A stretch of DNA of 64,000 nucleotides, from NCBI RefSeq assembly GCF_002159945.1, contig NZ_NFJQ01000007.1, forward strand, positions 124,001 through 188,000, written 5' to 3'. Every line of letters starts with the position of its first letter. Positions within the stretch are counted from its first letter, which is position 1. The position numbers and the translations under genes are program-made. Source of the DNA: Cloacibacillus sp. An23. Lineage in GTDB: Bacteria > Synergistota > Synergistia > Synergistales > Synergistaceae. The notes beneath the pieces are model-generated. The model was not told the DNA's origin. It did not search any database and saw nothing but the letters and a program-made list of their open reading frames with translations. Below are positions 1-64,000 of this stretch, piece after piece.

Positions 1-1
1 G

Positions 2-763
2 TCAGCGCCGACGGAGGGCGACAAGCAGTCGCAGCTCGAGACGCTCCAGGCAATGGCCCTCAAGGACTACAAGGCGATAGTCCTCTCCCCCATCGAGCCC
101 TTCAACCTCCTGCCCGGCATAATCCAGTGCAACAAGAACGGAATCCCGGTCATAAACCTCGGCCCCGGAATCAACGTCGATAAGCTGAAAGAAATGGGCG
201 GACATCTCGACGGCCGTCTGACCGTCGACTTCGCGCAGCAGGGCGAGCTGGCGGCGACGGACATGGCGCGGCGCATCGGCTCCGGCAAAGTCGCGATAAT
301 ACAGGGCATCCCGGGCGCGGCGCAGAGCGAGGGACGCACCGCGGGCGCGAAGAAGGTATTCGAATCTACGAAGGGGATAGAGCTCGTCAGCGTCCAGCCG
401 GCGAACTGGGACAGCACCGCGGCCTACAACGCCGCGCGCGACATCATGCAGGCGCACCCCGACCTTAAAGGCATATTCTGCTGCAACGACGTCATGGCGC
501 TCGCCGCCTCGCGCGCGATAGCCGACGCCGGCGCGCAGGGCAAAGTGCTTCTCTACGGCGTGGACGGCACGGAAGAGGCCAAGGCCGCGATAAAAGACGG
601 ACGTATGCACGGCACGATAACCTATCCGTCGTCGGCCTACGCGAAGGCCGCAGTCCTGATGCTGCTCAAACTCGCGCAGGGCATGGAGATGAGCGAAACG
701 GTTTTCTGCCCGCTCGACGTCATAAACACGGAAAACGCCGCCCAGTTCGATGGATATATGTAA
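2..763 (+). CDS. periplasmic sugar-binding protein of an ABC importer (RbsB type), 5' end outside window
   Basis: The reading frame is already open at base 2 and runs into the first internal Met at base 53, so the start lies upstream of the window. The visible 253 residues form the second part of a Peripla_BP_4/RbsB-like fold. They include a stretch around residues 15-40 typical of the first lobe (AIVLSPIEPF) and a hinge-side segment near VLLYGVDGTEE that contacts sugar in RbsB homologues. It should bind a small sugar or nucleoside in the periplasm and deliver it to an ABC permease encoded upstream. Its last 14 bases overlap the next gene, a PsuG-like glycosidase, which hints at a nucleoside ligand. 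Family call is firm; ligand unknown. Confidence 0.85.
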   Translation, partial: SAPTEGDKQSQLETLQAMALKDYKAIVLSPIEPFNLLPGIIQCNKNGIPVINLGPGINVDKLKEMGGHLDGRLTVDFAQQGELAATDMARRIGSGKVAIIQGIPGAAQSEGRTAGAKKVFESTKGIELVSVQPANWDSTAAYNAARDIMQAHPDLKGIFCCNDVMALAASRAIADAGAQGKVLLYGVDGTEEAKAAIKDGRMHGTITYPSSAYAKAAVLMLLKLAQGMEMSETVFCPLDVINTENAAQFDGYM

Positions 764-1544
764 GGAAAAGCCCGGCTTTCTCGTCGAAACCTGCCTGCTG
801 ACCTTCGGCCTCGCCTCGGTCGGCGAGGATGAGCTTGCGGAAAAATGGAGCGCCGCGGGCCTCGGCGAAGTTCGGCTCTGCTGGGTCGCGGACGGCGAGA
901 TAAAAGTCGGGACGATGGAAGAATACATACCGTTCCGCGCCTCGAAGCCGTGCGGCAAATTCTCCTTCGATATGCTCGACGCGGCGCTTTCGGACAAACT
1001 CTCCGGCGCGCTCACCGCTTCCGGCACGATGGCCGTATGCGCGCGCTTCGGCGTGCCCTGCGCCGTCTCCGCGGGAATAGGCGGGATAGGCGACGTCAAG
1101 GGCGAGGAGCTCTGCCCCGACCTTCCGGCGCTGCGCGGCCTGCCCGTGACGCTCGTCTGCACCTCGCCGAAAGACATGCTCGACATCCCCGCGACTATCG
1201 GCTGGCTGCGGAACGAAGGCGTCCGCACGCTCGGCTGCGGAAGCGCCGCATGCACCGGCTACGTCTTTAACGGCGAGCCGGTCGCGCTCGACGGCGTATG
1301 GAACGGCGAAAAATGCGCGCCGCGCACTCTGATACTCCGTCCGATAGCGCCGGAGCTGCGGCTCAAAGACCGCGAGATCCTCGCGCGCGCAGTCGCGGAG
1401 GGCAAAGAGGCGGAACGCGCCGGAAAATATTACCATCCGACAGTCAACGCGGCGCTTGACAGAATGTCCGGCGGCTATTCGTCTGACATACAGCTCGACG
1501 CGCTGATAGACAACGCGCGCTTCGCCGCGGAACTGACCGCGTAG
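750..1544 (+). CDS. divergent pseudouridine-5'-phosphate glycosidase family protein (PsuG-like)
   Basis: The 264-residue product resembles PsuG (IndA family), which splits pseudouridine 5'-phosphate into uracil and ribose 5-phosphate. Blocks seen: VETCLLTFG near residue 12, a lysine before GALTASGTM (about Lys83), VSAGIGGIG near 107, CPDLPAL with Asp124, SPKDMLDI with Lys141, and a C-terminal SGGYSSDIQL block. By alignment from memory, Glu13, Lys83, Asp124 and Lys141 occupy the positions of E. coli Glu31, Lys93, Asp149 and Lys166. It is shorter than the usual ~300 residues and lacks the HGMP-PQN segment, so the substrate may differ. Its start lies inside the end of the sugar-binding protein gene, so the two are translationally coupled. 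Confidence 0.75.
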   Translation: MDICKEKPGFLVETCLLTFGLASVGEDELAEKWSAAGLGEVRLCWVADGEIKVGTMEEYIPFRASKPCGKFSFDMLDAALSDKLSGALTASGTMAVCARFGVPCAVSAGIGGIGDVKGEELCPDLPALRGLPVTLVCTSPKDMLDIPATIGWLRNEGVRTLGCGSAACTGYVFNGEPVALDGVWNGEKCAPRTLILRPIAPELRLKDREILARAVAEGKEAERAGKYYHPTVNAALDRMSGGYSSDIQLDALIDNARFAAELTA

Positions 1545-1583
1545 CCTGAACGCCGCAAAAATTTCGGAAAAATCAAACGCCGC

Positions 1584-1605
1584 GGACGAGCCGAAAGGCT
1601 CGTCC
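1584..1605 (+). terminator. GAAA-capped hairpin after the psuG-like gene
   Basis: A perfect 9-bp stem (GGACGAGCC/GGCTCGTCC) is closed by a GAAA tetraloop, 39 bases past the psuG-like stop. No clear T run follows, so termination would be weak. It may instead be a 3'-end stabiliser. Confidence 0.4.
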
Positions 1606-1739
1606 GTATTCCCCAAGCGTCCGCGCGGCTTCGTGCGGCGCGGGGAAATTTCCTGAAGTTTGCGCCTTTCGCCGGACCGTACCGCCGCTGTGATCTTAGG
1701 GCTATATTAGTCAAATAAATTATACTCTTTTTATTCCAT

Positions 1740-1788
1740 GACGCCGCTCCCATACAAGGGGGCCGGCGTCGTTATTTCATTTTTTGAC
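1740..1788 (+). terminator. hairpin with T-rich tail
   Basis: GACGCCG at 1740-1746 pairs with CGGCGTC at 1764-1770 and is followed by a T-rich tail on the plus strand. It probably ends plus-strand transcripts arriving from the psuG-like gene, converging on the acetyltransferase remnant. Confidence 0.4.
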
Positions 1789-2246
1789 GAACGCAGCGAG
1801 GCTGTCCAGTAGGCGGAAGTTGTTTTTCATGTAGAAGCTCTCCGCCGGGAAGCCGCGCCCGGCAATCAGGATTACGGCATTCATGCCGATGCGTTTCGCC
1901 TCTTCCTCGCCCATCGAGAGGAACAGGCCGCCGGCGCCGCGCCGCTGAAATTCGCGCGCAGCGCAGAACCGATCTGTCACGTACTCCATGCCGCCGGGCC
2001 GCGGCTTTTTGCGCCGGGGCACAGCCCCGCGGCCCTATCCCTGCGTGTCATGCCCCGGCCGGGAAAATAACTGTCTGCTATGTAGTTTCTGAAAAATTCC
2101 TCGACTTGGGCGCGCGGCCCGTATACGTCGTTTCACGGCTCGTGAGTGAATACTTCTATGAAAAGCCCGGCGTATTCGCCGAGCCTTTCCTCCGTCACCG
2201 GCGTCAGGACGAATCCCCCGCGCGCGCTTTCTTCCGTGATTTTCAT
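1777..2246 (-). pseudogene. broken GNAT-family acetyltransferase
   Basis: A minus-strand gene starts at the ATG complementary to 2244-2246 and reads MKITEESARGGFVLTPVTEE for its first 20 residues. After 37 codons it hits TGA at 2133-2135, probably a mutated Trp codon because the downstream frame continues as NDVYGPRAQVEEFFRNYIAD. A second lesion near 2000-2020 shifts the frame. The last ~75 residues then resume with a GNAT-like acetyl-CoA block (FQRRGAGGLFLSMGEEEAKR) and the typical C-terminal strand (AESFYMKNNFRLL). Stop plus frameshift mean no full-length enzyme is made. The parent was an N-acetyltransferase of unknown substrate. Confidence 0.75.
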
Positions 2247-2540
2247 AAGCTCCGCCACTTTTCAGAGAAACGGCGCGCTTCTCCGCCGCTCTCCGTAATT
2301 TTGTTTGTGCGTATAAAATCTGACGCTATTATTTCGTTTCGCTCCGAGAGACGAAAGCGCCGCGGCGAGTACGGCGGCTGCGCCGTCTTGCTTCCTGTGT
2401 GACGCGGCGCGCGGGGCGGCGAGTTTTATTGGATTTGATTATTTTAAAGTTAATTCTATATTTATATGTTTCTTCTAACTCTTTTGCATTGCTGTTCGTC
2501 TCTAACGTATTTTTAATATTTCGGTACTAATCTGGTAGGT
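2247..2540. other. intergenic region, probable arn operon promoter zone
   Basis: About 290 bases without a credible gene. The right half (roughly 2420-2530) is strikingly A+T-rich compared with the flanks and probably holds the promoter of the arn operon. I could not pick a convincing -35/-10 pair. Confidence 0.4.
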
Positions 2541-4265
2541 ATGGCGGGCTTTCGGACGCCGGCCGAAAAAATAAATCAAAGGCGGGTTCGGCTGATGTTG
2601 AGAGGTTCTGGTTTTTCTTCGCGCGGGAGGATTTTCTGTATCGCCGCAGCGCTTGCCGCGGTTCTGCTGTATCTCGCGCCGCTCGGCTCTTATCCGCTGA
2701 TGGAGCCGGACGAGGGGCGCTACGCGGAGATTCCGCGCGAGATGATCGAGTCGGGCGATTACGTGACGCCGCGCCTCAATTACGTGAAGTATTTTGAAAA
2801 GCCCGCCCTGCTCTACTGGGCGAACGCGGCGAATTTCAAGATTTTCGGAGAGAACGAGTTCGCGGCGCGGCTCTTCCCCGCGCTATGCGCGCTCGGAGGC
2901 GCGGCCGTGACTGCGGCCTTCGGCGCGACGCTGTACGGGCGGCGCGCGGGGCTTATCGCAGGCGCCGTGACCGCCACGTCGCTGCTGTACTTCGTAGTCG
3001 GGACGCTGAACATAACGGATATGCCGCTGACCTTCTTCCTCACGCTCGCCTTCGCGTCGTTCTACGCGGCGCACGTGCGGCGCGAGCGGCGGCTGTACGC
3101 GCTGTTCTATCTCGCCTGTGCGCTCGCGGTGCTCGCGAAGGGACTCGTCGGCGTCGTGCTGCCCGGCGCTGTGATTTTTCTTTATATATTGATCACGCGC
3201 GAGTGGAAGCTCTTCGTCGAGCCGCTCTATCTCCCCGGGATAATCCTTTTCTTTGCGGTCTGCGCGCCGTGGTTCGTCATGGTCTGCCGCGAGAACCCGG
3301 ACTTTTTCCATTTCTTCTTCGTCCAGGAGCATTTTCTGCGTTACACGACGAAGATGCACGGACGCTACGAGCCTTTCTGGTACTTCCTTCCGATGGTTCC
3401 CGCGGGGCTCGTTCCGTGGGCCGCTTTCCTTCCGCCGCTTCTTTCGCGGCGCAGCGTGCTGCGCTCGCCCGAGAGCGCGGAGCAGAAACGGGCAAACATA
3501 TACTTGCTGCTCTGGTGCGGCGTGATCCTGCTATTTTATTCGATGTCCGACTCGAAGCTTATTCCTTATATAGTGCCGTGCCTTCCGCCGCTCGCGCTGC
3601 TTGCCGGCGCGGACGTGGACCGCATGGCCTCGACTGGGACGTGGCACGGCGGCGCGCTTTGGTGGCTCGCGGCGGAGGCCGTGCTGCTCGGCGGCGGGCT
3701 CGTCGCCGCGGCTTTGCTCTCGGGCGAATACGTGAACTCTTCGCAGGCTCTCGCTATCGTTCTGCGCGCCGTGCCCGCGATGCTCGCGATGCCGCTCGCG
3801 GTTTGGTTCTTCGGGCGTAAGGACGGCGGCGCGGCGGTCCGCGCGCTCGCGGTATGCGCGCTCGTCTTTATATGGGGGCTTCAGGGGCTGTACGGCGTCG
3901 TCGCTCCGACGCGCACGCTGAAGGACGCGGCGCAGGCCGTGAACGTGATGTACCGCGCCGGCGACACTGTAGCGGCCTACGACGAGATACTGCAGGGGCT
4001 TTCGTTCTACACCGGGCGGCGCGTCATGTGCGTCGCGGAGCGCGGCGAACTCGAGTTCGGCGCGTCGAAGCCGGAGGCCGAAGGATGGTTCCCGACGAAG
4101 GAAGGGTTCCTTGAAATGTGGAATTCGGGAGAGAAGAATTTCATCCTCGTCGTCGAGAAGGGCGGGCGTTTCGATTCGCTCTTCCCGGACGGGAGGACGG
4201 GGGCTTCGTCTATGGTCGAAGCCGGAGATTATTTGGTTTTGGTTAAGAGGAAGGACGTGGAATAG
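2541..4265 (+). CDS. arnT: ArnT-like lipid A aminoarabinose transferase (GT83 membrane glycosyltransferase)
   Basis: A 574-residue polytopic membrane protein of the PMT/ArnT family. It would transfer 4-amino-4-deoxy-L-arabinose from undecaprenyl phosphate to lipid A phosphates on the periplasmic side of the inner membrane. The first periplasmic loop carries the family signature EPDEGRYAEIPREM, with the acidic pair implicated in catalysis, followed by YFEKPALLYW. Many hydrophobic helices follow, then a C-terminal periplasmic domain of ~130 residues. An alternative start is the ATG at 2595 (Met19), preceded by an AAAGGCGG stretch; it would place the first helix closer to the N terminus. It is the first gene of the arn operon and its stop abuts the arnB ATG. 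Confidence 0.88.
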   Translation: MAGFRTPAEKINQRRVRLMLRGSGFSSRGRIFCIAAALAAVLLYLAPLGSYPLMEPDEGRYAEIPREMIESGDYVTPRLNYVKYFEKPALLYWANAANFKIFGENEFAARLFPALCALGGAAVTAAFGATLYGRRAGLIAGAVTATSLLYFVVGTLNITDMPLTFFLTLAFASFYAAHVRRERRLYALFYLACALAVLAKGLVGVVLPGAVIFLYILITREWKLFVEPLYLPGIILFFAVCAPWFVMVCRENPDFFHFFFVQEHFLRYTTKMHGRYEPFWYFLPMVPAGLVPWAAFLPPLLSRRSVLRSPESAEQKRANIYLLLWCGVILLFYSMSDSKLIPYIVPCLPPLALLAGADVDRMASTGTWHGGALWWLAAEAVLLGGGLVAAALLSGEYVNSSQALAIVLRAVPAMLAMPLAVWFFGRKDGGAAVRALAVCALVFIWGLQGLYGVVAPTRTLKDAAQAVNVMYRAGDTVAAYDEILQGLSFYTGRRVMCVAERGELEFGASKPEAEGWFPTKEGFLEMWNSGEKNFILVVEKGGRFDSLFPDGRTGASSMVEAGDYLVLVKRKDVE

Positions 4266-5429
4266 ATGAGAGATACTTTCCTGCCGTTCGCGCGGCCCAG
4301 CGTGGACGAGGATGCGATAGCCGACATAGCCGATTCCGTTCGCAGCGGCTGGCTCGCGATGGGGCCGAAGACGCTGAAGTTCGAACAAACCTTCGCGGAA
4401 TACACTGGCGCGCCCTACGCGCTCGCGGTCAACTCGGCGACGGCCGGGCTGCACTGCGCGCTTATGGCGCTCGGCGTGGGGCCGGGCGACGAAGTCATAA
4501 CGACGCCGATGACCTTCGCGTCGACGGCGAACACGATAATCTTCACGGGCGCGAAGCCCGTATTCGCGGACATAGACCGCAACACTCGGGACATAACGCC
4601 GGAAAGCATAGAGAACGCCGTGACGAAGCGGACGAAGGCGATAGTCCCGGTGCATTTCGCTGGGCTGCCCTGCGACATGGACGCGATTGAGGAAATCGCG
4701 GAGCGGCACGGCCTCGCGATAGTGGAGGACGCGGCGCACGCTCTAGGCGCTTCGTACAAAGGACGCAAAATCGGCGCCCCGCGCGGAAAACGGCGCGCGG
4801 CGGTCTTCAGCTTCCACCCGACGAAAAACATCACGACGGGCGAGGGCGGCATGATATGCACCGGCGACGAAGAGATGGCGGAGAAAATTTCGGCTCTGCG
4901 CCAGAACGGCATGTCGAAGGGCGCGTGGAACCGCTACGGCGAAAAGGGAGACGCAGGCTACGACATACTCATGCCTGGACTGAAATATACGATGACCGAC
5001 ATACAGGCCGCGATAGGCAATTCGCAGATGAAGCGCCTCGCGGAGTTCAACGCGCGCCGCGCCGGGATCGTCCGCCGCTACATGACGGAGCTCGCGGACG
5101 TGCGCGGCCTCATACTGCCGCGCCGCGCGCCGTGGGAGTACGTCCATTCGTGGCACATCTTCACGCCGCTGATAGACGTCGCAGAGCTCGGCTTCTCGCG
5201 CGCGGAGTTCATGGCGCGCATGAAGCGGCTCAACATCGGCACGGCGCTGCACTATCAGGCGCTGCACCTGTTCCCCTGCTATGAAAGGCTGACGGGCGCG
5301 AAGCGCGGCTCGCTGCCGGAGGCCGAATACGTCTCCGAGCGCATCGTTTCGCTGCCGCTCTTCCCCGCGATGACCGACGCGGACGTGAGCGACGTGATCA
5401 AGGCCGTGCGCGAGGTCTGTTCGCGGTGA
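4266..5429 (+). CDS. arnB: UDP-4-amino-4-deoxy-L-arabinose aminotransferase
   Basis: A 387-residue DegT/DnrJ/EryC1 sugar aminotransferase. It should convert UDP-4-keto-pentose plus glutamate to UDP-4-amino-4-deoxy-L-arabinose in the cytosol. The PLP-binding lysine is Lys187 in FSFHPTKNITTGEGG, and the PLP-ring aspartate lies in EDAAHALG (about Asp155). Length and motifs match E. coli ArnB (~380 residues). PseC enzymes share the fold, but the neighbours (arnC, both ArnA halves, arnD) fix the assignment. The ATG follows the arnT stop with no gap, and the last bases overlap the GTG start of arnC. Confidence 0.93.
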   Translation: MRDTFLPFARPSVDEDAIADIADSVRSGWLAMGPKTLKFEQTFAEYTGAPYALAVNSATAGLHCALMALGVGPGDEVITTPMTFASTANTIIFTGAKPVFADIDRNTRDITPESIENAVTKRTKAIVPVHFAGLPCDMDAIEEIAERHGLAIVEDAAHALGASYKGRKIGAPRGKRRAAVFSFHPTKNITTGEGGMICTGDEEMAEKISALRQNGMSKGAWNRYGEKGDAGYDILMPGLKYTMTDIQAAIGNSQMKRLAEFNARRAGIVRRYMTELADVRGLILPRRAPWEYVHSWHIFTPLIDVAELGFSRAEFMARMKRLNIGTALHYQALHLFPCYERLTGAKRGSLPEAEYVSERIVSLPLFPAMTDADVSDVIKAVREVCSR

Positions 5430-6376
5430 GTTCTCCGGAAATCTCCGTCGTCATACCGGTCTACAACGAGGAGGAGTCCCTGCCCTATCTCTTCGGCGAG
5501 CTGTACCCTGTGATGAGCGGGCTGGGCCGCAGCTTCGAGATAATCTTCGTCAACGACGGCAGCCGCGACCGCTCGCTCGAGCTGCTGAAAGATTTCTGCG
5601 CCTCGCACGAAGAGGCCGCTGTGATAGACCTCGGCGCGAACTTCGGGCAGCACATGGCGATAATGGCCGGCTTCGACTACGCGCACGGCGGCAAGATAAT
5701 CACGCTCGACGCCGACTTGCAGAACCCGCCCGCAGAGATACCGAAGCTCGTCGCAGCGATGGACGAGGGCCACGACGTCGTAGGCACGTACCGCGTCGGG
5801 CGGCGCGACCCGATTTTCCGCAAAGTCGCCTCGCGCTGCGTCAACAAGATAACGAACAAAATCGCGAAGCTGCACATAAGCGACTACGGCTGTATGCTCC
5901 GCGGCTACGACCGCAGGATAGTGGACATAATCAACGCGAGCCGTGAAAGCACCACCTTCATTCCCGCGCTTGCGCAGAAGTTTGCGCACAACCCCGTCGA
6001 GATACCCGTCGCGCACCGCGAGCGCGCGCGCGGCGAATCGAAATACGGGCTGTTCCAGCTCGTGCGCCTCAACTTCGACCTGATGACGAGCTTTTCGCTC
6101 GTGCCGCTCCAGCTCGTGACGATGGCCGGGATGTTCTTCTCTCTGGCTTCCGTGCTTCTGCTGGCCTATATGTTCGTGCGCCGCATGTTCCTCGGCATAG
6201 AGGACTGGCAGACGTTCATAGGGCAGGCCTTCGAGGCCTTCGAGTTCATGCTCGCGAGCCTCACGCTCTTCTCGCTCGGGATAATCGGCGAATACATCGG
6301 GCGCATATACCGCGAGGTCAGCCGCCGCCCGCGCTACTCCGTGCGCGAAATCTACGGGAGGGGGAAAAACGAATGA
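5426..6376 (+). CDS. arnC: undecaprenyl-phosphate 4-deoxy-4-formamido-L-arabinose transferase
   Basis: A 316-residue GT2 family enzyme that places the formylated aminoarabinose on undecaprenyl phosphate at the inner membrane. The N-terminal domain shows SVVIPVYNEEESLP, then FVNDGSRDRS and the metal-binding LDADLQNPP. The acceptor region includes RERARGESKYG. Two transmembrane helices follow near residues 230-250 and 270-290, as in ArnC/DPM synthases. The start is GTG, overlapping the arnB stop by four bases (GTGA), so translation is coupled. Its own stop overlaps the next ATG in the same way. DPM-type mannosyltransferases look similar, but the context decides. Confidence 0.92.
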   Translation: MSSPEISVVIPVYNEEESLPYLFGELYPVMSGLGRSFEIIFVNDGSRDRSLELLKDFCASHEEAAVIDLGANFGQHMAIMAGFDYAHGGKIITLDADLQNPPAEIPKLVAAMDEGHDVVGTYRVGRRDPIFRKVASRCVNKITNKIAKLHISDYGCMLRGYDRRIVDIINASRESTTFIPALAQKFAHNPVEIPVAHRERARGESKYGLFQLVRLNFDLMTSFSLVPLQLVTMAGMFFSLASVLLLAYMFVRRMFLGIEDWQTFIGQAFEAFEFMLASLTLFSLGIIGEYIGRIYREVSRRPRYSVREIYGRGKNE

Positions 6377-7248
6377 TGCGCCCGAGAACCGTAGTTTTCG
6401 CCTACAGCGAGGTGGGCGCGGCCTGCCTCGAGGAACTTATCAAAGACGGCGCGAACGTCGTCAAAGTCTACACTCACGAGGACGACCCGAACGAAACGAT
6501 ATGGTTCCGCTCCGTGCGCGAAATAGCGGAGCGCGCGGGCATCCCAGCCGCCGCGCCGGAAAAATTCGGCGAGGCGGAAATCGCGGAATTTGCGGCGCTC
6601 GGCACGGAGCTGCTTTTTTCCTTCTATTACAGGAAGCTCATTCCGCAGGCCGTGATAGATTCTCCGCGCCTCGGCGCTTACAACATGCACGGCGCTCTGC
6701 TGCCGCGCTACCGCGGGCGCGCCTGTATAAACTGGGCGGTGCTGAACGGCGAGCGCGAGACGGGCGCGACGCTCCACGTGATGACGGACAAGCCCGACGC
6801 GGGCGACATAATCGGCAGCGAGGCCGTCCCGATAGAAATCACTGACACGGCGCTCGACGTGTCGCTGAAAGTCGCGGAGGCGGCGCGCCGCGTGCTCTCG
6901 CGCGCTCTTCCGGCGCTCGAGGCGGGAACGGCGGAACGCCGCCCGCAGGACGAAGCCCGCGCGACCTACTTCGGGCGCAGGCGGCCCGAGGGCGGGCGCA
7001 TAGACTGGAACAAAAGCGCCGTGGAAATCTACAACCTCGTGCGCGCGGTGACGCGCCCCTTCCCGGGGGCCTTCGCCTTCGCGGACGGAAAAAAATATTT
7101 TATATGGAAGGCCGCGCCCGAAGAGGGATCGGCGCAGCCCGGGAAAATCGTCAGCCGCGCGCCGCTGCTCGTAGGCGCGGGAAGCGGGCTGTTGCGCATA
7201 GACGAAATAGAGCCGGGCGCTCTTCCGGAAGGAGATTTTTTCGAATGA
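6373..7248 (+). CDS. arnA: UDP-L-Ara4N formyltransferase (stand-alone N-terminal half of ArnA)
   Basis: This 291-residue protein equals only the formyltransferase domain of E. coli ArnA. It uses N10-formyl-tetrahydrofolate to formylate UDP-4-amino-4-deoxy-L-arabinose. The catalytic triad is visible: Asn104 and His106 in YNMHGALLPRYRGR and Asp142 in KPDAGDII, matching E. coli Asn102, His104 and Asp140. A C-terminal Fmt-like domain follows from about residue 205. The decarboxylase half is encoded by the next, separate gene with an ATGA overlap, so the enzyme usually fused in enterobacteria is split here. Fmt of initiator tRNA is excluded by operon context. Confidence 0.92.
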   Translation: MMRPRTVVFAYSEVGAACLEELIKDGANVVKVYTHEDDPNETIWFRSVREIAERAGIPAAAPEKFGEAEIAEFAALGTELLFSFYYRKLIPQAVIDSPRLGAYNMHGALLPRYRGRACINWAVLNGERETGATLHVMTDKPDAGDIIGSEAVPIEITDTALDVSLKVAEAARRVLSRALPALEAGTAERRPQDEARATYFGRRRPEGGRIDWNKSAVEIYNLVRAVTRPFPGAFAFADGKKYFIWKAAPEEGSAQPGKIVSRAPLLVGAGSGLLRIDEIEPGALPEGDFFE

Positions 7249-8270
7249 GGCTATTTGTGACTGGAATAAACGGATTCATAGGGACGCACCTGCTCGAGGC
7301 GGCGCTCGCCTCGACGGACTGGGAGATAAGCGGCCTCGACCTGTCGTCGTCGAACCTCGCGCCTTACGAAGGAAACTCGCGTTTTTCGTTCCGCGCCGGC
7401 GACATATTCAAAGACGACGAAATCCTCGAAGCCGAGATAATCAAGGCGGACGCGGTGTTGCCGCTCGCCGGCATAGCGAAGCCCGCCTATTACATAAAGC
7501 GCCCCGTATGGACCTTCGAACTGGACTTCGAGCAGAACCTGAAAATCGTGCGCCTCTGCGCAAAGCACGGGAAGCGCGTCATATTCCCCTCGACCTCCGA
7601 AGTCTACGGCATGAGCGAAGGCGAGCTGCGCGAAGACGAAAGCCGCCTCGTCGTCGGCCCCATATCCAAGACGCGCTGGATATACAGCTGCTCCAAGCAG
7701 ATGATGGACCGCATGATATTCGCCTACGGGCAGGAGGCCGGCCTCAGCTTCTCGATATTCCGCCCCTTCAACTGGATAGGGCCGCGGCTCGACACCTTCC
7801 GCGACGCGGAGGAACGCACAGCGCGCTCCGTCACCCAGATGCTCTACGACATGGCGCGCCGCCGCAAAATAACCCTCGTCAACGGCGGGGCACAGCGCCG
7901 CAGCTTCACGTGGGTCGGCGACGGCGTCGAGGGGCTCATGGCGGTCATACGCAACGAAAAAGGCCGCGCCGAGGGCGAAATATTCAACATCGGCAACCCC
8001 GACAACAACTATTCGATGAAACAGCTCGCCGGGATGCTCATAGAAGAGGCGAAAAACTTCCCCGTCTTCCGCGAGGCCGCGGAAGCGGCGGAACTCGAAG
8101 TCATCCCCGCGACGGACTACTACGGCGCGAACTACGACGACATGGAAAACCGCGTCCCCTCCGTGCAGAAGATCGAGCGCCGTCTCGGCTGGAGGCCGAA
8201 GACCGGAATGCGCGAGATGCTGCGCCGCACGATAGCGTGGCACGCCGCGAACGAGGAAAGCGTCAAATGA
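7245..8270 (+). CDS. arnA: UDP-glucuronate oxidative decarboxylase (stand-alone C-terminal half of ArnA)
   Basis: A 341-residue SDR enzyme equal to the second half of ArnA. It oxidises and decarboxylates UDP-glucuronate to UDP-4-keto-pentose with NAD+. The NAD loop is GINGFIG (residues 7-13). The active site has Thr117-Ser118-Glu119 (PSTSEVYG), Tyr147 and Lys151 (YSCSK), and Arg219 (QRRSFTW). Ser118, Glu119 and Arg219 correspond to E. coli Ser433, Glu434 and Arg619, which mark the decarboxylase rather than an ordinary epimerase. I chose the ATG at 7245 because a GGAAGGAG site lies just upstream, it gives an ATGA overlap, and the fold begins there; the frame itself is open further upstream. 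Confidence 0.93.
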   Translation: MRLFVTGINGFIGTHLLEAALASTDWEISGLDLSSSNLAPYEGNSRFSFRAGDIFKDDEILEAEIIKADAVLPLAGIAKPAYYIKRPVWTFELDFEQNLKIVRLCAKHGKRVIFPSTSEVYGMSEGELREDESRLVVGPISKTRWIYSCSKQMMDRMIFAYGQEAGLSFSIFRPFNWIGPRLDTFRDAEERTARSVTQMLYDMARRRKITLVNGGAQRRSFTWVGDGVEGLMAVIRNEKGRAEGEIFNIGNPDNNYSMKQLAGMLIEEAKNFPVFREAAEAAELEVIPATDYYGANYDDMENRVPSVQKIERRLGWRPKTGMREMLRRTIAWHAANEESVK

Positions 8271-9145
8271 CGCGGCTCGCGATAAAGATAGACGTGGACA
8301 CGCTGCGCGGCTACAAAGAGGGCGTCCCGCCGCTTCTCGGTCTTCTCAAAAAGCGCGGCCTGCGCGCGAGCATATTCTTCTCCTTCGGCCCGGACAATTC
8401 CGGCAAGGCGATAAGGCGCATATTCCGCCCCGGCTTCATATCCAAGATGATAAGGACTAAAGCCCCTTCGACATACGGCCTGCGCACGCTCCTTTACGGC
8501 ACGCTGCTGCCCGCGCCGCTCATAGTCCCCTCCGCGCCTGAGATAGCGGCGCGCGCGGCGGACGAAGGCCACGACGTCGGCGTACACGCGTGGGACCACG
8601 TCTACGTGCAGGACAAACTGCCGGAAATATCGAAGGCGGAATTCCTGGAGCTCTTCGGCCGCGCGCGCGAACTCTTCGTGAAACTCTGCGGGCGCGAGCC
8701 TGCTTCCATAGCCGCGCCGGGCTGGCAGGTCTCGGCGGCGTCGCTCGAAGCCGAAGAAGAACTCGGGCTTTCCTACGCCAGCGACACGCGCGGACACTCG
8801 CCCTTCACGCCTGTCTGCGACGGCAGGAGCTACGCCGTCCCGCAGATTCCGACGACGCTGCCGACGATGGACGAGATACTCGGCCTGCCGGGAATCGACG
8901 ACGAGACGCTGCCGAAGCGCTGGATAGAGATGATGGACAAGGAATGGAACGTGCTGACGATACACGCCGAGATGGAAGGGATCTCGAAGCTGGGAGTATT
9001 CGAACGCTTCCTCGACGTCGCGGAGGCGATAGGAACGGAGTTCATGACGCTCGCGGAATACGCCGAGGCCGCGCCGAAGCCGGAGCGGAAGATAATCGAA
9101 GGCAGCCTCCCCGGGCGCGCGGGGACTCTCGCCGTTGAAATGTGA
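8267..9145 (+). CDS. arnD: 4-deoxy-4-formamido-L-arabinose-phosphoundecaprenol deformylase
   Basis: A 292-residue NodB-homology polysaccharide deacetylase. ArnD removes the formyl group from undecaprenyl-phosphate-linked Ara4FN before flipping. Metal and catalytic residues appear in KIDVDTLRG near the N terminus and GVHAWDHVYV (about residues 103-112), with the late LTIHAEMEG block supplying the second histidine region. The long aligned frame upstream is not coding: the ATG at 8267 overlaps the previous stop by four bases and begins exactly at the domain edge. Length matches ArnD (~300 residues). Confidence 0.92.
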   Translation: MTRLAIKIDVDTLRGYKEGVPPLLGLLKKRGLRASIFFSFGPDNSGKAIRRIFRPGFISKMIRTKAPSTYGLRTLLYGTLLPAPLIVPSAPEIAARAADEGHDVGVHAWDHVYVQDKLPEISKAEFLELFGRARELFVKLCGREPASIAAPGWQVSAASLEAEEELGLSYASDTRGHSPFTPVCDGRSYAVPQIPTTLPTMDEILGLPGIDDETLPKRWIEMMDKEWNVLTIHAEMEGISKLGVFERFLDVAEAIGTEFMTLAEYAEAAPKPERKIIEGSLPGRAGTLAVEM

Positions 9146-9155
9146 GGGCGGACGT

Positions 9156-9527
9156 ATGACTGACAAAATCTCGATAGCTCTGATACTCGCCGCCGCGATG
9201 ACCAACGCGGCGGCAAGCAGCGTAATGAGGCACGCCTACGGCGGCGACGGCGCGATGCTCTCGGGCGGGATCGTAAACGCCGTGCTGCGGATAGCGTCGA
9301 ACCCTCTGACGCTCGCCGGAATAGCGCTCTTCGGCGTCTCGTTCTTCTTCATGGCGGCGGCGCTCTCACGCTCGGAGCTGACCTTCGCCTATCCCCTAAT
9401 GTCGGCGGTCGTCTATCTCGTGCTGCTCGCCGCCGGCTTTCTCATATTTCACGAAAAAATAACGGCCGCGAGGGTATGCGGTACGCTGCTCATCCTCGCC
9501 GGCATAACGGTACTGGCGAAAGGCTAG
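9156..9527 (+). CDS. small multidrug-resistance-like ArnE/ArnF flippase subunit
   Basis: A 123-residue protein with four predicted transmembrane helices, the last ending in LLILAGITVLAKG. ArnE and ArnF form a heterodimer that flips undecaprenyl-phosphate-aminoarabinose to the periplasm. Only one such gene is present here, so a homodimer or a second subunit elsewhere must be assumed. The start at 9156 is preceded by GAGGGCGG; an earlier in-frame TTG at 9135 inside arnD is less likely. The gene sits between arnD and ugd, abutting the latter. I cannot say whether it is closer to ArnE or ArnF. Confidence 0.8.
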   Translation: MTDKISIALILAAAMTNAAASSVMRHAYGGDGAMLSGGIVNAVLRIASNPLTLAGIALFGVSFFFMAAALSRSELTFAYPLMSAVVYLVLLAAGFLIFHEKITAARVCGTLLILAGITVLAKG

Positions 9528-9536
9528 GTGGAAAAA

Positions 9537-10862
9537 ATGAAAATATGCGTTGTCGGAACGGGCTACGTCGGCCTGGTCACCGGGGTGTGCTTTGCTGAAA
9601 AGGGGCACGAAGTGCGCTGCATGGACATAGACGAAGAGCGCGTCGCTAAGCTCAAACGGGGCGAAAGCCCTATATATGAGCCTGGGCTCGGCGAACTTCT
9701 GCGCGCGAATCTGGAAGCGGGCCGCCTCGGCTTCTCGTCGTCTATGAAGGAGGCCATCGAAGGCGCGCGCCTGTGCTTCATCGCGGTCGGCACGCCTCCC
9801 GCCGGCGACGGGAAGGCCGACCTCGCGCAGGTGCTCGCCGCGGCGGACGAAATAGCGGAGCACATAGGCCCCGAATGCCGCATAGTCGTGAAATCCACCG
9901 TCCCGGTCGGCACAGGCACGCTGCTCTGCCGCCGGATACGCCGTCATTTGAGTGAAAGAGGTTTGAAAAACATTGACCTTGAGATAATCTCCAACCCTGA
10001 GTTCCTTAAGGAAGGCATGGCGGTGCGCGACTGCCTGCACCCGGAGCGCGTCGTCGTAGGCGCCTCGTCCGACGCCGCGCGTTCGCTGATGCGCGAGCTC
10101 TATTCCTCTTTCGTGCCGGAGGAAAAGATACTGATGATGGACCCGGCCTCGGCGGAGATAACGAAATACGCGGCGAACGCGATGCTCGCTGCGCGTATCA
10201 GCTTTATGAACGAGATAGCGCAGCTCTGCGACAAAGTCGGGGCCGACGTGCTCTCGGTCAAAGAGGGCATAGCCTCCGACCGCCGCATCGGGAAATATTT
10301 CCTCAACGCCGGCTGCGGCTACGGCGGCTCGTGCTTCCCGAAGGACGTTGAAGCGCTCTGCTGCATAGGCGAAAGCCAGGGGCTGGATATGACGCTCGCC
10401 TCCGCGGTCGCCAAGGTCAACCGCAAGCAGAAAGAAAGGCTTCACATGATGATGCGCGCGCGATTCGGCTCCGACATGGAGGGCGTGTGCGCCGCCGTCA
10501 TGGGGCTCGCCTTCAAGCCGGGCACCGACGACATGCGCGAAGCGCCGTCGCTGACGCTTATACGCGGCCTGGTAAACGACGGCGCGAAGGTGCGCGCCTA
10601 CGACCCGGTCGCGGAGGGCGCGGCGCGCCGTCTGCTCCCCGCCTCGGTCCGCTTCGCGGGGAATCTGCGCGAGCTGCTGGAGGGCGCGGACTGCGCCGTC
10701 GTCGTCACCGAATGGCCGGAGTTCGGCGAAATCGACTGGGAAGCCGCGGGAGCCGCGATGCGCCGCAAAATCGTATTCGACGGACGCAACCTCTGCGACC
10801 CGGAAAAAATGAAAGCCCTCGGCTTTGAATACTACTGCATAGGGCGCAACATGCTCCCGTAG
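9537..10862 (+). CDS. ugd: UDP-glucose 6-dehydrogenase
   Basis: A 441-residue enzyme that makes UDP-glucuronate, the entry substrate of the aminoarabinose pathway, with two NAD+. The Rossmann motif is VGTGYVGL near the N terminus. The catalytic core has Lys and Asn in EITKYAANAML (about Lys210/Asn214) and the nucleophile Cys266 in GYGGSCFPKD. The third domain carries GLAFKPGTDDMREAPS. The ATG at 9537 is preferred because AGGTGG lies five bases upstream; a GTG at 9528 is in frame. As last gene of the operon it is followed by a strong terminator. Confidence 0.94.
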   Translation: MKICVVGTGYVGLVTGVCFAEKGHEVRCMDIDEERVAKLKRGESPIYEPGLGELLRANLEAGRLGFSSSMKEAIEGARLCFIAVGTPPAGDGKADLAQVLAAADEIAEHIGPECRIVVKSTVPVGTGTLLCRRIRRHLSERGLKNIDLEIISNPEFLKEGMAVRDCLHPERVVVGASSDAARSLMRELYSSFVPEEKILMMDPASAEITKYAANAMLAARISFMNEIAQLCDKVGADVLSVKEGIASDRRIGKYFLNAGCGYGGSCFPKDVEALCCIGESQGLDMTLASAVAKVNRKQKERLHMMMRARFGSDMEGVCAAVMGLAFKPGTDDMREAPSLTLIRGLVNDGAKVRAYDPVAEGAARRLLPASVRFAGNLRELLEGADCAVVVTEWPEFGEIDWEAAGAAMRRKIVFDGRNLCDPEKMKALGFEYYCIGRNMLP

Positions 10863-10892
10863 CGCGCCGTCCCATCGCGCGCGGTTACGCAT

Positions 10893-10945
10893 AAAAAAGA
10901 TTTCCGCCGCTCCTGCAAAATCACGGAGCGGCGGAAATCTTTTTC
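10893..10945. terminator. strong bidirectional terminator after the arn operon
   Basis: A-tract, then TTTCCGCCGCTCC pairing with GGAGCGGCGGAAA around a 10-base loop, then TCTTTTT. It would stop plus-strand arn transcripts and any minus-strand RNA arriving from the right. Confidence 0.9.
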
Positions 10946-10961
10946 TAAAAAATGTATGTCG

Positions 10962-11062
10962 CCCAGCAAGTCTCCTGCGCCAGGTGAAACGGGGCGGGCC
11001 ATGCGGGACTTCTGTCCCATGCCCGATATAGCCTCCGTGCTTCATTCAGCCTCGGTGCTGGG
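10962..11062. ncRNA. candidate structured RNA (long imperfect hairpin), strand and family unknown
   Basis: CCCAGCA (10962-10968) pairs with TGCTGGG (11056-11062). Inside, several short helices line up in order (CC/GG, AGG/CCT, TGAA/TTCA, ACGG/CCGT), and a terminal stem GGGAC/GTCCC is closed by a short loop around 11011. One side has an 11-base bulge. Strong terminators flank the region on both sides (10893-10945 and 11141-11188), so an independent small transcript on either strand is possible. The bulged-rod shape recalls 6S RNA, but I could not match a conserved core or any riboswitch consensus. Confidence 0.35.
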
Positions 11063-11140
11063 GATGGCTAGTGATGGAGATTCCGGCCAGAAGATTGCCT
11101 GAATGGCGTAAATGTTTGCTGTTTTAGTTAATTCACTATA

Positions 11141-11188
11141 AAAACGCGGACGGAGCTTCCGGCCCGCGTCCGCGTCTTTATATTTTTT
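11141..11188. terminator. bidirectional terminator after the histidine kinase gene
   Basis: ACGCGGAC (11144-11151) pairs with GTCCGCGT (11168-11175). The minus strand continues into TTTTTATAG and the plus strand into a T-rich tail, so it can act both ways. Confidence 0.75.
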
Positions 11189-11195
11189 GCGCCGG

Positions 11196-12533
11196 TTACT
11201 TCGCCGGCATCGTCAGTGTGAACACGCTGCCTCTGCCGATGAAGCTTTCGGCCTCTATCCGGGCGCCGTGCAGCGAGGCTATCTGCTTGACGAGCGACAG
11301 TCCTAGGCCGAGGCCGCCGCTCGAGCGCGATTTGTCGGCGCGGTAGAAGCGCTGCCATATCTTAGGCAGCTCCTCCGGCGGGATGCCGGGGCCGTTGTCT
11401 CCGACGGAAAGCGTTATGTCTTCGCCGTCGCGCGCGAGTTTGACGTGGACCTTGCCCCCGCCGTATTTGAAGGCGTTTTCTATTAAGTTCTCTATGAGGC
11501 GCGACATGAGCGGCACGTCTATTTCGGCGTATATGTCCGGCTCGATTTCGCGCGAGAGCTCTACGTCGTCCCGCACGGAGGACATTTCGCGGCAGACGAC
11601 TTCCGCGAGTTCGCTTAGGTCGGCCCGCTCGAACGAGGGCTTCGCCGTCCCCTGCTCGAAGCGCGTGATGTTCAGGAGCAGGTTTATCAGCCGCGACATC
11701 TTCTGCGCCTGGCGCTCTATCGCGGCGACGCCGTTTTTGTAATCCCTTTCCGAAAGCCCGGCCTTGTCGAGCGCGGCGCACTGTGCGAGTATGACGGCGG
11801 TCGGCGTGCGCAGCTCGTGCGATGCGTCGGAGGCGAACTGCTTTTCGGCCTCGAACGAGCCTTCGAGGCGCGCCAGCATACCGTCGAACGCGGCCGCGAT
11901 CTTATGTATTTCGTCGTCGCGCTTCGGAAGGCCGATGCGCAGAGAGAGGTCTCTGCCCTCGCCTATGGCGTCAGCCGCAGCTATCATCCTGTCCATCGGG
12001 CGGAAGGCGCGCCGCACTATCAGATAGCAGCCCAGGGACGCGGCGGCGACGAGCGCCGGAAGCAGGAAAAATGCGAGCTGGACCATCATTTCATGGAAAT
12101 CGTCCTGTTCGGAGGCCGGCATGATGCCGCGCACCCAGATGCGTCCGCCGTCGGCGTACCGGTCGTAGACGTAGAAATCGCTCGACACGCCTTCGACCAA
12201 CCGCGGCGGTCCCTCCGTGAGCGGCGTCGGGATAAAGCCGTCAGGCTCCGCGCCTGACAGCAGCTTCCCCGCGCGCGTGTAGACCAGCGTGTAGCTCCCC
12301 ATAGAGAAAGGCTCGAACTCCTCGTCGAGCTCGAAGGCGACGTATCTCTCGCTCTCCTTATATTCGACGTATTCGGAGTTCCTGTTCACCGCGCGCGCGA
12401 GACGTTCCTGCGCCGTGCTGGAAAGCATGGAGCCGCCCATCTCTATTATGAAGCCGAGCGCCGCCGCCGTGACGAGCAGCGTCAGCGCCGAGAACCAGAG
12501 CGTTATACTCGCTTTGACGGAGAGGCGCCGCAT
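11196..12533 (-). CDS. two-component sensor histidine kinase
   Basis: A 445-residue inner-membrane kinase of the OmpR-partner class. Helix 1 spans about residues 10-32, a ~115-residue periplasmic sensor follows, helix 2 spans about 150-174, then HAMP. The phosphoacceptor is His239 in the H-box SHELRTP. The catalytic domain has LIENLIENAFKY (N box), GDNGPGIPPEE (G1) and GGLGLGLSLV (G2). It lies four bases downstream of its response regulator gene, so both are co-transcribed. Two PepSY genes upstream in the same direction suggest an envelope signal. Stimulus and targets are not shown by the sequence. Confidence 0.93.
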   Translation of the reverse strand: MRRLSVKASITLWFSALTLLVTAAALGFIIEMGGSMLSSTAQERLARAVNRNSEYVEYKESERYVAFELDEEFEPFSMGSYTLVYTRAGKLLSGAEPDGFIPTPLTEGPPRLVEGVSSDFYVYDRYADGGRIWVRGIMPASEQDDFHEMMVQLAFFLLPALVAAASLGCYLIVRRAFRPMDRMIAAADAIGEGRDLSLRIGLPKRDDEIHKIAAAFDGMLARLEGSFEAEKQFASDASHELRTPTAVILAQCAALDKAGLSERDYKNGVAAIERQAQKMSRLINLLLNITRFEQGTAKPSFERADLSELAEVVCREMSSVRDDVELSREIEPDIYAEIDVPLMSRLIENLIENAFKYGGGKVHVKLARDGEDITLSVGDNGPGIPPEELPKIWQRFYRADKSRSSGGLGLGLSLVKQIASLHGARIEAESFIGRGSVFTLTMPAK

Positions 12534-12537
12534 GGCG

Positions 12538-13212
12538 TTATTGCGGTTCCTTTACCGACCAGCCGGCGCCGCGCGCCGTGTGGAGTAGCTTCGTGTCGAA
12601 GCCGTCGTCTATCTTGCGCCGCAGGTAGCTGATGTAGACGTCCACGACGTTGGAGCCGCCCTCGTAGCCGTAGCTCCAGACGTGGTTCTCTATCTTTTCG
12701 CGCGACAGCACCGTCCCTTTGTTGCGCATCAGCAGCTCGAGCACGGCGAACTCGCGCGCGGAGAGATTTATCTCCTTTCCGCCGCGCGTCACCTTGTGGG
12801 CGGCCGTGTCGAGCGTCAGGTCGCCCACCGTGAGCACGGGGTTTTTAGTAGTCGAGTATTTGCGCGTTATCGCCCGCACGCGCGCGAGCAGCTCGCGGAA
12901 GGCGAACGGCTTCACGAGGTAGTCGTCCGCGCCGTCGTCGAGCCCCGCGACTCTGTCGTCCACGCCGTCGAGCGCCGTCAGGAAGAGCACTGGCGTCGAT
13001 ATGCCGCGCGCGCGCATCTCGCGCACCACCTCGCGCCCGCTTTTGCCCGGCATGAGTATGTCCAGCACAGCCGCGTCGTACTCTGTGCTGTCTATGTAGT
13101 CCATCGCGTCCGAGCCGTTGAAGCAGCGGTCTACGGCGTATCCCGCGTCTTCGAGCGCCTCTGCGATGAGCCTGTTCAAATCCTTTTCGTCTTCAGCGAC
13201 AAGTATCCGCAT
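12538..13212 (-). CDS. OmpR/PhoB-family response regulator
   Basis: A 224-residue regulator with an N-terminal receiver and a C-terminal winged helix. The acidic pocket is EDE near residue 8, the phosphorylation site is Asp51 in AVLDILMPG, and the conserved lysine lies in DDYLVKPFAF. The DNA-binding half begins near residue 127 and includes the recognition region and VVDVYISYLRRKID. It is translated just before the histidine kinase. A GC-rich hairpin separates it from the upstream PepSY gene. Confidence 0.94.
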   Translation of the reverse strand: MRILVAEDEKDLNRLIAEALEDAGYAVDRCFNGSDAMDYIDSTEYDAAVLDILMPGKSGREVVREMRARGISTPVLFLTALDGVDDRVAGLDDGADDYLVKPFAFRELLARVRAITRKYSTTKNPVLTVGDLTLDTAAHKVTRGGKEINLSAREFAVLELLMRNKGTVLSREKIENHVWSYGYEGGSNVVDVYISYLRRKIDDGFDTKLLHTARGAGWSVKEPQ

Positions 13213-13234
13213 TTGTTATGCACCTTCTGTAAAC

Positions 13235-13270
13235 GAAAGCGGGGGATGCCGCGCAGCCGCCCCCGCTTTC
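13235..13270 (-). terminator. GC-rich hairpin between PepSY gene and response regulator
   Basis: GAAAGCGGGGG pairs with the CCCCCGCTTTC arm across an ~14-base loop. Only a short T-rich stretch follows on the minus strand, so it may be an attenuator letting part of the transcripts reach the regulator gene. Confidence 0.55.
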
Positions 13271-13296
13271 ACTATGTAACGCCGCCGGGGCCGCGG

Positions 13297-13809
13297 TTAG
13301 TAGTCTATCTCCCAAGATAAAAATTCGCCGCTGCGGGCGTCTATGTCGAACTTGTACTCTTTCAGGCCGTGGAATATGACGCCTTTATACTTCGCGGTCC
13401 GGCTTTTTTCGCCGCGGTCGAGCCTGAGCTTTTTAACGTCGCTCGGCTGCGCGCCCGGTACCTTCGCTAGAGCCGCGGCCACAGCCTTGTCTTCGCCGAT
13501 GAACCCCTTCTCGTCTCCGTAGACGGGTTCGCGCCCTATCTCCTGCGAGAATCCTGTCACTATGCCGTTCACGGCGTCTATCTCGTACTTGAATTCATTG
13601 TCTCCCGCGTAGAAATGAAGCTTGTATTCCGAGCGCCCGTTTCTTTCTTTATCGAATTTCAGCTTCTTGAACTGCGTCTGCCCCGCTTCGAGCCCCGCGT
13701 GTTTGAGCGCTATGTCGATTGCCTGCTGCTCCGTGATCTGCGCCGCCTCCGCGCCGGCGGCCGCCGTGATTAACGCAGCCGCGGTCAGAATCCCCAAATG
13801 TTTTTTCAT
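13297..13809 (-). CDS. exported protein with two PepSY domains
   Basis: A 170-residue protein with a cleavable signal peptide (MKKHLGILTAAALITAAAGA, cut near AEA-AQ). Two PepSY-type repeats follow, about residues 25-90 and 100-168, each ending in a strand such as YEIDAVNGIV or FDIDARSGEF. PepSY proteins are periplasmic modulators of peptidases or of nearby two-component systems. The gene is a paralogue of the next one upstream, and both precede the response regulator and kinase in the same direction. A role in signal input to that system is inferred from position only. Confidence 0.85.
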   Translation of the reverse strand: MKKHLGILTAAALITAAAGAEAAQITEQQAIDIALKHAGLEAGQTQFKKLKFDKERNGRSEYKLHFYAGDNEFKYEIDAVNGIVTGFSQEIGREPVYGDEKGFIGEDKAVAAALAKVPGAQPSDVKKLRLDRGEKSRTAKYKGVIFHGLKEYKFDIDARSGEFLSWEIDY

Positions 13810-13915
13810 CGCCGCTTGCCCCCCTTGATTGATACGGACGGACTGAATCTCTGCAGCCGTTCTGCTTTTAAGTATAGGGATTGGGGATTAGAAAAACATT
13901 AAGGACCGCGCCGCG

Positions 13916-13960
13916 AAATAAAGAGGCCGGCGAAGCGCCGGCCCTATGGTCTCTTTATTC
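13916..13960 (-). terminator. terminator after the second PepSY gene
   Basis: GGCCGGCG and CGCCGGCC pair across a short loop, with outer AATAAAGAG/CTCTTTATT arms. On the minus strand the stem is followed by TCTTTATTT. Confidence 0.7.
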
Positions 13961-13964
13961 CGTT

Positions 13965-14495
13965 CTAGTCTATCTCCCACGAGACTATCTCGCCCGTGTC
14001 CGCGTTGATCTCGAACTCGTATTCCCTGAAGTTGTAGAATATCTCGCCCTCGTAGAGCCTCATGCCGTCGTCGTAGTCGATCTTGAACTTGCGGATGTGG
14101 TTCATCGTCGCGCCGGGGACTCTCGCGAGCGCTATCTCTTTGGCCTTCTGCTCGCTTATGCCCTGTCCTCCCTGCGGGGCCGCCGCGCCGCCGTTGTTCT
14201 GGAGCGGGGCTACCATGTGCTCCTCGCGCGAGAACTGACGTATCTGTCCCGTCGCCGCGTCTATGTCGTAGTCGTACTCCGTGCTGCCTACGTAGAACTC
14301 AAGCTCGTACTCCACGCGCCCGAAGTCTCTGTCTATCTTCATTTTTGTGAACTGCGCCTGATCGGCCGCGACGCCCGCGTGCTTGAGCGCTATATCCTTA
14401 GCCTGCGCTTCGGTAATCTGCGCCGCGTAGGCCGACATCGCCGTGATTCCGAAAACAACCGCTATAGCCGCTACCAATCCTACGAATTTCTTCAT
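13965..14495 (-). CDS. exported protein with two PepSY domains (paralogue)
   Basis: A 176-residue protein with a signal peptide (cut near AYA-AQ) and two PepSY repeats. It shares the mature N-terminal pattern AQITE-QA-DIALKHAG and the ending of the neighbouring 170-residue protein, so the two arose by tandem duplication. A short glycine/alanine/glutamine-rich linker (about residues 98-110) between the repeats is not in the paralogue. A good ribosome site (GAGGAACTGG) precedes the ATG. Periplasmic location is predicted; function as sensor modulator or peptidase inhibitor is inferred from the family. Confidence 0.85.
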   Translation of the reverse strand: MKKFVGLVAAIAVVFGITAMSAYAAQITEAQAKDIALKHAGVAADQAQFTKMKIDRDFGRVEYELEFYVGSTEYDYDIDAATGQIRQFSREEHMVAPLQNNGGAAAPQGGQGISEQKAKEIALARVPGATMNHIRKFKIDYDDGMRLYEGEIFYNFREYEFEINADTGEIVSWEID

Positions 14496-14633
14496 TCCAG
14501 TTCCTCCTCGTATATTTGCGATTTCTTATCCGAAATCTTTATGCTATAAGTATAGCCGAGAAATATTAGAAAATCATTAGAAAAATTTAGGCCGGGAAAA
14601 ATCTCTTCGCGCGTGAGAGCACGCGCCGCGCCC

Positions 14634-15209
14634 TCAGTTTACCGGCACGCCCAGCAGCGCGTAGACGAGCGCGCCGGCGGCGCCGCAGCCGAGGATCGCC
14701 GTGACGGGGCCTATTTTTTTCTTTCTCAGCAGGAAGAGCGCCGCCAGCGAGAGAGCCACGGCGATGCCGTTCGTGCTGCGCAAGGATATGCGCGATACGC
14801 CGCCCCACCACGCTATGCCGGTGAGCGACACGGCCGCGGCTATCACCATCGCGGCGACCGCGGGGCGCAGCCCCTTGAGCACGCCCTGGACGCCGCCCGT
14901 TCCGCGGCATTTGTAGTAGAGGCGCGCCATTATCAGCACGACGGCGAGGGCTGGGAGGACGTAGGCCGTCGTGGCGAGGATCGTGCCCGGTATGCCCGCC
15001 GTCCTCGTGCCGACGAAGGAGGCTATGTTTATGCCGAGCGGCCCCGGCGTCATCTCGGCTATCGAGATTATGTCGGTGAACTCCGCGTTGGTCAGCCAGC
15101 CGCGCAGCGTGACGACGCGGCTGCGTATCAGCTCCATCGAGGCGTAGCCGCCGCCGAAGCTGAACGCGCCAAGAAGCAGGAAGGTTTTGAAGAGCTGCCA
15201 GTATATCAC
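14634..15209 (-). CDS. chromate transporter family subunit (short, single-domain), second gene of pair 1
   Basis: A 191-residue membrane protein equal to half of a long ChrA. The CHR motif FSFGGGYASMELI is at residues 16-28, followed by SIAEMTPGPLGIN near 50. About six helices are predicted. It starts with GTG overlapping the preceding stop (GTGA), so both halves are made together and should form a heterodimer. The family moves chromate or sulfate in some members; true substrate in anaerobes is often not known. Confidence 0.85.
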   Translation of the reverse strand: MIYWQLFKTFLLLGAFSFGGGYASMELIRSRVVTLRGWLTNAEFTDIISIAEMTPGPLGINIASFVGTRTAGIPGTILATTAYVLPALAVVLIMARLYYKCRGTGGVQGVLKGLRPAVAAMVIAAAVSLTGIAWWGGVSRISLRSTNGIAVALSLAALFLLRKKKIGPVTAILGCGAAGALVYALLGVPVN

Positions 15210-15814
15210 GCCGCGCTCCCCTTTCTCGCGCCGAGGAAGGCCGCAGCGCCGCCTATGACGCCGCAGACGAGCAGTATCGCTATTATGTCGATATGGAAAA
15301 TCACCGCCGCCGCGGAGGCTCCCGCGAGCATCGCGACGGACAGCGGCTTTCTGTCCTTCAGCACGCCGCCCGCCATCGTCGCGCCGACGTTTATCATCAC
15401 CGCCGCGACGCCGGCCTGCATCCCCTTCAGCAGGAGCGCGACCACCGTGCTGCTTCGGAACTGCGCGTAGAACATCGAGATGACGGTGAGTATCAGCATC
15501 GGAGGCAGTATCGTGCCGATCACCGTCAGCAGCGCGCCCGCCGTCCCCGCGACGCGGTAGCCTATTATTATTGAGGCGTTGACCGCCATCACGCCGGGGC
15601 AGGACTGCGCTATCGCGACCATGTCCATCACCTCGTCCTGCTCTATCCAGCGGAGCTCCTCGACGAATTTCTGCTGGAGCATCGAGATTATGACCATGCC
15701 GCCGCCGAAGGTGCAGGCGCTGATTATGAAGCAGGTCTTAAAAAGCGTCCACAGCTTGTGCGCGCCTCGGGCTTCCTCTCCGCGCCCGGGGCTTTCGTTT
15801 TTTTCTTCTTCCAT
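15206..15814 (-). CDS. chromate transporter family subunit, first gene of pair 1
   Basis: About 202 residues from the ATG at 15814, which is preceded by GGAAGGGG. The frame is open to 15865, adding 17 unconserved residues. After a charged N-terminal tail the CHR motif reads CTFGGGMVIISMLQ, followed by AIAQSCPGVMAVN. This motif differs from the partner's, as in other split ChrA pairs where the halves are not identical. The gene is divergent from a LysR regulator, the usual arrangement for regulated transport genes. Confidence 0.83.
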   Translation of the reverse strand: MEEEKNESPGRGEEARGAHKLWTLFKTCFIISACTFGGGMVIISMLQQKFVEELRWIEQDEVMDMVAIAQSCPGVMAVNASIIIGYRVAGTAGALLTVIGTILPPMLILTVISMFYAQFRSSTVVALLLKGMQAGVAAVMINVGATMAGGVLKDRKPLSVAMLAGASAAAVIFHIDIIAILLVCGVIGGAAAFLGARKGSAA

Positions 15815-15986
15815 AGGGACGGCTCCCCTTCCGTTGATTCGTGTTGCCGCGCGCCGCGCGCTCATCTATAATCGGAGCGGCGGCGTTTGCCGCTTTTTCC
15901 TTATGATTGTAGCCGTCCGCCGCGCAAGATTCCAATACAGTTTTTCCTATGCGCCATCGGACGAGCCTATGAATGGAGTGACCGCC

Positions 15987-16916
15987 GTGACACTGCTTCA
16001 GCTTAGGTATTTCATCCGCGTCTGCGCCTGCGGCGGTTTCACGCAGGCCGCGCGTGAGCTGCGCGTATCGCAGCCCAGCGTCTCCGAGGCGGTCAGGAGC
16101 CTCGAGGACGAGTTCGGCATGGAGCTGCTTGAGCGTAACAGCCGCGGCGTCGTCCCGACGGCGGACGGCGAGGCCTTCCGGCGCGAGGCGGAGAGGCTCG
16201 TCGAAGAGGCCGAGGCGTTCGAGCGCAGGATGCTCGCCCTCGCGGGGACGGCGCGGACGCCCAGGCTCGGCGTTCCTCCGATGCTTGAGACGCTCGTCTT
16301 TCCGTCGCTGCTCGCGTCCTACCGCCGGCTGTACCCGTCGTGCTCGATAGAGGCGGTGGAGAACGGCACCGTCACGAACCTCGAGATGGTGCGGCGCGGA
16401 CTGCTCGAGGCCGCCGTCGCATCGTCGGCGGACGGGGCCCCGCCAGAAGGCTGCGGCGTGCTTGAGCTTTGCCGTACGAGACTGGCCCTCTATCTCCCGT
16501 CGCGCCATCCGCTCGCGCGGCGCGAGTCCGCGAGCCTCGCCGAAGGCGCGGAGCTGCCGCTCATCATGCTCGCATCGGACACATTCCTCTCGCGCTTCGT
16601 CGAGGAGCGCTGCGCCGCCTCGGGGACGGAGCCGCGCGTGATCATGCGCACGAACCAGCTCGAGGCGATACGGCGCATGATAGAGGAAGGCACAGCCGCG
16701 GCGTTCCTATACGAGGGCGTGCTGCCGCCGTCGGAGAAAATACGCTGCCTGCCAGTGCGCGGCCTTCCGCCGGTCTCGACGCTGCTCGTATGGAAGCGGA
16801 GCGGACGCCTCACGGCCTCGCTGCGCGGCCTGCTGCGCGCCGCCGCCGAGGCTTTCCCCGATTCGCGCGAAGCCGCGCCTCTCTCACAAAAATCACATAA
16901 CGAGATGATACAATAA
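15987..16916 (+). CDS. LysR-family transcriptional regulator
   Basis: About 309 residues from the GTG at 15987 (TLLQLRYFIRVCACGGFTQA). The helix-turn-helix spans about residues 15-60 with VSQPSVSEAVRSLEDEFG. A LysR substrate-binding domain covers ~90-295. The frame is open far upstream, but LysR proteins begin just before the LQLRYF block, and an ATGGAG site sits before the GTG; an ATG at 15969 is the alternative. It is divergent from the chromate transporter pair and probably controls it. The inducer is unknown. Confidence 0.88.
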   Translation: MTLLQLRYFIRVCACGGFTQAARELRVSQPSVSEAVRSLEDEFGMELLERNSRGVVPTADGEAFRREAERLVEEAEAFERRMLALAGTARTPRLGVPPMLETLVFPSLLASYRRLYPSCSIEAVENGTVTNLEMVRRGLLEAAVASSADGAPPEGCGVLELCRTRLALYLPSRHPLARRESASLAEGAELPLIMLASDTFLSRFVEERCAASGTEPRVIMRTNQLEAIRRMIEEGTAAAFLYEGVLPPSEKIRCLPVRGLPPVSTLLVWKRSGRLTASLRGLLRAAAEAFPDSREAAPLSQKSHNEMIQ

Positions 16917-16961
16917 CGCCGTCATAAAAAAGAAACGGCGGGATAAAAGGAGCCGGTAAAA

Positions 16962-17582
16962 ATGGCTGAAAACAAACGTATATATCTGATGCGCCACGCG
17001 AAGCCCGAGCTGCCCTTCGGCGGGCGCGTCTACTACGGAAGGACGGACTATCCGCTCTCGGAAGAGGGGCGCGAAGCCGCCTCTAGGGTCGGGGCGTTCC
17101 TGCGCGGCAGGATAAAGTTCGACGCGCTATACACGAGCGGCATGAAGCGCGCCGTCGAGACGGCCTCGCTCGTCGTCCCGGAAATGGAAGGGACGGCCGT
17201 TCCGGAGCTGCGCGAGATCGACCTAGGAGAATGGGACGGACGCTCCTACGACGAGGTGCGCGACCAGTTCCGCGAAATATACGAAAAACGCGGAATGAAA
17301 TTCGCCAGCACCGCCCCGCCGGGCGGCGAGACCTTCGAGGAGCTCCAGCGCCGGGCTGTGCCCGCCTTTGAGAAGATACTCGCGGCTCACGAAAGCGGCA
17401 ACATCCTGATAGTCGCCCACGGCGGCGCGATATGGAGCATAACGGCGCGCCTCTTCGGCCTCGACCTCAACGACATGTTCTTCTTCGCGCTCGACTACTG
17501 CGGCATCAGCGTCGTAGAGCCATCCTGCGGAAGAATGCGCCTCGTGAGATACAACTGGACGCCGGAGGCCGAACGGCTGTAG
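16962..17582 (+). CDS. histidine phosphatase family protein (phosphoglycerate mutase/CobC-like)
   Basis: A 206-residue protein of the branch-1 histidine phosphatase superfamily. The catalytic motif is LMRHAKPE at residues 9-16, with the second histidine in VAHGGAIWS (near 152) and the acidic residue in LREIDLGEWDG. Members of this size include alpha-ribazole phosphatase (CobC), 2,3-bisphosphoglycerate phosphatases and others. Motifs alone do not pick the substrate and no cobalamin genes lie beside it. It has an AAAGGAG ribosome site and is followed by the TPR gene after 25 bases, so co-transcription is likely. Confidence 0.87.
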   Translation: MAENKRIYLMRHAKPELPFGGRVYYGRTDYPLSEEGREAASRVGAFLRGRIKFDALYTSGMKRAVETASLVVPEMEGTAVPELREIDLGEWDGRSYDEVRDQFREIYEKRGMKFASTAPPGGETFEELQRRAVPAFEKILAAHESGNILIVAHGGAIWSITARLFGLDLNDMFFFALDYCGISVVEPSCGRMRLVRYNWTPEAERL

Positions 17583-17607
17583 CGGCGAAACGAAAAGAGG
17601 TAAAAAT

Positions 17608-18150
17608 ATGAAGAAAAGAACCGGCGGCGCGGCGGTGGCGCTCGTCGCCGTGATATCCATAGCCCTGCTCGCCTCGGCGGCGTGGCTCGGGGCCGGGGCC
17701 GTGAAACGGCGCGGCCTCGAAAAGGGGACGGAGGCGCTTGCGGCCGGCGACTACGCGCAGGCCGCGGCGTATCTTGAGCGCGCGGAGAAATTTTCGCTGC
17801 GCGCGGACGCGGCCGTGCTGACGGCGCTCGGCGAGGCGCGCGAGGGGCTGGGCGACGGAGCGGCGGCGAAAGAATGCTATTCCCTCGCGGTCAAGGCCGA
17901 CGGCGCCCACGCGAAGGCCAGATATAAGCTCGCCATGATATATATAAAGGAGAAGAATTTCGAAGCCGCGCGCAGCGAGGTCGCCGCGCTCGAAAAGCTC
18001 GGCACCGGCGAGGCCGCGGGATACGCCCGCGAGCTGAAGAAGGAAGTCCAGCTCGGCTCCGTCAAGAGCATATTCGACGGCATTGTGGACAAAGTCCTGC
18101 CGGAGCTCGGCTTCGGCGACAAACCGGCGGAATCGGGGGACGCGCGGTGA
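17608..18150 (+). CDS. membrane-anchored TPR-repeat protein
   Basis: A 180-residue protein with one N-terminal hydrophobic helix (about residues 11-30, uncleaved by appearance) and a periplasmic part of two to three tetratricopeptide-like repeats (for example ALAAGDYAQAAAYLERAEKF, then CYSLAVKADGAHAKARYKLA). It probably acts as a protein-protein adaptor in the periplasm. Its stop overlaps the next ATG by four bases. I do not recognise a named family. Confidence 0.75.
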   Translation: MKKRTGGAAVALVAVISIALLASAAWLGAGAVKRRGLEKGTEALAAGDYAQAAAYLERAEKFSLRADAAVLTALGEAREGLGDGAAAKECYSLAVKADGAHAKARYKLAMIYIKEKNFEAARSEVAALEKLGTGEAAGYARELKKEVQLGSVKSIFDGIVDKVLPELGFGDKPAESGDAR

Positions 18151-19178
18151 AGCGGCTTCTGCGTTCCGCGCTCGCCGCGCTGATGCTCGCCGCGGCGCTT
18201 GCCGCCGCGCCCGCCTGCTTCGCCGGAGAGCCCGAGGTCATCGACAACAAAAAGACGGTGCTGCATAAAAATTTCTTCGACATCCCCGTCGCCATCGTGC
18301 CCAAAATGGGCTATAACTTTGAGAAAATCGAAAACGGCGTAGTAGACAAAAAGAAAAAAGTCTCGCTCGAGGGCTCGCTGCTGCACATGTCCTACTCGCG
18401 CCTGCTCGACGAAATCTCCAACGACGCGCTCAAAAAAGGCAACATGGAGGTCAAGTCGCGCTACTCCTTCATATGGAACGGGAGCCGCGCCGAGCTGATG
18501 AAAATATTCGCGGAGGGCCACGGCGCGACCATCGGCAAATGGGTGCTCATCGTGGACAGAGGCGCGGACAAATGCTGGATGGTAAGCGGCTCCTACAACG
18601 CGAAGGACATGACCTCGGCGCAGTTCGTGCTCGACATGATACGCAGCGCGTGGTGGGAGAACGGCGCGGAGGAAAGCTCCGGCTGGCCGCTCTACGGCGG
18701 CGTCGATCCGGAAGGCACGCCCTTTCGTCTGGCCGGCTTCCGCCAGGACGCGCTGATATACACGAAGGACGGCAAAATACCGACGCAGGCCTCCGACCAT
18801 GCCCTATTCGTCGTATCCTCGGCGGCGCGCGAATTTATAGCGCCGGAGAAACGCGCTGAATTCGCCCTGCGCGAGATAAAAAACGTAGAACGCGGAGCCG
18901 AGCTTGAAATAATATCGCAGACGGAAGAAACGATAGGCGGCGTCCCCGCCGTCGTGATAACGGCGCGGACGAAGGACGAGGCGCGCGCGCTCATATACCA
19001 GACCGCGCTCTTCCACAGCCAGCGCGTCACGATGCTCGTCGGCATAGCGCGCGGAGACGCGGATGCGAACCTAGCGCTATTCCAGCGCCTCGCCGCGACA
19101 TACAACGAAAGCCCGACCGCGAAAAACGACGCGCTGCGCCGCCTTCACCTCACGGCGCGCGGCGGAACGGCGACCTAA
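18147..19178 (+). CDS. exported protein of unknown function
   Basis: A 343-residue protein with a clear signal peptide (hydrophobic residues 8-24, cleavage near CFA-GE). No domain that I recognise. The mature part is rich in mixed alpha/beta stretches, without transmembrane helices or cysteine pairs, and ends in a charged tail. It is translationally coupled to the upstream TPR protein and lies before a proline-rich PDZ protein, so all three are exported. A joint envelope role is plausible but only from position. Confidence 0.7.
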   Translation: MKRLLRSALAALMLAAALAAAPACFAGEPEVIDNKKTVLHKNFFDIPVAIVPKMGYNFEKIENGVVDKKKKVSLEGSLLHMSYSRLLDEISNDALKKGNMEVKSRYSFIWNGSRAELMKIFAEGHGATIGKWVLIVDRGADKCWMVSGSYNAKDMTSAQFVLDMIRSAWWENGAEESSGWPLYGGVDPEGTPFRLAGFRQDALIYTKDGKIPTQASDHALFVVSSAAREFIAPEKRAEFALREIKNVERGAELEIISQTEETIGGVPAVVITARTKDEARALIYQTALFHSQRVTMLVGIARGDADANLALFQRLAATYNESPTAKNDALRRLHLTARGGTAT

Positions 19179-19315
19179 AACGCGGCATCGCCGTCCGGAG
19201 CCGCCTTCGCGGTTCCGCCGCCATAGACTGCGCCGTGCTGATAAGTGAAACAGATGAAATATAAAAACAGGCGATAAAACTGCCGCAAGACGAAAAACGA
19301 GAAAGGAGCGGAAAA

Positions 19316-20557
19316 ATGAAAAAAATAATATCGGCCATACTGGTACTGCTGATGTTTTCCGGCGCGGCCTTCGCAAACCCGGGCCCGCCGCCGAGACCGC
19401 CGCGCGGCGGCCCTGCGAGAGGCCCCGCGCCGCGTCCGATGCCCCCGAGGCCCGGCCCGCGCCCGGGACACACGCCGCCGCACATGCGCCCCGGCGGGCC
19501 GCCAGGCGCGCACAGGCCGCCGCGTCCGATGCCTCCAAGGCCGGGCGTGAAGCCCGGCCCGCCGCCAGGCATACACAGGCCGCCGGGGCCTCCGCACCCC
19601 GGCATAAACCGGCCTCCGCGCCCTATGCCTCCGAGACCGGGCATAAGACCGGGCGGGCCGCCGTCCCGTCCGATGCCGCCGCGCCCCGGACACCCCGGGC
19701 CGCGTCCGCTTCCGCCGAGACCTCCGGTGCGTCCGGGCCACATGCCGCCGCCTCCGCCCCCGCCGCCGCGCTACTACCATAGGTATCACCACTGGCACGA
19801 CGACTGGTTCATAAGCGGACTCGGCATAGGGCTCATAATAGGCGCGCTCTCGAACTCCGGCGGCGGCTACAGCTCCGGCGAACGCGACTACGCGCGCCGC
19901 GCCGAGGAAGTGCGAAAGGCCGCGCGCGAGACCGCGGAGCAGCAGGGCAGGCACCTGATCGAGATAATAGAGAGGATAGGCCCGCAGCCGGCGCTCTACG
20001 AGCTCAACGAATACTGGCAGGCGCAGGGACAGACGACGGCCCTCGATACGAGCGACCCGATGCGTTCGCTCAAGGTATCGGGCTTCCAGGAAAACCTGAC
20101 GATAGTCTACTGGATAGACCGCACGCTGGAAAAGGCGACCGTGACGGTCACGGCCCCAGCCTACAACGTCTCTGAAAGCGTCAGCGAGCGCTACCGCTGG
20201 AACGAACCCGCCGCGCTGCCCGCGACGGCTCCGCCGCATGCGCTCCCGGTTAAGTCTCCGGCCTCCGGCGGCGCTGAGCTCGGAAGCGCCTTCAAGCGCC
20301 TCGGCTTCACGCTGTCAGAAGACGCGCGCACGCCGCAGGGCTATCTGGTGATCCAGAGCGTCGTCCCGGCGACAGCCGCGGCATACGCCGGAGTGAAGAA
20401 GGGCGCTGCGCTCACGGCGATCGACGGCAACAGCACCGCGCAGGTCAGCGTGGAACAGCTCTGCGCCTTCATAGACCGCCGCGCCTCCGTCGGAGCCGCA
20501 GTGAAAATAACCGTCTCCGAGAACGGAAAGGAGAGAAGCGTGAGACTCCAGCTCTAG
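19316..20557 (+). CDS. exported proline-rich protein with C-terminal PDZ domain
   Basis: A 413-residue protein. Signal peptide at residues 1-20. Residues 21-151 are almost only Pro, Arg, Gly, His and Met, with five copies of an RPMPPRPG-like unit. A His/Trp/Tyr-rich stretch (RYYHRYHHWHDDW) and a Gly-rich hydrophobic segment (about 165-180) follow, then a charged helical region (190-225) and a middle domain. A PDZ-like domain spans about 325-412, containing QSVVPATAAAYAGVKKGA. There is no protease domain. The proline-rich arm could span or bind the cell wall; the His cluster could bind metal. Preceded by GAAAGGAGCGG. Confidence 0.8.
   Translation: MKKIISAILVLLMFSGAAFANPGPPPRPPRGGPARGPAPRPMPPRPGPRPGHTPPHMRPGGPPGAHRPPRPMPPRPGVKPGPPPGIHRPPGPPHPGINRPPRPMPPRPGIRPGGPPSRPMPPRPGHPGPRPLPPRPPVRPGHMPPPPPPPPRYYHRYHHWHDDWFISGLGIGLIIGALSNSGGGYSSGERDYARRAEEVRKAARETAEQQGRHLIEIIERIGPQPALYELNEYWQAQGQTTALDTSDPMRSLKVSGFQENLTIVYWIDRTLEKATVTVTAPAYNVSESVSERYRWNEPAALPATAPPHALPVKSPASGGAELGSAFKRLGFTLSEDARTPQGYLVIQSVVPATAAAYAGVKKGAALTAIDGNSTAQVSVEQLCAFIDRRASVGAAVKITVSENGKERSVRLQL
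19374..19770 (+). repeat. degenerate tandem repeat encoding a proline-rich arm
   Basis: About 400 bases of C/G-rich repeats encode the unit RPMPPRPG and variants (five near copies, such as RPMPPRPGPRPG, RPMPPRPGVKPG, RPMPPRPGIRPG). Spacing is irregular, so slippage alone does not explain it. It lies wholly inside the PDZ-protein gene. Confidence 0.75.
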
Positions 20558-20576
20558 GCGAAATTGCGAAAAAGCC

Positions 20577-20606
20577 TTGCGCCGAAAGCCGCTCTCATGG
20601 TAGACT
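20577..20606 (+). promoter_or_regulatory. probable tRNA promoter
   Basis: TTGCGC at 20577-20582 and TAGACT at 20601-20606, 18 bases apart, end 15 bases before the mature tRNA. Confidence 0.45.
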
Positions 20607-20621
20607 AACAGACGCGGATAC

Positions 20622-20698
<77 letters not shown>

Positions 20699-20712
20699 TA
20701 ATGAAAAGAAAG

Positions 20713-20742
20713 CCGCTCGGTATAACGCCGGGCGGTTTTTTT
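20713..20742 (+). terminator. terminator after tRNA-Arg
   Basis: CCGCTCGG and CCGGGCGG form an 8-bp stem (with G-T pairing) around a 7-base loop, followed by seven T. Confidence 0.88.
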
Positions 20743-20787
20743 CGTACCTTATTGTATTTTTCAAATTATCATGCAAAATCGCGGCGG

Positions 20788-21351
20788 CTACATAAACACC
20801 GGCGCGGCGATTATTCCTACCGCCGCGGAGCAAGCTATGTAGACTATCGGGTGTTTTTTGTATTTTCTGATGAGGAAAAGGATTATCGCGAAGTAGGCTA
20901 TCCTTCCCCACGGAAGGGCGGAGAGCTGCGGCGCGGCGCCGCCTATGTGGACTACCGCTATGCGGAAGACGTCGAAGCCCGCGGCGGCTATTAGTCCCGT
21001 TACGGCGGGGCGCAGGCCGTAGAACATATAGTCTACGTACTTGTTGCCGCTGAATTTTTCAAGCGATTTCGAGACGAGCGTAACGATGACTATCGCCGGG
21101 ACTATCACGCCGAGCGTCGCTATTATGCCGCCCGTCACGCCCGCTAGGTTGAAGCCGACGTAGGTCGCCATGTTGATGCCTATCGGGCCGGGCGTCGATT
21201 CCGAGATGGCTATCATGTCTGTGATGAAGCGCTCGCTGAACCATCCCGTGCGCTGGCTCAGCTCCTGAAGGAACGGGATCGTCGCCATTCCGCCGCCGAC
21301 GGCGAAGAGCCCTATTTTGAAAAATTCTATGAAAAGCTGAAGCAGTATCAT
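20788..21351 (-). CDS. chromate transporter family subunit, second gene of pair 2
   Basis: A 187-residue membrane protein with the CHR motif LFAVGGGMATIPFLQEL at residues 14-30 and AISESTPGPIGIN near 48. It follows its partner with no gap (stop and ATG abut). It is clearly related to, but distinct from, the pair at 14.6-15.8 kb. It should form a heterodimeric anion transporter; chromate itself may not be the natural substrate. Confidence 0.85.
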   Translation of the reverse strand: MILLQLFIEFFKIGLFAVGGGMATIPFLQELSQRTGWFSERFITDMIAISESTPGPIGINMATYVGFNLAGVTGGIIATLGVIVPAIVIVTLVSKSLEKFSGNKYVDYMFYGLRPAVTGLIAAAGFDVFRIAVVHIGGAAPQLSALPWGRIAYFAIILFLIRKYKKHPIVYIACSAAVGIIAAPVFM

Positions 21352-21903
21352 TTACTTCGCCGCCTCTTTCTTCGCCGCGAGCGTTTTATAACTTACGCCG
21401 AGCAGCGCCGCGCCGACGATGATCGGTATCGGCGAGACTGAGGTGAATTCCATCAGAACGAAGACGCCCGCGCATACCGCGACGCCGAGCTTATCCTTGA
21501 CGCCTTTTTTCCAGAGCCCGAGCACAGCGTCGAGTATCAGCGCGACGACGCATATCGAAACGCCGGTCATGGCCTCTTTGACGTATATGTTGTCCTGAAA
21601 GTTAGAGAGGAAGGCTGCTATTATGCTGATGATTATTATGCACGGCGAGACGCAGCCGAGCGCCGCGGCTATGCCGCCGGCCGTGCGCCTGACGTGATAG
21701 CCGATGAATACGGCGACGTTTACCGCGATGATGCCGGGCAGCCCCTGGCTGACGGCGTAGAAGTCCATCACCTGCTCGTCGCTGACCCATCTCTTTTTTT
21801 CCACGCATTCCCTTTTCAGTATCGGCAGCATCGTGTAGCCGCCGCCGAAGGTGACGCTCCCCATTTTGAAGAAGGACAGATATAGATCAAGAAGTTCTTT
21901 CAT
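21352..21903 (-). CDS. chromate transporter family subunit, first gene of pair 2
   Basis: A 183-residue membrane protein with the motif VTFGGGYTMLPILKREC at residues 17-33, followed by AVSQGLPGIIAVN. Around six helices are predicted. A lysine/alanine-rich tail ends the protein. It leads a two-gene unit and is divergent from an Rrf2 regulator gene, with ~180 bases between them. Confidence 0.85.
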   Translation of the reverse strand: MKELLDLYLSFFKMGSVTFGGGYTMLPILKRECVEKKRWVSDEQVMDFYAVSQGLPGIIAVNVAVFIGYHVRRTAGGIAAALGCVSPCIIIISIIAAFLSNFQDNIYVKEAMTGVSICVVALILDAVLGLWKKGVKDKLGVAVCAGVFVLMEFTSVSPIPIIVGAALLGVSYKTLAAKKEAAK

Positions 21904-22028
21904 CTTCCGCCACGCAGCTCCTTTCAGGCGCTTCCGCCTAGTTCGTTACTATACTACCAGAGCCGCGAATCGGCTATAAGTGGCTTGCCTGTCAATGCCG
22001 GCCAATAATGTAGAATAAAAGCGCGCGC

Positions 22029-22062
22029 CATAGTTGATGAAGAGTCTCGACTATGTTATTAT
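22029..22062 (+). promoter_or_regulatory. Rrf2 gene promoter with overlapping dyad
   Basis: TTGATG at 22034-22039 and TATTAT at 22057-22062 are 17 bases apart. A 9-bp inverted repeat with one mismatch (CATAGTTGA ... TCGACTATG, 22029-22055) covers the -35 box and spacer, an ideal place for autorepression by the Rrf2 protein. Confidence 0.6.
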
Positions 22063-22084
22063 AATAACGAAGGGAATATACGAT

Positions 22085-22486
22085 ATGATAATGACGAGAG
22101 AAAGCGACTATGCGGTAAGAATATTAAGGGCCCTCTCCGGCGGCGAAAAGCTTAACGTCGGCCAGATTTGCGACGTTGAGCTCGTGCCTATCCAGTTCGC
22201 CTATAAAATTCTTAAAAAGCTGCATAGGGGCGGCTATGTCGAAGTGTTCAGGGGCGTCGGCGGCGGCTGCCGTCTCGCCGTCGATCTCGACAAGGTTTCC
22301 CTGTACGACCTTCTTGTGTGCATCAACGAGAACATTTTCGTCAACGCGTGCATGGCGCCGGATTACAAGTGCCCGCGCCGCGACGCGCTATGCGGAGAGT
22401 GCCGTTTTCACAGCAACTTGTCGGAGCTTCAGCAGAAATTTGAGGAAGAGCTGAAGTCCCGCAGCATAGCGTCCATGTTCAAATAA
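22085..22486 (+). CDS. Rrf2-family iron-sulfur regulator upstream of the CO dehydrogenase genes
   Basis: 133 residues from the ATG at 22085 (GGGA nine bases before). The winged helix begins with MTRESDYAVRILRAL, and the recognition region includes VPIQFAYKILKKLHRGGYVE. Cysteines at 89, 96, 103 and 106 (CMAPDYKCPRRDALCGEC) exceed the three-cysteine set of IscR and could hold an Fe-S cluster sensing redox state, iron or NO. It lies 67 bases before cooS in the same direction, so it probably regulates the CO dehydrogenase module and itself. The frame extends 17 codons upstream, but homologues begin here. Confidence 0.88.
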   Translation: MIMTRESDYAVRILRALSGGEKLNVGQICDVELVPIQFAYKILKKLHRGGYVEVFRGVGGGCRLAVDLDKVSLYDLLVCINENIFVNACMAPDYKCPRRDALCGECRFHSNLSELQQKFEEELKSRSIASMFK

Positions 22487-22553
22487 GGAATTTTTTTACA
22501 CCAAAAGTGGAGTAGATATATCAAAAAAAATTTAATGTGTGGGAGGAAAAGTT

Positions 22554-24437
22554 ATGAATCAGTGTTTCGGGTGCAACACATGTAAGAGCGCGGACAAACC
22601 GCTCGAGGATTTCATACGCACGCTGCCCAACGAGACTTCGCATCATAGGGTCGCGGGCCAGTCGGTGAAGTGCGGCTTCGGGCTTCAGGGGGTCTGCTGC
22701 CGTCTCTGTTCCAACGGTCCGTGCCGCGTGACGCCGAAGGCGCCGAAGGGAATATGCGGCGCGACCGCGGACGTCATCGTGGCGCGCAATTTCCTGCGCG
22801 CGGTCGCGGCGGGCTCCGGCTGCTACATCCACATCGTCGAGAACACGGCGCTTAATCTGAAGAACACGGCGCTCGCGAAGGGCGAGATCAAGGGCGAGAA
22901 GGCTCTCGAGCACCTCTGCGAGCTCTTCGGCGTGACCGGGGGCGACAAGTACGAGAAGGCGCTCGCCGTCGCCGATATGGTGCTCGCCGACATCTACAAG
23001 CCCGCCTACGAAAAGATGGAGCTGGTCAAAAAGATGGCTTACCCGCCGCGCTACGCGAACTGGGAAAAGCTCGGCATCCTTCCGGGCGGTGCAAACGCGG
23101 AGATAGTCAACGGCGTCGTAAAGTGCTCGACGAACCTCAACTCCGACCCGGTGGACATGCTGCTGACATGCCTCAAGCTCGGCATATCGACGGGGCTCTA
23201 CGGCCTCACGCTGACGAACCTGCTGAACGACGTGATGCTCGGCGAGCCGGAGATACGCCCCGCCCCCGTCGGCCTCGGCGTAATCGACCCTGACTACATA
23301 AATATAATGATAACGGGCCATCAGCACTCATGCTTCTCGTACCTTCAGGACAGGCTCGTGCAGCCCGACGTCGAGGCGAAGGCCAAGGCGGCGGGCGCGA
23401 AGGGCTTCCGCCTCGTCGGCTGCACCTGCGTCGGGCAGGACTTGCAGCTCCGCGGCGCGCACTACACCGAGGTGTTCGTCGGACACGCCGGCAACAATTT
23501 CACCTCTGAAGCGGTGCTTTCGACCGGCGCGATAGACGCGGTGCTCTCCGAGTTCAACTGCACCCTGCCCGGCATCGAGCCGATCTGCGACGCGCTCGGC
23601 ATAAAGCAGATATGCCTCGACGACGTGGCGAAGAAATCCAACGCCGAGTACATGCCCTTCGTCTTCGAGACGCGCGAAGCCGACGCCGACAGAATCATCG
23701 ACAAGGTGCTCGAATCATACAAGAACCGCCGCGGCAAGGTCGAGCTTCGCCTCATGCCGGAACACGGCAACAAGGACACCATCACCGGAGTTTCCGAAGT
23801 TTCGCTTAAAAAGTTCCTCGGAGGCAACTGGAAGCCGCTAATCGACCTCATCGCCGCGGGCGAAATAAAGGGCGTCGCGGGCGTGGTCGGCTGCTCGAAC
23901 CTCACCTTCGGCGGGCACGACGTGCTCACGGTCGAACTGACGAAAGAGCTGATCAAACGCGACATTATAGTCCTCTCCGCGGGATGCTCGTCCGGCGGGC
24001 TTGAGAACTGCGGTCTCATGGAGCCGAAAGCGGCGGAGCTCGCAGGGCCGAAACTCCGCGCCGTCTGCGAAAAGCTCGGCATCCCGCCCGTGCTCAACTT
24101 CGGCCCGTGCCTCGCGATAGGCCGTCTTGAGATAGTCGCTACGGAGCTCGCCGCGGCGCTGGGCGTAGACCTGCCGCAGATGCCGCTCGTACTCTCCGCC
24201 CCTCAGTGGCTCGAAGAGCAGGCGCTCGCCGACGGAGCATTCGGCCTTGCGCTCGGACTGCCGCTCCATCTCGGCGAGCCGCCCTTCATCACGGGAAGCA
24301 AAGTCGTCGTGGACGTGCTCACGGAGCAGATGAAGAGCCTCACGGGCGGACAGGTGATAATAGATCCGAACGCGGCGACCGCCGCCGATACGCTGGAGCG
24401 GATAATCCTCGACCGCCGCGCGGCCCTGAACATCTAA
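22554..24437 (+). CDS. cooS: anaerobic Ni-Fe carbon monoxide dehydrogenase, catalytic subunit
   Basis: A 627-residue CooS, the monofunctional CODH that interconverts CO and CO2 in the cytosol. The N-terminal cluster ligands are visible: Cys40 and Cys48 (D cluster), then Cys49, Cys52, Cys57 and Cys68 (B cluster) in the block VKCGFGLQGVCCRLCSNGPC and beyond. C-cluster region blocks are GHQHSCFSYLQ, GCTCVGQ, VVGCSNLTFGG and SAGCSSGGLENCGLMEP. Length fits the family (~630). The ATG at 22554 has GGGAGG just upstream. Neighbours are an electron-carrier ferredoxin and an FAD/NAD oxidoreductase, not hydrogenase or acetyl-CoA synthase genes, so the electrons likely go to NAD(P)+ or come from it. Confidence 0.95.
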   Translation: MNQCFGCNTCKSADKPLEDFIRTLPNETSHHRVAGQSVKCGFGLQGVCCRLCSNGPCRVTPKAPKGICGATADVIVARNFLRAVAAGSGCYIHIVENTALNLKNTALAKGEIKGEKALEHLCELFGVTGGDKYEKALAVADMVLADIYKPAYEKMELVKKMAYPPRYANWEKLGILPGGANAEIVNGVVKCSTNLNSDPVDMLLTCLKLGISTGLYGLTLTNLLNDVMLGEPEIRPAPVGLGVIDPDYINIMITGHQHSCFSYLQDRLVQPDVEAKAKAAGAKGFRLVGCTCVGQDLQLRGAHYTEVFVGHAGNNFTSEAVLSTGAIDAVLSEFNCTLPGIEPICDALGIKQICLDDVAKKSNAEYMPFVFETREADADRIIDKVLESYKNRRGKVELRLMPEHGNKDTITGVSEVSLKKFLGGNWKPLIDLIAAGEIKGVAGVVGCSNLTFGGHDVLTVELTKELIKRDIIVLSAGCSSGGLENCGLMEPKAAELAGPKLRAVCEKLGIPPVLNFGPCLAIGRLEIVATELAAALGVDLPQMPLVLSAPQWLEEQALADGAFGLALGLPLHLGEPPFITGSKVVVDVLTEQMKSLTGGQVIIDPNAATAADTLERIILDRRAALNI

Positions 24438-24455
24438 GAAAGGAGGGCGGCTGCG

Positions 24456-24908
24456 ATGAAGCGTATTTTTATAGACGCCGACAAATGCGACGGCTGCATG
24501 AACTGCACCCTCGCCTGTATGAACGCGCACCGTAACGACGGCGAAGAGGACATCTACACGCTCGACCTCGGCGGCGCTGAAAGCGAAAGCCGCTGCTTCA
24601 TCCGCCTCGGCGCGGGAAAAAGCTACAAGCCCATATTCTGCCGCCACTGCGACGAACCGATGTGCGTCACGAGCTGCATGAGCGGCGCTATGAGCAAAGA
24701 CCCGGAGACCGGCCTCGTCACATACGACGAAAACAAATGCGGAGCGTGCTTCATGTGCGTTATGAACTGCCCCTTCGGCCTGCCCAAGCCTGACACGCTC
24801 ACGCGCCAGAAAGTCATAAAATGCGACTTCTGCGAAGGGCGCGAAGAAGGCCCCGCCTGCGTCAAAGCGTGCCCGAAAGAGGCCATATACGTAGAGGAGG
24901 TGCGCTGA
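24456..24908 (+). CDS. cooF: CooF-like 4Fe-4S ferredoxin subunit
   Basis: A 150-residue ferredoxin-like protein with four cysteine blocks for four [4Fe-4S] clusters: CDGCMNCTLAC, CRHCDEPMCVTSC, CGACFMCVMNC and CDFC...CVKAC. This is the HycB/DmsB/CooF arrangement. It should accept electrons from the CODH clusters and pass them to the next gene product. It follows cooS after 18 bases with an AAAGGAGGG site. Confidence 0.92.
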   Translation: MKRIFIDADKCDGCMNCTLACMNAHRNDGEEDIYTLDLGGAESESRCFIRLGAGKSYKPIFCRHCDEPMCVTSCMSGAMSKDPETGLVTYDENKCGACFMCVMNCPFGLPKPDTLTRQKVIKCDFCEGREEGPACVKACPKEAIYVEEVR

Positions 24909-24909
24909 C

Positions 24910-26133
24910 ATGAAACATCTCATAATCGGATGCTCCGCCGCAGGAATAGCCGCCGCGCGCAAAATACGCGCCCTGCGCCCCGACGACGAAATAACCGTCG
25001 TTGCGAAGGACGCCGCGCCGCACTCGCGCTGCATGCTCCACCACTTCATCGGCGGACGCAAAAGCGCCGAAGAGATAAACTTCGCCGGAGCGGACTTCTT
25101 CGACAAAAACCGCGTGGAATTCATCGCCGGCGAAGAAATCACGAAAGTGCTGCCCGAAGAAAAGGCCGTCCTCGGCGCTAAAAGCGGCCAGATACACTAC
25201 GACCGCCTGCTGATCACCACCGGCGCGAGATACTTCATCCCGCCCGTGCCGGGCTTCCGCGACGGTAAAAACGTCTACGGCCTCCGCGACTTGGACGACG
25301 CGCGCAAAATCAGCGAAGCGGCGAAAAACGCGAAAGAATGCGTCATAGTCGGCTCCGGCCTCGTCGGCCTCGACGCCGCCTACGCCCTCGCCGAACGCGG
25401 CGTGAAATGCCGCATAGTCGAGATGGAAGACAGGCTCTGCCCCTTGCAGCTCGACGAAACGGCAGCCGCGCCCTACAAGGCGCTGTTCGAGAAAGCGGGA
25501 TGCGAATTCTACCTTTCGAAAAAAGCCAGCGCCGCGGAGCTCGACGCGGACGGCAACGTCGCCGCCGTCATGCTCGACGACGGCACGCGCCTTCCCGCGG
25601 ACTTCCTCGTAGTCAGCGCCGGCGTGCGCCCGAACATAGAGTTCCTCGAAGGCAGCGGAATAGAGCTCGACCGCCGGATCGTCACCGACGGGCGCATGCG
25701 CACCAACGTCCCCGACGTTTACGCCGCCGGCGACGCGGCGGGCCTCTCCGGGATATGGCCCAACGCCGCGCTCCAGGGCGAAATAGCCGCGAAAAACATG
25801 TGCGGAGTCGAAGCCGAATACACCGACCGCTACGCGATGAAAAACACCATGAACTTCTTCGGCCTCACGACCCTCTCGCTCGGCCCCAACAACGCGAACG
25901 AAGGCGACGAAGTGCTGACCGCCGAAAGCCGCGGCGGATACGCGAAAGCCGTCATTCGCGACGGAAAACTCGTCCACATCACCATCCAGGGCGACATCGG
26001 CAACACCGGCTTCTGGCAGGAAATAATAAAGCGCGGCATAAACCCCGCCGTCCCCGGCAAACGCCTGTCGGAGCTAAGCTACGCCGACTTCTGGCGCTAC
26101 GACGCGGCGAACGGAAAGTATGCGTGGGAGTAG
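24910..26133 (+). CDS. FAD/NAD(P)-dependent oxidoreductase of the CODH cluster
   Basis: A 407-residue pyridine nucleotide-disulfide oxidoreductase family protein. The FAD motif is IGCSAAGIAAARKI at residues 6-19, and the NAD motif is IVGSGLVGLDAAYAL near 145. The second FAD block is TDGRMRTNVPDVYAAGDAA. It resembles nitrite-reductase or rubredoxin-reductase-like proteins placed beside CooS/CooF in several anaerobes, where it links CO oxidation to NAD(P)H. A cysteine at the redox-active position of NADH oxidase (SRCMLHH) is visible. It starts one base after cooF, with AGGAGGT before it. Confidence 0.88.
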   Translation: MKHLIIGCSAAGIAAARKIRALRPDDEITVVAKDAAPHSRCMLHHFIGGRKSAEEINFAGADFFDKNRVEFIAGEEITKVLPEEKAVLGAKSGQIHYDRLLITTGARYFIPPVPGFRDGKNVYGLRDLDDARKISEAAKNAKECVIVGSGLVGLDAAYALAERGVKCRIVEMEDRLCPLQLDETAAAPYKALFEKAGCEFYLSKKASAAELDADGNVAAVMLDDGTRLPADFLVVSAGVRPNIEFLEGSGIELDRRIVTDGRMRTNVPDVYAAGDAAGLSGIWPNAALQGEIAAKNMCGVEAEYTDRYAMKNTMNFFGLTTLSLGPNNANEGDEVLTAESRGGYAKAVIRDGKLVHITIQGDIGNTGFWQEIIKRGINPAVPGKRLSELSYADFWRYDAANGKYAWE

Positions 26134-26182
26134 AGACTTGCCGGCGCAGTCCCAGTGTCTGCGAACTTTAGAGAAATGATTC

Positions 26183-26212
26183 GAGGCCCCCGTGCGGGGG
26201 CCTCTTCTTGTA
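26183..26212 (+). terminator. terminator after the CODH operon
   Basis: A perfect GAGGCCCCC/GGGGGCCTC stem with a four-base loop followed by TTCTTGT. Confidence 0.85.
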
Positions 26213-26276
26213 CTGCGGATAAACTTTTGTGGAAAACGCGGGGCTCTGTCATGGTTTTCCGGACGCGCCGCCTCTC

Positions 26277-26945
26277 TCAGACGCTGCCGCCTGAAAAATA
26301 TTCCTTCGCGAGATTTATGAAAAGCTCTATCGCGGGGCTTTTCCATTTATTTTTATGGTACGAGCAGAAAGCCGTGATGCGGTTTTCCTTGAGCTCGGTT
26401 TCCAGTTCTACGAGCTGCCCGCTTTCAAGTTCGCCGCTGACGGCGAAATACGGAAGGAAGGCGACGCCGAGGTCGCTCATTACGCTGCGTTTGATAGCCT
26501 CGACGCTCCACAGCTCTATCACGTTTTCGATAAATATGTCGCGTTCGCGCAGGTAGCCGTCGAATATTTCCTGGGAGATACAGTGCTTGTCGTTGCTGAT
26601 CAGAGTGACGCTCTTGTGCTGCCCGCATGAGACGAAATCCCCTTCTTCGGCGGCGAGCGAAGGCGACGCGACGAGCGCCTGACGGAAATCCGCGAGCTCG
26701 TGGGTCACGACGGAGCCGGACGCGCCGCCCACGTTGTAATGCACTGCAACGTCGATTTCCCCGTTCAGCAGCCTGCAGCGCGCCGCGTAGCAGTTCTGCG
26801 TCTGCACGAGAAGTTTCACGCGCGGGGCCGCCTCGCGGAAAGCCCGTATAAACGGCTGGCTTTTGTATGTCAGAATCGTTTCCGGCATCGATACGCGCAG
26901 CGTGCCGGTGATTTCTCCGCCTGCCTTCCCTGCCGCGCGCAGCCG
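26277..26945 (-). pseudogene. LysR regulator lacking its DNA-binding domain
   Basis: From about 26945 leftwards the minus strand encodes a normal LysR effector-binding domain (linker AAGKAGGEITGTLRVSMPE, then inner beta strands, through PFIRAFREAAPRVKLL to the end FINLAKEYF). No helix-turn-helix is encoded upstream; the open frame there is low-complexity and unrelated. The 5' third of the gene has been lost. Right next to it, facing away, is the tail of a flavodoxin-like gene also missing its start. A single deletion of the shared divergent promoter region would explain both. Confidence 0.7.
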
Positions 26946-26954
26946 TCCGCCGAA

Positions 26955-27185
26955 GGGCTGAAGCCGGCGCGCGATATAGCAGAAACGCTGATAGTGACGA
27001 CCTCTTCCGCCTCTACGGGCGACCTTGTAAGCAAATTCGGCGACCCCGTGCGCGGCGTTATGATAAGCGCGGTTTTCAAGGCCGTCGGCTTGAACGGAGC
27101 GCGCTGGGAAAATTTCGACGAGATCGGCAAAAGCGGCGAAAAGGAGAGAAAAGAGTTTCTCGACAGGGTGAGAAGACTCATATAA
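26955..27185 (+). pseudogene. 3' fragment of a flavodoxin-fold NAD(P)H oxidoreductase
   Basis: The last ~75 codons of a plus-strand gene: PARDIAETLIVTTSSASTGD, then FGDPVRGVMISAVFKAVGLN, then a charged C-terminal helix ending in ERKEFLDRVRRLI. The pattern resembles the C-terminal helix and preceding loop of NAD(P)H-dependent FMN oxidoreductases. There is no start or FMN-binding N-terminus; upstream sequence belongs to the opposite-strand LysR remnant. The family call is from appearance only. Confidence 0.5.
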
Positions 27186-27303
27186 GCAGCCGTACAAGCG
27201 GCGGTGAAGCGCGGCGCAGGAAGGGATTCCGACGCCGCGCTTCGCTGCGCGTATGCGCTCCGTCCCGGCGTGCCGCCGGAAACGGAAGGCGGGCGCGGAG
27301 CTG

Positions 27304-27747
27304 TTATTCCGCGCAGTCGAGTTTCTGCATTTCGTAGCTTTTGTATATTCCCGCTTCGCGTTTTTTCGTGGCGTTTTCGCTTTTGAACGTGCCGTCTACG
27401 ATGTTCTTGAAGCCTTTTTTGAGGACGAGCGCTTTGATGTAGCCGAGGTGCGGGCAGCGGTCGTGGTGGTAGTTGTCCGTGACCATGCAGGACGAGAGGT
27501 GGACGGCGACCTCGTCTTTCTTGATTCCCGTCGCTTGGGCGAGTTTTTTCGAGAAGTGTTCGAGTTTCGAGGCGAGGCTCGCTCCGCAGCAGCCGCCGCA
27601 GGTGAGCGCGATGTAGCGGACGCCGTGAGCGTAGCCGCAGTCTTTGAAGAATCCGGCGCGCTCGTAGAAGCTGTCGGTGCAGGCGAAGCCGCTGCATCTC
27701 TGCCGCGCGACGTCGCACTGTATTATGAGTACGAATTTTATGCCCAT
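27304..27747 (-). CDS. CGGC-domain protein (possible metal-binding protein)
   Basis: A 147-residue cysteine-rich protein with the signature TCGGCCGASLASKL near residue 49 that names the CGGC family. Further Cys/His residues (CDVARQRCSGFAC, SSCMVTDNYHHDRCPH) could bind metal. The family is common in anaerobes and its biochemical role is not known. An AGGAGGG site is well placed before the ATG. It stands alone, facing the flavodoxin remnant. Confidence 0.85.
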   Translation of the reverse strand: MGIKFVLIIQCDVARQRCSGFACTDSFYERAGFFKDCGYAHGVRYIALTCGGCCGASLASKLEHFSKKLAQATGIKKDEVAVHLSSCMVTDNYHHDRCPHLGYIKALVLKKGFKNIVDGTFKSENATKKREAGIYKSYEMQKLDCAE

Positions 27748-28051
27748 GTTTCTCCCTCCTGATAGAGTTTTTTGATTTTCCCCACGTCTGAATTATACTA
27801 TCGCCGCGCCTCGCCGGGCAATTTTACGCGGCGGGTTTCAGCGGCTTCGCGAGTTCGGCTGCGGCGAAGCGGTGATGAAATTCGTGACGTGCGCCTGCGC
27901 GGACACCCCTTTGCTGAAAGCGCGGAAGCGCAGCAACGCGCGTCGTTTGCGCGGCGTAAGCCATACGAGAACCGTGCGCCGCCTCCGTTTCCGGCTAATG
28001 GATTGGAAGGCGTTTGTGGGGCGGTTCGTCCGTCGTCCGGGGGCGCCGCGG
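27748..28051. other. intergenic, no gene seen
   Basis: About 300 bases between the CGGC gene start and the pbpC end. Open frames here are short, G+C-driven and show no family pattern. It presumably holds the CGGC promoter. Confidence 0.5.
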
Positions 28052-30358
28052 TCATTCTATCGCTTCAAGCTCAGGCAGGTACGGCAGCTCTGCGCTCGGG
28101 TCTTTTACGGTGATTTTTGCTTTCGCCGCCGCGCCGCCTGAGTCGGCCGCCGTTATGAGATGTCCGCCGGGCGTCATGGGCCACGCGACTGTACGCCCGC
28201 CCTCCGTCGAGCCTATGTATTCTCCGTCGGCGAACCAGTAGAGCGCGCCATCGCCGCCCGCCGCCGTGAGTATCAGCCGCCCTCCGTTTTCGGCGAGCGT
28301 GTAGGCCGCGCCGTCGCGCGGCGAGGTTATTTTGAGGCGCGCCGCCGTCCCGGCGTTTCCGCGCGAGGCGAAGAAGCGCGCGAGTTCGTCGGGCCAGACT
28401 GTTTTCAGCTCGCCGCCGCGCATTACGTGGATGCGGCAGGGCTCCGTGCTTGTTACGTTTTTTATGACCAAGTCGGTCGTTTTCTGAGGGCAGTACGGAT
28501 TGCGCGGCGCGCCCGAGAGCGCGCAGAGTTCTGTTTTTTCGACGCCTGTGGGGAGCGCGAACCACGGGTCGTTTTTCTGCGTCAGGCGCAGCATGACGCG
28601 CACGGCGGCGGGGGCGGCGGCGGTGAGGCCCGCGAGGTTGGGGCGCGGCCTGCCGCCCGGATCGCCGAGCCAGACTACGAGCGTCCACTCGGGAGTGACT
28701 GCGGCGGCCCACGCGTCGCGCATGCCGTACGACGTGCCTGTCTTGAAGGCTATGATTTTCCCGTCGGTTTCCGCCCCCGCGTAGGCGGGGAGATTGCGGC
28801 GCGCGCCTTTGAGCGCGTCGAGGACGAGCGCGGCGGAGGCTTCGGAGAGCACGGGCGTCTCTTCTGGGGCGGGCGCGTTTTCGTACCAGACGAGCGGCGC
28901 ATACCGGCCTCCGGCTGCGAGCGCGCGGTAGGCCCGCGCGAGTTCGAGTGGCGAGGTCTCGCATCCGCCTAGCGCGAGGCTCTCTCCATACCACGCCGCG
29001 TCGTGGCTGAGCGAGGTGAATCCGAGACGGCGCAGCAGGCCGAGGACGTTCTCGGGGCCCGCGGCGCGGAACATTTTCACGGCCGGGACGTTGAGCGAGT
29101 CTACGAGCGCGGCGCGCGCGGAGACGGGGCCGCGGTAGAGCCGGTCGAAGTTGCGCACGCCCGCCGCTCCGTCGCCGTCGGGAACGTCCGCTATCATAGT
29201 CGCGGGGGCGGCGGCTCCGCGTTCGAAGGCGAGCGCGTATATGAAAGGTTTCAGCGCGGAGCCGGGCGAACGCGGCGAGGCTGCGCAGTCCACCCACGCG
29301 GCGGGCGCGCCGGTGCCTTCGCGCGCGTTGCCGATGTAGCCGCGCACTTTCGCGGTTTCGTTCTCCACTAGCACGGCGGCGGCCGTGACGCCTTCGTCCA
29401 TGTTTATGAGCGCGGCGCGCAGCTCTGCGAGCAGCAGGTTCTGTTTGCCGGAGTCGAGCGTCGAGCGGAAGCGCCCGTATTTGTCGAGATGTTCGCGCGC
29501 GCCGCCCATTTTCGCGGCCATGTCCGCCGCCTGTATGCGAGCGGAGGCTATGTCGCGCCGCGCCTTCGGCAGAGGCTCGCGCTTCGCGCGGCGCGCCTCC
29601 TCGGCGGCAGCGGCGCCGCGCTCGGCGAGCGTGTCTATGAGCCTGTCGCGCAGTTCGAGCGCCCGCTCCGGGTGGCGGTCTGGGCGGTAGTAGGCCGGGC
29701 CGCGCAGTATTCCCGTGAGCAGCGCGGCCTCGGCGAGGGTCAGCTCCTTCGCGGATTTGCCGAACCACGCGCGCGCCGCGGCTTCCACGCCGCGCGTGTT
29801 GCCGCCGAATGGGACGCTGTTCAGGTAGATTTCGAGTATTTCGTCTTTTGTGAGGATGAATTCGAGAGCCGCCGCCTGCGTGAATTCGAGCAGCTTGTTC
29901 GGCAGAGTGCGCTCGCGCGGCACCGCGAGGCGGACGACCTGGCTCGTTATCGTCGAAGCGCCGGAGACGACGCGCCCCACGGTCGCGTTCTGGTACGCCG
30001 CGCGCGCGAGCGCGAGCCAGTCCACGCCGCGGTGCGCGTAAAAACGCCTGTCCTCTATCGCGACCGCCGCGGCTGGCATCCAGCGCCCCATCTCGGAGAG
30101 CGGGACGGGGAGCAGCCATTCACCCTCGGACGAAAGCCTGCCGCGCAGCGGCGCGCCGCGCATGTCAGTGACGACGAGCGACGATGGGCGGCGCAGTACG
30201 CGCTCCATCGGAAGGGCGCGAGCCGCCGCGCCGTATATGCACAAGAATATAAGTATGACGAGGGCGGCTTTTTTCTCCGCCCCCGACATTTTGAAACGCG
30301 AAAGGAGAGCGCCGGGCACGCCCGGAACTCTCCCCGATGTTTCTTTATTTCGCGGCAT
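28052..30358 (-). CDS. pbpC: penicillin-binding protein 1C (bifunctional peptidoglycan synthase)
   Basis: A 768-residue class A PBP. One N-terminal membrane helix (about 31-49) is followed by a GT51 transglycosylase with catalytic Glu102 in AIEDRRFYAHRGVD and GASTITSQV. The transpeptidase has Ser367-x-x-Lys370 (SPGSALKPF), SLN at 421-423 and FKTGTSYG. A C-terminal PBP1C-type domain (last ~90 residues) ends the protein. It should polymerise and cross-link wall strands in the periplasm. The first 14 bases overlap the end of the alpha-2-macroglobulin gene, an arrangement also found in E. coli yfhM-pbpC. Confidence 0.95.
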   Translation of the reverse strand: MPRNKETSGRVPGVPGALLSRFKMSGAEKKAALVILIFLCIYGAAARALPMERVLRRPSSLVVTDMRGAPLRGRLSSEGEWLLPVPLSEMGRWMPAAAVAIEDRRFYAHRGVDWLALARAAYQNATVGRVVSGASTITSQVVRLAVPRERTLPNKLLEFTQAAALEFILTKDEILEIYLNSVPFGGNTRGVEAAARAWFGKSAKELTLAEAALLTGILRGPAYYRPDRHPERALELRDRLIDTLAERGAAAAEEARRAKREPLPKARRDIASARIQAADMAAKMGGAREHLDKYGRFRSTLDSGKQNLLLAELRAALINMDEGVTAAAVLVENETAKVRGYIGNAREGTGAPAAWVDCAASPRSPGSALKPFIYALAFERGAAAPATMIADVPDGDGAAGVRNFDRLYRGPVSARAALVDSLNVPAVKMFRAAGPENVLGLLRRLGFTSLSHDAAWYGESLALGGCETSPLELARAYRALAAGGRYAPLVWYENAPAPEETPVLSEASAALVLDALKGARRNLPAYAGAETDGKIIAFKTGTSYGMRDAWAAAVTPEWTLVVWLGDPGGRPRPNLAGLTAAAPAAVRVMLRLTQKNDPWFALPTGVEKTELCALSGAPRNPYCPQKTTDLVIKNVTSTEPCRIHVMRGGELKTVWPDELARFFASRGNAGTAARLKITSPRDGAAYTLAENGGRLILTAAGGDGALYWFADGEYIGSTEGGRTVAWPMTPGGHLITAADSGGAAAKAKITVKDPSAELPYLPELEAIE

Positions 30359-33300
30359 TTACCTTTATCGTGCCGCCGCCGCTGACGCTCGATATTCCCG
30401 CGTCGTACATGCACTCGGCGTAGATCTGCGGGACTGCGAAGTAGCCTTCGGTCACGGCGCGCATCGCGTAGCGCCACGTGAGCGGCTTTTCGAGGCGGTC
30501 TATGTAGAGGACGAGCCTGTCGTCGCGCTCGTCGGCGGTCACGCCCGCAGGCGTCTGTTCGCCGTCCGCGGCGAGGCGCGCCTCTTCTATCTCAAATCCG
30601 GCCGGGAGCGGAAGGACCACAGCCACGTCTTTCAGCGCGCCGGATTTCGGCGTCACCGTGACCGTCGCGGTGAGAGCCGCGCCGCGTTCGACCGAGCCTT
30701 CTACGGCCTTGCCGGAGCGCTCCGCTATGCGCTGGCGCAGCTCTATGCCGTCGTCGCGCTGTTTTATCCCGCCGGTCGGGATGTAGGAGACCGACCACGC
30801 CGCGTAAAGGCGCGCTTTACCGGTGTTCCTCGCCGTGTATTCTCCGGCTTTGTCGGAGGTCACGGACGGGGTTTTGGCGTTCACTTTTCCGTCGAAGCCT
30901 GCGCAGGAGAGCGCGCCTGACGGCGTTCCGCGGCTCGGGTTCGCGGCGAACCAGCGTCCGAGCGAGGCGACCGCGAAGCCGCCTTCCTGCGTCGTGAGAC
31001 GCGCGCCGGAGTTTATCTTCTCGATCAGCGCCGATGCCGCCGCCGCGGTTTCCGCTCCCGCCGGCTCAGCGTATGTGCGAGCGAGCAGGCGGAGCGCCTC
31101 GTCGCGCAGAGCTGAGTCGAAGTTGTCGCCGCCTCCGGCGCTCTTCGGTGCAGCTGACGGCTTGCCTATCAGCGACATGGCTGACTTTTTGTCGCCCGCC
31201 GCCGCGTAGGCCGAGGCGAGCAGCAGACGGCCCGACGGGGCCATCTGCCCGGCGTTCTCGTTGAGGCTTTCCATCCACCCGAGCGGCGCTTCGCCCGCGA
31301 GCGCGAGCACGAACGAGGCGTATGCGCGCCTCGTCAGAGTGTCGCGCCACGCTTCGTCGCTTTCGTCGCTAGGCGCGGCGGGCAGCAGCGCGCGCGCGTA
31401 TTCGACGGCGGAGCGCAGAACGTCGCCGGAGACCTCGTATCCCATGCGGCGCGCCTCGAGCAGGAAGTGCGCCCCGTAGAGGCTCTCCCACGGACGCGAC
31501 CACGATTCGCCGGAGCGTCGCGGGAAGCCGCCGTCGTAGTTCTGGCGCGCCTCAATCGCGCGTATCGCCGAGGCCGCGGCGCCGCCGTCCGCGAGCGCGG
31601 GGTCAAGCCCCTTTACGAGCTCCGGCGCGAATATCCGCGTCCACGCCGCCGAGACGGTCTGCTCGAAACATCCGTAGGGGTACGAGGCGAGCATGCGCGC
31701 GACGGACGAAATCGAAAGCTGCGGCATAGCGGATAGCGCCGCCGTCACCTGCGCGAAGTTTTCCGCGCCGTCCCTGCCGGCGCCGGGGAGCGCAAAGCTC
31801 CATTTCCCGCCAGGCTCGAGCGTCTTGAATCCGCTCTCCGTCACGCGCGGCGCGGCGGGGCGCACCGGCAGCTCCGTCTCGGAGACCGCGGAGCCGCCGG
31901 GCCATTCGGTCGTGAAGCGCACCTTCGCGACGCCCGCGCCCTTCGCCTGGAAGCGCAGCGGAACTGTGACGGAGCCGTTCGGCTCTATCGTAAGCTTCTT
32001 ATAATCGCGGCATGAGAAATCCATGCTTGCGAGCTTTGATTCGTCGAGGCTCTCCGCCTTTAAGATAACTTCTATGGGTTTACCGGTCATGTTGAAGAGC
32101 CTGCACGGCGCTTCAAAAACGTCGCCCGGCGCCGCGAAGCGCGGAAGCGACGGCTCCGTCACGACGTCGCGCGCGATGCGCGTCTCCGTCTCGCCCGCGC
32201 CCTCGGCGGAGGGCGTCGCGGCTATCGCCATGACGCGCGCCGTCCCCGAAAATTCCGGCACGTCGAGCGTAACGGAGCATTTTCCGTTTTCGTCCGTCCT
32301 CGCGCGCGCCGTCAGGCAGAGCGTGCGGAACCTCTGCGCCTGCACCGGGCTGAGGTTGTTCTGCATCTTCATCATGCGCGACGCCATAGCGGCGTCCATC
32401 TCGGCCCCCATGCCGCCGCCCGCCGTGAGCAGCGGCGTGCCGGGCTTCTCGGGCGTGAGCATCGAGCCGTAGAGGTCGTAGGTCTCGACGCCGAGCTGCC
32501 TGCGTCCCGTGAAGAACTCCCACGGCGCGGGCGTCTCGTAGCCCGTGAGGCCGAGTACCGTCTCGTCGGTCACCATCAGCGTCACGTCCGCCGCCGCGCC
32601 CCTGCCCGCCGCGTCCTTCACGGAGAGCGATATTTTATTTTCGCCGGGCTTCATCTCGGGCACGGGCGCAATCTCGACGGTCAGGCGGCTGTCGGAGTTG
32701 TCCACGAGCAGCGGCGCGGCTCCGAAAGCGCGCGGCGGCCTGCCGTCCTTCGAGGCGGGGCGCACGACGTGCGCCGTGATCCACGCGTTCGGCTTCATCT
32801 CTTCCGTTACTTTAACGGAGAACTCCGCCGTCTTTCCGCTTATCGCGCGGCACTCCTCCCAGCGCGGCGACGAGGTCGCGACGGAGAGCAGCACCGAGCC
32901 CACGAACGGGGATTTTATCTTGATTTTCGCGGTTTCCCCGACCTTGTAGCTCTTTTTGTCGGTCGTCACGGTCACGGCGTCCGGCAGCTCCGTGCCGCCC
33001 TCGCCGCCAGCGCCGTAGACGTAGAGGCGCGACGATGCGCGCGACGAGCCGTCCGCCGTTTCCACGCGAAGGAGGTACTGCCCCGGTTCCTTCGGCGTCA
33101 CCGCGCCTTTGCCCACGCCGTCCGTCAGCTTTATCACGCCTTCGCCGCGCGGAATCAGCTCTTCTTCGACCCTGCGGCTCATGCGCCCTTCGCTCTCAAA
33201 GACGACCGCGCGGCGCACCGCGAGGAAGAAGGAATATTTCATCTCCTTCACAGGCGCGGGCGAGCCGTCCGTCTTTACCGCCGCGGCGCGGAAATTCACG

Positions 33301-35690
33301 GCGCGTCCGGGGGCGGCGTTGTCCGGCATATCTATGCCCGCCATCACCTCCGACGGATACCACGGCACGATGACCGTCTCGTAGGTCCAGCGTCCGCCGT
33401 CGTCCATTACGCCAGCGCGCACGGAGAGGCCGAGCATCGACGGGACGCTCCATCCGCCGCACTCGAGCGCGGCGACAGCCTTGCCATCCGCGTCGAGCTC
33501 GCCGGAGGCGAAGAGGCGGCTTTCGGGCGAGAACTTCTTTTCTTCGTCGCGGAAGGAGAAGCCCTTCCATTTCTCGTGTTCAAAATTTTTGTCTATAAGC
33601 CGCAGCTCCGCCTCCCACGCCATGCCGGACGCCGGGCTTCCGAATGCGTGACGCGCGGATATGTTTATCTCCGTTTTGCCGTTTCCGGTGACGGAGGCCG
33701 GTTTCGCCGACGCTTCTACGAACATGCGCGGCGAGGCGAAATCTTCGACGTAGACGCTCTTGTAGCAGAGCGCGCGCTCCGAGCCTGGGACGGACAGTTC
33801 GAAGCCCCACGAGCCGGTCTGGGCTTCGGCGGGAAGTTCGAGCTCCGAGGCGAAAACTCCCTCCGCCGTCAGCTTCGCGTCGAGCGTCGTCCAGAGCTTG
33901 CCGGGCGACCAGACTTTCATCTTCATCGGGAAGGGCTCGGGCGCTTTGCCGTCCGCGCCGCGGACTATCGCGAAAACCGGGATTTTCTCGCCTGGGCGGA
34001 AAATGTCCCTCGGCGTCCAGCAGTAGGCGGAATATCCGCGCTCGACCCACGGCAGGCCGCCCGTGTCGAATTCGTCGTTGCCGCCGAAAAGCCCGCTGAA
34101 GAGGTTGATGTACGACGCGTCGCCGTCCTTCTCCGCGACCGCCGTGTATGGCCTGCCGCGCTCGTCGTCCGGCGTGAGCGCTATGCGCGCCGTGCCGTCG
34201 GCCCCAGTGACGCCCGTTCCGACCGGCTGGTTGGAATGCGACCAGAGCGTGACCTTCGCGCCCGCTACGGGCTTCGCGGTCGATACGGAGAGCACGCGCG
34301 CGACCGCGCCGCTCTCGCCTACCGATACGGTCAGCCCGAGGTCCGTGACGTTTATCATGCGCCGCGCCTCGCTCCACGCTCGGCCCTGCCCCTGCGCTAT
34401 GACGAGGAAGACGCCGCGCTCGCCGCCGAGCAGCGGGCGCAGGTCGAGCGCGCGCCGCGCCGTCTCGTTCGGGCGGCCTTTAACCGAAAATTCCTTCGCG
34501 ACGACGTAGCGCGAAAGGTCCGTCGGGTAGTTGTACTCGCCGTAGCCGCCGCGCGCCGCGAGCGGGATGTTGTTGTCGTAGAGCTTCCAGATTATCACGC
34601 GCAGCCTGTCGAAATTTACGCTCTCGACCGGCACGCGCATCGAATCCTCGGGAGATATGACGCTGCCCGGCTCGGGGAAGCGCACCGACGGCTCGACGTC
34701 GGGGAATATGAAGGCGCGGCTCCACTCAGCCGCGAGGGCGCGCCCCGAAAGCGCGGGGAATCCCTTCTTTATCGTCACCTTCACCCTGTCCTGCGGCCCG
34801 AAGCCCTTAGACGCAAGCGCGAAGCCGCCGCCGTAGGGCTCGACCGTGAAATCCTTCTTCGGCGAAATCTCTATGAAAGAGGCCGCCTTCGCGAGATCGA
34901 CGGGCGCGGTCGTCTCTATTATTATCCGCCCGCCGTCCATGCCGGACTCCGCGCGCGCGCCGCGCAGCTCCATCACGAGCGAGCGCTTCAGCTCGACGCT
35001 CACGGCCTTCTCAAGTCCGAGCGGCCCGGCCTCGGAGGGAAGCCCCGCCGCTATCGAAAGGAAAAGCCTTTCCGCGCGCGCCGCGCCGACGGAGAGGCGT
35101 ATCTTTTTCGAGACCGTCTGCGTCAGCGCGTAGTCGTACGTCCCGCCCTTCTCGTCCTTCACCTCGGCGTAGCCGCGCAGCCGTGAAGGCGAGACCGGCA
35201 GCGAGAACTCGAGCTCGAACTCCGTGCGCCCGCTTTGCTGGTCGAAATCCGTCTGCTTCGCGCCGGTGAAGGCGAGCGCCGGAGTGGAGAAGGTGAAGCT
35301 CCGCGCGCCGGAGAGCGCTTCGCCGCCCGCCGACGCCAGCGAATCGCGAGCGGTAGCCGTGTAGCGCGTCGCGGGCGCGAGCCGTCCGCCCGACGGCGTA
35401 AAGACGAAGGTCGAGCCGTCGCGCCACTCGCCCGCGCCCGCTATCTCCGGCGAAAAGACGAAAGGCGACTCGGACGGCGCGAGTTTCTTTCCGACGGCGT
35501 CGTCCGCGACTGCGGCCTCGCTGAAGCGCGCCGTTATCTCGACCGCGCCGCCGGTCTCGCCCTGCGGCGAGAAGGAACGGACGTAAAAGCCGCCCTTCCC
35601 GCCGAGCACCGGCGCGGCGAAAAGCGCGAGCGCCGCGAAAACGGCGCACGCCGCGAGAACTCCGCCCGAAAGCAATCTTCTGTGCTCCAT
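30345..35690 (-). CDS. bacterial alpha-2-macroglobulin with intact thioester (YfhM/ECAM-like)
   Basis: A 1781-residue periplasmic protein. The N-terminal segment (residues ~12-30) is a signal peptide or anchor without a lipobox cysteine. Multiple MG beta-sandwich domains follow, an A2M bait/ANA region near VTLMVTDETVLGLTGYETP, then the thioester YPYGCFEQ with Cys1341 and Gln1344 inside the alpha-helical thioester domain. A receptor-like beta domain ends the protein. It traps foreign proteases, protecting the periplasm when the outer wall is damaged, and works with PbpC, encoded next in the same transcript. Length fits the family (1650-1800). Function follows from the family. Confidence 0.94.
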   Translation of the reverse strand: MEHRRLLSGGVLAACAVFAALALFAAPVLGGKGGFYVRSFSPQGETGGAVEITARFSEAAVADDAVGKKLAPSESPFVFSPEIAGAGEWRDGSTFVFTPSGGRLAPATRYTATARDSLASAGGEALSGARSFTFSTPALAFTGAKQTDFDQQSGRTEFELEFSLPVSPSRLRGYAEVKDEKGGTYDYALTQTVSKKIRLSVGAARAERLFLSIAAGLPSEAGPLGLEKAVSVELKRSLVMELRGARAESGMDGGRIIIETTAPVDLAKAASFIEISPKKDFTVEPYGGGFALASKGFGPQDRVKVTIKKGFPALSGRALAAEWSRAFIFPDVEPSVRFPEPGSVISPEDSMRVPVESVNFDRLRVIIWKLYDNNIPLAARGGYGEYNYPTDLSRYVVAKEFSVKGRPNETARRALDLRPLLGGERGVFLVIAQGQGRAWSEARRMINVTDLGLTVSVGESGAVARVLSVSTAKPVAGAKVTLWSHSNQPVGTGVTGADGTARIALTPDDERGRPYTAVAEKDGDASYINLFSGLFGGNDEFDTGGLPWVERGYSAYCWTPRDIFRPGEKIPVFAIVRGADGKAPEPFPMKMKVWSPGKLWTTLDAKLTAEGVFASELELPAEAQTGSWGFELSVPGSERALCYKSVYVEDFASPRMFVEASAKPASVTGNGKTEINISARHAFGSPASGMAWEAELRLIDKNFEHEKWKGFSFRDEEKKFSPESRLFASGELDADGKAVAALECGGWSVPSMLGLSVRAGVMDDGGRWTYETVIVPWYPSEVMAGIDMPDNAAPGRAVNFRAAAVKTDGSPAPVKEMKYSFFLAVRRAVVFESEGRMSRRVEEELIPRGEGVIKLTDGVGKGAVTPKEPGQYLLRVETADGSSRASSRLYVYGAGGEGGTELPDAVTVTTDKKSYKVGETAKIKIKSPFVGSVLLSVATSSPRWEECRAISGKTAEFSVKVTEEMKPNAWITAHVVRPASKDGRPPRAFGAAPLLVDNSDSRLTVEIAPVPEMKPGENKISLSVKDAAGRGAAADVTLMVTDETVLGLTGYETPAPWEFFTGRRQLGVETYDLYGSMLTPEKPGTPLLTAGGGMGAEMDAAMASRMMKMQNNLSPVQAQRFRTLCLTARARTDENGKCSVTLDVPEFSGTARVMAIAATPSAEGAGETETRIARDVVTEPSLPRFAAPGDVFEAPCRLFNMTGKPIEVILKAESLDESKLASMDFSCRDYKKLTIEPNGSVTVPLRFQAKGAGVAKVRFTTEWPGGSAVSETELPVRPAAPRVTESGFKTLEPGGKWSFALPGAGRDGAENFAQVTAALSAMPQLSISSVARMLASYPYGCFEQTVSAAWTRIFAPELVKGLDPALADGGAAASAIRAIEARQNYDGGFPRRSGESWSRPWESLYGAHFLLEARRMGYEVSGDVLRSAVEYARALLPAAPSDESDEAWRDTLTRRAYASFVLALAGEAPLGWMESLNENAGQMAPSGRLLLASAYAAAGDKKSAMSLIGKPSAAPKSAGGGDNFDSALRDEALRLLARTYAEPAGAETAAAASALIEKINSGARLTTQEGGFAVASLGRWFAANPSRGTPSGALSCAGFDGKVNAKTPSVTSDKAGEYTARNTGKARLYAAWSVSYIPTGGIKQRDDGIELRQRIAERSGKAVEGSVERGAALTATVTVTPKSGALKDVAVVLPLPAGFEIEEARLAADGEQTPAGVTADERDDRLVLYIDRLEKPLTWRYAMRAVTEGYFAVPQIYAECMYDAGISSVSGGGTIKVNAAK

Positions 35691-35987
35691 AGCTATACCT
35701 CCGCAAAAGAGTATTTTTCAAGTTTTCCACCGGCATAAGCATACAACGAAAATGTGGAGATTTTAAGCCCGTCGTGTGCGATTTATGTGAGAATCCGCTC
35801 CGCGGCACGTGCCTTACGATTTAAGGGAAACCCGGATAAAAACGAAAAATTCAGCCAGCCGAATGCTCCGGGGCCGCGCCGGGCCCGTGTTATAACATTA
35901 TAATTTTTTAATATTGGACGCGCCCGCGCGCGTTTGATATAAAAAACGCAAAGCAAATTACAGACATCTCTTTAGGAGGCGTTTTCA
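35691..35987. other. divergent promoter region between A2M and aminotransferase genes
   Basis: About 300 bases, right half A+T-rich. On the plus strand TTGGAC (35914-35919) and TATAAA (35938-35943), 18 bases apart, could drive the aminotransferase operon. No gene is seen. Confidence 0.5.
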
Positions 35988-37196
35988 TTGAACATAGTCG
36001 AAAAATTCAGCACGCTCGGCGTAGACAACGCGCCGGGACAGGAAAGCTTGCAGAAAAACGAAGCGCTCGACCTTCGCGGGCCTAAGCTCGAAGGCGCGCC
36101 CGTGGACTTCAGCCACGGCGACGTAGACGCGCACAAGCCGACGCCCGGCAGCTTCGAATTCTTCGCCAAAGGCGTCGAAGAGGGCGCGTCGCAGGCCTAC
36201 ACGCCCTACCGCGGCAGAAAAGAGATACTCGAGGACGTGGCGGCGAAACTCTCCGCCTTCTCGGGCGCCGCGATAGACCCCGCGAAAAACCTCATCCTCA
36301 CGCCCGGCACGCAGGGCGCGCTCTTCCTCGCGATGGGCGCGAACATCATGCCCGGAGACAAAGTCGCCATCGTCGAGCCGGACTACTTCGGCAACCGCAA
36401 GATGACCGAGTTCTTCGGCGGCGAACTCGTGCCGGTACTCATGCACTACGAGGACAAAGAAAAAGGCTCGGGCATAGACCTTGCCGCGCTCGAAGAGGCC
36501 TTCAAGGGCGGTGTGAAGCTCTTCCTCTTCTCGAACCCCAACAATCCCGCCGGCTGCGTCTACTCTCGCGAAGAAATACTCAAAATCGCAGAACTCGCGA
36601 AAAAATACGGCGCGACGCTCATCGTCGACGAGCTCTACTCGCGCCAGGTATATCCGGGCGTCGAGTACACGCACCTTTGCGCGCAGAAGGAGATCCCGGA
36701 AAACCTCGTAACGATAATCGGCCCGTCAAAGACCGAGTCGCTCAGCGGCTACCGTCTCGGCGCGGCCTTCGGCACGGCTGAGATAATCGAGCGCATGGAA
36801 AAGCTACAGGCCATCATGTCGCTGCGCTGCGGCGGCTACAACCAGGCCGTATTCCGCTGCTGGTTCAGCGAGCCGGAAGGCTGGCTCGCCGCGCGCGTCG
36901 CGGAGCACCGGCGCATACGCGACGACATCATGGCGGTGATAAAGAAAGTCCCCGGCGTGACGGCGCGCCCGACCGACGGCGGAAGCTACCTCTTCATCAG
37001 CATACCGGAGCTCGACGTGTCGCTCCACCAGTTCATCCGCATCGCGCGCGAGCACGCCGGCGTCACCGTAACGCCCGGCACCGAGTTCGGCCCGCAGTTC
37101 CTGCACAGCTTCCGCATCAACTTCTCGCAGGACCACGACAAAGCCGTCGCCGCGATGGAGCGTCTCTTCAAGCTCATGGAGCTTTACAGAAAATGA
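35988..37196 (+). CDS. class I/II pyridoxal-phosphate aminotransferase
   Basis: A 402-residue fold-type I aminotransferase. PLP-binding Lys248 is in GPSKTESLSGYRLG; the Asn and Asp/Tyr of the cofactor pocket are in SNPNNPAG and LIVDELYSRQVY. The conserved Arg for the substrate carboxylate lies in HSFRINFS. It starts with TTG at 35988, chosen because TAGGAGGC lies just upstream and no ATG or GTG fits. Substrate specificity cannot be read from the motifs. Its stop overlaps a RidA gene, whose product removes reactive enamine/imine intermediates made by PLP enzymes, so the two likely work together. Confidence 0.88.
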   Translation: MNIVEKFSTLGVDNAPGQESLQKNEALDLRGPKLEGAPVDFSHGDVDAHKPTPGSFEFFAKGVEEGASQAYTPYRGRKEILEDVAAKLSAFSGAAIDPAKNLILTPGTQGALFLAMGANIMPGDKVAIVEPDYFGNRKMTEFFGGELVPVLMHYEDKEKGSGIDLAALEEAFKGGVKLFLFSNPNNPAGCVYSREEILKIAELAKKYGATLIVDELYSRQVYPGVEYTHLCAQKEIPENLVTIIGPSKTESLSGYRLGAAFGTAEIIERMEKLQAIMSLRCGGYNQAVFRCWFSEPEGWLAARVAEHRRIRDDIMAVIKKVPGVTARPTDGGSYLFISIPELDVSLHQFIRIAREHAGVTVTPGTEFGPQFLHSFRINFSQDHDKAVAAMERLFKLMELYRK

Positions 37197-37621
37197 GCGG
37201 AAAGAAAAAAGACCCCGTCCCGCAGGGAAAATATGTCCCTGCTACGCGCTGCGGGAACATGATATTCACGGCCGGCATGACGCCGCGCAAAGACGGCGTG
37301 CTCCAGTTCTCCGGCAAGGTGCAGCCCGGCGAGCCGCTTGAAAAATACCGCGAAGCGGCGCGTCTTGCCGCGGCCAACGCTCTTACCGCGGCGCGCAACA
37401 GGCTCGAAGAGGGCGAAAAAATAGCGCGCGTCCTCTCGATGACCGTCTACGTCAACGCCGCTGACGGCTTCTCGGCCCACTCGAAAATCGCCGACTTCGC
37501 GAGCGAATACCTCTGCGAAGAGCTCGGCGAACCGGGCACCGCCGCGCGCGCCGCGATAGGGATAGCCGGCCTCCCCGGAGAAGCGCCCGTCGAAATACAG
37601 CTCGTCTGCATGGCCGGGTAA
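37193..37621 (+). CDS. RidA/YjgF-family protein (enamine/imine deaminase-like)
   Basis: A 142-residue Rid-family protein with the fold's typical strand order (IFTAGMTP near 24, NALTAARNRLEEG helix, VLSMTVYVNA, AAIGIAGLPGEAPVEIQL). The catalytic Arg of RidA is normally in the late SARVA/VEVSAR-type block, here GEAPVEIQLVCMAG, so it may be a RidA-like subgroup lacking the deaminase arginine. It is coupled to the aminotransferase by a four-base overlap. Confidence 0.85.
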   Translation: MSGKKKDPVPQGKYVPATRCGNMIFTAGMTPRKDGVLQFSGKVQPGEPLEKYREAARLAAANALTAARNRLEEGEKIARVLSMTVYVNAADGFSAHSKIADFASEYLCEELGEPGTAARAAIGIAGLPGEAPVEIQLVCMAG

Positions 37622-37646
37622 AAATCCCAAATTTGCGAAACAAAGC

Positions 37647-37683
37647 GAAAATGCCGCCCGAAGCGAAAACGGGCGGCATTTTC
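37647..37683 (+). terminator. terminator after ridA-like gene
   Basis: GAAAATGCCGCCCG pairs with CGGGCGGCATTTTC, a long stem; the T run of the right arm precedes CACAC. Confidence 0.8.
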
Positions 37684-37822
37684 ACACGTGTCCGCCCGTC
37701 TCGCAGAACACGGCAAAATCCATAAATTTTAGTCGTTTCCGCACGTTCGCCGAGCCGGCGTAAATTCGCGGCGCTTTGCACGATATGTGAAAAAAGTCTC
37801 CGCGCACCACAGTTTTCCGTAC

Positions 37823-37850
37823 TTGCCGCCCGTTCGCCGCCGCGTATATA
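37823..37850 (+). promoter_or_regulatory. probable promoter of the LysR gene
   Basis: TTGCCG at 37823-37828 and TATATA at 37845-37850, 16 bases apart, ~85 bases before the start codon. Confidence 0.45.
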
Positions 37851-37935
37851 CTTTTCACGGATCCATGCGCGCGGCTGCGTTTCGCGGCTAGCGCGCAAAT
37901 TTCACGACGGAGCGTAAATTTGCGGAGGCGGCGCG

Positions 37936-38907
37936 ATGCTCAAGAACGGCGCGTTATACATCTACGAAGTCTATAAGGAGAAGAGCTTTTCCAAGGCGGC
38001 GCAGAAGCTCTATGTGTCTCAGCCCGCTCTCAGCGCGGCGATACAGCGCGAGGAATCGCGGTGGGGATGTGCCTTCTTCGACAGGGGCCGCGCGCCGGTG
38101 GAGCTCACGGAGGCGGGACGGCGATACGTCGCGGCTGTGGAGAACATGCTGCGCGAGCAAAAGGCCCTCGAGGAATACTTCGACGGCTTCCTCGCGGAGC
38201 GGCGCATGACGCTCAACATCGGAGCCCCGGCCTTCTTCTGCACCTACGTGCTTCCCGCGCTCGTCAAAAAATTCAGCGCGGAACACCTCGGCGCCCGCGT
38301 GAACATAATTGAGGCCGGAGTGGACGACCTCGTCAACTGCCTGCAGGCCGAGACGATAGACGTATGCATCGCGGTCGAGGAACTGCCGCCGAACGCCTAC
38401 AAAAGCGCGGAGATAGGTGAAGAGGAGATAGTGTTGGCCGTGCCGCGCGATTTTCCCGTAAACAGACATCTCGCGGAGCTCAGCGTGACCGCCGGCGACC
38501 TCGATGGCCTGCGCGTGAGGGACGGCGCGCCGCGCGTCTCGGCGGCGGAGTTCGCGGACGTTCCGTTCCTGCTGCTGAAAAAAGGCAACGACATGCACGA
38601 CCGCGCGCTGAAAATTTTTCAGCAGGCGCGCGTGACGCCGAAGGTGATAATGACGCTCGACCAGCTCATGACATCGTACCATATGGCGGCGGCGGGCATA
38701 GGCGCGGCCTTCGTGCGCGCCGAGCTGATAAGGTACGACGGCGGCGGCCTCTGCTTCTACCGCATAGACGACGCGCGCACCGTGCGCGGAATCTACGTGG
38801 CCCGCAAAAAGTCGCGCAAACTGCCACAGGCCGCGGAGGCTTTCATGGAGTTTATGATGAAAAACAGCGCCGTCCGGCGCGGCGGCGGAGAAGGAACGGC
38901 GGGATGA
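37936..38907 (+). CDS. LysR-family transcriptional regulator
   Basis: A 323-residue regulator. The helix-turn-helix (about residues 15-60) reads SFSKAAQKLYVSQPALSAAI, and the effector domain spans about 90-300. It stands alone downstream of the aminotransferase/RidA operon in the same direction but behind a terminator, so it could control that operon or be autonomous. The ATG is preceded by GGAGGCGG. Followed by a terminator at 38968. Confidence 0.9.
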   Translation: MLKNGALYIYEVYKEKSFSKAAQKLYVSQPALSAAIQREESRWGCAFFDRGRAPVELTEAGRRYVAAVENMLREQKALEEYFDGFLAERRMTLNIGAPAFFCTYVLPALVKKFSAEHLGARVNIIEAGVDDLVNCLQAETIDVCIAVEELPPNAYKSAEIGEEEIVLAVPRDFPVNRHLAELSVTAGDLDGLRVRDGAPRVSAAEFADVPFLLLKKGNDMHDRALKIFQQARVTPKVIMTLDQLMTSYHMAAAGIGAAFVRAELIRYDGGGLCFYRIDDARTVRGIYVARKKSRKLPQAAEAFMEFMMKNSAVRRGGGEGTAG

Positions 38908-38967
38908 CGCTTGAGACGGGCTTCCGCTGATAGCCGGAACGCGGGCGTTCAGCCGCGCATAGCATAT

Positions 38968-39003
38968 AAAAAAGGGGCGGCCCTAAGGCCGTCCCCCTTT
39001 TGT
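38968..39003. terminator. bidirectional terminator
   Basis: A-run, GGGGCGGCC/GGCCGTCCCC stem with a short CTAA loop, then CTTTTT. It separates the LysR gene from the convergent hsp20 gene and can serve both. Confidence 0.85.
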
Positions 39004-39027
39004 GTTTCTTCGGAATTTGGTTTTGCG

Positions 39028-39474
39028 TTATCCTTCGATGGCGATTGTGCTGCTCTTTTTCGTCTCTTCGCCCTCTTTTGGGAAGCTCAGCGAGAGCACG
39101 CCGTTTTCAAATTTGGCTTTCACGTCTTCCTGCTTCACGTGCTCGCCGATGTAGAGGCTGCGCGAGCACTGGCCGGAGAAGCGTTCGCGGCGGATGAACT
39201 TGCCGTCTTCGCCCTTCTCGTCGTTGTTGTAGTTCCTGTTCGCGGTCACGGTGAGGTAGCCGTTGTTGAGCTCTATCGAGATGTCCTCTTTCTTGCAGCC
39301 CGGCAGCTCGATGTCGGCGGTGTACTGCCCGTCTTTGTCCTTGATGTCCATCTTCATCAGGCCGCTCCATTCGTTCTTGCCGTTCGTCCTGTGGCTGAGT
39401 CCGAACGGCGCGCCGAAGGCGAAGTCGTCAAAGAAGTTGTCGATTGCGTTTTCTCTAAAAATTTTCGGTAGCAT
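39028..39474 (-). CDS. small heat-shock protein (Hsp20)
   Basis: A 148-residue Hsp20 chaperone that binds unfolding proteins without ATP. The alpha-crystallin domain is about residues 38-130, with KKEDISIELNNGYLTVTA and FENGVLSLSFPKE, followed by a short tail with an I-x-I-like anchor (TIAIEG). It has its own strong promoter at 39560-39587. It is a single transcription unit; no CIRCE element was seen upstream. Confidence 0.93.
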   Translation of the reverse strand: MLPKIFRENAIDNFFDDFAFGAPFGLSHRTNGKNEWSGLMKMDIKDKDGQYTADIELPGCKKEDISIELNNGYLTVTANRNYNNDEKGEDGKFIRRERFSGQCSRSLYIGEHVKQEDVKAKFENGVLSLSFPKEGEETKKSSTIAIEG

Positions 39475-39559
39475 GGTTTATCGTCTCCTTAAAATCTTAG
39501 GCGTCCGAGGCTTTTTGCATTTCTTCCGTCTCTAACGCCCCTCTCTCTTTTCATGTTGT

Positions 39560-39587
39560 ATTATAGTCTTTGGTCAAAATTTGTCAA
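39560..39587 (-). promoter_or_regulatory. sigma70-type promoter of hsp20
   Basis: On the minus strand TTGACA and TATAAT, both perfect consensus, are 16 bases apart, ending 85 bases before the start codon. A perfect housekeeping promoter implies strong basal expression. Confidence 0.8.
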
Positions 39588-39770
39588 TACTTTTTCTGAC
39601 GAATTTCTGACCTTTATAAAAATTTCTTTGACGGCGGCCTCGGGCGTTTTCGCGTGTGCGGTGACGGCGGTATGCGGGCGCGGCGGAAGCGGCGGTGCGT
39701 GCCGCCTCCGCGTCCCCGGCGGGCTGTGCGTCCCCCGCCGCGGAGTTTTTGGGTGTCGCTTTGCTTGCTT

Positions 39771-40865
39771 TTATTTTTTAAGTGAGTCGATCGCGGCTTT
39801 GAGGCCGCCTTTGCGGAAGGCCTCCCAGAAGGCCGCGCGGCTTTCCGGCATTCTGCCGGGGCGCGAGAGACGCCGCTGTTCGGCGGTGCTTTCCTCTTTC
39901 GGGCGCTCGTGCAGCTCCATCGCGCCGGATATCGCAGCGAGCATTTCTCCGCCTTTTTCCGTGTTTACCATCATCAGCGACACGCCGAGCGGGTCGTATA
40001 GATTCGGCGCGTATTTTTCTATGCCGAAGCAGTCGGCTATGGTTATGTCGGAGACGCGGCGCACGTCCGTGAAGGGGCAGGCCGAGCACGAGGGGCGCGC
40101 GATGGTCCGCTCGTATATGAAGAGCCTGTAAAATCTGTCGTCCTCGATGAATTCGTCCCCGCCCTCGAAGCGGCAGGCGAAGCCTCTGTTGCTGTTCGCG
40201 CGCCCCCACGGGTGCTCTTTCGAGCGGAAGCGCGCTTCGGCTATCTTCGCGCCGTGTTCTTCTTCAAGCAGACTCTTGTATTTCTCCCAGACGAGCGGGC
40301 TCGGTATGCTGTGGCATATCAGGTCGCAGACGAAGAGGTTTTCCGGCCTTCCGCCGAGGTATGAGAGCAGAGCCGCGCACTGGCATGGCGTCCCGGTGAA
40401 TAACACGGGCCGGCGCGCGCATTCGTCCTCCACCGCGCGGAACATGGCGCGCATGTCGCTCTGCACGTATTTTGAAAATCTCATGCGGTCGCGCCCCTCC
40501 GCCGTATCGGTCATTTTGTGGACGACGCGCAGCTTTTCGTCGAAATCCGCGCCGCCGCGCGCGAGCACGGCGTCCGAAATCGCGGTGAAAGCTCCGCCGG
40601 AGGTGGAATGTCTCAGCACATCCTCAGAGCGGTGCTTTGCGGCGAAGAAGCGCGGCTCTTTATCCGCCTTCCAGCGCGCGCCGTCTCTCATCGGGCAGAC
40701 CGCGGCGCAGCGCCCGCATCCGACGCAGGCGACCGCGTCTATGGACGGATATAAAAATCCCTCTTCGTCGGCGCGCATCGAAATCGCGTCCGTCGGGCAG
40801 GCCGCCTCGCACGCGCCGCATCCGCAGCACGCTTTTTTATCCGGCACAAGTTCTTCCGTTTTCAT
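39771..40865 (-). CDS. FrhB-like iron-sulfur oxidoreductase (Coenzyme F420 hydrogenase/dehydrogenase beta subunit family)
   Basis: A 364-residue protein. N-terminal ferredoxin domain with two 4Fe-4S motifs (CCGCGACEAACP, then CVGCGRCAAVCP, residues 13-60), followed by the FrhB/FdhB N and C domains (about 75-340), with TGTPCQCAAL and LICHSIPSPLVW. Family members carry FAD and pass electrons between ferredoxin and another acceptor; many in bacteria sit near polysaccharide pyruvyl transferase genes, which is not so here. Its first 29 bases lie within the MATE gene, so both are co-transcribed. Confidence 0.85.
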   Translation of the reverse strand: MKTEELVPDKKACCGCGACEAACPTDAISMRADEEGFLYPSIDAVACVGCGRCAAVCPMRDGARWKADKEPRFFAAKHRSEDVLRHSTSGGAFTAISDAVLARGGADFDEKLRVVHKMTDTAEGRDRMRFSKYVQSDMRAMFRAVEDECARRPVLFTGTPCQCAALLSYLGGRPENLFVCDLICHSIPSPLVWEKYKSLLEEEHGAKIAEARFRSKEHPWGRANSNRGFACRFEGGDEFIEDDRFYRLFIYERTIARPSCSACPFTDVRRVSDITIADCFGIEKYAPNLYDPLGVSLMMVNTEKGGEMLAAISGAMELHERPKEESTAEQRRLSRPGRMPESRAAFWEAFRKGGLKAAIDSLKK

Positions 40866-42216
40866 TTTCTAGTCTCATTCCTTCCGTTGGCTTTCCGCCC
40901 CGTTCATATTTTACAAATCTTCGGTATTCGAACAACTGGTACGAAGCCATGCAGACCCATCCCGCGCTTATCCCGGCCGCCACCGCGTTTATGCCGGCGC
41001 TCCGCGCGAGCGCGTAGGAGACTGCGACGCGCACCGGTATCTGGATGTAGGTCGCGTATAGAACGACCTTCATGCGCCCGACGCCGCGGAAAAATCCCTG
41101 AAAAGTGTTGCACGGCACGGAAAGCAGGTAAAAGAGCGCCATCGTCCGCAGGAACGAGACGGCGCGCGCGAGCGCCTCATCTTCGCCCGGGCCGAGGAAT
41201 GCCGAGGCGAGCGCGCGCGGGAAAAGCAGCAGCAGAACCGCGCAGAGCGAAGTCACGGCCGCGCAGAGGCCGAGCGTGCGCCGAAGGCCGAGAAAAACGC
41301 GGGCCCTCTCGCCCGCGCCCCTGTTCTGCGAGGCGAACATCATAAGGGAGCTGGCGAAGCTGTCGCTCAGCGACATGACGAAGCCGTCGATGCGCGAGAC
41401 GGCGTTGAAGGCCGCGATGCTGGTGATGCCGAGCGGGTTCACCGCCCCCTGCAGCACGAGTATGCCGAAATACAGCACCGTCTGCTGCACGCCCGAGACG
41501 GAGCTGAACCACAGCGTCCGCCGCAGCAGCGGCGCGCTGATCTTCGTCCACGACTCGGGCACAAGCACAGGAAGACGCAGCTTTATATAGAAAAACGAAA
41601 GCAGCGCCGAGACCGCCTGCGAAAGCACCGAGGCCGCCGCCGCGCCCTCGACGCCGAGACCGAAATCGCGCACGAAAAGCACCGACAGCGCGACGTTCAG
41701 CAGCGAGGATATTATCAGAAAGACGAGAGGGGCCGCCGACTCGCCGACGGCGCGCATCGCGAACGAAAGCAGATTATAGAAAAAAGTGAAAATAAGGCCG
41801 AGAAAAATAATCCGCAGATAGGCCGAGGCCATAGGCGCGAGCTCCGAGGGCGTGCGTATCACCGCCAGCAGCGGCTCCGTGAACAGGACGCCGGCGGCCG
41901 ACAGCGCGAGAGTGAAGACGGCCCCCGCAGCAGCCGAGGTAGAAAGCTCGTCCTTCAGCGAACGCTCGTCCCCCGCGCCGAAAAACTCCGCCATAAGCAC
42001 GGAACTTCCCATCGTCACGCCGAGCAGCAGAAAAACCATGACGTTGACGATGGGGATGGCCGTCCCGGTAGCCGCCAGAGCCGCCGCGCCCATCTGCCGT
42101 CCCACGACGACGGAGTTCGCGACGCCGTAAAGCTGCTGAAATATATTCGCGAGCATCAGAGGAAAAGCGAACGCCAGAATATTGCCGGCGACGCTTCCCC
42201 TGCTCATATCCCGCAT
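40837..42216 (-). CDS. MATE-family efflux transporter
   Basis: A 459-residue polytopic membrane protein with 12 predicted helices in two MatE domains (about 15-175 and 240-400). It exports organic cations or metabolites using Na+ or H+. The ATG is preceded by GGAGGG. The gene overlaps the FrhB-like gene downstream and is divergent from an RpiR regulator. Substrate is not shown. Confidence 0.9.
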   Translation of the reverse strand: MRDMSRGSVAGNILAFAFPLMLANIFQQLYGVANSVVVGRQMGAAALAATGTAIPIVNVMVFLLLGVTMGSSVLMAEFFGAGDERSLKDELSTSAAAGAVFTLALSAAGVLFTEPLLAVIRTPSELAPMASAYLRIIFLGLIFTFFYNLLSFAMRAVGESAAPLVFLIISSLLNVALSVLFVRDFGLGVEGAAAASVLSQAVSALLSFFYIKLRLPVLVPESWTKISAPLLRRTLWFSSVSGVQQTVLYFGILVLQGAVNPLGITSIAAFNAVSRIDGFVMSLSDSFASSLMMFASQNRGAGERARVFLGLRRTLGLCAAVTSLCAVLLLLFPRALASAFLGPGEDEALARAVSFLRTMALFYLLSVPCNTFQGFFRGVGRMKVVLYATYIQIPVRVAVSYALARSAGINAVAAGISAGWVCMASYQLFEYRRFVKYERGGKPTEGMRLENENGRTCAG

Positions 42217-42271
42217 ACGTCAGCCCTCCTTCGGTGATTTTTCCGCGTCATAAAAAATCTTCTGTGCTTTT

Positions 42272-42308
42272 CAAGCGTCATATTATCCCGCGCGATGACG
42301 CTTGTCAA
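42272..42308 (-). promoter_or_regulatory. MATE promoter with overlapping 9-bp inverted repeat
   Basis: Minus-strand TTGACA (complement of 42303-42308) and TAATAT (complement of 42280-42285), 17 bases apart. A perfect inverted repeat CAAGCGTCA (42272-42280) / TGACGCTTG (42296-42304) spans the spacer and touches both boxes, so a bound repressor would block it. Confidence 0.7.
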
Positions 42309-42320
42309 GCATTTGTGATT

Positions 42321-42349
42321 TTGTATGATTCGCGCCAATCATATATAAT
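42321..42349 (+). promoter_or_regulatory. RpiR-gene promoter with inverted repeat in the spacer
   Basis: TTGTAT (42321-42326) and TATAAT (42344-42349), 17 bases apart. A perfect 7-bp repeat TATGATT (42324-42330) / AATCATA (42337-42343) fills the spacer, suggesting autoregulation. Its sequence differs from the MATE-side repeat. Confidence 0.65.
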
Positions 42350-42375
42350 TACAGCGAAAAGGAGTGAGTCGGACG

Positions 42376-43215
42376 ATGGACATGATTCTCGAGGAACGCG
42401 CGGCGGCTGCCGGGTTGACGGAAAAGGACAGAAAAGTTCTGGACTTCATAATCGGGGACAAAAAAAGCGCCTGCTTCATGTCCTCCAACGAAATAGCGGC
42501 CCGCATCGGCACGAGCCCCTCCACCGTCGTCCGCCTCTCGAAAAAACTCGGCTACGGGAGCTTTGCGGCCTTCCGCCGCGCGCTGCAGAGAGAGCTGACC
42601 GGCGCGGAGGACGGCGGCGCGCGCGCGGGCCTCCCGATCCGCGGCGAGCCGGACGACGGAGCGGCTCTTGCGCTCTACTCGCGCAATGTCGCCGCCAACA
42701 TAGCGGCGCAGAACACGCCCGAAAACGACAGGAAAATAGCCGAGGCCGCCGGACTCGCCGCGAATGCGCGCAATCTATACGTCGCAGGCTTCCGTGCCTG
42801 CGCTGGCTTCGCCGCAGCCGCGGCGGTGCAGCTTGCCTGCGCGCGGCCGCGCGTCATAACGACCGGCGAAGGCCGCCCGTTCGTAGACGAACTGGTGGAC
42901 ATATCGTCCGAAGACGCGCTCATCATAATCTCCTTCGCACGCTACTCAAGCGACGCCGCCGTCGCGGCTCAGATAGCGCGCGACGCCGGATGCCCCGTCA
43001 TAGCCATGACCGACAGCTTCGCCGCCCCGGCCGCGCGCGGAGCCGCGAAGGTCATCCTAAGCCGCAGCGGCGGCGCGGGCTACCTTGACTCGCACGTCGG
43101 CTTCCTCGTAAACATGGAAAAGCTGATACTCCTCGTAAACCGCCGCCTGGAACACGAAAACGCCGCGCGCCGCGAAAGGCTGGAAAAATATCTGCAGAAG
43201 ACCGGGAAATACTAG
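42376..43215 (+). CDS. RpiR/MurR-family transcriptional regulator
   Basis: A 279-residue regulator: N-terminal helix-turn-helix_6 (about residues 5-80, with FMSSNEIAARIGTSPSTVVRLSKKLGY) and C-terminal SIS domain (about 105-240) that binds a sugar phosphate or related ligand. The ATG at 42376 has GGAG at a proper distance; a GTG at 42364 is in frame but lies too close to that site. It is divergent from the MATE/FrhB-like genes and likely controls itself and them. The neighbouring sugar-acid island on the other side is a second possible target. Confidence 0.88.
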   Translation: MDMILEERAAAAGLTEKDRKVLDFIIGDKKSACFMSSNEIAARIGTSPSTVVRLSKKLGYGSFAAFRRALQRELTGAEDGGARAGLPIRGEPDDGAALALYSRNVAANIAAQNTPENDRKIAEAAGLAANARNLYVAGFRACAGFAAAAAVQLACARPRVITTGEGRPFVDELVDISSEDALIIISFARYSSDAAVAAQIARDAGCPVIAMTDSFAAPAARGAAKVILSRSGGAGYLDSHVGFLVNMEKLILLVNRRLEHENAARRERLEKYLQKTGKY

Positions 43216-43267
43216 AAAAGCGGCAGGAACGGTTCTTTCGCTTTTCGGTCATAAAATAAAATAATAC

Positions 43268-43322
43268 GGCCCTCCCGCCGGATAGATCTGTATCTTTGTA
43301 TGTTCCGGCAGGACGGTCGTAT
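43268..43322. terminator. possible convergent terminator
   Basis: An imperfect dyad (CCTCCCGCCGGA ... TCCGGCAGGACGG) lies between the ends of two convergent genes. No strong T run, so weak support. Confidence 0.35.
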
Positions 43323-43358
43323 CGTCATATAACTTGCTGTTTTAGAAGATTTTATTTG

Positions 43359-44348
43359 TTACGGCATAATATATTCGTGCCGCGCCATATATTCCTCTAC
43401 CTGCCCAAGCGTGGGCATGGAACCCGAGCAGCTATGCCCGGAAATCGTGATCGCCGAGGCGGCGGCCGCGTAACGAAGGCTTTCCTCCGGCTGCATATCG
43501 TGCACCAAACCGTACATAAAGGCCCCCGAATATGAATCGCCGGCACCGAAGGTTTTCAACACCTTTGCCTGATATATGCCTCCGGTCGTCATACTGTTTT
43601 TTGTATAAACGTGCGACCCTTGTTTTCCTTTTTTTATGCTTACTACGGTTACACCTCGGTCGATAAGCCTTTGGGCCGTAAGGCTGTCGTCATGCACTTC
43701 GCCGTAATACAAACTCTCCATAATATCAAATTCGTCCCGTGTGCCTAAGACGACATCTGCCTGCTCCGCTGCCAGCGTTAAATAGGTTCCTGCTTTTTCG
43801 GCGTCGTCCCACGTATAGTCGCGATAATCCAAATCAAACGCGACCTTTACGTTATTACGTTTAGCCAGGGCGATAGCCTTGAAAACGGCTTCTCTCGCCG
43901 GTGAATGTGACAGGGAGGTGCCGGAAATCAAGATTATTTTGTGCGAAGCGATATATTCCTCGTCAAGCTCCGAGCATTCGATATGAAGATCGGCGCAGTC
44001 CTTCCGATATACGAAATAGTTGCATTTATCGGGCAGGATTTCTCCTATCGTAACGCCGCAGCGTATCCCAGGCTGCGCCGTCTTTATATGGGAGGTGTCA
44101 ACTTTGGCTCCGTTAAGATAATTGACGATATATCTGCCGAAAGGATCGTCAGCGACCTTGCCGATATAACCGACCTTCATTCCGAGCTTCGCCATAGCGA
44201 CCGCCGTGTTGGCTGGGGAGCCGCCGACATATTTGCTGAATGTAGACGCCTCTTCCAGCGGGCCTATCTCGTTGGCATAAAGATCTACGGTGGATCTGCC
44301 CATCGCTACGACGTCGTTCGGCTTGGCGCCATCTAATGATAGTATCAT
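43359..44348 (-). CDS. PfkB-family sugar kinase, close to 5-dehydro-2-deoxygluconokinase (IolC)
   Basis: A 329-residue ribokinase-family enzyme. The substrate lid region has FSKYVGGSPANTAVAMAKLG and the catalytic base Asp is in TFGAGDSYSGAFMYG. Many stretches match Bacillus IolC from memory (VDLYANE, FSKYVGGSPAN, RDYTW, IVLGTRDEFD). It would phosphorylate a keto sugar acid or similar compound. It is coupled by a four-base overlap to a class I aldolase gene and ends the operon. Exact substrate unproven: no other myo-inositol genes are in the window. Confidence 0.85.
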   Translation of the reverse strand: MILSLDGAKPNDVVAMGRSTVDLYANEIGPLEEASTFSKYVGGSPANTAVAMAKLGMKVGYIGKVADDPFGRYIVNYLNGAKVDTSHIKTAQPGIRCGVTIGEILPDKCNYFVYRKDCADLHIECSELDEEYIASHKIILISGTSLSHSPAREAVFKAIALAKRNNVKVAFDLDYRDYTWDDAEKAGTYLTLAAEQADVVLGTRDEFDIMESLYYGEVHDDSLTAQRLIDRGVTVVSIKKGKQGSHVYTKNSMTTGGIYQAKVLKTFGAGDSYSGAFMYGLVHDMQPEESLRYAAAASAITISGHSCSGSMPTLGQVEEYMARHEYIMP

Positions 44349-45166
44349 CTGCCGTCTCCGCGCGAGTGCTCCAAATACTCGAGATATTCCAATGCCTCTT
44401 TGACTGAAATGCCCTCGTGGATGACGCGGGACAACGTCTTTACAAGAGCGGTTATATCACGGTAGCTGAAAACGAAACGCCCGTATGTTACGCCGGCCGC
44501 CCCCGCGTCCATAACGTCTCTGGTCATAGAGATATATTCCTCTGCGGATTTACAGTGGAAGCCGCCGGCTATGGCGACGCGGGCCGGAACGGCGGCGACC
44601 ACCTTTGCAAAACTTTCCGCGCTTCCTGTGTAATTCGTCTTGATCAGGTCTACGCCGAGCTCCGCCGCCGCCCTCGCGGCGTAGATGACGTTTTCGACTT
44701 TGTACTGGTCTGTGCCGGCGATATGGTTGCCGCGTGGATAAATATGGGAGACCAGCGGCATGCCGTACCGCTGCGCATCTTTGCTGATTCGCCCGAGCAT
44801 GGATATCTGCTCCTTCTGATTGTCTCCGCCGACTATACATCCGACCGATACGGCGTCCGCTCCGAGGAGTATGGCTTCCTCAACATCGGCGACCTGAACG
44901 TCCTCGTCGAAATGATATACGCCGAACGTCGTCAGCTTCAGCACGAGAGCGACTTTGCCCGCGTACGGCGCGAAACACTTTTCGGCTATTCCTTTGTGCA
45001 TAGTTATGGCGTTAGGGCCTCCGGCTATCATTTTCTCCAGCGTATCATCGATGTTGTCCAGCCCCGGCATTACTCCGCGCGCGATGGCATGATCCACGGT
45101 CAGGCCGAAATATTTCCCGTCCTCTCCCGGAATGAGCCTTTTTAAACGAATTTCTTTTCCAAGCAT
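44345..45166 (-). CDS. class I aldolase of the DhnA/FbaB (LsrF-like) family
   Basis: A 273-residue DeoC/LacD superfamily TIM barrel. The Schiff-base lysine is in DLIKTNYTGS, the N-terminal acid in LTVDHAIARG and phosphate-binding glycines in IAGGFHCKS and GVTYGR. Family members cleave or transfer phosphorylated sugars (fructose-bisphosphate aldolase I, LsrF, shikimate-precursor synthases). Coupled to the IolC-like kinase, it probably cleaves the product of that kinase. Confidence 0.82.
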   Translation of the reverse strand: MLGKEIRLKRLIPGEDGKYFGLTVDHAIARGVMPGLDNIDDTLEKMIAGGPNAITMHKGIAEKCFAPYAGKVALVLKLTTFGVYHFDEDVQVADVEEAILLGADAVSVGCIVGGDNQKEQISMLGRISKDAQRYGMPLVSHIYPRGNHIAGTDQYKVENVIYAARAAAELGVDLIKTNYTGSAESFAKVVAAVPARVAIAGGFHCKSAEEYISMTRDVMDAGAAGVTYGRFVFSYRDITALVKTLSRVIHEGISVKEALEYLEYLEHSRGDGR

Positions 45167-45190
45167 TTCTATCCCTCTATTTCTAAGATG

Positions 45191-46504
45191 TTATCCGCCG
45201 AAGAGATTAACGAAGAAGAATATGTATTTCGGACATACTGTAGTGATGACGATAGCTATAAGACCAACTCCGATGAATGGCACGGCTTCTCGCACCGTAT
45301 CCCCGAACGTAGAATCGGCTATTTTAGTGCTGACGAAAATCCCGACGGCGAACGGCGGCGTGAGGAAGCCGACACACATATTTACGAGCATAATCGCGCC
45401 GAAATGTATCGGATCTATACCGTACGTAAGCGCCACGGGAAGGAGCAGCGGCGTCATTATCAAAATCGTGGCGTTGATATCCATGAACGTCCCCATGAAA
45501 AGGAATATGATGTTGATCATAATCAGGAAACCCGCCGTCGTAGTAATATTCTCGGTAATGACGCCAGACAGGAAATTGGAGATCCCGGCCAGAGTCATGA
45601 CCTTTCCCGCCACAGCCGAGAATGCGTTGAGAAGACCGATGACTGCTGTAGACGCTCCCGCGATGGCGCAGCATTTCCAGAACGTCATCTTTATTCTGTT
45701 TTTATCTATTATTTTCAGCGCGGCGAAATAAAGTATCCCATACACGCAGCTGATGGCGCCGGCTTCCGTTACGGTGCACAGCCCGCCGTAGATACTGCCG
45801 TAAATGATTATCGGCATCAAAAGCGCCGGTGTGGCATATACTGTAGATTTGCTGATGTCCTTTATCCTCTCGACAGGGTGGCGTACTACCTTGGCGGGTT
45901 TCGGCATATGCCGTCCTATACGCCAATAGTTGATTATAAAATATCCAATCGCGAACACGAAGGCAGGACCTATCGTAGACATCCAAACAGGGGTGATTTT
46001 AGCCCCCGAGGCTAAGGCGTACATTATTCCAGGTACGCTTGGCGGTATCAGTATCCCCAGAAAGCAGGTGGCGGCGAGCAGCGCGGAGGAATATCCGTTG
46101 GGGTATCCATCCTTCTTTAATTCGGGCACCATCATCTTACCGATTGCGCTGATAGTCGCCATCGCCGACCCGGTAAGAACGCCGAAAGCCATACATGCGC
46201 ATATCGTAATGATGCCCGTCGCGCCGCGCACTCTGCCGACGAAAGCTTTTACCCAGTCGATCAGCATTTTGGAAATCCCGCTGTATTCCATAATTACTCC
46301 GGCGAAGATATAGAACGGTATCGCAAGCAGAGCGAAACTGTCTAGGCCTGAGAAAGCGAACTGCGGCACAGTCACCGTGTTGAATCCGGCGTAACCTAGA
46401 ACCAGCAGAGAAGCCGTACCCAGCCCGAAAGATACGGGCATACGGAAAAGCACCGTTACGGCAGCAAAAGATACTAAAAACACAAGCAACGCAATTAACG
46501 CCAT
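45191..46504 (-). CDS. dctM: TRAP transporter large membrane subunit
   Basis: A 437-residue polytopic DctM-family protein (about 12 helices) that provides the Na+-coupled transport path. Family blocks include IPFYIFAGVIMEYSGIS, GLLTGS-like GVLTGSAMATISAIGKMMVP and ILIPPSVPGIMYAL. Forms the transporter with the dctQ and dctP products, encoded just upstream. The ligand is probably a sugar acid judging by the neighbours. Confidence 0.93.
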   Translation of the reverse strand: MALIALLVFLVSFAAVTVLFRMPVSFGLGTASLLVLGYAGFNTVTVPQFAFSGLDSFALLAIPFYIFAGVIMEYSGISKMLIDWVKAFVGRVRGATGIITICACMAFGVLTGSAMATISAIGKMMVPELKKDGYPNGYSSALLAATCFLGILIPPSVPGIMYALASGAKITPVWMSTIGPAFVFAIGYFIINYWRIGRHMPKPAKVVRHPVERIKDISKSTVYATPALLMPIIIYGSIYGGLCTVTEAGAISCVYGILYFAALKIIDKNRIKMTFWKCCAIAGASTAVIGLLNAFSAVAGKVMTLAGISNFLSGVITENITTTAGFLIMINIIFLFMGTFMDINATILIMTPLLLPVALTYGIDPIHFGAIMLVNMCVGFLTPPFAVGIFVSTKIADSTFGDTVREAVPFIGVGLIAIVITTVCPKYIFFFVNLFGG

Positions 46505-46518
46505 ATCATTTCACCTCT

Positions 46519-47067
46519 TTATTGTTCTACGGCTGCGTCGGTATTATGCTTGCGGTGTCTTTCCATCCATTCGGCAAGCAGGTATATTTCATGGAAAGCA
46601 CATAATACTATGCCAATAAACACAGGCAGGTACACAAGGCCCATAGGTATGTGCATCGTGGGAGAAGTCTGGGTCGTGTTCCAGATCCGCATCATATAGT
46701 CGAAAAACATTTTGCCGAACACGACGAGAAAAATGAATGTTGAAATGATCGCAAAAAGCTCAAGCGTTCTCAGCCCTTTGCTGCGGAAAGGCTCTTTTGT
46801 GTTGCCTACCACTTGTTTCAGCACGTCTATTTCAGTATGGCTGCCCTCCCATATTGCGTACGCCGAACCTATATATGTGAGCCATATAAAGAGATAACGT
46901 GTAAGTTCCTCAGCCCACGCGGCTGAGATAAAAAGAAAGTATCTGCAAAACACTTCCACGGATATTGCGACGACCAACCCTATCGTAATAAGTGAAAGAA
47001 TAAAAGTTTCGACCCCCAATACTTTATCGTTCAGCCATCTTATCCTTTTGATGCCGCTGCCGTCCAT
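46519..47067 (-). CDS. dctQ: TRAP transporter small membrane subunit
   Basis: A 182-residue four-helix DctQ-family protein with the characteristic block FISAAWAEELTRYLFIWLTYIGSA. It pairs with the large subunit. A strong AGGAGGT site precedes the ATG, helping translation after the hairpin that separates it from dctP. Confidence 0.92.
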   Translation of the reverse strand: MDGSGIKRIRWLNDKVLGVETFILSLITIGLVVAISVEVFCRYFLFISAAWAEELTRYLFIWLTYIGSAYAIWEGSHTEIDVLKQVVGNTKEPFRSKGLRTLELFAIISTFIFLVVFGKMFFDYMMRIWNTTQTSPTMHIPMGLVYLPVFIGIVLCAFHEIYLLAEWMERHRKHNTDAAVEQ

Positions 47068-47095
47068 TTTGCCTGCAACCTCCTGCTTTTTGTTT

Positions 47096-47131
47096 ATAAA
47101 ACGGCCTGAAACTCGGTTGAGCTCCAGGCCG
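47096..47131 (-). terminator. hairpin between dctP and dctQ (partial terminator)
   Basis: CGGCCTG (47102-47108) pairs with CAGGCCG (47125-47131); on the minus strand the stem is followed by TTTTAT. It would allow more binding protein than membrane subunits to be made. Confidence 0.65.
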
Positions 47132-47148
47132 CAGACTTTATGGGAATG

Positions 47149-48156
47149 CTACTTCTTGGATAAAGTTTTGTATTCGCCGCTGATGATTACGTCCATTATT
47201 TCATCGCCGTACTTGGCGCGGCTTTCATCCCATATCGCCTTTGAAATTTTCGCCATTTCCGCTTTCATATTTTCGGAAGGCTGATCCACCGTCCACTGAC
47301 CGCTTTTAACTCCGTCCTGAGTAAGCTTCTGCGTCTTGTCACGGAAGAACTTTGTGAAATCGTTGGACACGGCCTGGGCGCATTCTGCGAATATAGCTTT
47401 ATCCTCATCGCTTAACTTCTCCCAGAACGGCGCGCCTGCGATAAAACAGCCGCCGGAGTAGCAGTAGTTGATCTCCGTTATATGCTTGATGACGTCGGTG
47501 ATGCCCTGATTGGTGTAGTTGAACACAGCGTTGTCAAGCCCGTCTACCGTGCCTGTCTGGAGTGCGTTCAGAACCTCTGAGCCGGAGATCATTACCGGAA
47601 GCGCGCCGCATCTCTCGTAAAATTCAACGACGGCTTCGACTGAAGGCGTGCGGATTTTCAAACCGGCGAGATCCTTCATTTCTTTGACGGGACGCTTGAT
47701 GTTCCCAACCTGCCTGAAGCCGTTGCAGAACGAAGAAATCCTGATAAATCCGTTTTTCGCCATGATCTTCGCGACTTCCTGCGCGATCCAGCCGTTGTTG
47801 TAATAAGCGTCCGCCTCCTCATAGTTGGAAACGAGCCCGGGAAGCCACGCGAAGCCGAGCGCGCCGTTAAGCACGCCGTCCAGCGTCATGTCGTCGCTCA
47901 TGAGCACGTCAAGCGTTCCCATCTGAAGCATCTGCGCCATATCAGCTCCGGTTCCGAGAGAACCTGCCGCGATAACGTTTGCGGCATAGCGTCCGTTTGT
48001 TTTTTCTTCAATCAGTTTAGCAAACTGCTCCACATACGGAGCTCTGTCTCCTGTTACGTCGGCGGTAACGGTGAACCTCGTCGCGGCCTCCGCGCCAAAC
48101 GCGACGACGCCTATTGCGAACAGCGAACATATTATTCCGATAAAACTTTTCTTCAT
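47149..48156 (-). CDS. dctP: TRAP transporter solute-binding protein
   Basis: A 335-residue DctP-family periplasmic protein. Signal peptide at residues 1-24 (cut near GAEA-AT). The mature N-terminus RFTVTADVTGDRAPYVEQ, IRTPSVEAVVEFYERCGALP and NALQTGTVDGLDN are family patterns; the Arg of IRTPSVE normally binds the carboxylate of the ligand. So an organic or sugar acid is the likely cargo. Between the class II aldolase gene and dctQ. Confidence 0.93.
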   Translation of the reverse strand: MKKSFIGIICSLFAIGVVAFGAEAATRFTVTADVTGDRAPYVEQFAKLIEEKTNGRYAANVIAAGSLGTGADMAQMLQMGTLDVLMSDDMTLDGVLNGALGFAWLPGLVSNYEEADAYYNNGWIAQEVAKIMAKNGFIRISSFCNGFRQVGNIKRPVKEMKDLAGLKIRTPSVEAVVEFYERCGALPVMISGSEVLNALQTGTVDGLDNAVFNYTNQGITDVIKHITEINYCYSGGCFIAGAPFWEKLSDEDKAIFAECAQAVSNDFTKFFRDKTQKLTQDGVKSGQWTVDQPSENMKAEMAKISKAIWDESRAKYGDEIMDVIISGEYKTLSKK

Positions 48157-48177
48157 AAACGTTACTCCTTTCTCAAC

Positions 48178-48792
48178 TTATTTGATACTGGGATTCATCA
48201 GCGCTTGAAAAACAGCAATCTTAGCGCTGTCTTCAAGCAATTCGGCTTGATTGAAACAGTCTTCCATTGTCTTGCCAACGATTAAAACGCCATGAGCTTC
48301 CATTAAAAACGCATTTATATCATTCGGCGTATTGGAAACAACGCTCACCACCTTATTTACAAGATCGTCAGACCCTGGGGCGCTGACTGGGATTATTGGC
48401 ACATCTTTTAACTTCAGCCTCGCGGATTCCGTATAAAGATGTAGTTTCTTTTGATTAAGAGAAGCGATTATTGAGAATGTCGGATGCAGGTGCACGACAT
48501 AACAAACCTCAGGACGTGCCTTATATACCCCGATATGAAGCCCGAGCTCTTTGGACGGCTTGATGTTTGCGGGGCTTTCAATGACATTTCTGTCCATGCC
48601 GCATAGGACTAAGTTGTCATGTGAAGTATTTCGTAACGGGACGTTAGTACCCGTAATCAAAACCCTGTCGCCGCATCTTGCGCTTATATTTCCGCCCGCT
48701 GCGCTGACCAGCTTCATGCTGTACGCAAGCTTTGAATATTCAACGATTTCATTAGCCTGGACGGCATATTTTTCTTTTATCATGTTATTCAT
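48178..48792 (-). CDS. class II aldolase/adducin-family protein (OtnC/FucA-like)
   Basis: A 204-residue zinc-dependent aldolase-fold protein. Zinc ligands are in VVHLHPTF (two histidines near residue 100) and EAHGVLIVG (third histidine), with the catalytic acid in KPSKELGLHIGVYKA. Length fits FucA/OtnC. OtnC decarboxylates 3-oxo-tetronate 4-phosphate to dihydroxyacetone phosphate and CO2; FucA cleaves fuculose phosphate. Its start overlaps the end of the four-carbon acid-sugar kinase by eight bases, favouring the OtnC role. Confidence 0.83.
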   Translation of the reverse strand: MNNMIKEKYAVQANEIVEYSKLAYSMKLVSAAGGNISARCGDRVLITGTNVPLRNTSHDNLVLCGMDRNVIESPANIKPSKELGLHIGVYKARPEVCYVVHLHPTFSIIASLNQKKLHLYTESARLKLKDVPIIPVSAPGSDDLVNKVVSVVSNTPNDINAFLMEAHGVLIVGKTMEDCFNQAELLEDSAKIAVFQALMNPSIK

Positions 48793-50026
48793 TTGCGTCT
48801 CCCCTGCGGCACATCATTTTTTCCAACACGCTTACGTCGCCCATACTGCCGCCTTTCATTACGAATTCTTTCCCGCCCCATATCCCATCCAGAATGTGCC
48901 CTTCGGCTACGCCGGGCTCCAGCGAAAGCCCCAGTTCAAGCTGCCCTACGCCGAGGTTTTTATAAATTGTCTGAGCTGTTTCCCCGCCTACGATTAAAAG
49001 ACGGTCAAACATTATGTCTTCCCCTGACAGAATTTTTGTGATCGTGCCGATGCATTCAAGTATTTTTACATTGGTTCCTGGCTTCTTGGAATATTTTCTT
49101 ACCGAAGGCGTTATGATTACGTTATGCTCCCGCAGAATTTCGACGGCGGATTCTGCTGCAGAAAACGGAATTGAGCCGTCGCCGTCAATATATGCGTCGA
49201 TATCTGCGCAGACGATTTTCAGCCCCAGACTGTGGGAGTATTCTATCTGCCTTTTTGCTATGTCGTAATCGGAGGCGCTGAAACAAAGGCATCGTATATC
49301 TCTTCGCTGCGGCTTGTAGCATATTGAGCGGGGGCCGTATAAAAACTCTGCCAGCCCGTTTGCGATGCCGAGAGAACCCGTCCAGAAGACTTTATCATAT
49401 ACAGGCATTAGTTCTGAGATAATCTTGAGCGTGTCTTTATCTGTGACGGCGTCGAATACTATTATTTTTTTCCCTTCGTCCAACTCTTCCGCGGTCGCTC
49501 TTCTAATATCTCCGCCTTTAACAACGTCTATATCTACAAGGCCGACCGGGATTTGCGTATCTTTCGCCAATATCCTTGGAATATAAGGGTCTGTAGGCGG
49601 ATAGATCGGATCGTTCGCATATAATGATTTATGCAGTATCTCGCCCTCGCAGTACTGATTCCCGTACAATGTAAACGTTCCAAGCTCCGGTGCGTTGTCG
49701 ATAATAAACACGACGTAATCCTGTCGCGCCTTTAGAAGCCCTTCGAGCTCATATGGGTCGTTGCCGCGAAAGCCGGTGCCTATTTTTTTCATAAAGATTT
49801 CTCCTTTTGTCTCACGCATTTTAGACAAAAGGTCATAATGCAATTTCCCTGCAAGCTGTTTGGCGACGTTTCTTGACGAGAGGTTGAACGAATGTATTTC
49901 ACCGTGACACGGATTGGGGACATCGCTTCCGGATGTATAAATTCGAAGCCTCTGCCCCCTGCCGGTGAAATAACTGCCTGAGTCTACCGCGCCGGTTAAA
50001 TCGTCTGTTATCTCCGTGAAAAACAT
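48785..50026 (-). CDS. four-carbon acid-sugar kinase (DUF1537, OtnK-like)
   Basis: About 413 residues from the ATG at 50026, which is preceded by GGTGAT and begins exactly with the family N-terminus ITDDLTGAVDSGSYFTGRGQ. The frame is open 29 codons further up. The C-terminal half has VGGETAQTIYKNLGVGQLEL and GVAEGHILDG, the nucleotide-binding part. OtnK, DtnK and DenK phosphorylate 3-oxo-tetronate, threonate or erythronate. It heads the operon and is coupled to the class II aldolase. No oxidising dehydrogenase or OtnI isomerase accompanies it, so the true substrate may be an already oxidised acid. Confidence 0.85.
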   Translation of the reverse strand: MFFTEITDDLTGAVDSGSYFTGRGQRLRIYTSGSDVPNPCHGEIHSFNLSSRNVAKQLAGKLHYDLLSKMRETKGEIFMKKIGTGFRGNDPYELEGLLKARQDYVVFIIDNAPELGTFTLYGNQYCEGEILHKSLYANDPIYPPTDPYIPRILAKDTQIPVGLVDIDVVKGGDIRRATAEELDEGKKIIVFDAVTDKDTLKIISELMPVYDKVFWTGSLGIANGLAEFLYGPRSICYKPQRRDIRCLCFSASDYDIAKRQIEYSHSLGLKIVCADIDAYIDGDGSIPFSAAESAVEILREHNVIITPSVRKYSKKPGTNVKILECIGTITKILSGEDIMFDRLLIVGGETAQTIYKNLGVGQLELGLSLEPGVAEGHILDGIWGGKEFVMKGGSMGDVSVLEKMMCRRGDANE

Positions 50027-50050
50027 ATCTCTATCACCACTTGAAAAAGC

Positions 50051-50064
50051 TGTTCTTTCGAACA
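50051..50064. promoter_or_regulatory. operator-like palindrome 1 (DeoR-type), downstream of -10
   Basis: TGTTCTTTCGAACA, an imperfect dyad sharing TGTT-N4-CGAACA with the second copy at 50155. It lies between the -10 box and the kinase start codon. Confidence 0.6.
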
Positions 50065-50098
50065 TATAAAAACATTTATTGTGTTCCTTAATGGCTAA

Positions 50099-50127
50099 AA
50101 AATAGCATGACATGGTGTTTTAGTCAA
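50099..50127 (-). promoter_or_regulatory. promoter of the sugar-acid operon
   Basis: Minus-strand TTGACT (complement of 50122-50127) and TATTTT (complement of 50099-50104), 17 bases apart, flanked on each side by one copy of the same palindrome. Confidence 0.6.
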
Positions 50128-50154
50128 TGCTTTTTACATTATGTTAGCATTAAA

Positions 50155-50168
50155 TGTTTGAACGAACA
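50155..50168. promoter_or_regulatory. operator-like palindrome 2 (DeoR-type), upstream of -35
   Basis: TGTTTGAACGAACA; ten of fourteen positions equal palindrome 1 (TGTT-N4-CGAACA). The two sit 104 bases apart, allowing a loop over the promoter. Confidence 0.6.
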
Positions 50169-50208
50169 TTATTGCTGTGATGAAAGCGCCATGACGAAGT
50201 CATATATA

Positions 50209-50234
50209 AAAACGGCGTAAATCCACGCCGTTTT
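50209..50234 (-). terminator. terminator after the DeoR-family gene
   Basis: AAAACGGCGT and ACGCCGTTTT form a perfect 10-bp stem with a six-base loop, 28 bases past the regulator stop. Confidence 0.8.
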
Positions 50235-50261
50235 AACCTGTCGATAGAATTGTTGATTTTA

Positions 50262-51053
50262 TTAAACTAGTTTGAATTTAATATTTGCTTTTGAAAGACA
50301 TTCCTGCCATTCAGGCGACAGCTTGTTATCTGTGATGATCATGTCGATGTCGCTGATGTCAGCAAAATGGTTTGCTTTAACAACGCCGAATTTACTGCTG
50401 TCTGCCATAATGATATTCACGGCCGACGATGCGATCATCGCTCTTTTATGTTCTACCAGCAAGGAATTGATGCATGTAATGCCCAGGCTTTCATGTATAC
50501 CGGATACTGACAGAAAGGATTTGTTCGCTCTATGCCTGCGAATAAAATCGACGGCTTCGGATGAAGTGAAGTTATAATCTTCCGGATGGTAGTATCCCCC
50601 AGGGAAAATAATCTTTATATTTGGATGTTTCAGCAACTCCAGTAAAATCGCAAAATTGTAACATACCGCCGTGAATTCAAAGTCTGTCGGCAAGTAGTGC
50701 ACTATTCGCGCCACGGTAGTGCCGTTATCGAGAAAAATCCAATCTCCCGGGCTGACGAGCGTCGCGGCATATTTGGCGACGCGGTCTTTTTCGTTTATAT
50801 TTTGAATTCTGGCCATGCGAAGGTCATACACTTCGCCGTCGTTCGCATAGCCGTAGCCGCTTTTTACAAGCGTGGCGTATCCGTGGCTCCTCTCAAGCAC
50901 GTGATTTTTCCTCAACAGCTCGAGATCTCTTCTGATCGTCATCACGGAAACATTCAGCATCTCGGCAAGCTCTTTCACGGAGACGTACTGCCGCTTTTTT
51001 AAAAGCTCCAATTCCTGCGCTATTCTACGCTCCCTATTTTTTATGTTTTCCAT
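50262..51053 (-). CDS. DeoR/GlpR-family transcriptional regulator of the sugar-acid operon
   Basis: About 263 residues from the ATG at 51053; the frame extends 22 codons further to 51119. The helix-turn-helix is YVSVKELAEMLNVSVMTIRRDLELL, diagnostic of the family. The sensor domain has the DeoRC patterns WIFLDNGTTVARI, IIFPGGYYH, and the ending HKRAMIASSAVNIIMADSSKF. It senses a phosphorylated intermediate in known members. It lies directly upstream of the operon it likely represses, where two matching palindromes flank the promoter. Confidence 0.9.
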   Translation of the reverse strand: MENIKNRERRIAQELELLKKRQYVSVKELAEMLNVSVMTIRRDLELLRKNHVLERSHGYATLVKSGYGYANDGEVYDLRMARIQNINEKDRVAKYAATLVSPGDWIFLDNGTTVARIVHYLPTDFEFTAVCYNFAILLELLKHPNIKIIFPGGYYHPEDYNFTSSEAVDFIRRHRANKSFLSVSGIHESLGITCINSLLVEHKRAMIASSAVNIIMADSSKFGVVKANHFADISDIDMIITDNKLSPEWQECLSKANIKFKLV

Positions 51054-51320
51054 GCTCTCACTTGCCTTGCGTCGCTGTCCTTGTTTTTGCAGCGCAGACT
51101 GTCTTCGGCTGCGCATCAAAATCTTCTAAAAGCTACCGTATTATGCATTATTTTTGTCTTACAGGCAATATGGATTTGTAACGCCGCCTAAATGAAGATA
51201 CGTCTTGGAAAATCTGATCGTAGAAAATAGGCGGCGGATGTTCTTTTGCGGAATCGTATGCTGATTTTTCTCGTTGTCTGATGTTTCTTTGCTTCGTTTT
51301 ATGCGGCGTATGACGAAATA

Positions 51321-52214
51321 CTAAAGCGGTTCGCCGGATTTCGTCAGCTCAGGGAGATATTTTTTTATGTAGTCGAGGAAGCGCCGCGCAGCTGGGGACA
51401 GCTCTTCTTCGGGGCGCAGTCCCATGATGACTGTTCTGAAGAACGGCGGGTCTATTCGTTTCGTCACGACGCCTTCGCCGTGTCCCAGAAGCTGGAGCGC
51501 GGGGTATGTGCTTACGCCGAGGCCGCAGGCCGCCATCGAGATCACCGACTGGTCGGTGGAGCTTATCTTCATGTCCGGCATCGGCCCGTACTGCTCTTCG
51601 TAAGCCTTTATGACCGGGTGCGAGTCTTCTATGTCGTTGACTATGAAGGTTCCGTCGCCGAAGGCTTTGAGCGGAAACGTCTCAGCGCCGCACATCGGAT
51701 GTCCCGGCGGCAGGACTGCGAGGATTGGGTCCCTCATTATCTTCACGTACCGGAACTTCTGCCCGCGCCGCGCGCTCAGAAAGCCCACGTCTACGCGGTT
51801 TTCTTCGAGCCAGCGCTCTATTTCGTGTACGTCGCCCTCGAGCACGTCTATCTCTATCTTAGGATAATCCTTATGGAATTCCCGTATGACGGGCGGCATC
51901 AGGTGGTACGATACGCTCGAATAGCAGCCTATGCGGACGCGCCCGACGCTCACCCCCTTTATTTCTTCGGCCGTCTCGTAAAACCGCTCGTTCCAGCGCA
52001 CGATCTCGCGCATTACCGGCACCATGCGCTCGCCTTCGGGCGTGAGGCGCACGCCGTCCTTCTCGCGGATGAGAAGCGGGAAGCCGCACTCCTCCTCTAT
52101 CTTTTTCACGATGAGGCTGACGCCCGCCTGTGTATAGCCGAGCGCGAACGCCGCCTTCGTTATGCTGCCCCTGTCCGCCGTCCTCAGAAAAGCCGCGCAG
52201 CTTTTCGCGTCCAT
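51321..52214 (-). CDS. LysR-family transcriptional regulator
   Basis: About 297 residues from the ATG at 52214 (GGGGCGGAG upstream); the open frame runs to 52367 but homologues begin at MDAKSCAAFLRTADRGSITK. The helix-turn-helix is about residues 15-60 and the effector domain 90-290. It is divergent from a small membrane protein gene, its likely target. Confidence 0.88.
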   Translation of the reverse strand: MDAKSCAAFLRTADRGSITKAAFALGYTQAGVSLIVKKIEEECGFPLLIREKDGVRLTPEGERMVPVMREIVRWNERFYETAEEIKGVSVGRVRIGCYSSVSYHLMPPVIREFHKDYPKIEIDVLEGDVHEIERWLEENRVDVGFLSARRGQKFRYVKIMRDPILAVLPPGHPMCGAETFPLKAFGDGTFIVNDIEDSHPVIKAYEEQYGPMPDMKISSTDQSVISMAACGLGVSTYPALQLLGHGEGVVTKRIDPPFFRTVIMGLRPEEELSPAARRFLDYIKKYLPELTKSGEPL

Positions 52215-52329
52215 GTCTCCGCCCCCCATACATAATAAAATTTTATGCCCGATATAATATTTCATTGTTTTACTTATGTCTATGAAAGGAGTATGCTCTT
52301 TTTGTAACAAAGAAGGAGGCAGTATTGTG

Positions 52330-52500
52330 ATGGAAATCATGAGCTGGTATGTATTATCAACGATCACGGCGGCGGTAACGGTCCTCGCGGGGGCGTTCGC
52401 CTGCAGGATGGTCTACGAAAAATACTGGAACGAGGGCGAAGCGCGCTCGGAGCGCCGTATGCCCGCGGCGGCCCGCGGAAACGCACGCCGCGTCTGCTAG
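52330..52500 (+). CDS. small single-pass membrane protein
   Basis: 56 residues from the ATG at 52330 (a GTG at 52327 is also possible); an AAGGAGG site lies seven to ten bases upstream. One hydrophobic helix (about residues 4-24) is followed by an Arg/Ala-rich cytoplasmic tail. It is divergent from the LysR gene and ends before two tandem terminators, which supports a real gene. No family is recognised. Confidence 0.6.
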   Translation: MEIMSWYVLSTITAAVTVLAGAFACRMVYEKYWNEGEARSERRMPAAARGNARRVC

Positions 52501-52502
52501 CG

Positions 52503-52578
52503 CAAAAAGGCCGGATACGCCGGCTTTACTCTCCCTATAAAAAACTGCCGGGGCTGCGGGCTCCGGCAGTTTTTTTTG
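52503..52578 (+). terminator. two tandem hairpins after the small gene
   Basis: First: AAAGGCCGG/CCGGCTTT at about 52505-52527. Second: ACTGCCGG/CCGGCAGT at about 52544-52570 followed by eight T. The second may also serve the convergent minus-strand gene. Confidence 0.8.
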
Positions 52579-52594
52579 CGCCGGTCCGGCGCGC

Positions 52595-53398
52595 TCAGGC
52601 GAGGCTGACGCTCCTCCGTTCAGGCAGGCCGCCGCGTTTTACGCAGCCGGCGGCGAGGGTTCCATTTTTGCCTGTTTCGGGCGGCGCGATGAAATTTTCC
52701 GCCGCGAGCGACTGAGCCGTCAGAGGGCATATTATCACGGTCGTTTTTTCGCCGCATGCTTCGGTCAGCCGTTTCAGGAATGGCAGGGTAAATTCTTCCG
52801 CCATCATCTTCGCGTATTTGGGGCCGAGGATGTCGCGGCTTCCCGCCGGGTCGGAGTATGATATGTATTTTACGCCGGCCGCGCTGATTTCGCGCGCGAA
52901 GTCGAGCAGCATATCCCCGATGGAGCGGAGGCAGCGCCTCGCCGTTTCGGGCTCTTTGCGCCAGCTTTTGAAGAAGCCGTTCAGCGGCATCATGCAGCTC
53001 AAAATGGAGATCGGGCCGCTGAGCTGGTAGACGACGGCGCGCCCTTCCGACGCCAGGGCGGAGCATGCTTCTATCAGCCGCGCGGCCTCCGGGGTTTTCG
53101 CTATAATGGCCGGCGTCAGCTCTTCGGGGCTTTTGAGCGTGTACGCGCCGGGGCGCGGCCCGGCGGCGTCGTCGGCCGGCTTTATGTCCGCGCCGAGGGC
53201 TTTCGCCTCTACGGTGTGGCAGAACGGCAGCAGCGCGAATCCACGTCCGTCGGCCTCTTCCGCCGCTTTCGCGAGCTTTATGATGTTTTCCTGGCTCGCG
53301 TAAATCTCGCCGGGCGGCATTCCGAGCGAGCGTATCAGCTCCGGCGAGATCATTTCCTGGTTTTCCGGCGAACATGTCATTGAGAGCAGGTCGTTCAT
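52595..53398 (-). CDS. atypical short uroporphyrinogen-decarboxylase-family methyltransferase paralogue
   Basis: A 267-residue member of the UROD/MtaA superfamily, last in a minus-strand methyl-transfer operon. It keeps the N-terminal LLPFCHTVEAKALGADI and central ISYSDPAGSRDILGPKYAKM blocks. It is ~75-100 residues shorter than its two neighbours, and the zinc motif His-x-Cys is replaced: it reads Ile222-Ile-Cys224 (VIICPLTAQS), with a later Cys252. It could be a distinct subfamily with other metal ligands or a non-catalytic partner. A 124-base gap and GAAAGAAGG site separate it from the preceding gene. Confidence 0.78.
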   Translation of the reverse strand: MNDLLSMTCSPENQEMISPELIRSLGMPPGEIYASQENIIKLAKAAEEADGRGFALLPFCHTVEAKALGADIKPADDAAGPRPGAYTLKSPEELTPAIIAKTPEAARLIEACSALASEGRAVVYQLSGPISILSCMMPLNGFFKSWRKEPETARRCLRSIGDMLLDFAREISAAGVKYISYSDPAGSRDILGPKYAKMMAEEFTLPFLKRLTEACGEKTTVIICPLTAQSLAAENFIAPPETGKNGTLAAGCVKRGGLPERRSVSLA

Positions 53399-53522
53399 GT
53401 ATTTTCCTTCTTTCGTGCCGTGGGGCGCGCCGCTCCGCGTATCCTCCGCCTGCGTGGAGCGCGTCTGAGGTTTTTGCGGTGCGGCGCGTTTTTCGTCTTT
53501 TGCTTTTGCGGCCCCGCCCGGC

Positions 53523-54545
53523 TTATGCGTTCGCGTGCGGTTCCGCGTTTTTGGCCTCTTCCACCATCGCGCGGATGTTTCCGAGCGGTGTGTCGAGCGG
53601 CAGGCCGCACGCGGGGGCGACTATGTCCACGCCCATTTCGAGCGCGTTGCGCGTGAGGCCTCGCACTTTGTCCTCGGGCATCGTGCCTATGGCGTGGGTG
53701 TTGACGTTGCCCATGACGGCCTTGCCGGGAAGGTAGGGGCGTATCTCGCGCGCGTTGACTATCGCGTCGAAGCTGAATGCGTCGCAGTGCAGAGCGGCAA
53801 GTTCGCCGTAGACGCTGCGCAGTTTGCCGCAGATATGCACTATCTTCGTCGGCGCGTCTATCGCGTCGAGCAGGCGGTTGATGTAAGGCACGGTGAATTC
53901 GCGGAACCTGGCAGCGCCGAGTATCTCGCCGGTGCCGCTGGGCTCCGCGACGCATATCACGTCGGCTCCTGCGCCGGCCATGGCGCGCCCGTAGGTTATG
54001 AGCGCGTCCGTGATGACGTCGAGCAGATGCGCGCACTGGTCGGGACGCCGGCGCATCTCGTTGAGAAAGACGCTCATGTCTACGAGCGTCCCGGCGACGC
54101 TGACGGGCCCCGTTATGCTGCCGGCGACTGGGACGCCGGCGCTGCGCAGCTTGAGTATGCGTATCGCCTCTATCACGGCGGCGGCGCGGCCTTTCGTAAC
54201 GTCGAAGGGCTTCAGCCCGTCCGCTTCGGCGCACGATGCAAGCGCGGGGCGCACTACATGCGGCTCGACTTCGCTGTCTCCCATGTCCACCTCGGCGCCG
54301 AGCGCCTCCGCCTCGACGGTCATGCAGAAGGGCACGCCGTAGTTTTCAAAGCCGCCGCTTTCGCAGAGGGCGCGCGCGAGATCCGCCATCATCTGTGCGT
54401 CGCAGTGGGCCTTCGGCCAGTAGATGCCTGTTTTGAGCATGACGTCTTCGACGACGCCGTTCATCATTCCGCCGGGACAGACGCACGGCGCGCGGTCCAC
54501 CGTTTTGCCGTGGGCCGCTCCGTACAGCCTTTCAAGCGGCGTCAT
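53523..54545 (-). CDS. corrinoid-dependent methyltransferase of the uroporphyrinogen decarboxylase family (MtaA/CmuA-like)
   Basis: A 340-residue TIM-barrel methyltransferase. Zinc ligands are His237 and Cys239 (VHICGK) and Cys313 (PACGLPLDTP), as in MtaA/MtbA. The N-terminal PFCMTVEAEALGAEVDMGD block is shared by the superfamily. It would move a methyl group between the corrinoid protein encoded just upstream and a thiol, THF or other acceptor/donor. True uroporphyrinogen decarboxylases lack this Cys set. It follows the corrinoid gene after three bases. Confidence 0.88.
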   Translation of the reverse strand: MTPLERLYGAAHGKTVDRAPCVCPGGMMNGVVEDVMLKTGIYWPKAHCDAQMMADLARALCESGGFENYGVPFCMTVEAEALGAEVDMGDSEVEPHVVRPALASCAEADGLKPFDVTKGRAAAVIEAIRILKLRSAGVPVAGSITGPVSVAGTLVDMSVFLNEMRRRPDQCAHLLDVITDALITYGRAMAGAGADVICVAEPSGTGEILGAARFREFTVPYINRLLDAIDAPTKIVHICGKLRSVYGELAALHCDAFSFDAIVNAREIRPYLPGKAVMGNVNTHAIGTMPEDKVRGLTRNALEMGVDIVAPACGLPLDTPLGNIRAMVEEAKNAEPHANA

Positions 54546-54548
54546 GCG

Positions 54549-55220
54549 CTACCTTTCTCTCGACTGTCCCGATTTTTCGGAGACGAGCCTGTCTACAAGC
54601 TTCACCGCCTCGGTCGCGTTGGCCGAGTAGCCGTCCGCCTCTATCTTTCTCGCGAAGGATTCGGATATAGGCGCGCCGCCGATTATCACGGAGACGCGGT
54701 CACGCACGCCCTCGCTCTTCAGCAGCTCTATTATTTTGCCCATGTTCTTCATCGAGGTGGACATGAGCGTGGAGAGCGCGAGCACGCGCGCGTCCTCTTT
54801 TTTGACTTCTTCGACGAATTTTTCTACGGGTACGTCGCGCCCCAAGTCCGTAACTTCGTATCCGGCGGATTCGAGCATGATCTTGACGAGGTTTTTGCCG
54901 ATGTCGTGGGTGTCGCCCTGCACGACGCCGATGACTATTTTGCACTTCGCGCCGTTTTCGTTTTTCGGCAGCAGCGGGCGCAGCACGTCGAGGCCGTTGT
55001 ACATGGCGGCCGAGCAGCCGAGCAGCTCCGGAATGAAATATTCCTCGCGCTCGTAGAGGTCGGAGGCTTTCTTCATGCCGTCCACGAGGCCGTCTAGTAT
55101 GCCGTCCAGCGCGTCGTATCCGCTGTCGGCGTAAGCCTTAGCCACGTCTATTACTTCGTCTTCCTCCATCTCAAGCACGCAGCGCGACAGCTCCGCGAGA
55201 TAATCTTCCTTTGAACACAT
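54549..55220 (-). CDS. corrinoid (B12)-binding methyl carrier protein (MtaC/MtbC/MttC type)
   Basis: A 223-residue protein with an N-terminal helical cap domain (about 1-88) and a cobalamin-binding Rossmann domain (about 92-215). The cobalt ligand is His105 in GDTHDIGKNL, followed by the later S/T and GGAPIS contacts. It carries the methyl group between two methyltransferases. It sits between the two full-length UROD-family methyltransferase genes. No corrinoid-activating ATPase (RamA/RACo type) gene is near, so it must be encoded elsewhere. Confidence 0.94.
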   Translation of the reverse strand: MCSKEDYLAELSRCVLEMEEDEVIDVAKAYADSGYDALDGILDGLVDGMKKASDLYEREEYFIPELLGCSAAMYNGLDVLRPLLPKNENGAKCKIVIGVVQGDTHDIGKNLVKIMLESAGYEVTDLGRDVPVEKFVEEVKKEDARVLALSTLMSTSMKNMGKIIELLKSEGVRDRVSVIIGGAPISESFARKIEADGYSANATEAVKLVDRLVSEKSGQSRER

Positions 55221-55226
55221 GTTTAC

Positions 55227-56330
55227 TTACCTCTCTTCCGAAGCGGCGAGCCGCTCCCTGCATTCTTCAAGCATTCCGCGCACGCGGTCGGGATTCACCG
55301 GATATCCGACTTCGCGCACCGTGTCCATCATCATCTGGATGTTCTCGAACGGCGTATCGACCGGCAGGCTGCACCCGGACATGACGACGTAGCCCTTCGG
55401 GTTGTCGTAGCCGTCGAGGATGCACTGCAGCGTCTTCTCGCGCACGTCGAGCGGCGTGCCGGAGTACATGACGCGCCCCGGGTCGACGTTGCCGAGGATT
55501 TTCACCTTGTCCCCGACGATGCGTTTGCAGTCGGCTATGCTCGCCACGTTGTCGATGCTGAGACCGGAAACGCCGAGCGCCGCGACGTCTTCCCATATCT
55601 TGCTCGTCTGTCCGCAGATGTGGATGATGACGCCCTTGCCGCGCCCTTTGATGAACTCGACGAGCTCTTTGAGGTACGGCAGCGAGAACTCGCGGAAGTG
55701 CTTCGGGCTCACGACCGTGCACGAGGACATAGGCTCCGATATTGTCGGCGTCAGCCCTATGTCCATCGCGGCGGCGGCGTAGGCCTTTATCGTCTCCATT
55801 GATATTTTGCAGAGGCGGTGCACCGGCTCGGGATTTTTGCGCAGCATGTTGAGCGTCTTGTCCACCCCCATAAGGAAGAAGGCGTTCGTGAAAGCGCCGG
55901 GAATTCCGCAGGAACAGCCGATTTCGCCTTCAACTGCGTCGCGCAGGTACTTCATGGCCTCGAGGTGCACGGGCAGGCGTCCGTCTTTGAAAGGGTCGGC
56001 CGGGCGCAGCTTGTCTATTTCGCTCACGTCGTTGATCGCGGGCGCCTCGAGGTCGGCGGTGTCGTCCTCGGGGAACTTCACCTTCGCCCCCATCGCCTCG
56101 GCCCACGGGAAAAGGTCTGTGAAAATCCTGATGCTGTCGTAGCCGAACCTCCGGTAAGAGGCCACCTGCGCCGCGGCGAGAGTCTTAGCGTTGTGGTTGA
56201 ATTCGGAAATTTTGCAGCCATAGACGCGCGCCACGCCGTTAGCCACGTTCGGGTTGCACGGAAGGCGGTCCGCAGGCTTCCCCTGCGCTATCGCGGCTCC
56301 GCGCTCCGCCGGTGTCATAGTGTCTGTCAT
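55227..56330 (-). CDS. corrinoid-dependent methyltransferase of the uroporphyrinogen decarboxylase family, second type
   Basis: A 367-residue relative of the 340-residue enzyme. Zinc ligands His237 and Cys239 (IHICGQ) and Cys320 (MSGCSLPVDTP). The N-terminus PADRLPCNPNVANG and LGVSGLSIDNVAS differ clearly from the other paralogue. One of the two probably demethylates the imported substrate, the other passes the methyl group onward. First methyltransferase gene after the ABC transporter genes, and six bases before the corrinoid gene. Confidence 0.88.
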   Translation of the reverse strand: MTDTMTPAERGAAIAQGKPADRLPCNPNVANGVARVYGCKISEFNHNAKTLAAAQVASYRRFGYDSIRIFTDLFPWAEAMGAKVKFPEDDTADLEAPAINDVSEIDKLRPADPFKDGRLPVHLEAMKYLRDAVEGEIGCSCGIPGAFTNAFFLMGVDKTLNMLRKNPEPVHRLCKISMETIKAYAAAAMDIGLTPTISEPMSSCTVVSPKHFREFSLPYLKELVEFIKGRGKGVIIHICGQTSKIWEDVAALGVSGLSIDNVASIADCKRIVGDKVKILGNVDPGRVMYSGTPLDVREKTLQCILDGYDNPKGYVVMSGCSLPVDTPFENIQMMMDTVREVGYPVNPDRVRGMLEECRERLAASEER

Positions 56331-56415
56331 GGAAAATCCTCCTTTAACCTTTTGTATATATTTTTCGCGGCTTCGCGCCGCCTGCTTATCGGCCCTCGGA
56401 GGGGCGGGTAAGTTC

Positions 56416-57180
56416 CTAGTTGTTGAGCGTCCAGTGGATGATGCGTCCCCTTATGCGGTCGAAGACGTAGAGTATGGCGAGCAGAACTATCGCCATGAAT
56501 ATGAACCCGACCGCGACGAGGTCGAAACGCCCGAAATCGGAATAATACTGGATGAAATATCCCATTCCGGAAGTCACGCCGAACATCTCCGCGACGGCGA
56601 GAAGCGTGAAAGCCAGCTTCAGCGCGATATTGCAGCCCGTAAGTATCGCGGGCGAGGCCGCCGGCAGCACGATGCGGAAAAGGCGCTGCACAGGCGGGAT
56701 CTCAAGCGTCGCCGCGTTTTCGAGATAGCGCCTGTCTATCGTCATGACGGCGTTTGTCGTCGAGCCGAGTATTATCCAGAAACACCCGAGAAAAATTATG
56801 AATATCGAGGCTATGCGGAAAGATGGGAAAAGGTTTATCGCGTAAGGCGTGAGCAGCGTGACCGGTATCGCGCTGAAAGCGTTGATGTAGGGCGCGACGT
56901 TCTTGCGTATCAGCTTCTTCGAGCCGACGAGCGCGCCGAGGCCGACGCCGAATATCAGCGCCAGCATATAGGCCCATATCAGGAGCGAGAGGGAGCTTTT
57001 CAGCCCTTCGAACAGCATCCCGAAATATTCCGAGAAAAGGGGCGGGATAACCGTGATGCTGTAAAAGAGAAACGGGTTCAGCACGTGAAAGACGTCGGTC
57101 AGAAGCACGTAGCCCGCGAGAAAACCTACGAATATCAGGATAACGCCTATGTTGTCCTTGATTGCGGCAAACAGTTTCAT
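56416..57180 (-). CDS. ABC transporter permease (SsuC/TauC type)
   Basis: A 254-residue BPD_transp_1 permease with about six helices and the ATPase-contact EAA-like block ENAATLEIPPVQRLFRIVLPAASPAI. This subgroup imports sulfonates, taurine, nitrate, pyrimidine precursors and similar. It is third in the operon after the ATPase and binding protein. Confidence 0.9.
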   Translation of the reverse strand: MKLFAAIKDNIGVILIFVGFLAGYVLLTDVFHVLNPFLFYSITVIPPLFSEYFGMLFEGLKSSLSLLIWAYMLALIFGVGLGALVGSKKLIRKNVAPYINAFSAIPVTLLTPYAINLFPSFRIASIFIIFLGCFWIILGSTTNAVMTIDRRYLENAATLEIPPVQRLFRIVLPAASPAILTGCNIALKLAFTLLAVAEMFGVTSGMGYFIQYYSDFGRFDLVAVGFIFMAIVLLAILYVFDRIRGRIIHWTLNN

Positions 57181-57268
57181 TTGTAAGAGATCGTCCTCCG
57201 AGAGATATAACTTGTCCCCGAACGGACGGCGGCGCTGATACGCCGCCGCGTCCGCGAAGATGCGGAAT

Positions 57269-58357
57269 TTATAAATTGTTCGTCTTGAACTGCTCCATCT
57301 TCGCCTTGAAGAACTTGCTGTCGGGATAGTCCTTCATCAGCGATTCGAGAGCTTCTCTGTAAATTTCCGAATTCATGTGGTCCTTGATGTCGATGTTTCC
57401 CGCGGTGAGGTAGCCGAAGTTGGCCATTTTGTTCCACATCTTTTCGACGCTCTTCGTGTACGGGTCCGTGTCGTACTTCATGTGCGGGCTGTGTACGAAG
57501 CTGTCTACCGTCTCCTTCGTGAGGTCGAGGTTTTCGACGACTAAGTCGGAGACTTCGTCCATGTGCGTCTGCATGTATTCCTCGGCGCGGAGGTACGAGC
57601 GGAGCAGGCGGCGCAGCGTCTCTTTATTTTCGTTAAGATATGAGTTCATGCAGAGCATACGGCAGCAGGAATGGTTGGGCCAGAGTTCGTCGGGCCACAT
57701 CTTGACTTCGAGGCCGAGCATGCGGGCCTGGATCTGGTAGCCGGTCGCGGTCGCGCCGAAGTCCACTTCGCCCTTCGCGACGGCCTGGAGTACGTCGGTG
57801 TTTTTCTTGTACTCGAGGAACTGAATCATGTCCGGGTCCTTCGGGTCTCCGATGATCTTGTCCGTGCCGTATCTGAACGGATAGCCCGCGTCGTAGAGGA
57901 TGCCCTTGAGCACTATGTCGGGAGTGCCGCCGCGCGTAATGCCTATCTTCTTGCCCTTGAAGCTCTCAAGCCCTGTGTATTTTGTTTCCGGCTTGCCGTA
58001 GACCGGCGTCTCGCCGATGATCATATAACCGCCGAACATATTGAAATCCTGTCCGTTCGCGATGTATATGAGGGGGCCGCCCGTCCCGTAGGTCGAAAGC
58101 ACGTCCACCTGCTTCGCCATAAGCGCCGAGGCCGCGTCCGAAAGATTGCTGAGCCACACCATTTCGACTTCGACGCCCTCTTCCTTGTTGAACCCGTGCT
58201 CCTCGGCGATGAACTGGAATACCTGTCCGGAGGTCGGTTGCGCCGCGACGCGGACCTTCAGCACGTCTTTCGGGGCGGCGTCCGCGCGGACTCCGGCGAA
58301 GAATATGCCGAACGCCGCGAATACGGCGATACAGGCGGCGGTTACTTTCCTATTCAT
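57269..58357 (-). CDS. ABC transporter substrate-binding protein (SsuA/TauA/NMT1 type)
   Basis: A 362-residue periplasmic protein with a signal peptide at residues 1-27 (cut near VRADA-AP). Family patterns: LKVRVAAQPTSGQVFQFIAEEHGF, VEMVWLSNLSDAASALMAKQVDVLSTYG and FKGKKIGITRGGTPDIVLKG. It is longer than SsuA (~320), with a C-terminal extension including residues 300-362. Ligand unknown; the downstream methyltransferases suggest a methylated compound such as a betaine, methyl-thio or methoxylated aromatic. Confidence 0.9.
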   Translation of the reverse strand: MNRKVTAACIAVFAAFGIFFAGVRADAAPKDVLKVRVAAQPTSGQVFQFIAEEHGFNKEEGVEVEMVWLSNLSDAASALMAKQVDVLSTYGTGGPLIYIANGQDFNMFGGYMIIGETPVYGKPETKYTGLESFKGKKIGITRGGTPDIVLKGILYDAGYPFRYGTDKIIGDPKDPDMIQFLEYKKNTDVLQAVAKGEVDFGATATGYQIQARMLGLEVKMWPDELWPNHSCCRMLCMNSYLNENKETLRRLLRSYLRAEEYMQTHMDEVSDLVVENLDLTKETVDSFVHSPHMKYDTDPYTKSVEKMWNKMANFGYLTAGNIDIKDHMNSEIYREALESLMKDYPDSKFFKAKMEQFKTNNL

Positions 58358-58424
58358 TTTTGAAAAAACTCCTTTCTCTGTTCCTTACGTATCTTTTTCT
58401 CAAAACTTTAAAAACTTCCGAAAC

Positions 58425-59222
58425 TTACTGGCTTACTGCGGCGCGGTCGTTCGCGTCCGTGTAGATCAGGCTTATCAGATGGTTGCGCAGGGCGGCTATG
58501 CCCTCGTCGCAGTACATGTTCTTTCTGGTCGGACGGTCGTCCTCGGTAAACGAATGGTGGTACATTATCGTAGCCGGAGACTGGCTGAGGACGTAGATGT
58601 CCGTCGCCAGCAGCAGCGCCTCGTCTACGTCGTGCGTGACGAAGAACACCGTCTTGCGCTGCCCTTCGCTCTGCCGCCACAGCGAGAGGACGAGGTCCTG
58701 AAGTTTCGCCTTCGTCACGGCGTCGAGCGCGCCGAACGGCTCGTCCATCAGCAGTATCGGCGGGTCTATCGCGAAGGCGCGCGCGATGCCGCAGCGCTGC
58801 TTCTGTCCGCCTGAGAGGTCGCCGGGCAGCTTGTTGAAAAGCGAATCGTCCATGCCGACGTTGTTCATCCAGAGGCGCGCGCGTTCGCGGCGTTGCTCCT
58901 TCGTCATCTCAGGGAAACGGCGTTCGAGGGCGATCATTATGTTCTCCCCCGCCGTCATCCACGGGAAAAGCCCGTAGTCCTGGAAGACCATGCCGCGCTG
59001 CAACCCGGCTCCGCGTATCGGCTCGCCGTCCACCGTCAGCGTCCCTTTGTCCGGCATCTCGAGGCCGGCGAGCAGCCGCAGCAGAGTGCTCTTGCCGCAG
59101 CCGGACTGTCCGAGCAGACAGGCGAAGCCGCCGGCGCGGACGTCCATGCTTATATCGCCGAGAATCACGTTCTTGGTCCCGCTGTATGTGAATTCGACGT
59201 GGTCGATCTTTACGTCCAACAT
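58425..59222 (-). CDS. ABC transporter ATP-binding protein (SsuB/TauB type)
   Basis: About 265 residues from the ATG at 59222 (GGAGG upstream). Walker A LLGQSGCGKST, Q-loop FQDYGLFPW, signature LSGGQKQR, Walker B ILLMDEPFGALD and H-loop VTHDVDEAL are intact. The open frame extends to 59390 but homologues start at MLDVKIDHVEF. It is the first gene of the importer/methyltransferase operon. Confidence 0.93.
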   Translation of the reverse strand: MLDVKIDHVEFTYSGTKNVILGDISMDVRAGGFACLLGQSGCGKSTLLRLLAGLEMPDKGTLTVDGEPIRGAGLQRGMVFQDYGLFPWMTAGENIMIALERRFPEMTKEQRRERARLWMNNVGMDDSLFNKLPGDLSGGQKQRCGIARAFAIDPPILLMDEPFGALDAVTKAKLQDLVLSLWRQSEGQRKTVFFVTHDVDEALLLATDIYVLSQSPATIMYHHSFTEDDRPTRKNMYCDEGIAALRNHLISLIYTDANDRAAVSQ

Positions 59223-59858
59223 TATGCGTTTTTTCCTCCTTTCCGTCGGTCGGGAACATGCCTGTGCGCGCGGGAAATTTGCGAATCCTGCGTATGGAGC
59301 CGGAATATGCGGAAAGGGTTTGTTTTTATGCAGTCTGAAATTCTGTGACGGGGATGGCTTTACGCGCCGCGCTCCGACCGATAAGCACAAACGCGCACAG
59401 CGGCGTCAGCACTCGCCGCGCTTCAGAAACGCCGCACGACGGCGATATGCGAACCGCCTCGTCTTGCGGCCCGCCTGCCGGCATACTGCGTTCAAAATAT
59501 GCTTATCTCTGGAATATACGGGTAAAATCCCGACGAATGCAGAAAGCAGGGAAAACCCTTATAGCCCATACCATAGGCTTCGCAACTTCACGTCACATAA
59601 AGGCATCCCTTCTTTCAATATTCTGTGCGCCGGTCCAATCCGCGGCGCATCGGCTGTAATATATAACATAGCGTCTAAAAAAACAATCTTTAATTGAGTA
59701 AAAGTTTATTAAATGGAACAAAAAAGTATTTTTCCGTTATTTTTCGGTTCTATGCCGTTTGCCGCCGCGCAGCCGGAAAACGAGCGGGGCGCGCGGAAAC
59801 GTGATACTATTGCATCGCGTAACGTCGTAGATTACGAAACGAAGCGGAGGGCGTGACG
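59223..59858. other. 636-base intergenic region with a long putative leader
   Basis: No credible gene. On the minus strand TTGTTT (complement of 59679-59684) and TATATT (complement of 59656-59661), 17 bases apart, could start the importer/methyltransferase transcript, leaving a ~430-base leader. I searched for cobalamin-riboswitch core sequences and saw none. The part from 59650 to 59760 is A+T-rich and likely also holds the promoter of the radical SAM gene. Confidence 0.45.
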
Positions 59859-60734
59859 ATGCCGGAGGAAGAAATTTTCAAACCGCCGTTGGAAGAGGGC
59901 GCGCTCGCCGTAAACGTCACCTCCGGGTGCAGCTACAACCGCTGCGCCTTCTGCACGATGTACCACGGAGAACCTTTCCGCGCCCTGCCGCTCGACGGGG
60001 CGCGCGCCGAACTCGCAGCGGCGCGCGAAAAATATCCGCACGTCGGGCGCGTATTCCTCGAAGAGGGCGACGCCTTCGCTCTGCCCGCGGAACGCCTCGC
60101 CGAAATCGCGCGGCTCGTGCATAGATTTTACCCCGGCGCGTGCGTCTCATGCTTCGCCTCGATTCACAACATAAAGGCGAAAAGCCCGGGCGAGCTCGCG
60201 GAACTGCGCGCGCTCGGCGTCAACAGGCTCAACGTCGGAGTCGAGTCCGCGCTAGACGACGTGCTCGCGTTTATGAACAAAGGCTTCACCGTCGCCGATG
60301 TCCGCGAACAGCTCGCGAAGCTCCGCGGCGCAGGTATAGATTTTCCCGTCAACATAATCAACGGCGCGGCGGGGTACGGCAGGCAGAGCGAAAGCGCCCG
60401 CGCCAACGCCGCGCTCGTGAACGAAATCCGCCCCGCCGCCGTCTTCACCACCAACCTGCTGCGCGAAGCCGGAAGCCGCCTCGACCTCGACATAAAATCC
60501 GGCGCCTTCAAAATGTGTACGCTGGGCCAGCTCGTGGACGAAGAGCTGGAATTTATCGAAAATCTCGAAACCGAAGGGACCTACCTCTACGGCATGAACC
60601 CGTGCAGCGTCATGCCCATCCGCGGAAAACTCATGCGCGACAAGCAAAGAATACTCGAAAAATTCCGCCGCCAGGCCGCCGCGCTCACCGAAGAGGAACG
60701 CGGCTGGACGCCGATGTGGGGGTATCGCGGGTAG
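59859..60734 (+). CDS. radical SAM protein with CX4CX2C cluster motif
   Basis: About 291 residues from the ATG at 59859 (GCGGAGG eight bases before). The Fe-S motif is Cys24, Cys29 and Cys32 (GCSYNRCAFC), spacing CX4CX2C rather than CX3CX2C. The SAM-binding GVNRLNVGVESALDDVL and downstream barrel strands fit the Elp3/B12-like radical SAM group. The product and reaction are unknown. It stands alone, facing away from the methyltransferase operon. Confidence 0.85.
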   Translation: MPEEEIFKPPLEEGALAVNVTSGCSYNRCAFCTMYHGEPFRALPLDGARAELAAAREKYPHVGRVFLEEGDAFALPAERLAEIARLVHRFYPGACVSCFASIHNIKAKSPGELAELRALGVNRLNVGVESALDDVLAFMNKGFTVADVREQLAKLRGAGIDFPVNIINGAAGYGRQSESARANAALVNEIRPAAVFTTNLLREAGSRLDLDIKSGAFKMCTLGQLVDEELEFIENLETEGTYLYGMNPCSVMPIRGKLMRDKQRILEKFRRQAAALTEEERGWTPMWGYRG

Positions 60735-60804
60735 CAGCGGCGCGCCGCTTCTCTGTTCAGGATTTTTCCCTGCCTGTGCCGTACAGAAAAATATGTGCAA
60801 CCGC

Positions 60805-60833
60805 TTGACACTCGCGCGCCGGGCGTGTATCTT
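60805..60833 (+). promoter_or_regulatory. promoter of the second MATE gene
   Basis: TTGACA at 60805-60810 and TATCTT at 60828-60833, 17 bases apart. The transcript would have a leader of about 130 bases. Confidence 0.75.
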
Positions 60834-60839
60834 ACGCAT

Positions 60840-60968
60840 ATAAAACCGCCTCATGCGAGTGCGGAGTGGATTTTTTGTATGAAAATACTTTTCGCCACAC
60901 GTTTGCCGGGAACGCCGGACGTGCGGCGTTTTTTTATGTCCGGCGCATGAAGAAGGGGAGCGTTTGAG
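60840..60968 (+). promoter_or_regulatory. structured leader with terminator before MATE gene; candidate riboswitch or attenuator
   Basis: Three hairpins in order: CCGCCTC/GAGTGCGG near 60846-60866; GTGG/CCAC enclosing GTAT-GAAA-ATAC near 60868-60898; and ACGCCG (60912-60917) with CGGCGT (60924-60929) followed by seven T, which looks like an intrinsic terminator within the leader. Such an order suggests conditional termination. I could not match a known riboswitch core. Confidence 0.5.
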
Positions 60969-62321
60969 ATGGATCAGACTTTTATGAAGGAGAGGGCGGT
61001 CCTGCCGCTCGTGCTTTCGATGTCTCTGCCCATGATGCTGTCGATGGTTGTGCTGTCGCTCTACAACATCGTGGACAGTTATTTCGTCGCGAAGATAAGC
61101 GAGGAGGCCATGACGGCGCTTTCGCTCGTCTTTCCGATTCAGAATCTCATCGGCGCGATTACGATAGGCTTCGGCGTCGGGATAAACGCCGCGGTCGCCT
61201 TTCACCTCGGCGCGGGCGAGTTCGACCGCGCGGACGCGGCGGCGACGCAGGGCGTGGTGCTGAGCGCGCTTCACGGCGTCGTGCTGACGGTCGTCTGTAT
61301 CGCGGCTATGCCGTCGTTTCTCGGGATGTTCACGAGCGACGCGGAGGTCGTGAGCCTCGGGCTGCGTTACTCGAACATCGCTTTCGGCTTCTCCGTCGTG
61401 ATCGCGCTGTCGCTGGCCTACGAGAAGCTTTTTCAGTCGGTCGGGCGCATGGCGGCGACTATGGCGTGCATGATGGCGGGCTGCGTCGCGAACATCGTCC
61501 TCGACCCGATAATGATTTTCGGCCTCGGCCCGGTGCCGGCGATGGGCATCGAGGGCGCGGCGTGGGCCACGGGCATCGGGCAGACTCTGACGCTCGCGCT
61601 CTATCTTCTGCTGAACAGGCTGCGCCCGATGGCGGTTCACGTCGAGGCGCGGTACGCGCGCCTCACGCGCGGGACGGCCCGCCGCCTTTACTCTGTAGGA
61701 GTGCCCGCGGCGCTCAACCTCGCGCTTCCGTCGCTGCTGATTTCTTCGCTCAATATCATTCTCGCCGGTTATTCGCAGGTTTACGTCGTCGTGCTCGGCG
61801 TTTATTACAAGCTTCAGACCTTCCTCTATCTTCCCGCGAACGGCATCGTGCAGGGCATGAGGCCGCTCGTCGGCTACAATTTCGGCGCGCGCGAGTACGG
61901 GCGCGTGCGGCGGATATGTATGACTGCGCTCGCGCTCGCGGCGGGCATCATGGCGGCGGGGACTCTGCTCTGCCAGACTGTGCCCGAGGCGCTTATCGGC
62001 CCGTTCACCTCGAACGCGGAGACGGTGCGCGCGGGCGCGGAGGCCCTGCATATTATAAGCCTGGGCTTCGTCGTCTCGACCGTTTCCGTCATCGCCTCCG
62101 GCGCTCTCGAAGGGCTCGGCATGGGCGCGCCGTCGTTCGTCATCTCGCTTCTGCGCTACGCTGTGATTACGATACCGGCGGCCTTCGTCCTTAGCCGCTT
62201 CTTCGGCGCTGCCGGCGTGTGGCACGCTTTCTGGTTCGCTGAGCTCTGCACGGCCGCGGCGTCGTATTTCATCTACAGGAGCAAGACTTCGGCGCGCACG
62301 GAAGCGCGCGGCGCGGAGTAG
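60969..62321 (+). CDS. MATE-family efflux transporter
   Basis: A 450-residue polytopic membrane protein with two MatE domains (about 15-175 and 235-395) and about 12 helices. It resembles NorM/MepA-type exporters. A GAAGGGGAG site precedes the ATG. It is a single gene controlled by its own promoter and structured leader; substrate unknown. It is only distantly related to the MATE gene at 40.8 kb. Confidence 0.92.
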   Translation: MDQTFMKERAVLPLVLSMSLPMMLSMVVLSLYNIVDSYFVAKISEEAMTALSLVFPIQNLIGAITIGFGVGINAAVAFHLGAGEFDRADAAATQGVVLSALHGVVLTVVCIAAMPSFLGMFTSDAEVVSLGLRYSNIAFGFSVVIALSLAYEKLFQSVGRMAATMACMMAGCVANIVLDPIMIFGLGPVPAMGIEGAAWATGIGQTLTLALYLLLNRLRPMAVHVEARYARLTRGTARRLYSVGVPAALNLALPSLLISSLNIILAGYSQVYVVVLGVYYKLQTFLYLPANGIVQGMRPLVGYNFGAREYGRVRRICMTALALAAGIMAAGTLLCQTVPEALIGPFTSNAETVRAGAEALHIISLGFVVSTVSVIASGALEGLGMGAPSFVISLLRYAVITIPAAFVLSRFFGAAGVWHAFWFAELCTAAASYFIYRSKTSARTEARGAE

Positions 62322-62371
62322 CGCGTTTATATTTACTTAACTAATAAAGAGAAATAGCTGGCTTTGTCGTC

Positions 62372-62392
62372 ATTCCGCGCTTGACGCGGAAT
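62372..62392. repeat. short intergenic palindrome, possible interspersed repeat
   Basis: ATTCCGCG/CGCGGAAT with a five-base loop in TTTGTCGTCATTCCGCGC context. Palindromes of this type are often scattered in intergenic regions; only one copy is seen in this window. Confidence 0.4.
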
Positions 62393-62463
62393 CCCGCGTC
62401 TTCAAACCTACGACGCGCCGCCATAAACCCGCCGCAAGCGAATACAGCCTTACGGCGCGCACG

Positions 62464-62489
62464 AAAAAGCGGCCCTTTTCGGGGGCCGC
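62464..62489 (-). terminator. terminator of the second ABC importer operon
   Basis: GCGGCCC/GGGCCGC stem with seven-base loop followed on the minus strand by TTTTTCG, 26 bases past the stop. Confidence 0.88.
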
Positions 62490-62514
62490 TTCTCTGAGGG
62501 AGTTTGGGCTGCGC

Positions 62515-63531
62515 TTAGTCGGCGAGCACGGGATCCCAGACCTGTTTGATGAGGGCCTCGGTGTCCTTGCTGCTGTCGATAAGGCCGAACTTCTTGTAGT
62601 CGTTGATGGTGTCGCGGAGGGTCTGCTCCGTGAGCTCGTCGCTGATGCTGAAGTCGTAGGTCTTGAATATCTCAAGCACGAGGTCGTAGTCGCCGGAGGC
62701 CCAGTTGTTGGCCTGGAGCAGCTTGACGGCTTCTTCGCGGTTGTTCATTATCCATTCGCTGGCCTTTTCGTGGGCGCGCGTCAGCTTCTTGACGGTGATG
62801 GGGTTCTGGTTGTAGAAGTCGAGCGAAACGGCGTGGATGCAGCAGGCTTCCTTCTTGAAGTCGTCGTCGAAGGTGAGCGAGCGGATGATGCGCAGCGTGC
62901 CGTTGTCGAGGAACTGCTTCGCGAACTGGTCGCCGAGGAGCGCCGCGGAGATTTCGCCGTTCTGCATCGCGAGGACGGAAGCTCCGGCTTCGACTACCTT
63001 CCACTTGACCTTCCTCGGGTCCACGTTGTCCTTGTTGAGGAAGCGCATCGCTATGTTGTGGTCGGAGTTGCCTATTCCGTCGGGGATGGCGATGTACTTG
63101 CCTTCGAGGTCCTTCGTGCTCTTGATGTCGGAGTCATTGAGGACGTAAAGCGATTTGCATCCGGTGTGGATGCCGGTGGTGAACTTCATGCGGACGCCGT
63201 TGATCGTGGGGACGAGCATCGTCGCGATGTGGTCGCCCGCGACGTCCACTTTGCCCGTGCCTATCGCGTCGGTCTGCGCGCTGCTGCCGCCCGCCATGCG
63301 GACGATCTTCGTCTTGAGGCCCTCTTCTTCGTAGAAGCCTTTCATCTGAGCGATTCCGAAGGTGCCGAGGCAGAGCCCGCCGTTATATCCGACGATTATC
63401 TCCTTGCCGTATGCCGGTTCCTTCTTCCACGCCTCTTCCTCGGCGGGGTCTCCCGCCGCCCAGGCCGCCTGCGTCGCCGAGGCTAGCAGGCAGCACAGTA
63501 CCGCGCTCAGTAGCTTTCTCTTCACTGCCAT
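62515..63531 (-). CDS. ABC transporter substrate-binding protein (NMT1/SsuA type)
   Basis: A 338-residue periplasmic protein with a signal peptide (cut near AWA-AG). Patterns: YGKEIIVGYNGGLCLGTFGIAQMKGFYEEEGL and DLEGKYIAIPDGIGNSDHN. It is related to, but clearly different from, the protein at 57.3-58.4 kb. It is the last gene of its operon and follows an ATPase gene; the permease probably lies upstream, outside the window. Ligand unknown. Confidence 0.9.
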   Translation of the reverse strand: MAVKRKLLSAVLCCLLASATQAAWAAGDPAEEEAWKKEPAYGKEIIVGYNGGLCLGTFGIAQMKGFYEEEGLKTKIVRMAGGSSAQTDAIGTGKVDVAGDHIATMLVPTINGVRMKFTTGIHTGCKSLYVLNDSDIKSTKDLEGKYIAIPDGIGNSDHNIAMRFLNKDNVDPRKVKWKVVEAGASVLAMQNGEISAALLGDQFAKQFLDNGTLRIIRSLTFDDDFKKEACCIHAVSLDFYNQNPITVKKLTRAHEKASEWIMNNREEAVKLLQANNWASGDYDLVLEIFKTYDFSISDELTEQTLRDTINDYKKFGLIDSSKDTEALIKQVWDPVLAD

Positions 63532-63615
63532 CTACTCCTTGTTTTGGATTTTACAAAAGGCCGCAGATCCTGCGCCGCAGCCTTATGTTTCTGTGTTTTA
63601 CGCCGCCGTCCGCCC

Positions 63616-64000
63616 TTACTCCGTCTCTTCCTCGGCGCGTCCGAAGTCGAGCATTTCGAGGACGTGTTTGCGGTATTCCATGAATTTGCTGCTCGTCCTG
63701 TTGCGGGGGTATTCGAGGTCGATTTTCAAATCCTCGCGCACACGGCCGGGGCGCGGGGCCATTATCACGACGCGCGTGCCCATGTAGAGGGCCTCGTCCA
63801 CGTCGTGCGTGACCATGAGCATCATGTGGCGGCTCTCGCCCCACATGCCGAGCAGCTCGTCCTGCATGTTCATCCGCGTGAAGGCGTCGAGCGCGCCGAG
63901 GGGCTCGTCGAGCAGGAAGACGGGGGGGTTGTTTATCATCGTGCGTATTAGCGCCACGCGCTGCGCCATGCCGCCCGAGAGCTGGTGCGGGTAGGATGTG
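63616..64000 (-). CDS. ABC transporter ATP-binding protein (SsuB/TauB type), 5' end outside window
   Basis: The last ~128 residues of an ATPase are visible, beginning SYPHQLSGGMAQRVALIRTM (signature motif). Walker B reads VFLLDEPLGALDA and the H-loop VTHDVDEALYMG. Walker A lies beyond the window edge. It precedes the binding-protein gene by 84 bases in the same operon. Confidence 0.9.
   Translation of the reverse strand, partial: TSYPHQLSGGMAQRVALIRTMINNPPVFLLDEPLGALDAFTRMNMQDELLGMWGESRHMMLMVTHDVDEALYMGTRVVIMAPRPGRVREDLKIDLEYPRNRTSSKFMEYRKHVLEMLDFGRAEEETE

Follow-up and report, generated by a model that had tools for sequence, protein, structure and literature searches.

An eight-gene cassette on the minus strand of a contig from Cloacibacillus sp. 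An23, at positions 43359-51053 of the 64,000-nucleotide stretch analyzed here (the window), is horizontally acquired and probably serves to import a sugar acid, a substrate class suggested by gene content. Two kinase/aldolase pairs are arranged around one TRAP importer. We give about an even chance to the model, drawn from sequence, of a self-contained acquired island in which both pairs would drain to dihydroxyacetone phosphate (DHAP). The separate parts are familiar and their joining is unusual; no paper describing such a combination of genes came up in our literature searches.

Gene content and transcription signals

The island runs exactly from the stop codon of the IolC-like kinase gene to the ATG of the DeoR-family gene. 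All eight genes of the initial annotation were recovered at the same coordinates, and 8/8 proteins carried Pfam domains above gathering scores in the profile search (DeoRC/HTH_DeoR, SBD_N and NBD_C of DUF1537, Aldolase_II, DctP, DctQ, DctM, DeoC/LacD aldolase, and PfkB), which confirmed the two pairs around one importer. The genes and the signals near them are as follows:

43255..43318 (-), terminator-like hairpin with T-rich tail 3' of the IolC-like gene (z=-4.5, -30.5 kcal/mol)
43359..44348 (-), IolC-like PfkB kinase, 329 aa (TIGR04382, 349.8 bits against a cut-off of 300; 2qcv, E=5e-92)
44345..45166 (-), class I (Schiff-base) DeoC/LacD-type aldolase, MJ0400/DhnA-like (PF01791, 138 bits; 2qjg, E=2e-54)
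45191..46504 (-), TRAP large permease DctM (PF06808, 288 bits; TIGR00786, 312 against 268)
46519..47067 (-), TRAP small permease DctQ (PF04290, 88 bits)
47149..48156 (-), TRAP solute-binding protein DctP (PF03480, 189 bits)
48178..48792 (-), class II aldolase/3-oxo-tetronate-4-phosphate decarboxylase-like protein, 204 aa (Aldolase_II, 138.6 bits)
48785..50026 (-), divergent DUF1537 acid-sugar kinase, 413 aa (SBD_N, 107.6 bits; NBD_C, 38.7 bits)
50099..50127 (-), weak promoter-like site TTGACT-17-TATTTT (extended -10), 5' of the DUF1537-IolC operon
50197..50235 (-), terminator-like hairpin 3' of the DeoR gene (fold z=-4.1; AAAACGGCG..CGCCGTTTT)
50262..51053 (-), DeoR-family repressor, 263 aa (DeoRC, 151 bits; HTH_DeoR, 61 bits)

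These genes had initially been read as one operon. They do form a single minus-strand set, but the strong terminator-like hairpin after the DeoR gene makes two transcription units probable. We regard the promoter-like site as weak because consensus matches in the island region were no more numerous than expected by chance.

The DUF1537 protein belongs to its family (gathering scores of 25 bits for SBD_N and 28.3 for NBD_C) and conserves DDxTGA, K81, G88-N89, GG347-348, and K391. Judging by its sequence, translation probably starts at 50026 rather than 50113, since the DDxTGA motif lies directly after that methionine. Assignments as the 3-oxo-tetronate kinase OtnK (NF043035, 78.8 against an equivalog cut-off of 350 bits) or the D-threonate kinase DtnK (NF047819, 120 against 450) were rejected, and PdxA2, the partner of DtnK, is not among the eight island genes. 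A scan of genome contigs with the DUF1537 protein found one relative only (23%) and did not find the same island. By inspection, this relative adjoins a PdxA-like gene. Loci from Oscillospiraceae (L016) and Ilyobacter (L040) were dismissed as the same system, their DUF1537 genes lying in other contexts.

The class II aldolase likewise falls within its family (gathering score 22.2 bits). Its residues E82, H101, H103, and H167 are conserved, as in Zn-dependent members, and in our alignment they are also kept in the native OtnC-like protein; their metal-binding or catalytic role we take to be that of FucA. The protein was rejected as OtnC itself (NF043034, 88.1 against 250 bits).

The TRAP transporter is complete, with DctP, DctQ, and DctM all present. 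R148 and R169 of DctP are invariant among the solute-binding proteins compared. The AlphaFold model of DctP is poor (pLDDT 52.6, from a three-row alignment), and VIA-align with this model returned TRAP binding proteins in general, with no substrate readable; the sequence neighbors are not close enough to tell which ligand it binds. Scans of viral contigs gave four distant matches for DctP and no match for the class I aldolase.

The class I aldolase exceeds the PF01791 threshold (23.8 bits), and the catalytic K176, D25, and Y143 as well as the phosphate-site GG201-202 and GR229-230 are invariant in an alignment with MJ0400 and eight relatives. Automatic annotation would call it an anabolic ADH synthase (aroA'-type). 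In favor of this role, it passes the NCBIfam subfamily model NF005556 (258.6 against 241), and MJ0400 is its closest solved structure. However, it misses the ADH synthase equivalog TIGR01949 (214.5 against 299.45 bits), its gene lies in a catabolic operon with a kinase and TRAP genes, and its relatives are encoded beside kinases and dehydrogenases. Among 188 Synergistota genomes searched at E<=1e-50, neither the sister species nor any other member of its family has a homolog, so the protein is no housekeeping aromatic enzyme there, and we consider the anabolic role very improbable.

Composition, boundaries, and the empty site

The expectation that composition would differ from the flanks and indicate transfer was borne out by computed GC and GC3. 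Island GC is 0.487 against 0.614 in 35 flanking genes, and GC3 is 0.567 (0.473-0.652) against 0.793 (0.682-0.867), with disjoint ranges (Mann-Whitney p about 1e-8). The description of the island as A+T-rich holds in relation to the flanks, but its genes are 44-55% GC in themselves.

In the sister species, the cassette is absent and the RpiR-SIS and LysR genes that flank it here abut with a 4-bp overlap, an empty site. The insertion point lies clean between these two convergent regulator genes. From the foreign composition and the empty site in a close relative we conclude that the island is horizontally acquired. The features around its ends are:

42364..43215 (+), RpiR-SIS regulator, left flank; contiguous with LysR in the sister species
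43206..43223 (+), possible direct repeat, left copy GAAATACTAGAAAAGCGG, overlapping the RpiR stop at the insertion boundary
43261 and 51136, collinear 9-bp pair ATAATACGG / CCGTATTAT near the inverted repeat arms
43340..43353 (+), 14-bp perfect inverted repeat, left arm TTTTAGAAGATTTT
51118..51131 (-), 14-bp perfect inverted repeat, right arm
51315..51329 (+), possible direct repeat, right copy GAAATACTAAAGCGG, overlapping the LysR stop
51321..52220 (-), LysR regulator, right flank

The inverted repeat has just two copies in the window, even with up to two mismatches, and inverted repeats of at least 12 bp appeared in 0/300 resamples. The direct repeat is suggestive only (21/5000 resamples scored equally high). 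Mobile-element-like ends are possible. No integrase or transposase is found among the eight genes, the island does not qualify as an integrative mobile element, and the sole tRNA in the window, as a potential target, is at 20622.

Proposed route and alternatives

Absences across the genome, which is 99% complete, were judged by family profile searches at curated cut-offs. Neither L-threonate dehydrogenase LtnD (best 213 against 350 bits), D-erythronate dehydrogenase DenD (41 against 325), nor the hydrolase IolD (217 against 715) exceeds its cut-off in the genome, and OtnI, LtnD, DenD, and IolA/B/E/G are absent among the island genes. The known dehydrogenases are thus missing over cut-offs from the genome and not just from the operon, where their absence, with that of the Iol enzymes, was first noted. 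The accompanying claim that gene content rules out a known substrate is not supported in that form: the kinase is over the IolC cut-off, and there are related architectures in which Zn-dehydrogenases accompany FGGY or IolC-like kinases. The island contains no dehydrogenase gene, though nearly all relatives' operons carry one. A missing gene is no proof of a new substrate, since an unrelated Zn-dehydrogenase, such as the one that adjoins the native DUF1537 locus of this genome, could carry out the oxidation, or the substrate could enter the cell already as the keto acid.

Relatives of the class I aldolase, 40-53% identical, are found again in operons with a Zn-dehydrogenase and an FGGY kinase in Rhizobium, Clostridia, and other Synergistales. 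Several of these operons also have TRAP genes and a D-2-hydroxyacid dehydrogenase, and one has a glycerate kinase. These operons fit the cleavage of a keto-acid phosphate to DHAP and a glycerate-level C3 unit. Among 391 Clostridia genomes, only two relatives were found (E<=1e-50), neither adjoining an IolC-like kinase. In G761 (L079, Clostridia-related), the class I aldolase adjoins an operon of DUF1537 and class II aldolase genes, and the DUF1537 proteins of this locus and of the island have the unusual KGGS[MV]G motif in common. Nitratireductor (L090) combines TRAP genes, a Zn-dehydrogenase, an IolC-like kinase, and an FBA-type aldolase. A Photobacterium kinase (40%) was set aside as a parallel, as it sits in an apparently ordinary iol operon.

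In our model, DeoR would release repression once a (phosphorylated) sugar acid builds up, and the TRAP importer would take up at least one polyhydroxy acid, probably in keto form because the island encodes no dehydrogenase. The IolC-like kinase would phosphorylate C6 of a 5-keto-hexonate, and the Schiff-base aldolase would split C3-C4 of the 6-phosphate into DHAP and a C3 semialdehyde, for which tartronate semialdehyde is the likeliest candidate. Tartronate semialdehyde could be absorbed by the genome's tartronate-semialdehyde (2-hydroxy-3-oxopropionate) reductase (over cut-off, 406 against 397 and 366 against 341) and a glycerate-kinase-like protein recognized by sequence inspection (L074:13576-14940). 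The DUF1537 kinase would phosphorylate a keto-tetronate-like C4 acid at its terminal hydroxyl, and the Zn-type class II aldolase homolog would decarboxylate the product to DHAP and CO2. Glycolysis would be entered at DHAP from both pairs; this shared end point, suggested in the initial annotation, is plausible from the conserved phosphate-binding and catalytic residues. Several points speak against the model: the island lacks the dehydrogenase that nearly all relatives have, the DctP comparisons point to no ligand, the DUF1537 protein and class II aldolase miss every equivalog cut-off, so their substrates could be other than C4 acids, and the C3 product could be malonate semialdehyde, given that the kinase passes the 5-keto-2-deoxygluconokinase model.

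A broader version of this route is tentative and somewhat doubtful. It takes the hexonate to be of the 5-keto-gluconate, fructuronate, or tagaturonate class, which the IolC-like kinase and DhnA-type Schiff-base aldolase would convert to DHAP and tartronate semialdehyde, bypassing an Entner-Doudoroff-type hexuronate route. A new KGGS[MV]G subfamily of DUF1537 and class II aldolase proteins would handle a companion C4 keto acid, and interchangeable kinase/aldolase cassettes would have moved between phyla.

The kinase and class I aldolase could instead be the lower half of inositol-type catabolism, with imported 5-keto-2-deoxygluconate phosphorylated by the IolC-like kinase and the aldolase replacing IolJ to give DHAP and malonate semialdehyde. 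Besides being the only protein in the genome above the TIGR04382 equivalog cut-off, the kinase is 44-47% identical to IolC of real iol operons and shares 57/72 residues invariant in five of them. It departs from other true-IolC invariants (for example YRP->YRD at 177 and K105->L), and IolA/B/E/G are absent from the island; the lack of an IolD over cut-off in the genome argues that any 5-keto acid would not be derived from inositol. We consider this explanation unlikely.

A threonate/erythronate-type route alone, with its dehydrogenase elsewhere and the IolC/aldolase pair an unrelated passenger, is quite unlikely. TRAP binding proteins near DctP include erythronate or pantoate co-crystals (PMC11668362), and a DeoR repressor governs such a cluster in Brucella (PMC10580937). 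Nevertheless, LtnD and DenD are not over cut-offs, an OtnK-type locus is already present in the genome (the native C6 paralog, 438 against 350 bits with NF043035), and the island kinase and aldolase score below OtnK and OtnC cut-offs.

The initial annotation called the two pairs independent. Both are present, but their joint recurrence in G761 shows that the modules do co-occur elsewhere and they may be linked. Both might even act in series on one larger sugar acid (e.g., C7 or branched), the first aldolase freeing DHAP and a C4 acid from which the DUF1537 pair would make a second DHAP. The common operon and importer, and the neighboring modules in G761, are consistent with this. However, in G761 a separate Zn-dehydrogenase and FGGY kinase accompany each module, resembling parallel routes, and no island enzyme connects the two pairs, which leaves the series arrangement distinctly unlikely.

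Significance and comparison with known systems

Through this one locus, functions could be assigned to three protein groups that are still poorly resolved: divergent DUF1537 kinases, DeoC/LacD-type aldolases annotated as "ADH synthase", and those IolC-like kinases that lie apart from inositol operons. Modular sugar-acid routes misnamed by standard annotation are suggested by the recurrence of the aldolase with FGGY partners in distant bacteria and by the similar TRAP operon that has an IolC-like kinase. In the sister species the site is empty, which provides a clean natural comparison for gain of function.

L-threonate/D-erythronate catabolism proceeds through LtnD or DenD, OtnI, OtnK, and OtnC, in the route of Zhang et al. 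(2016) that PMC12540250 describes. The island resembles it in having a DUF1537 kinase beside a class II aldolase-family decarboxylase, a DeoR-family repressor, and a predicted end at DHAP. It differs in lacking LtnD, DenD, and OtnI (with LtnD and DenD below cut-off genome-wide), in the sub-threshold scores of its kinase and aldolase, and in adding a TRAP importer and a second kinase/aldolase pair. With myo-inositol catabolism (IolC/IolJ), it shares the pairing of an IolC-type kinase with a predicted DHAP-yielding aldolase. However, IolD is not over cut-off in the genome, the island lacks the other Iol enzymes, and its aldolase is Schiff-base, unlike the class II FBA-type IolJ.

The uncharacterized operons of Zn-dehydrogenase, class I aldolase, and FGGY kinase (L041, L044, and L053-L056) are similar in placing a class I aldolase (40-53%) beside a kinase, with TRAP genes in several. 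In contrast, the island kinase is an IolC-like PfkB rather than FGGY protein, no dehydrogenase is present, and DUF1537 and class II aldolase genes are added. The uncharacterized Nitratireductor operon also has an IolC-like kinase beside TRAP genes, together with an FBP-aldolase-type enzyme, but that aldolase is of another family, a dehydrogenase is carried, and the DUF1537 pair is absent. The G761 locus unites a class I aldolase (50%) and kinase with DUF1537 (28%) and class II aldolase (31%) genes in one stretch, as in the island; it differs in its FGGY kinases, several Zn-dehydrogenases, PdxA2, NPN isomerase group 22, and an Nramp-type permease in a locus without TRAP or IolC.

Gene content and probable acquisition of the island

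All eight genes of the island are on the minus strand at the positions given in the initial annotation, and each of the eight proteins exceeded its Pfam gathering score. In island order, with the two hairpins, they are:

51053-50262, minus, DeoR
50197-50235, strong hairpin 3' of the DeoR gene (fold z -4.1)
50026-48785, minus, DUF1537 kinase
48792-48178, minus, class II aldolase
48156-47149, minus, DctP
47067-46519, minus, DctQ
46504-45191, minus, DctM
45166-44345, minus, class I aldolase
44348-43359, minus, IolC-like PfkB kinase
43255-43318, hairpin 3' of the kinase gene (fold z -4.5)

The genes overlap by 8 bp in pair A (DUF1537 kinase and class II aldolase) and by 4 bp in pair B (class I aldolase and IolC-like kinase), as is typical of co-translated pairs. 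Because hairpins follow both DeoR and the kinase, DeoR is probably transcribed separately from the seven-gene operon.

The island genes have a GC of 0.439-0.554 and a GC3 of 0.473-0.652, the latter range disjoint from that of the flanking genes in the window (0.682-0.867, n=35; Mann-Whitney p about 1e-8), so GC3 along the window bears out the distinct base composition proposed earlier, and a composition equal to the flanks was not seen. In the sister species (contig C214), the left flank (small heat-shock-like protein, Fe-S protein, MATE, and RpiR regulator) runs directly into the LysR regulator, the RpiR and LysR genes being convergent with a 4 bp overlap; 8105 bp occupy the place of this junction in the window. 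The class I aldolase had no match in the sister species, where the DUF1537 match was distant and at a different locus. Among 60 Synergistota relatives, no DUF1537 protein exceeded 33% identity, and in a set of 188 Synergistota genomes, matches to the class I aldolase at E<=1e-50 were confined to this genome and two other families. Loss in the sister species alone, in place of a gain here, would leave the island composition unexplained. Given the uninterrupted junction, the scarcity of relatives, and the foreign composition, a gain in this lineage is the most likely origin of the island, and the case for transfer is stronger than was initially stated.

No integrase or transposase was found in the island. 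A 14-bp perfect inverted repeat, TTTTAGAAGATTTT (43340-43353 and 51118-51131), has a collinear 9-bp pair alongside, and at least 12 bp was reached in 0/300 resamples. The arms of this repeat could represent either element ends or paired DeoR sites; a weak promoter-like site that precedes deoR is found just upstream of the right arm. A possible direct repeat, GAAATACT(AGA)AAAGCGG, sits exactly at both island junctions, with an equal score in 21/5000 resamples and 324/19889 random real pairs.

Elsewhere in the window, 52595-56330 holds a corrinoid methyltransferase-like cluster of three URO-D-family proteins (the last, at 267 aa, shorter than the other two) and a B12-binding corrinoid protein, and 28052-35690 a bacterial alpha-2-macroglobulin (1781 aa) in its usual pairing with a PBP1C-like penicillin-binding protein. 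By inspection only, contig C4 of this genome carries a type I-like CRISPR-Cas set (about 208-215.6 kb; L074:1053-8568) with Cas3-, Cas5/7/8-, Cas4-, and Cas1-like ORFs.

Kinases, aldolases, and dehydrogenases

In pair A, the DUF1537 protein retains the family motifs and scores under both the OtnK and DtnK cut-offs; the class II aldolase retains the Glu/His/His/His set and scores under the OtnC cut-off. The genome has a second, native DUF1537/class II aldolase locus (contig C6, about 170.3-176.8 kb; L028:8333-14775), with a kinase over the OtnK cut-off (438>350) and an aldolase under that of OtnC (182<250). By inspection, it includes a GntP-type permease and a Zn-dehydrogenase; no L-threonate dehydrogenase (LtnD) is nearby, despite the kinase passing the 3-oxo-tetronate kinase cut-off. 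Its regulator and permease also occur on sister-species contig C64, with a DUF1537 match at the contig end.

In pair B, the class I aldolase has the catalytic residues Asp25, Tyr143, and Lys176 conserved with MJ0400 (2qjg, E 2e-54), together with the Gly-Gly and Gly-Arg motifs; in this aldolase family, Lys176 is the Schiff-base Lys and the Gly motifs form the phosphate site. The product name ADH synthase should not be trusted, since the protein failed the TIGR01949 equivalog cut-off though it passed the NF005556 subfamily model that carries the name. With a score of 349.8, the kinase is above the IolC equivalog cut-off of 300. It shares 44-47% identity with IolC of complete iol operons, but departs from several positions invariant there, including YRP to YRD.

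Neither of the two clear beta-hydroxyacid dehydrogenases in this genome (99% complete) reached the LtnD cut-off, and no protein exceeded that for D-erythronate dehydrogenase or IolD. At these cut-offs, the reported absence of the two known dehydrogenases, and that of IolD, extends to the genome. The accompanying claim of an unknown substrate exceeds the evidence. Of the two beta-hydroxyacid dehydrogenases, one scores above two curated cut-offs as a 2-hydroxy-3-oxopropionate (tartronate semialdehyde) reductase, and contig C4 encodes a protein that reads as glycerate kinase-like (L074:13576-14940).

Related loci and proposed chemistry

Genes for close relatives (40-53% identity) of the class I aldolase adjoin a Zn-dehydrogenase and an FGGY kinase; neighbor kinases were assigned by model in L041, L054, and L079 (the G761 locus) and by reading the sequence in the others.

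L041, Rhizobium plasmid, also with TRAP and D-2-hydroxyacid dehydrogenase
L044, another Synergistales family, FGGY kinase present
L043, same family as L044, contig too short to show the FGGY kinase
L053, Clostridia-class genome, aldolase relative
L054, Clostridia-class genome, with TRAP, D-2-hydroxyacid dehydrogenase, and glycerate kinase
L055 and L056, a further Synergistales genus, aldolase relatives

A Nitratireductor plasmid combines TRAP, a Zn-dehydrogenase, an IolC-like kinase, and an FBP-type aldolase. These loci point to one chemistry with exchangeable kinases, in which a keto acid phosphorylated adjacent to its keto group would be cleaved to DHAP and a glycerate-level C3 unit.

Both module types are combined in one stretch of G761, from the phylum of the Clostridia-related genome G061: Zn-dehydrogenase/class I aldolase/FGGY kinase adjoins DUF1537/PdxA2/class II aldolase/Zn-dehydrogenase/FGGY kinase with a nickel-pincer isomerase of group 22. 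With the class I aldolase in just 2/391 Clostridia genomes, its position beside this DUF1537 gene is unlikely to be due to chance. The G761 DUF1537 protein was the best DUF1537 match among 398 genomes; it and the island protein have the KGGS[MV]G motif in common. The isomerase (L079:10917-12233; 563>400 bits) may act on an epimer fed into these pathways.

The TRAP importer would bring in one or more sugar acids. Pair B may convert a 5-keto-hexonate to DHAP and tartronate (or malonate) semialdehyde, and pair A a keto-tetronate-like acid to DHAP and CO2, as in published threonate routes (PMC12540250). The island DctP resembles solute-binding proteins crystallized with erythronate or pantoate, but this likeness does not fix the substrate, because it is distant and those ligands were frequently co-purified (PMC11668362). 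TRAP solute-binding protein genes also occur on two viral-classed IMG/VR contigs (L057:3001-3969 and L058:2869-3564), each directly 3' of one type of ORF common to both; these are possibly virus-borne nutrient-binding proteins.

In this locus, known modules are combined in a new way, and related combinations exist elsewhere; it warrants a ligand screen, not description as a new system.
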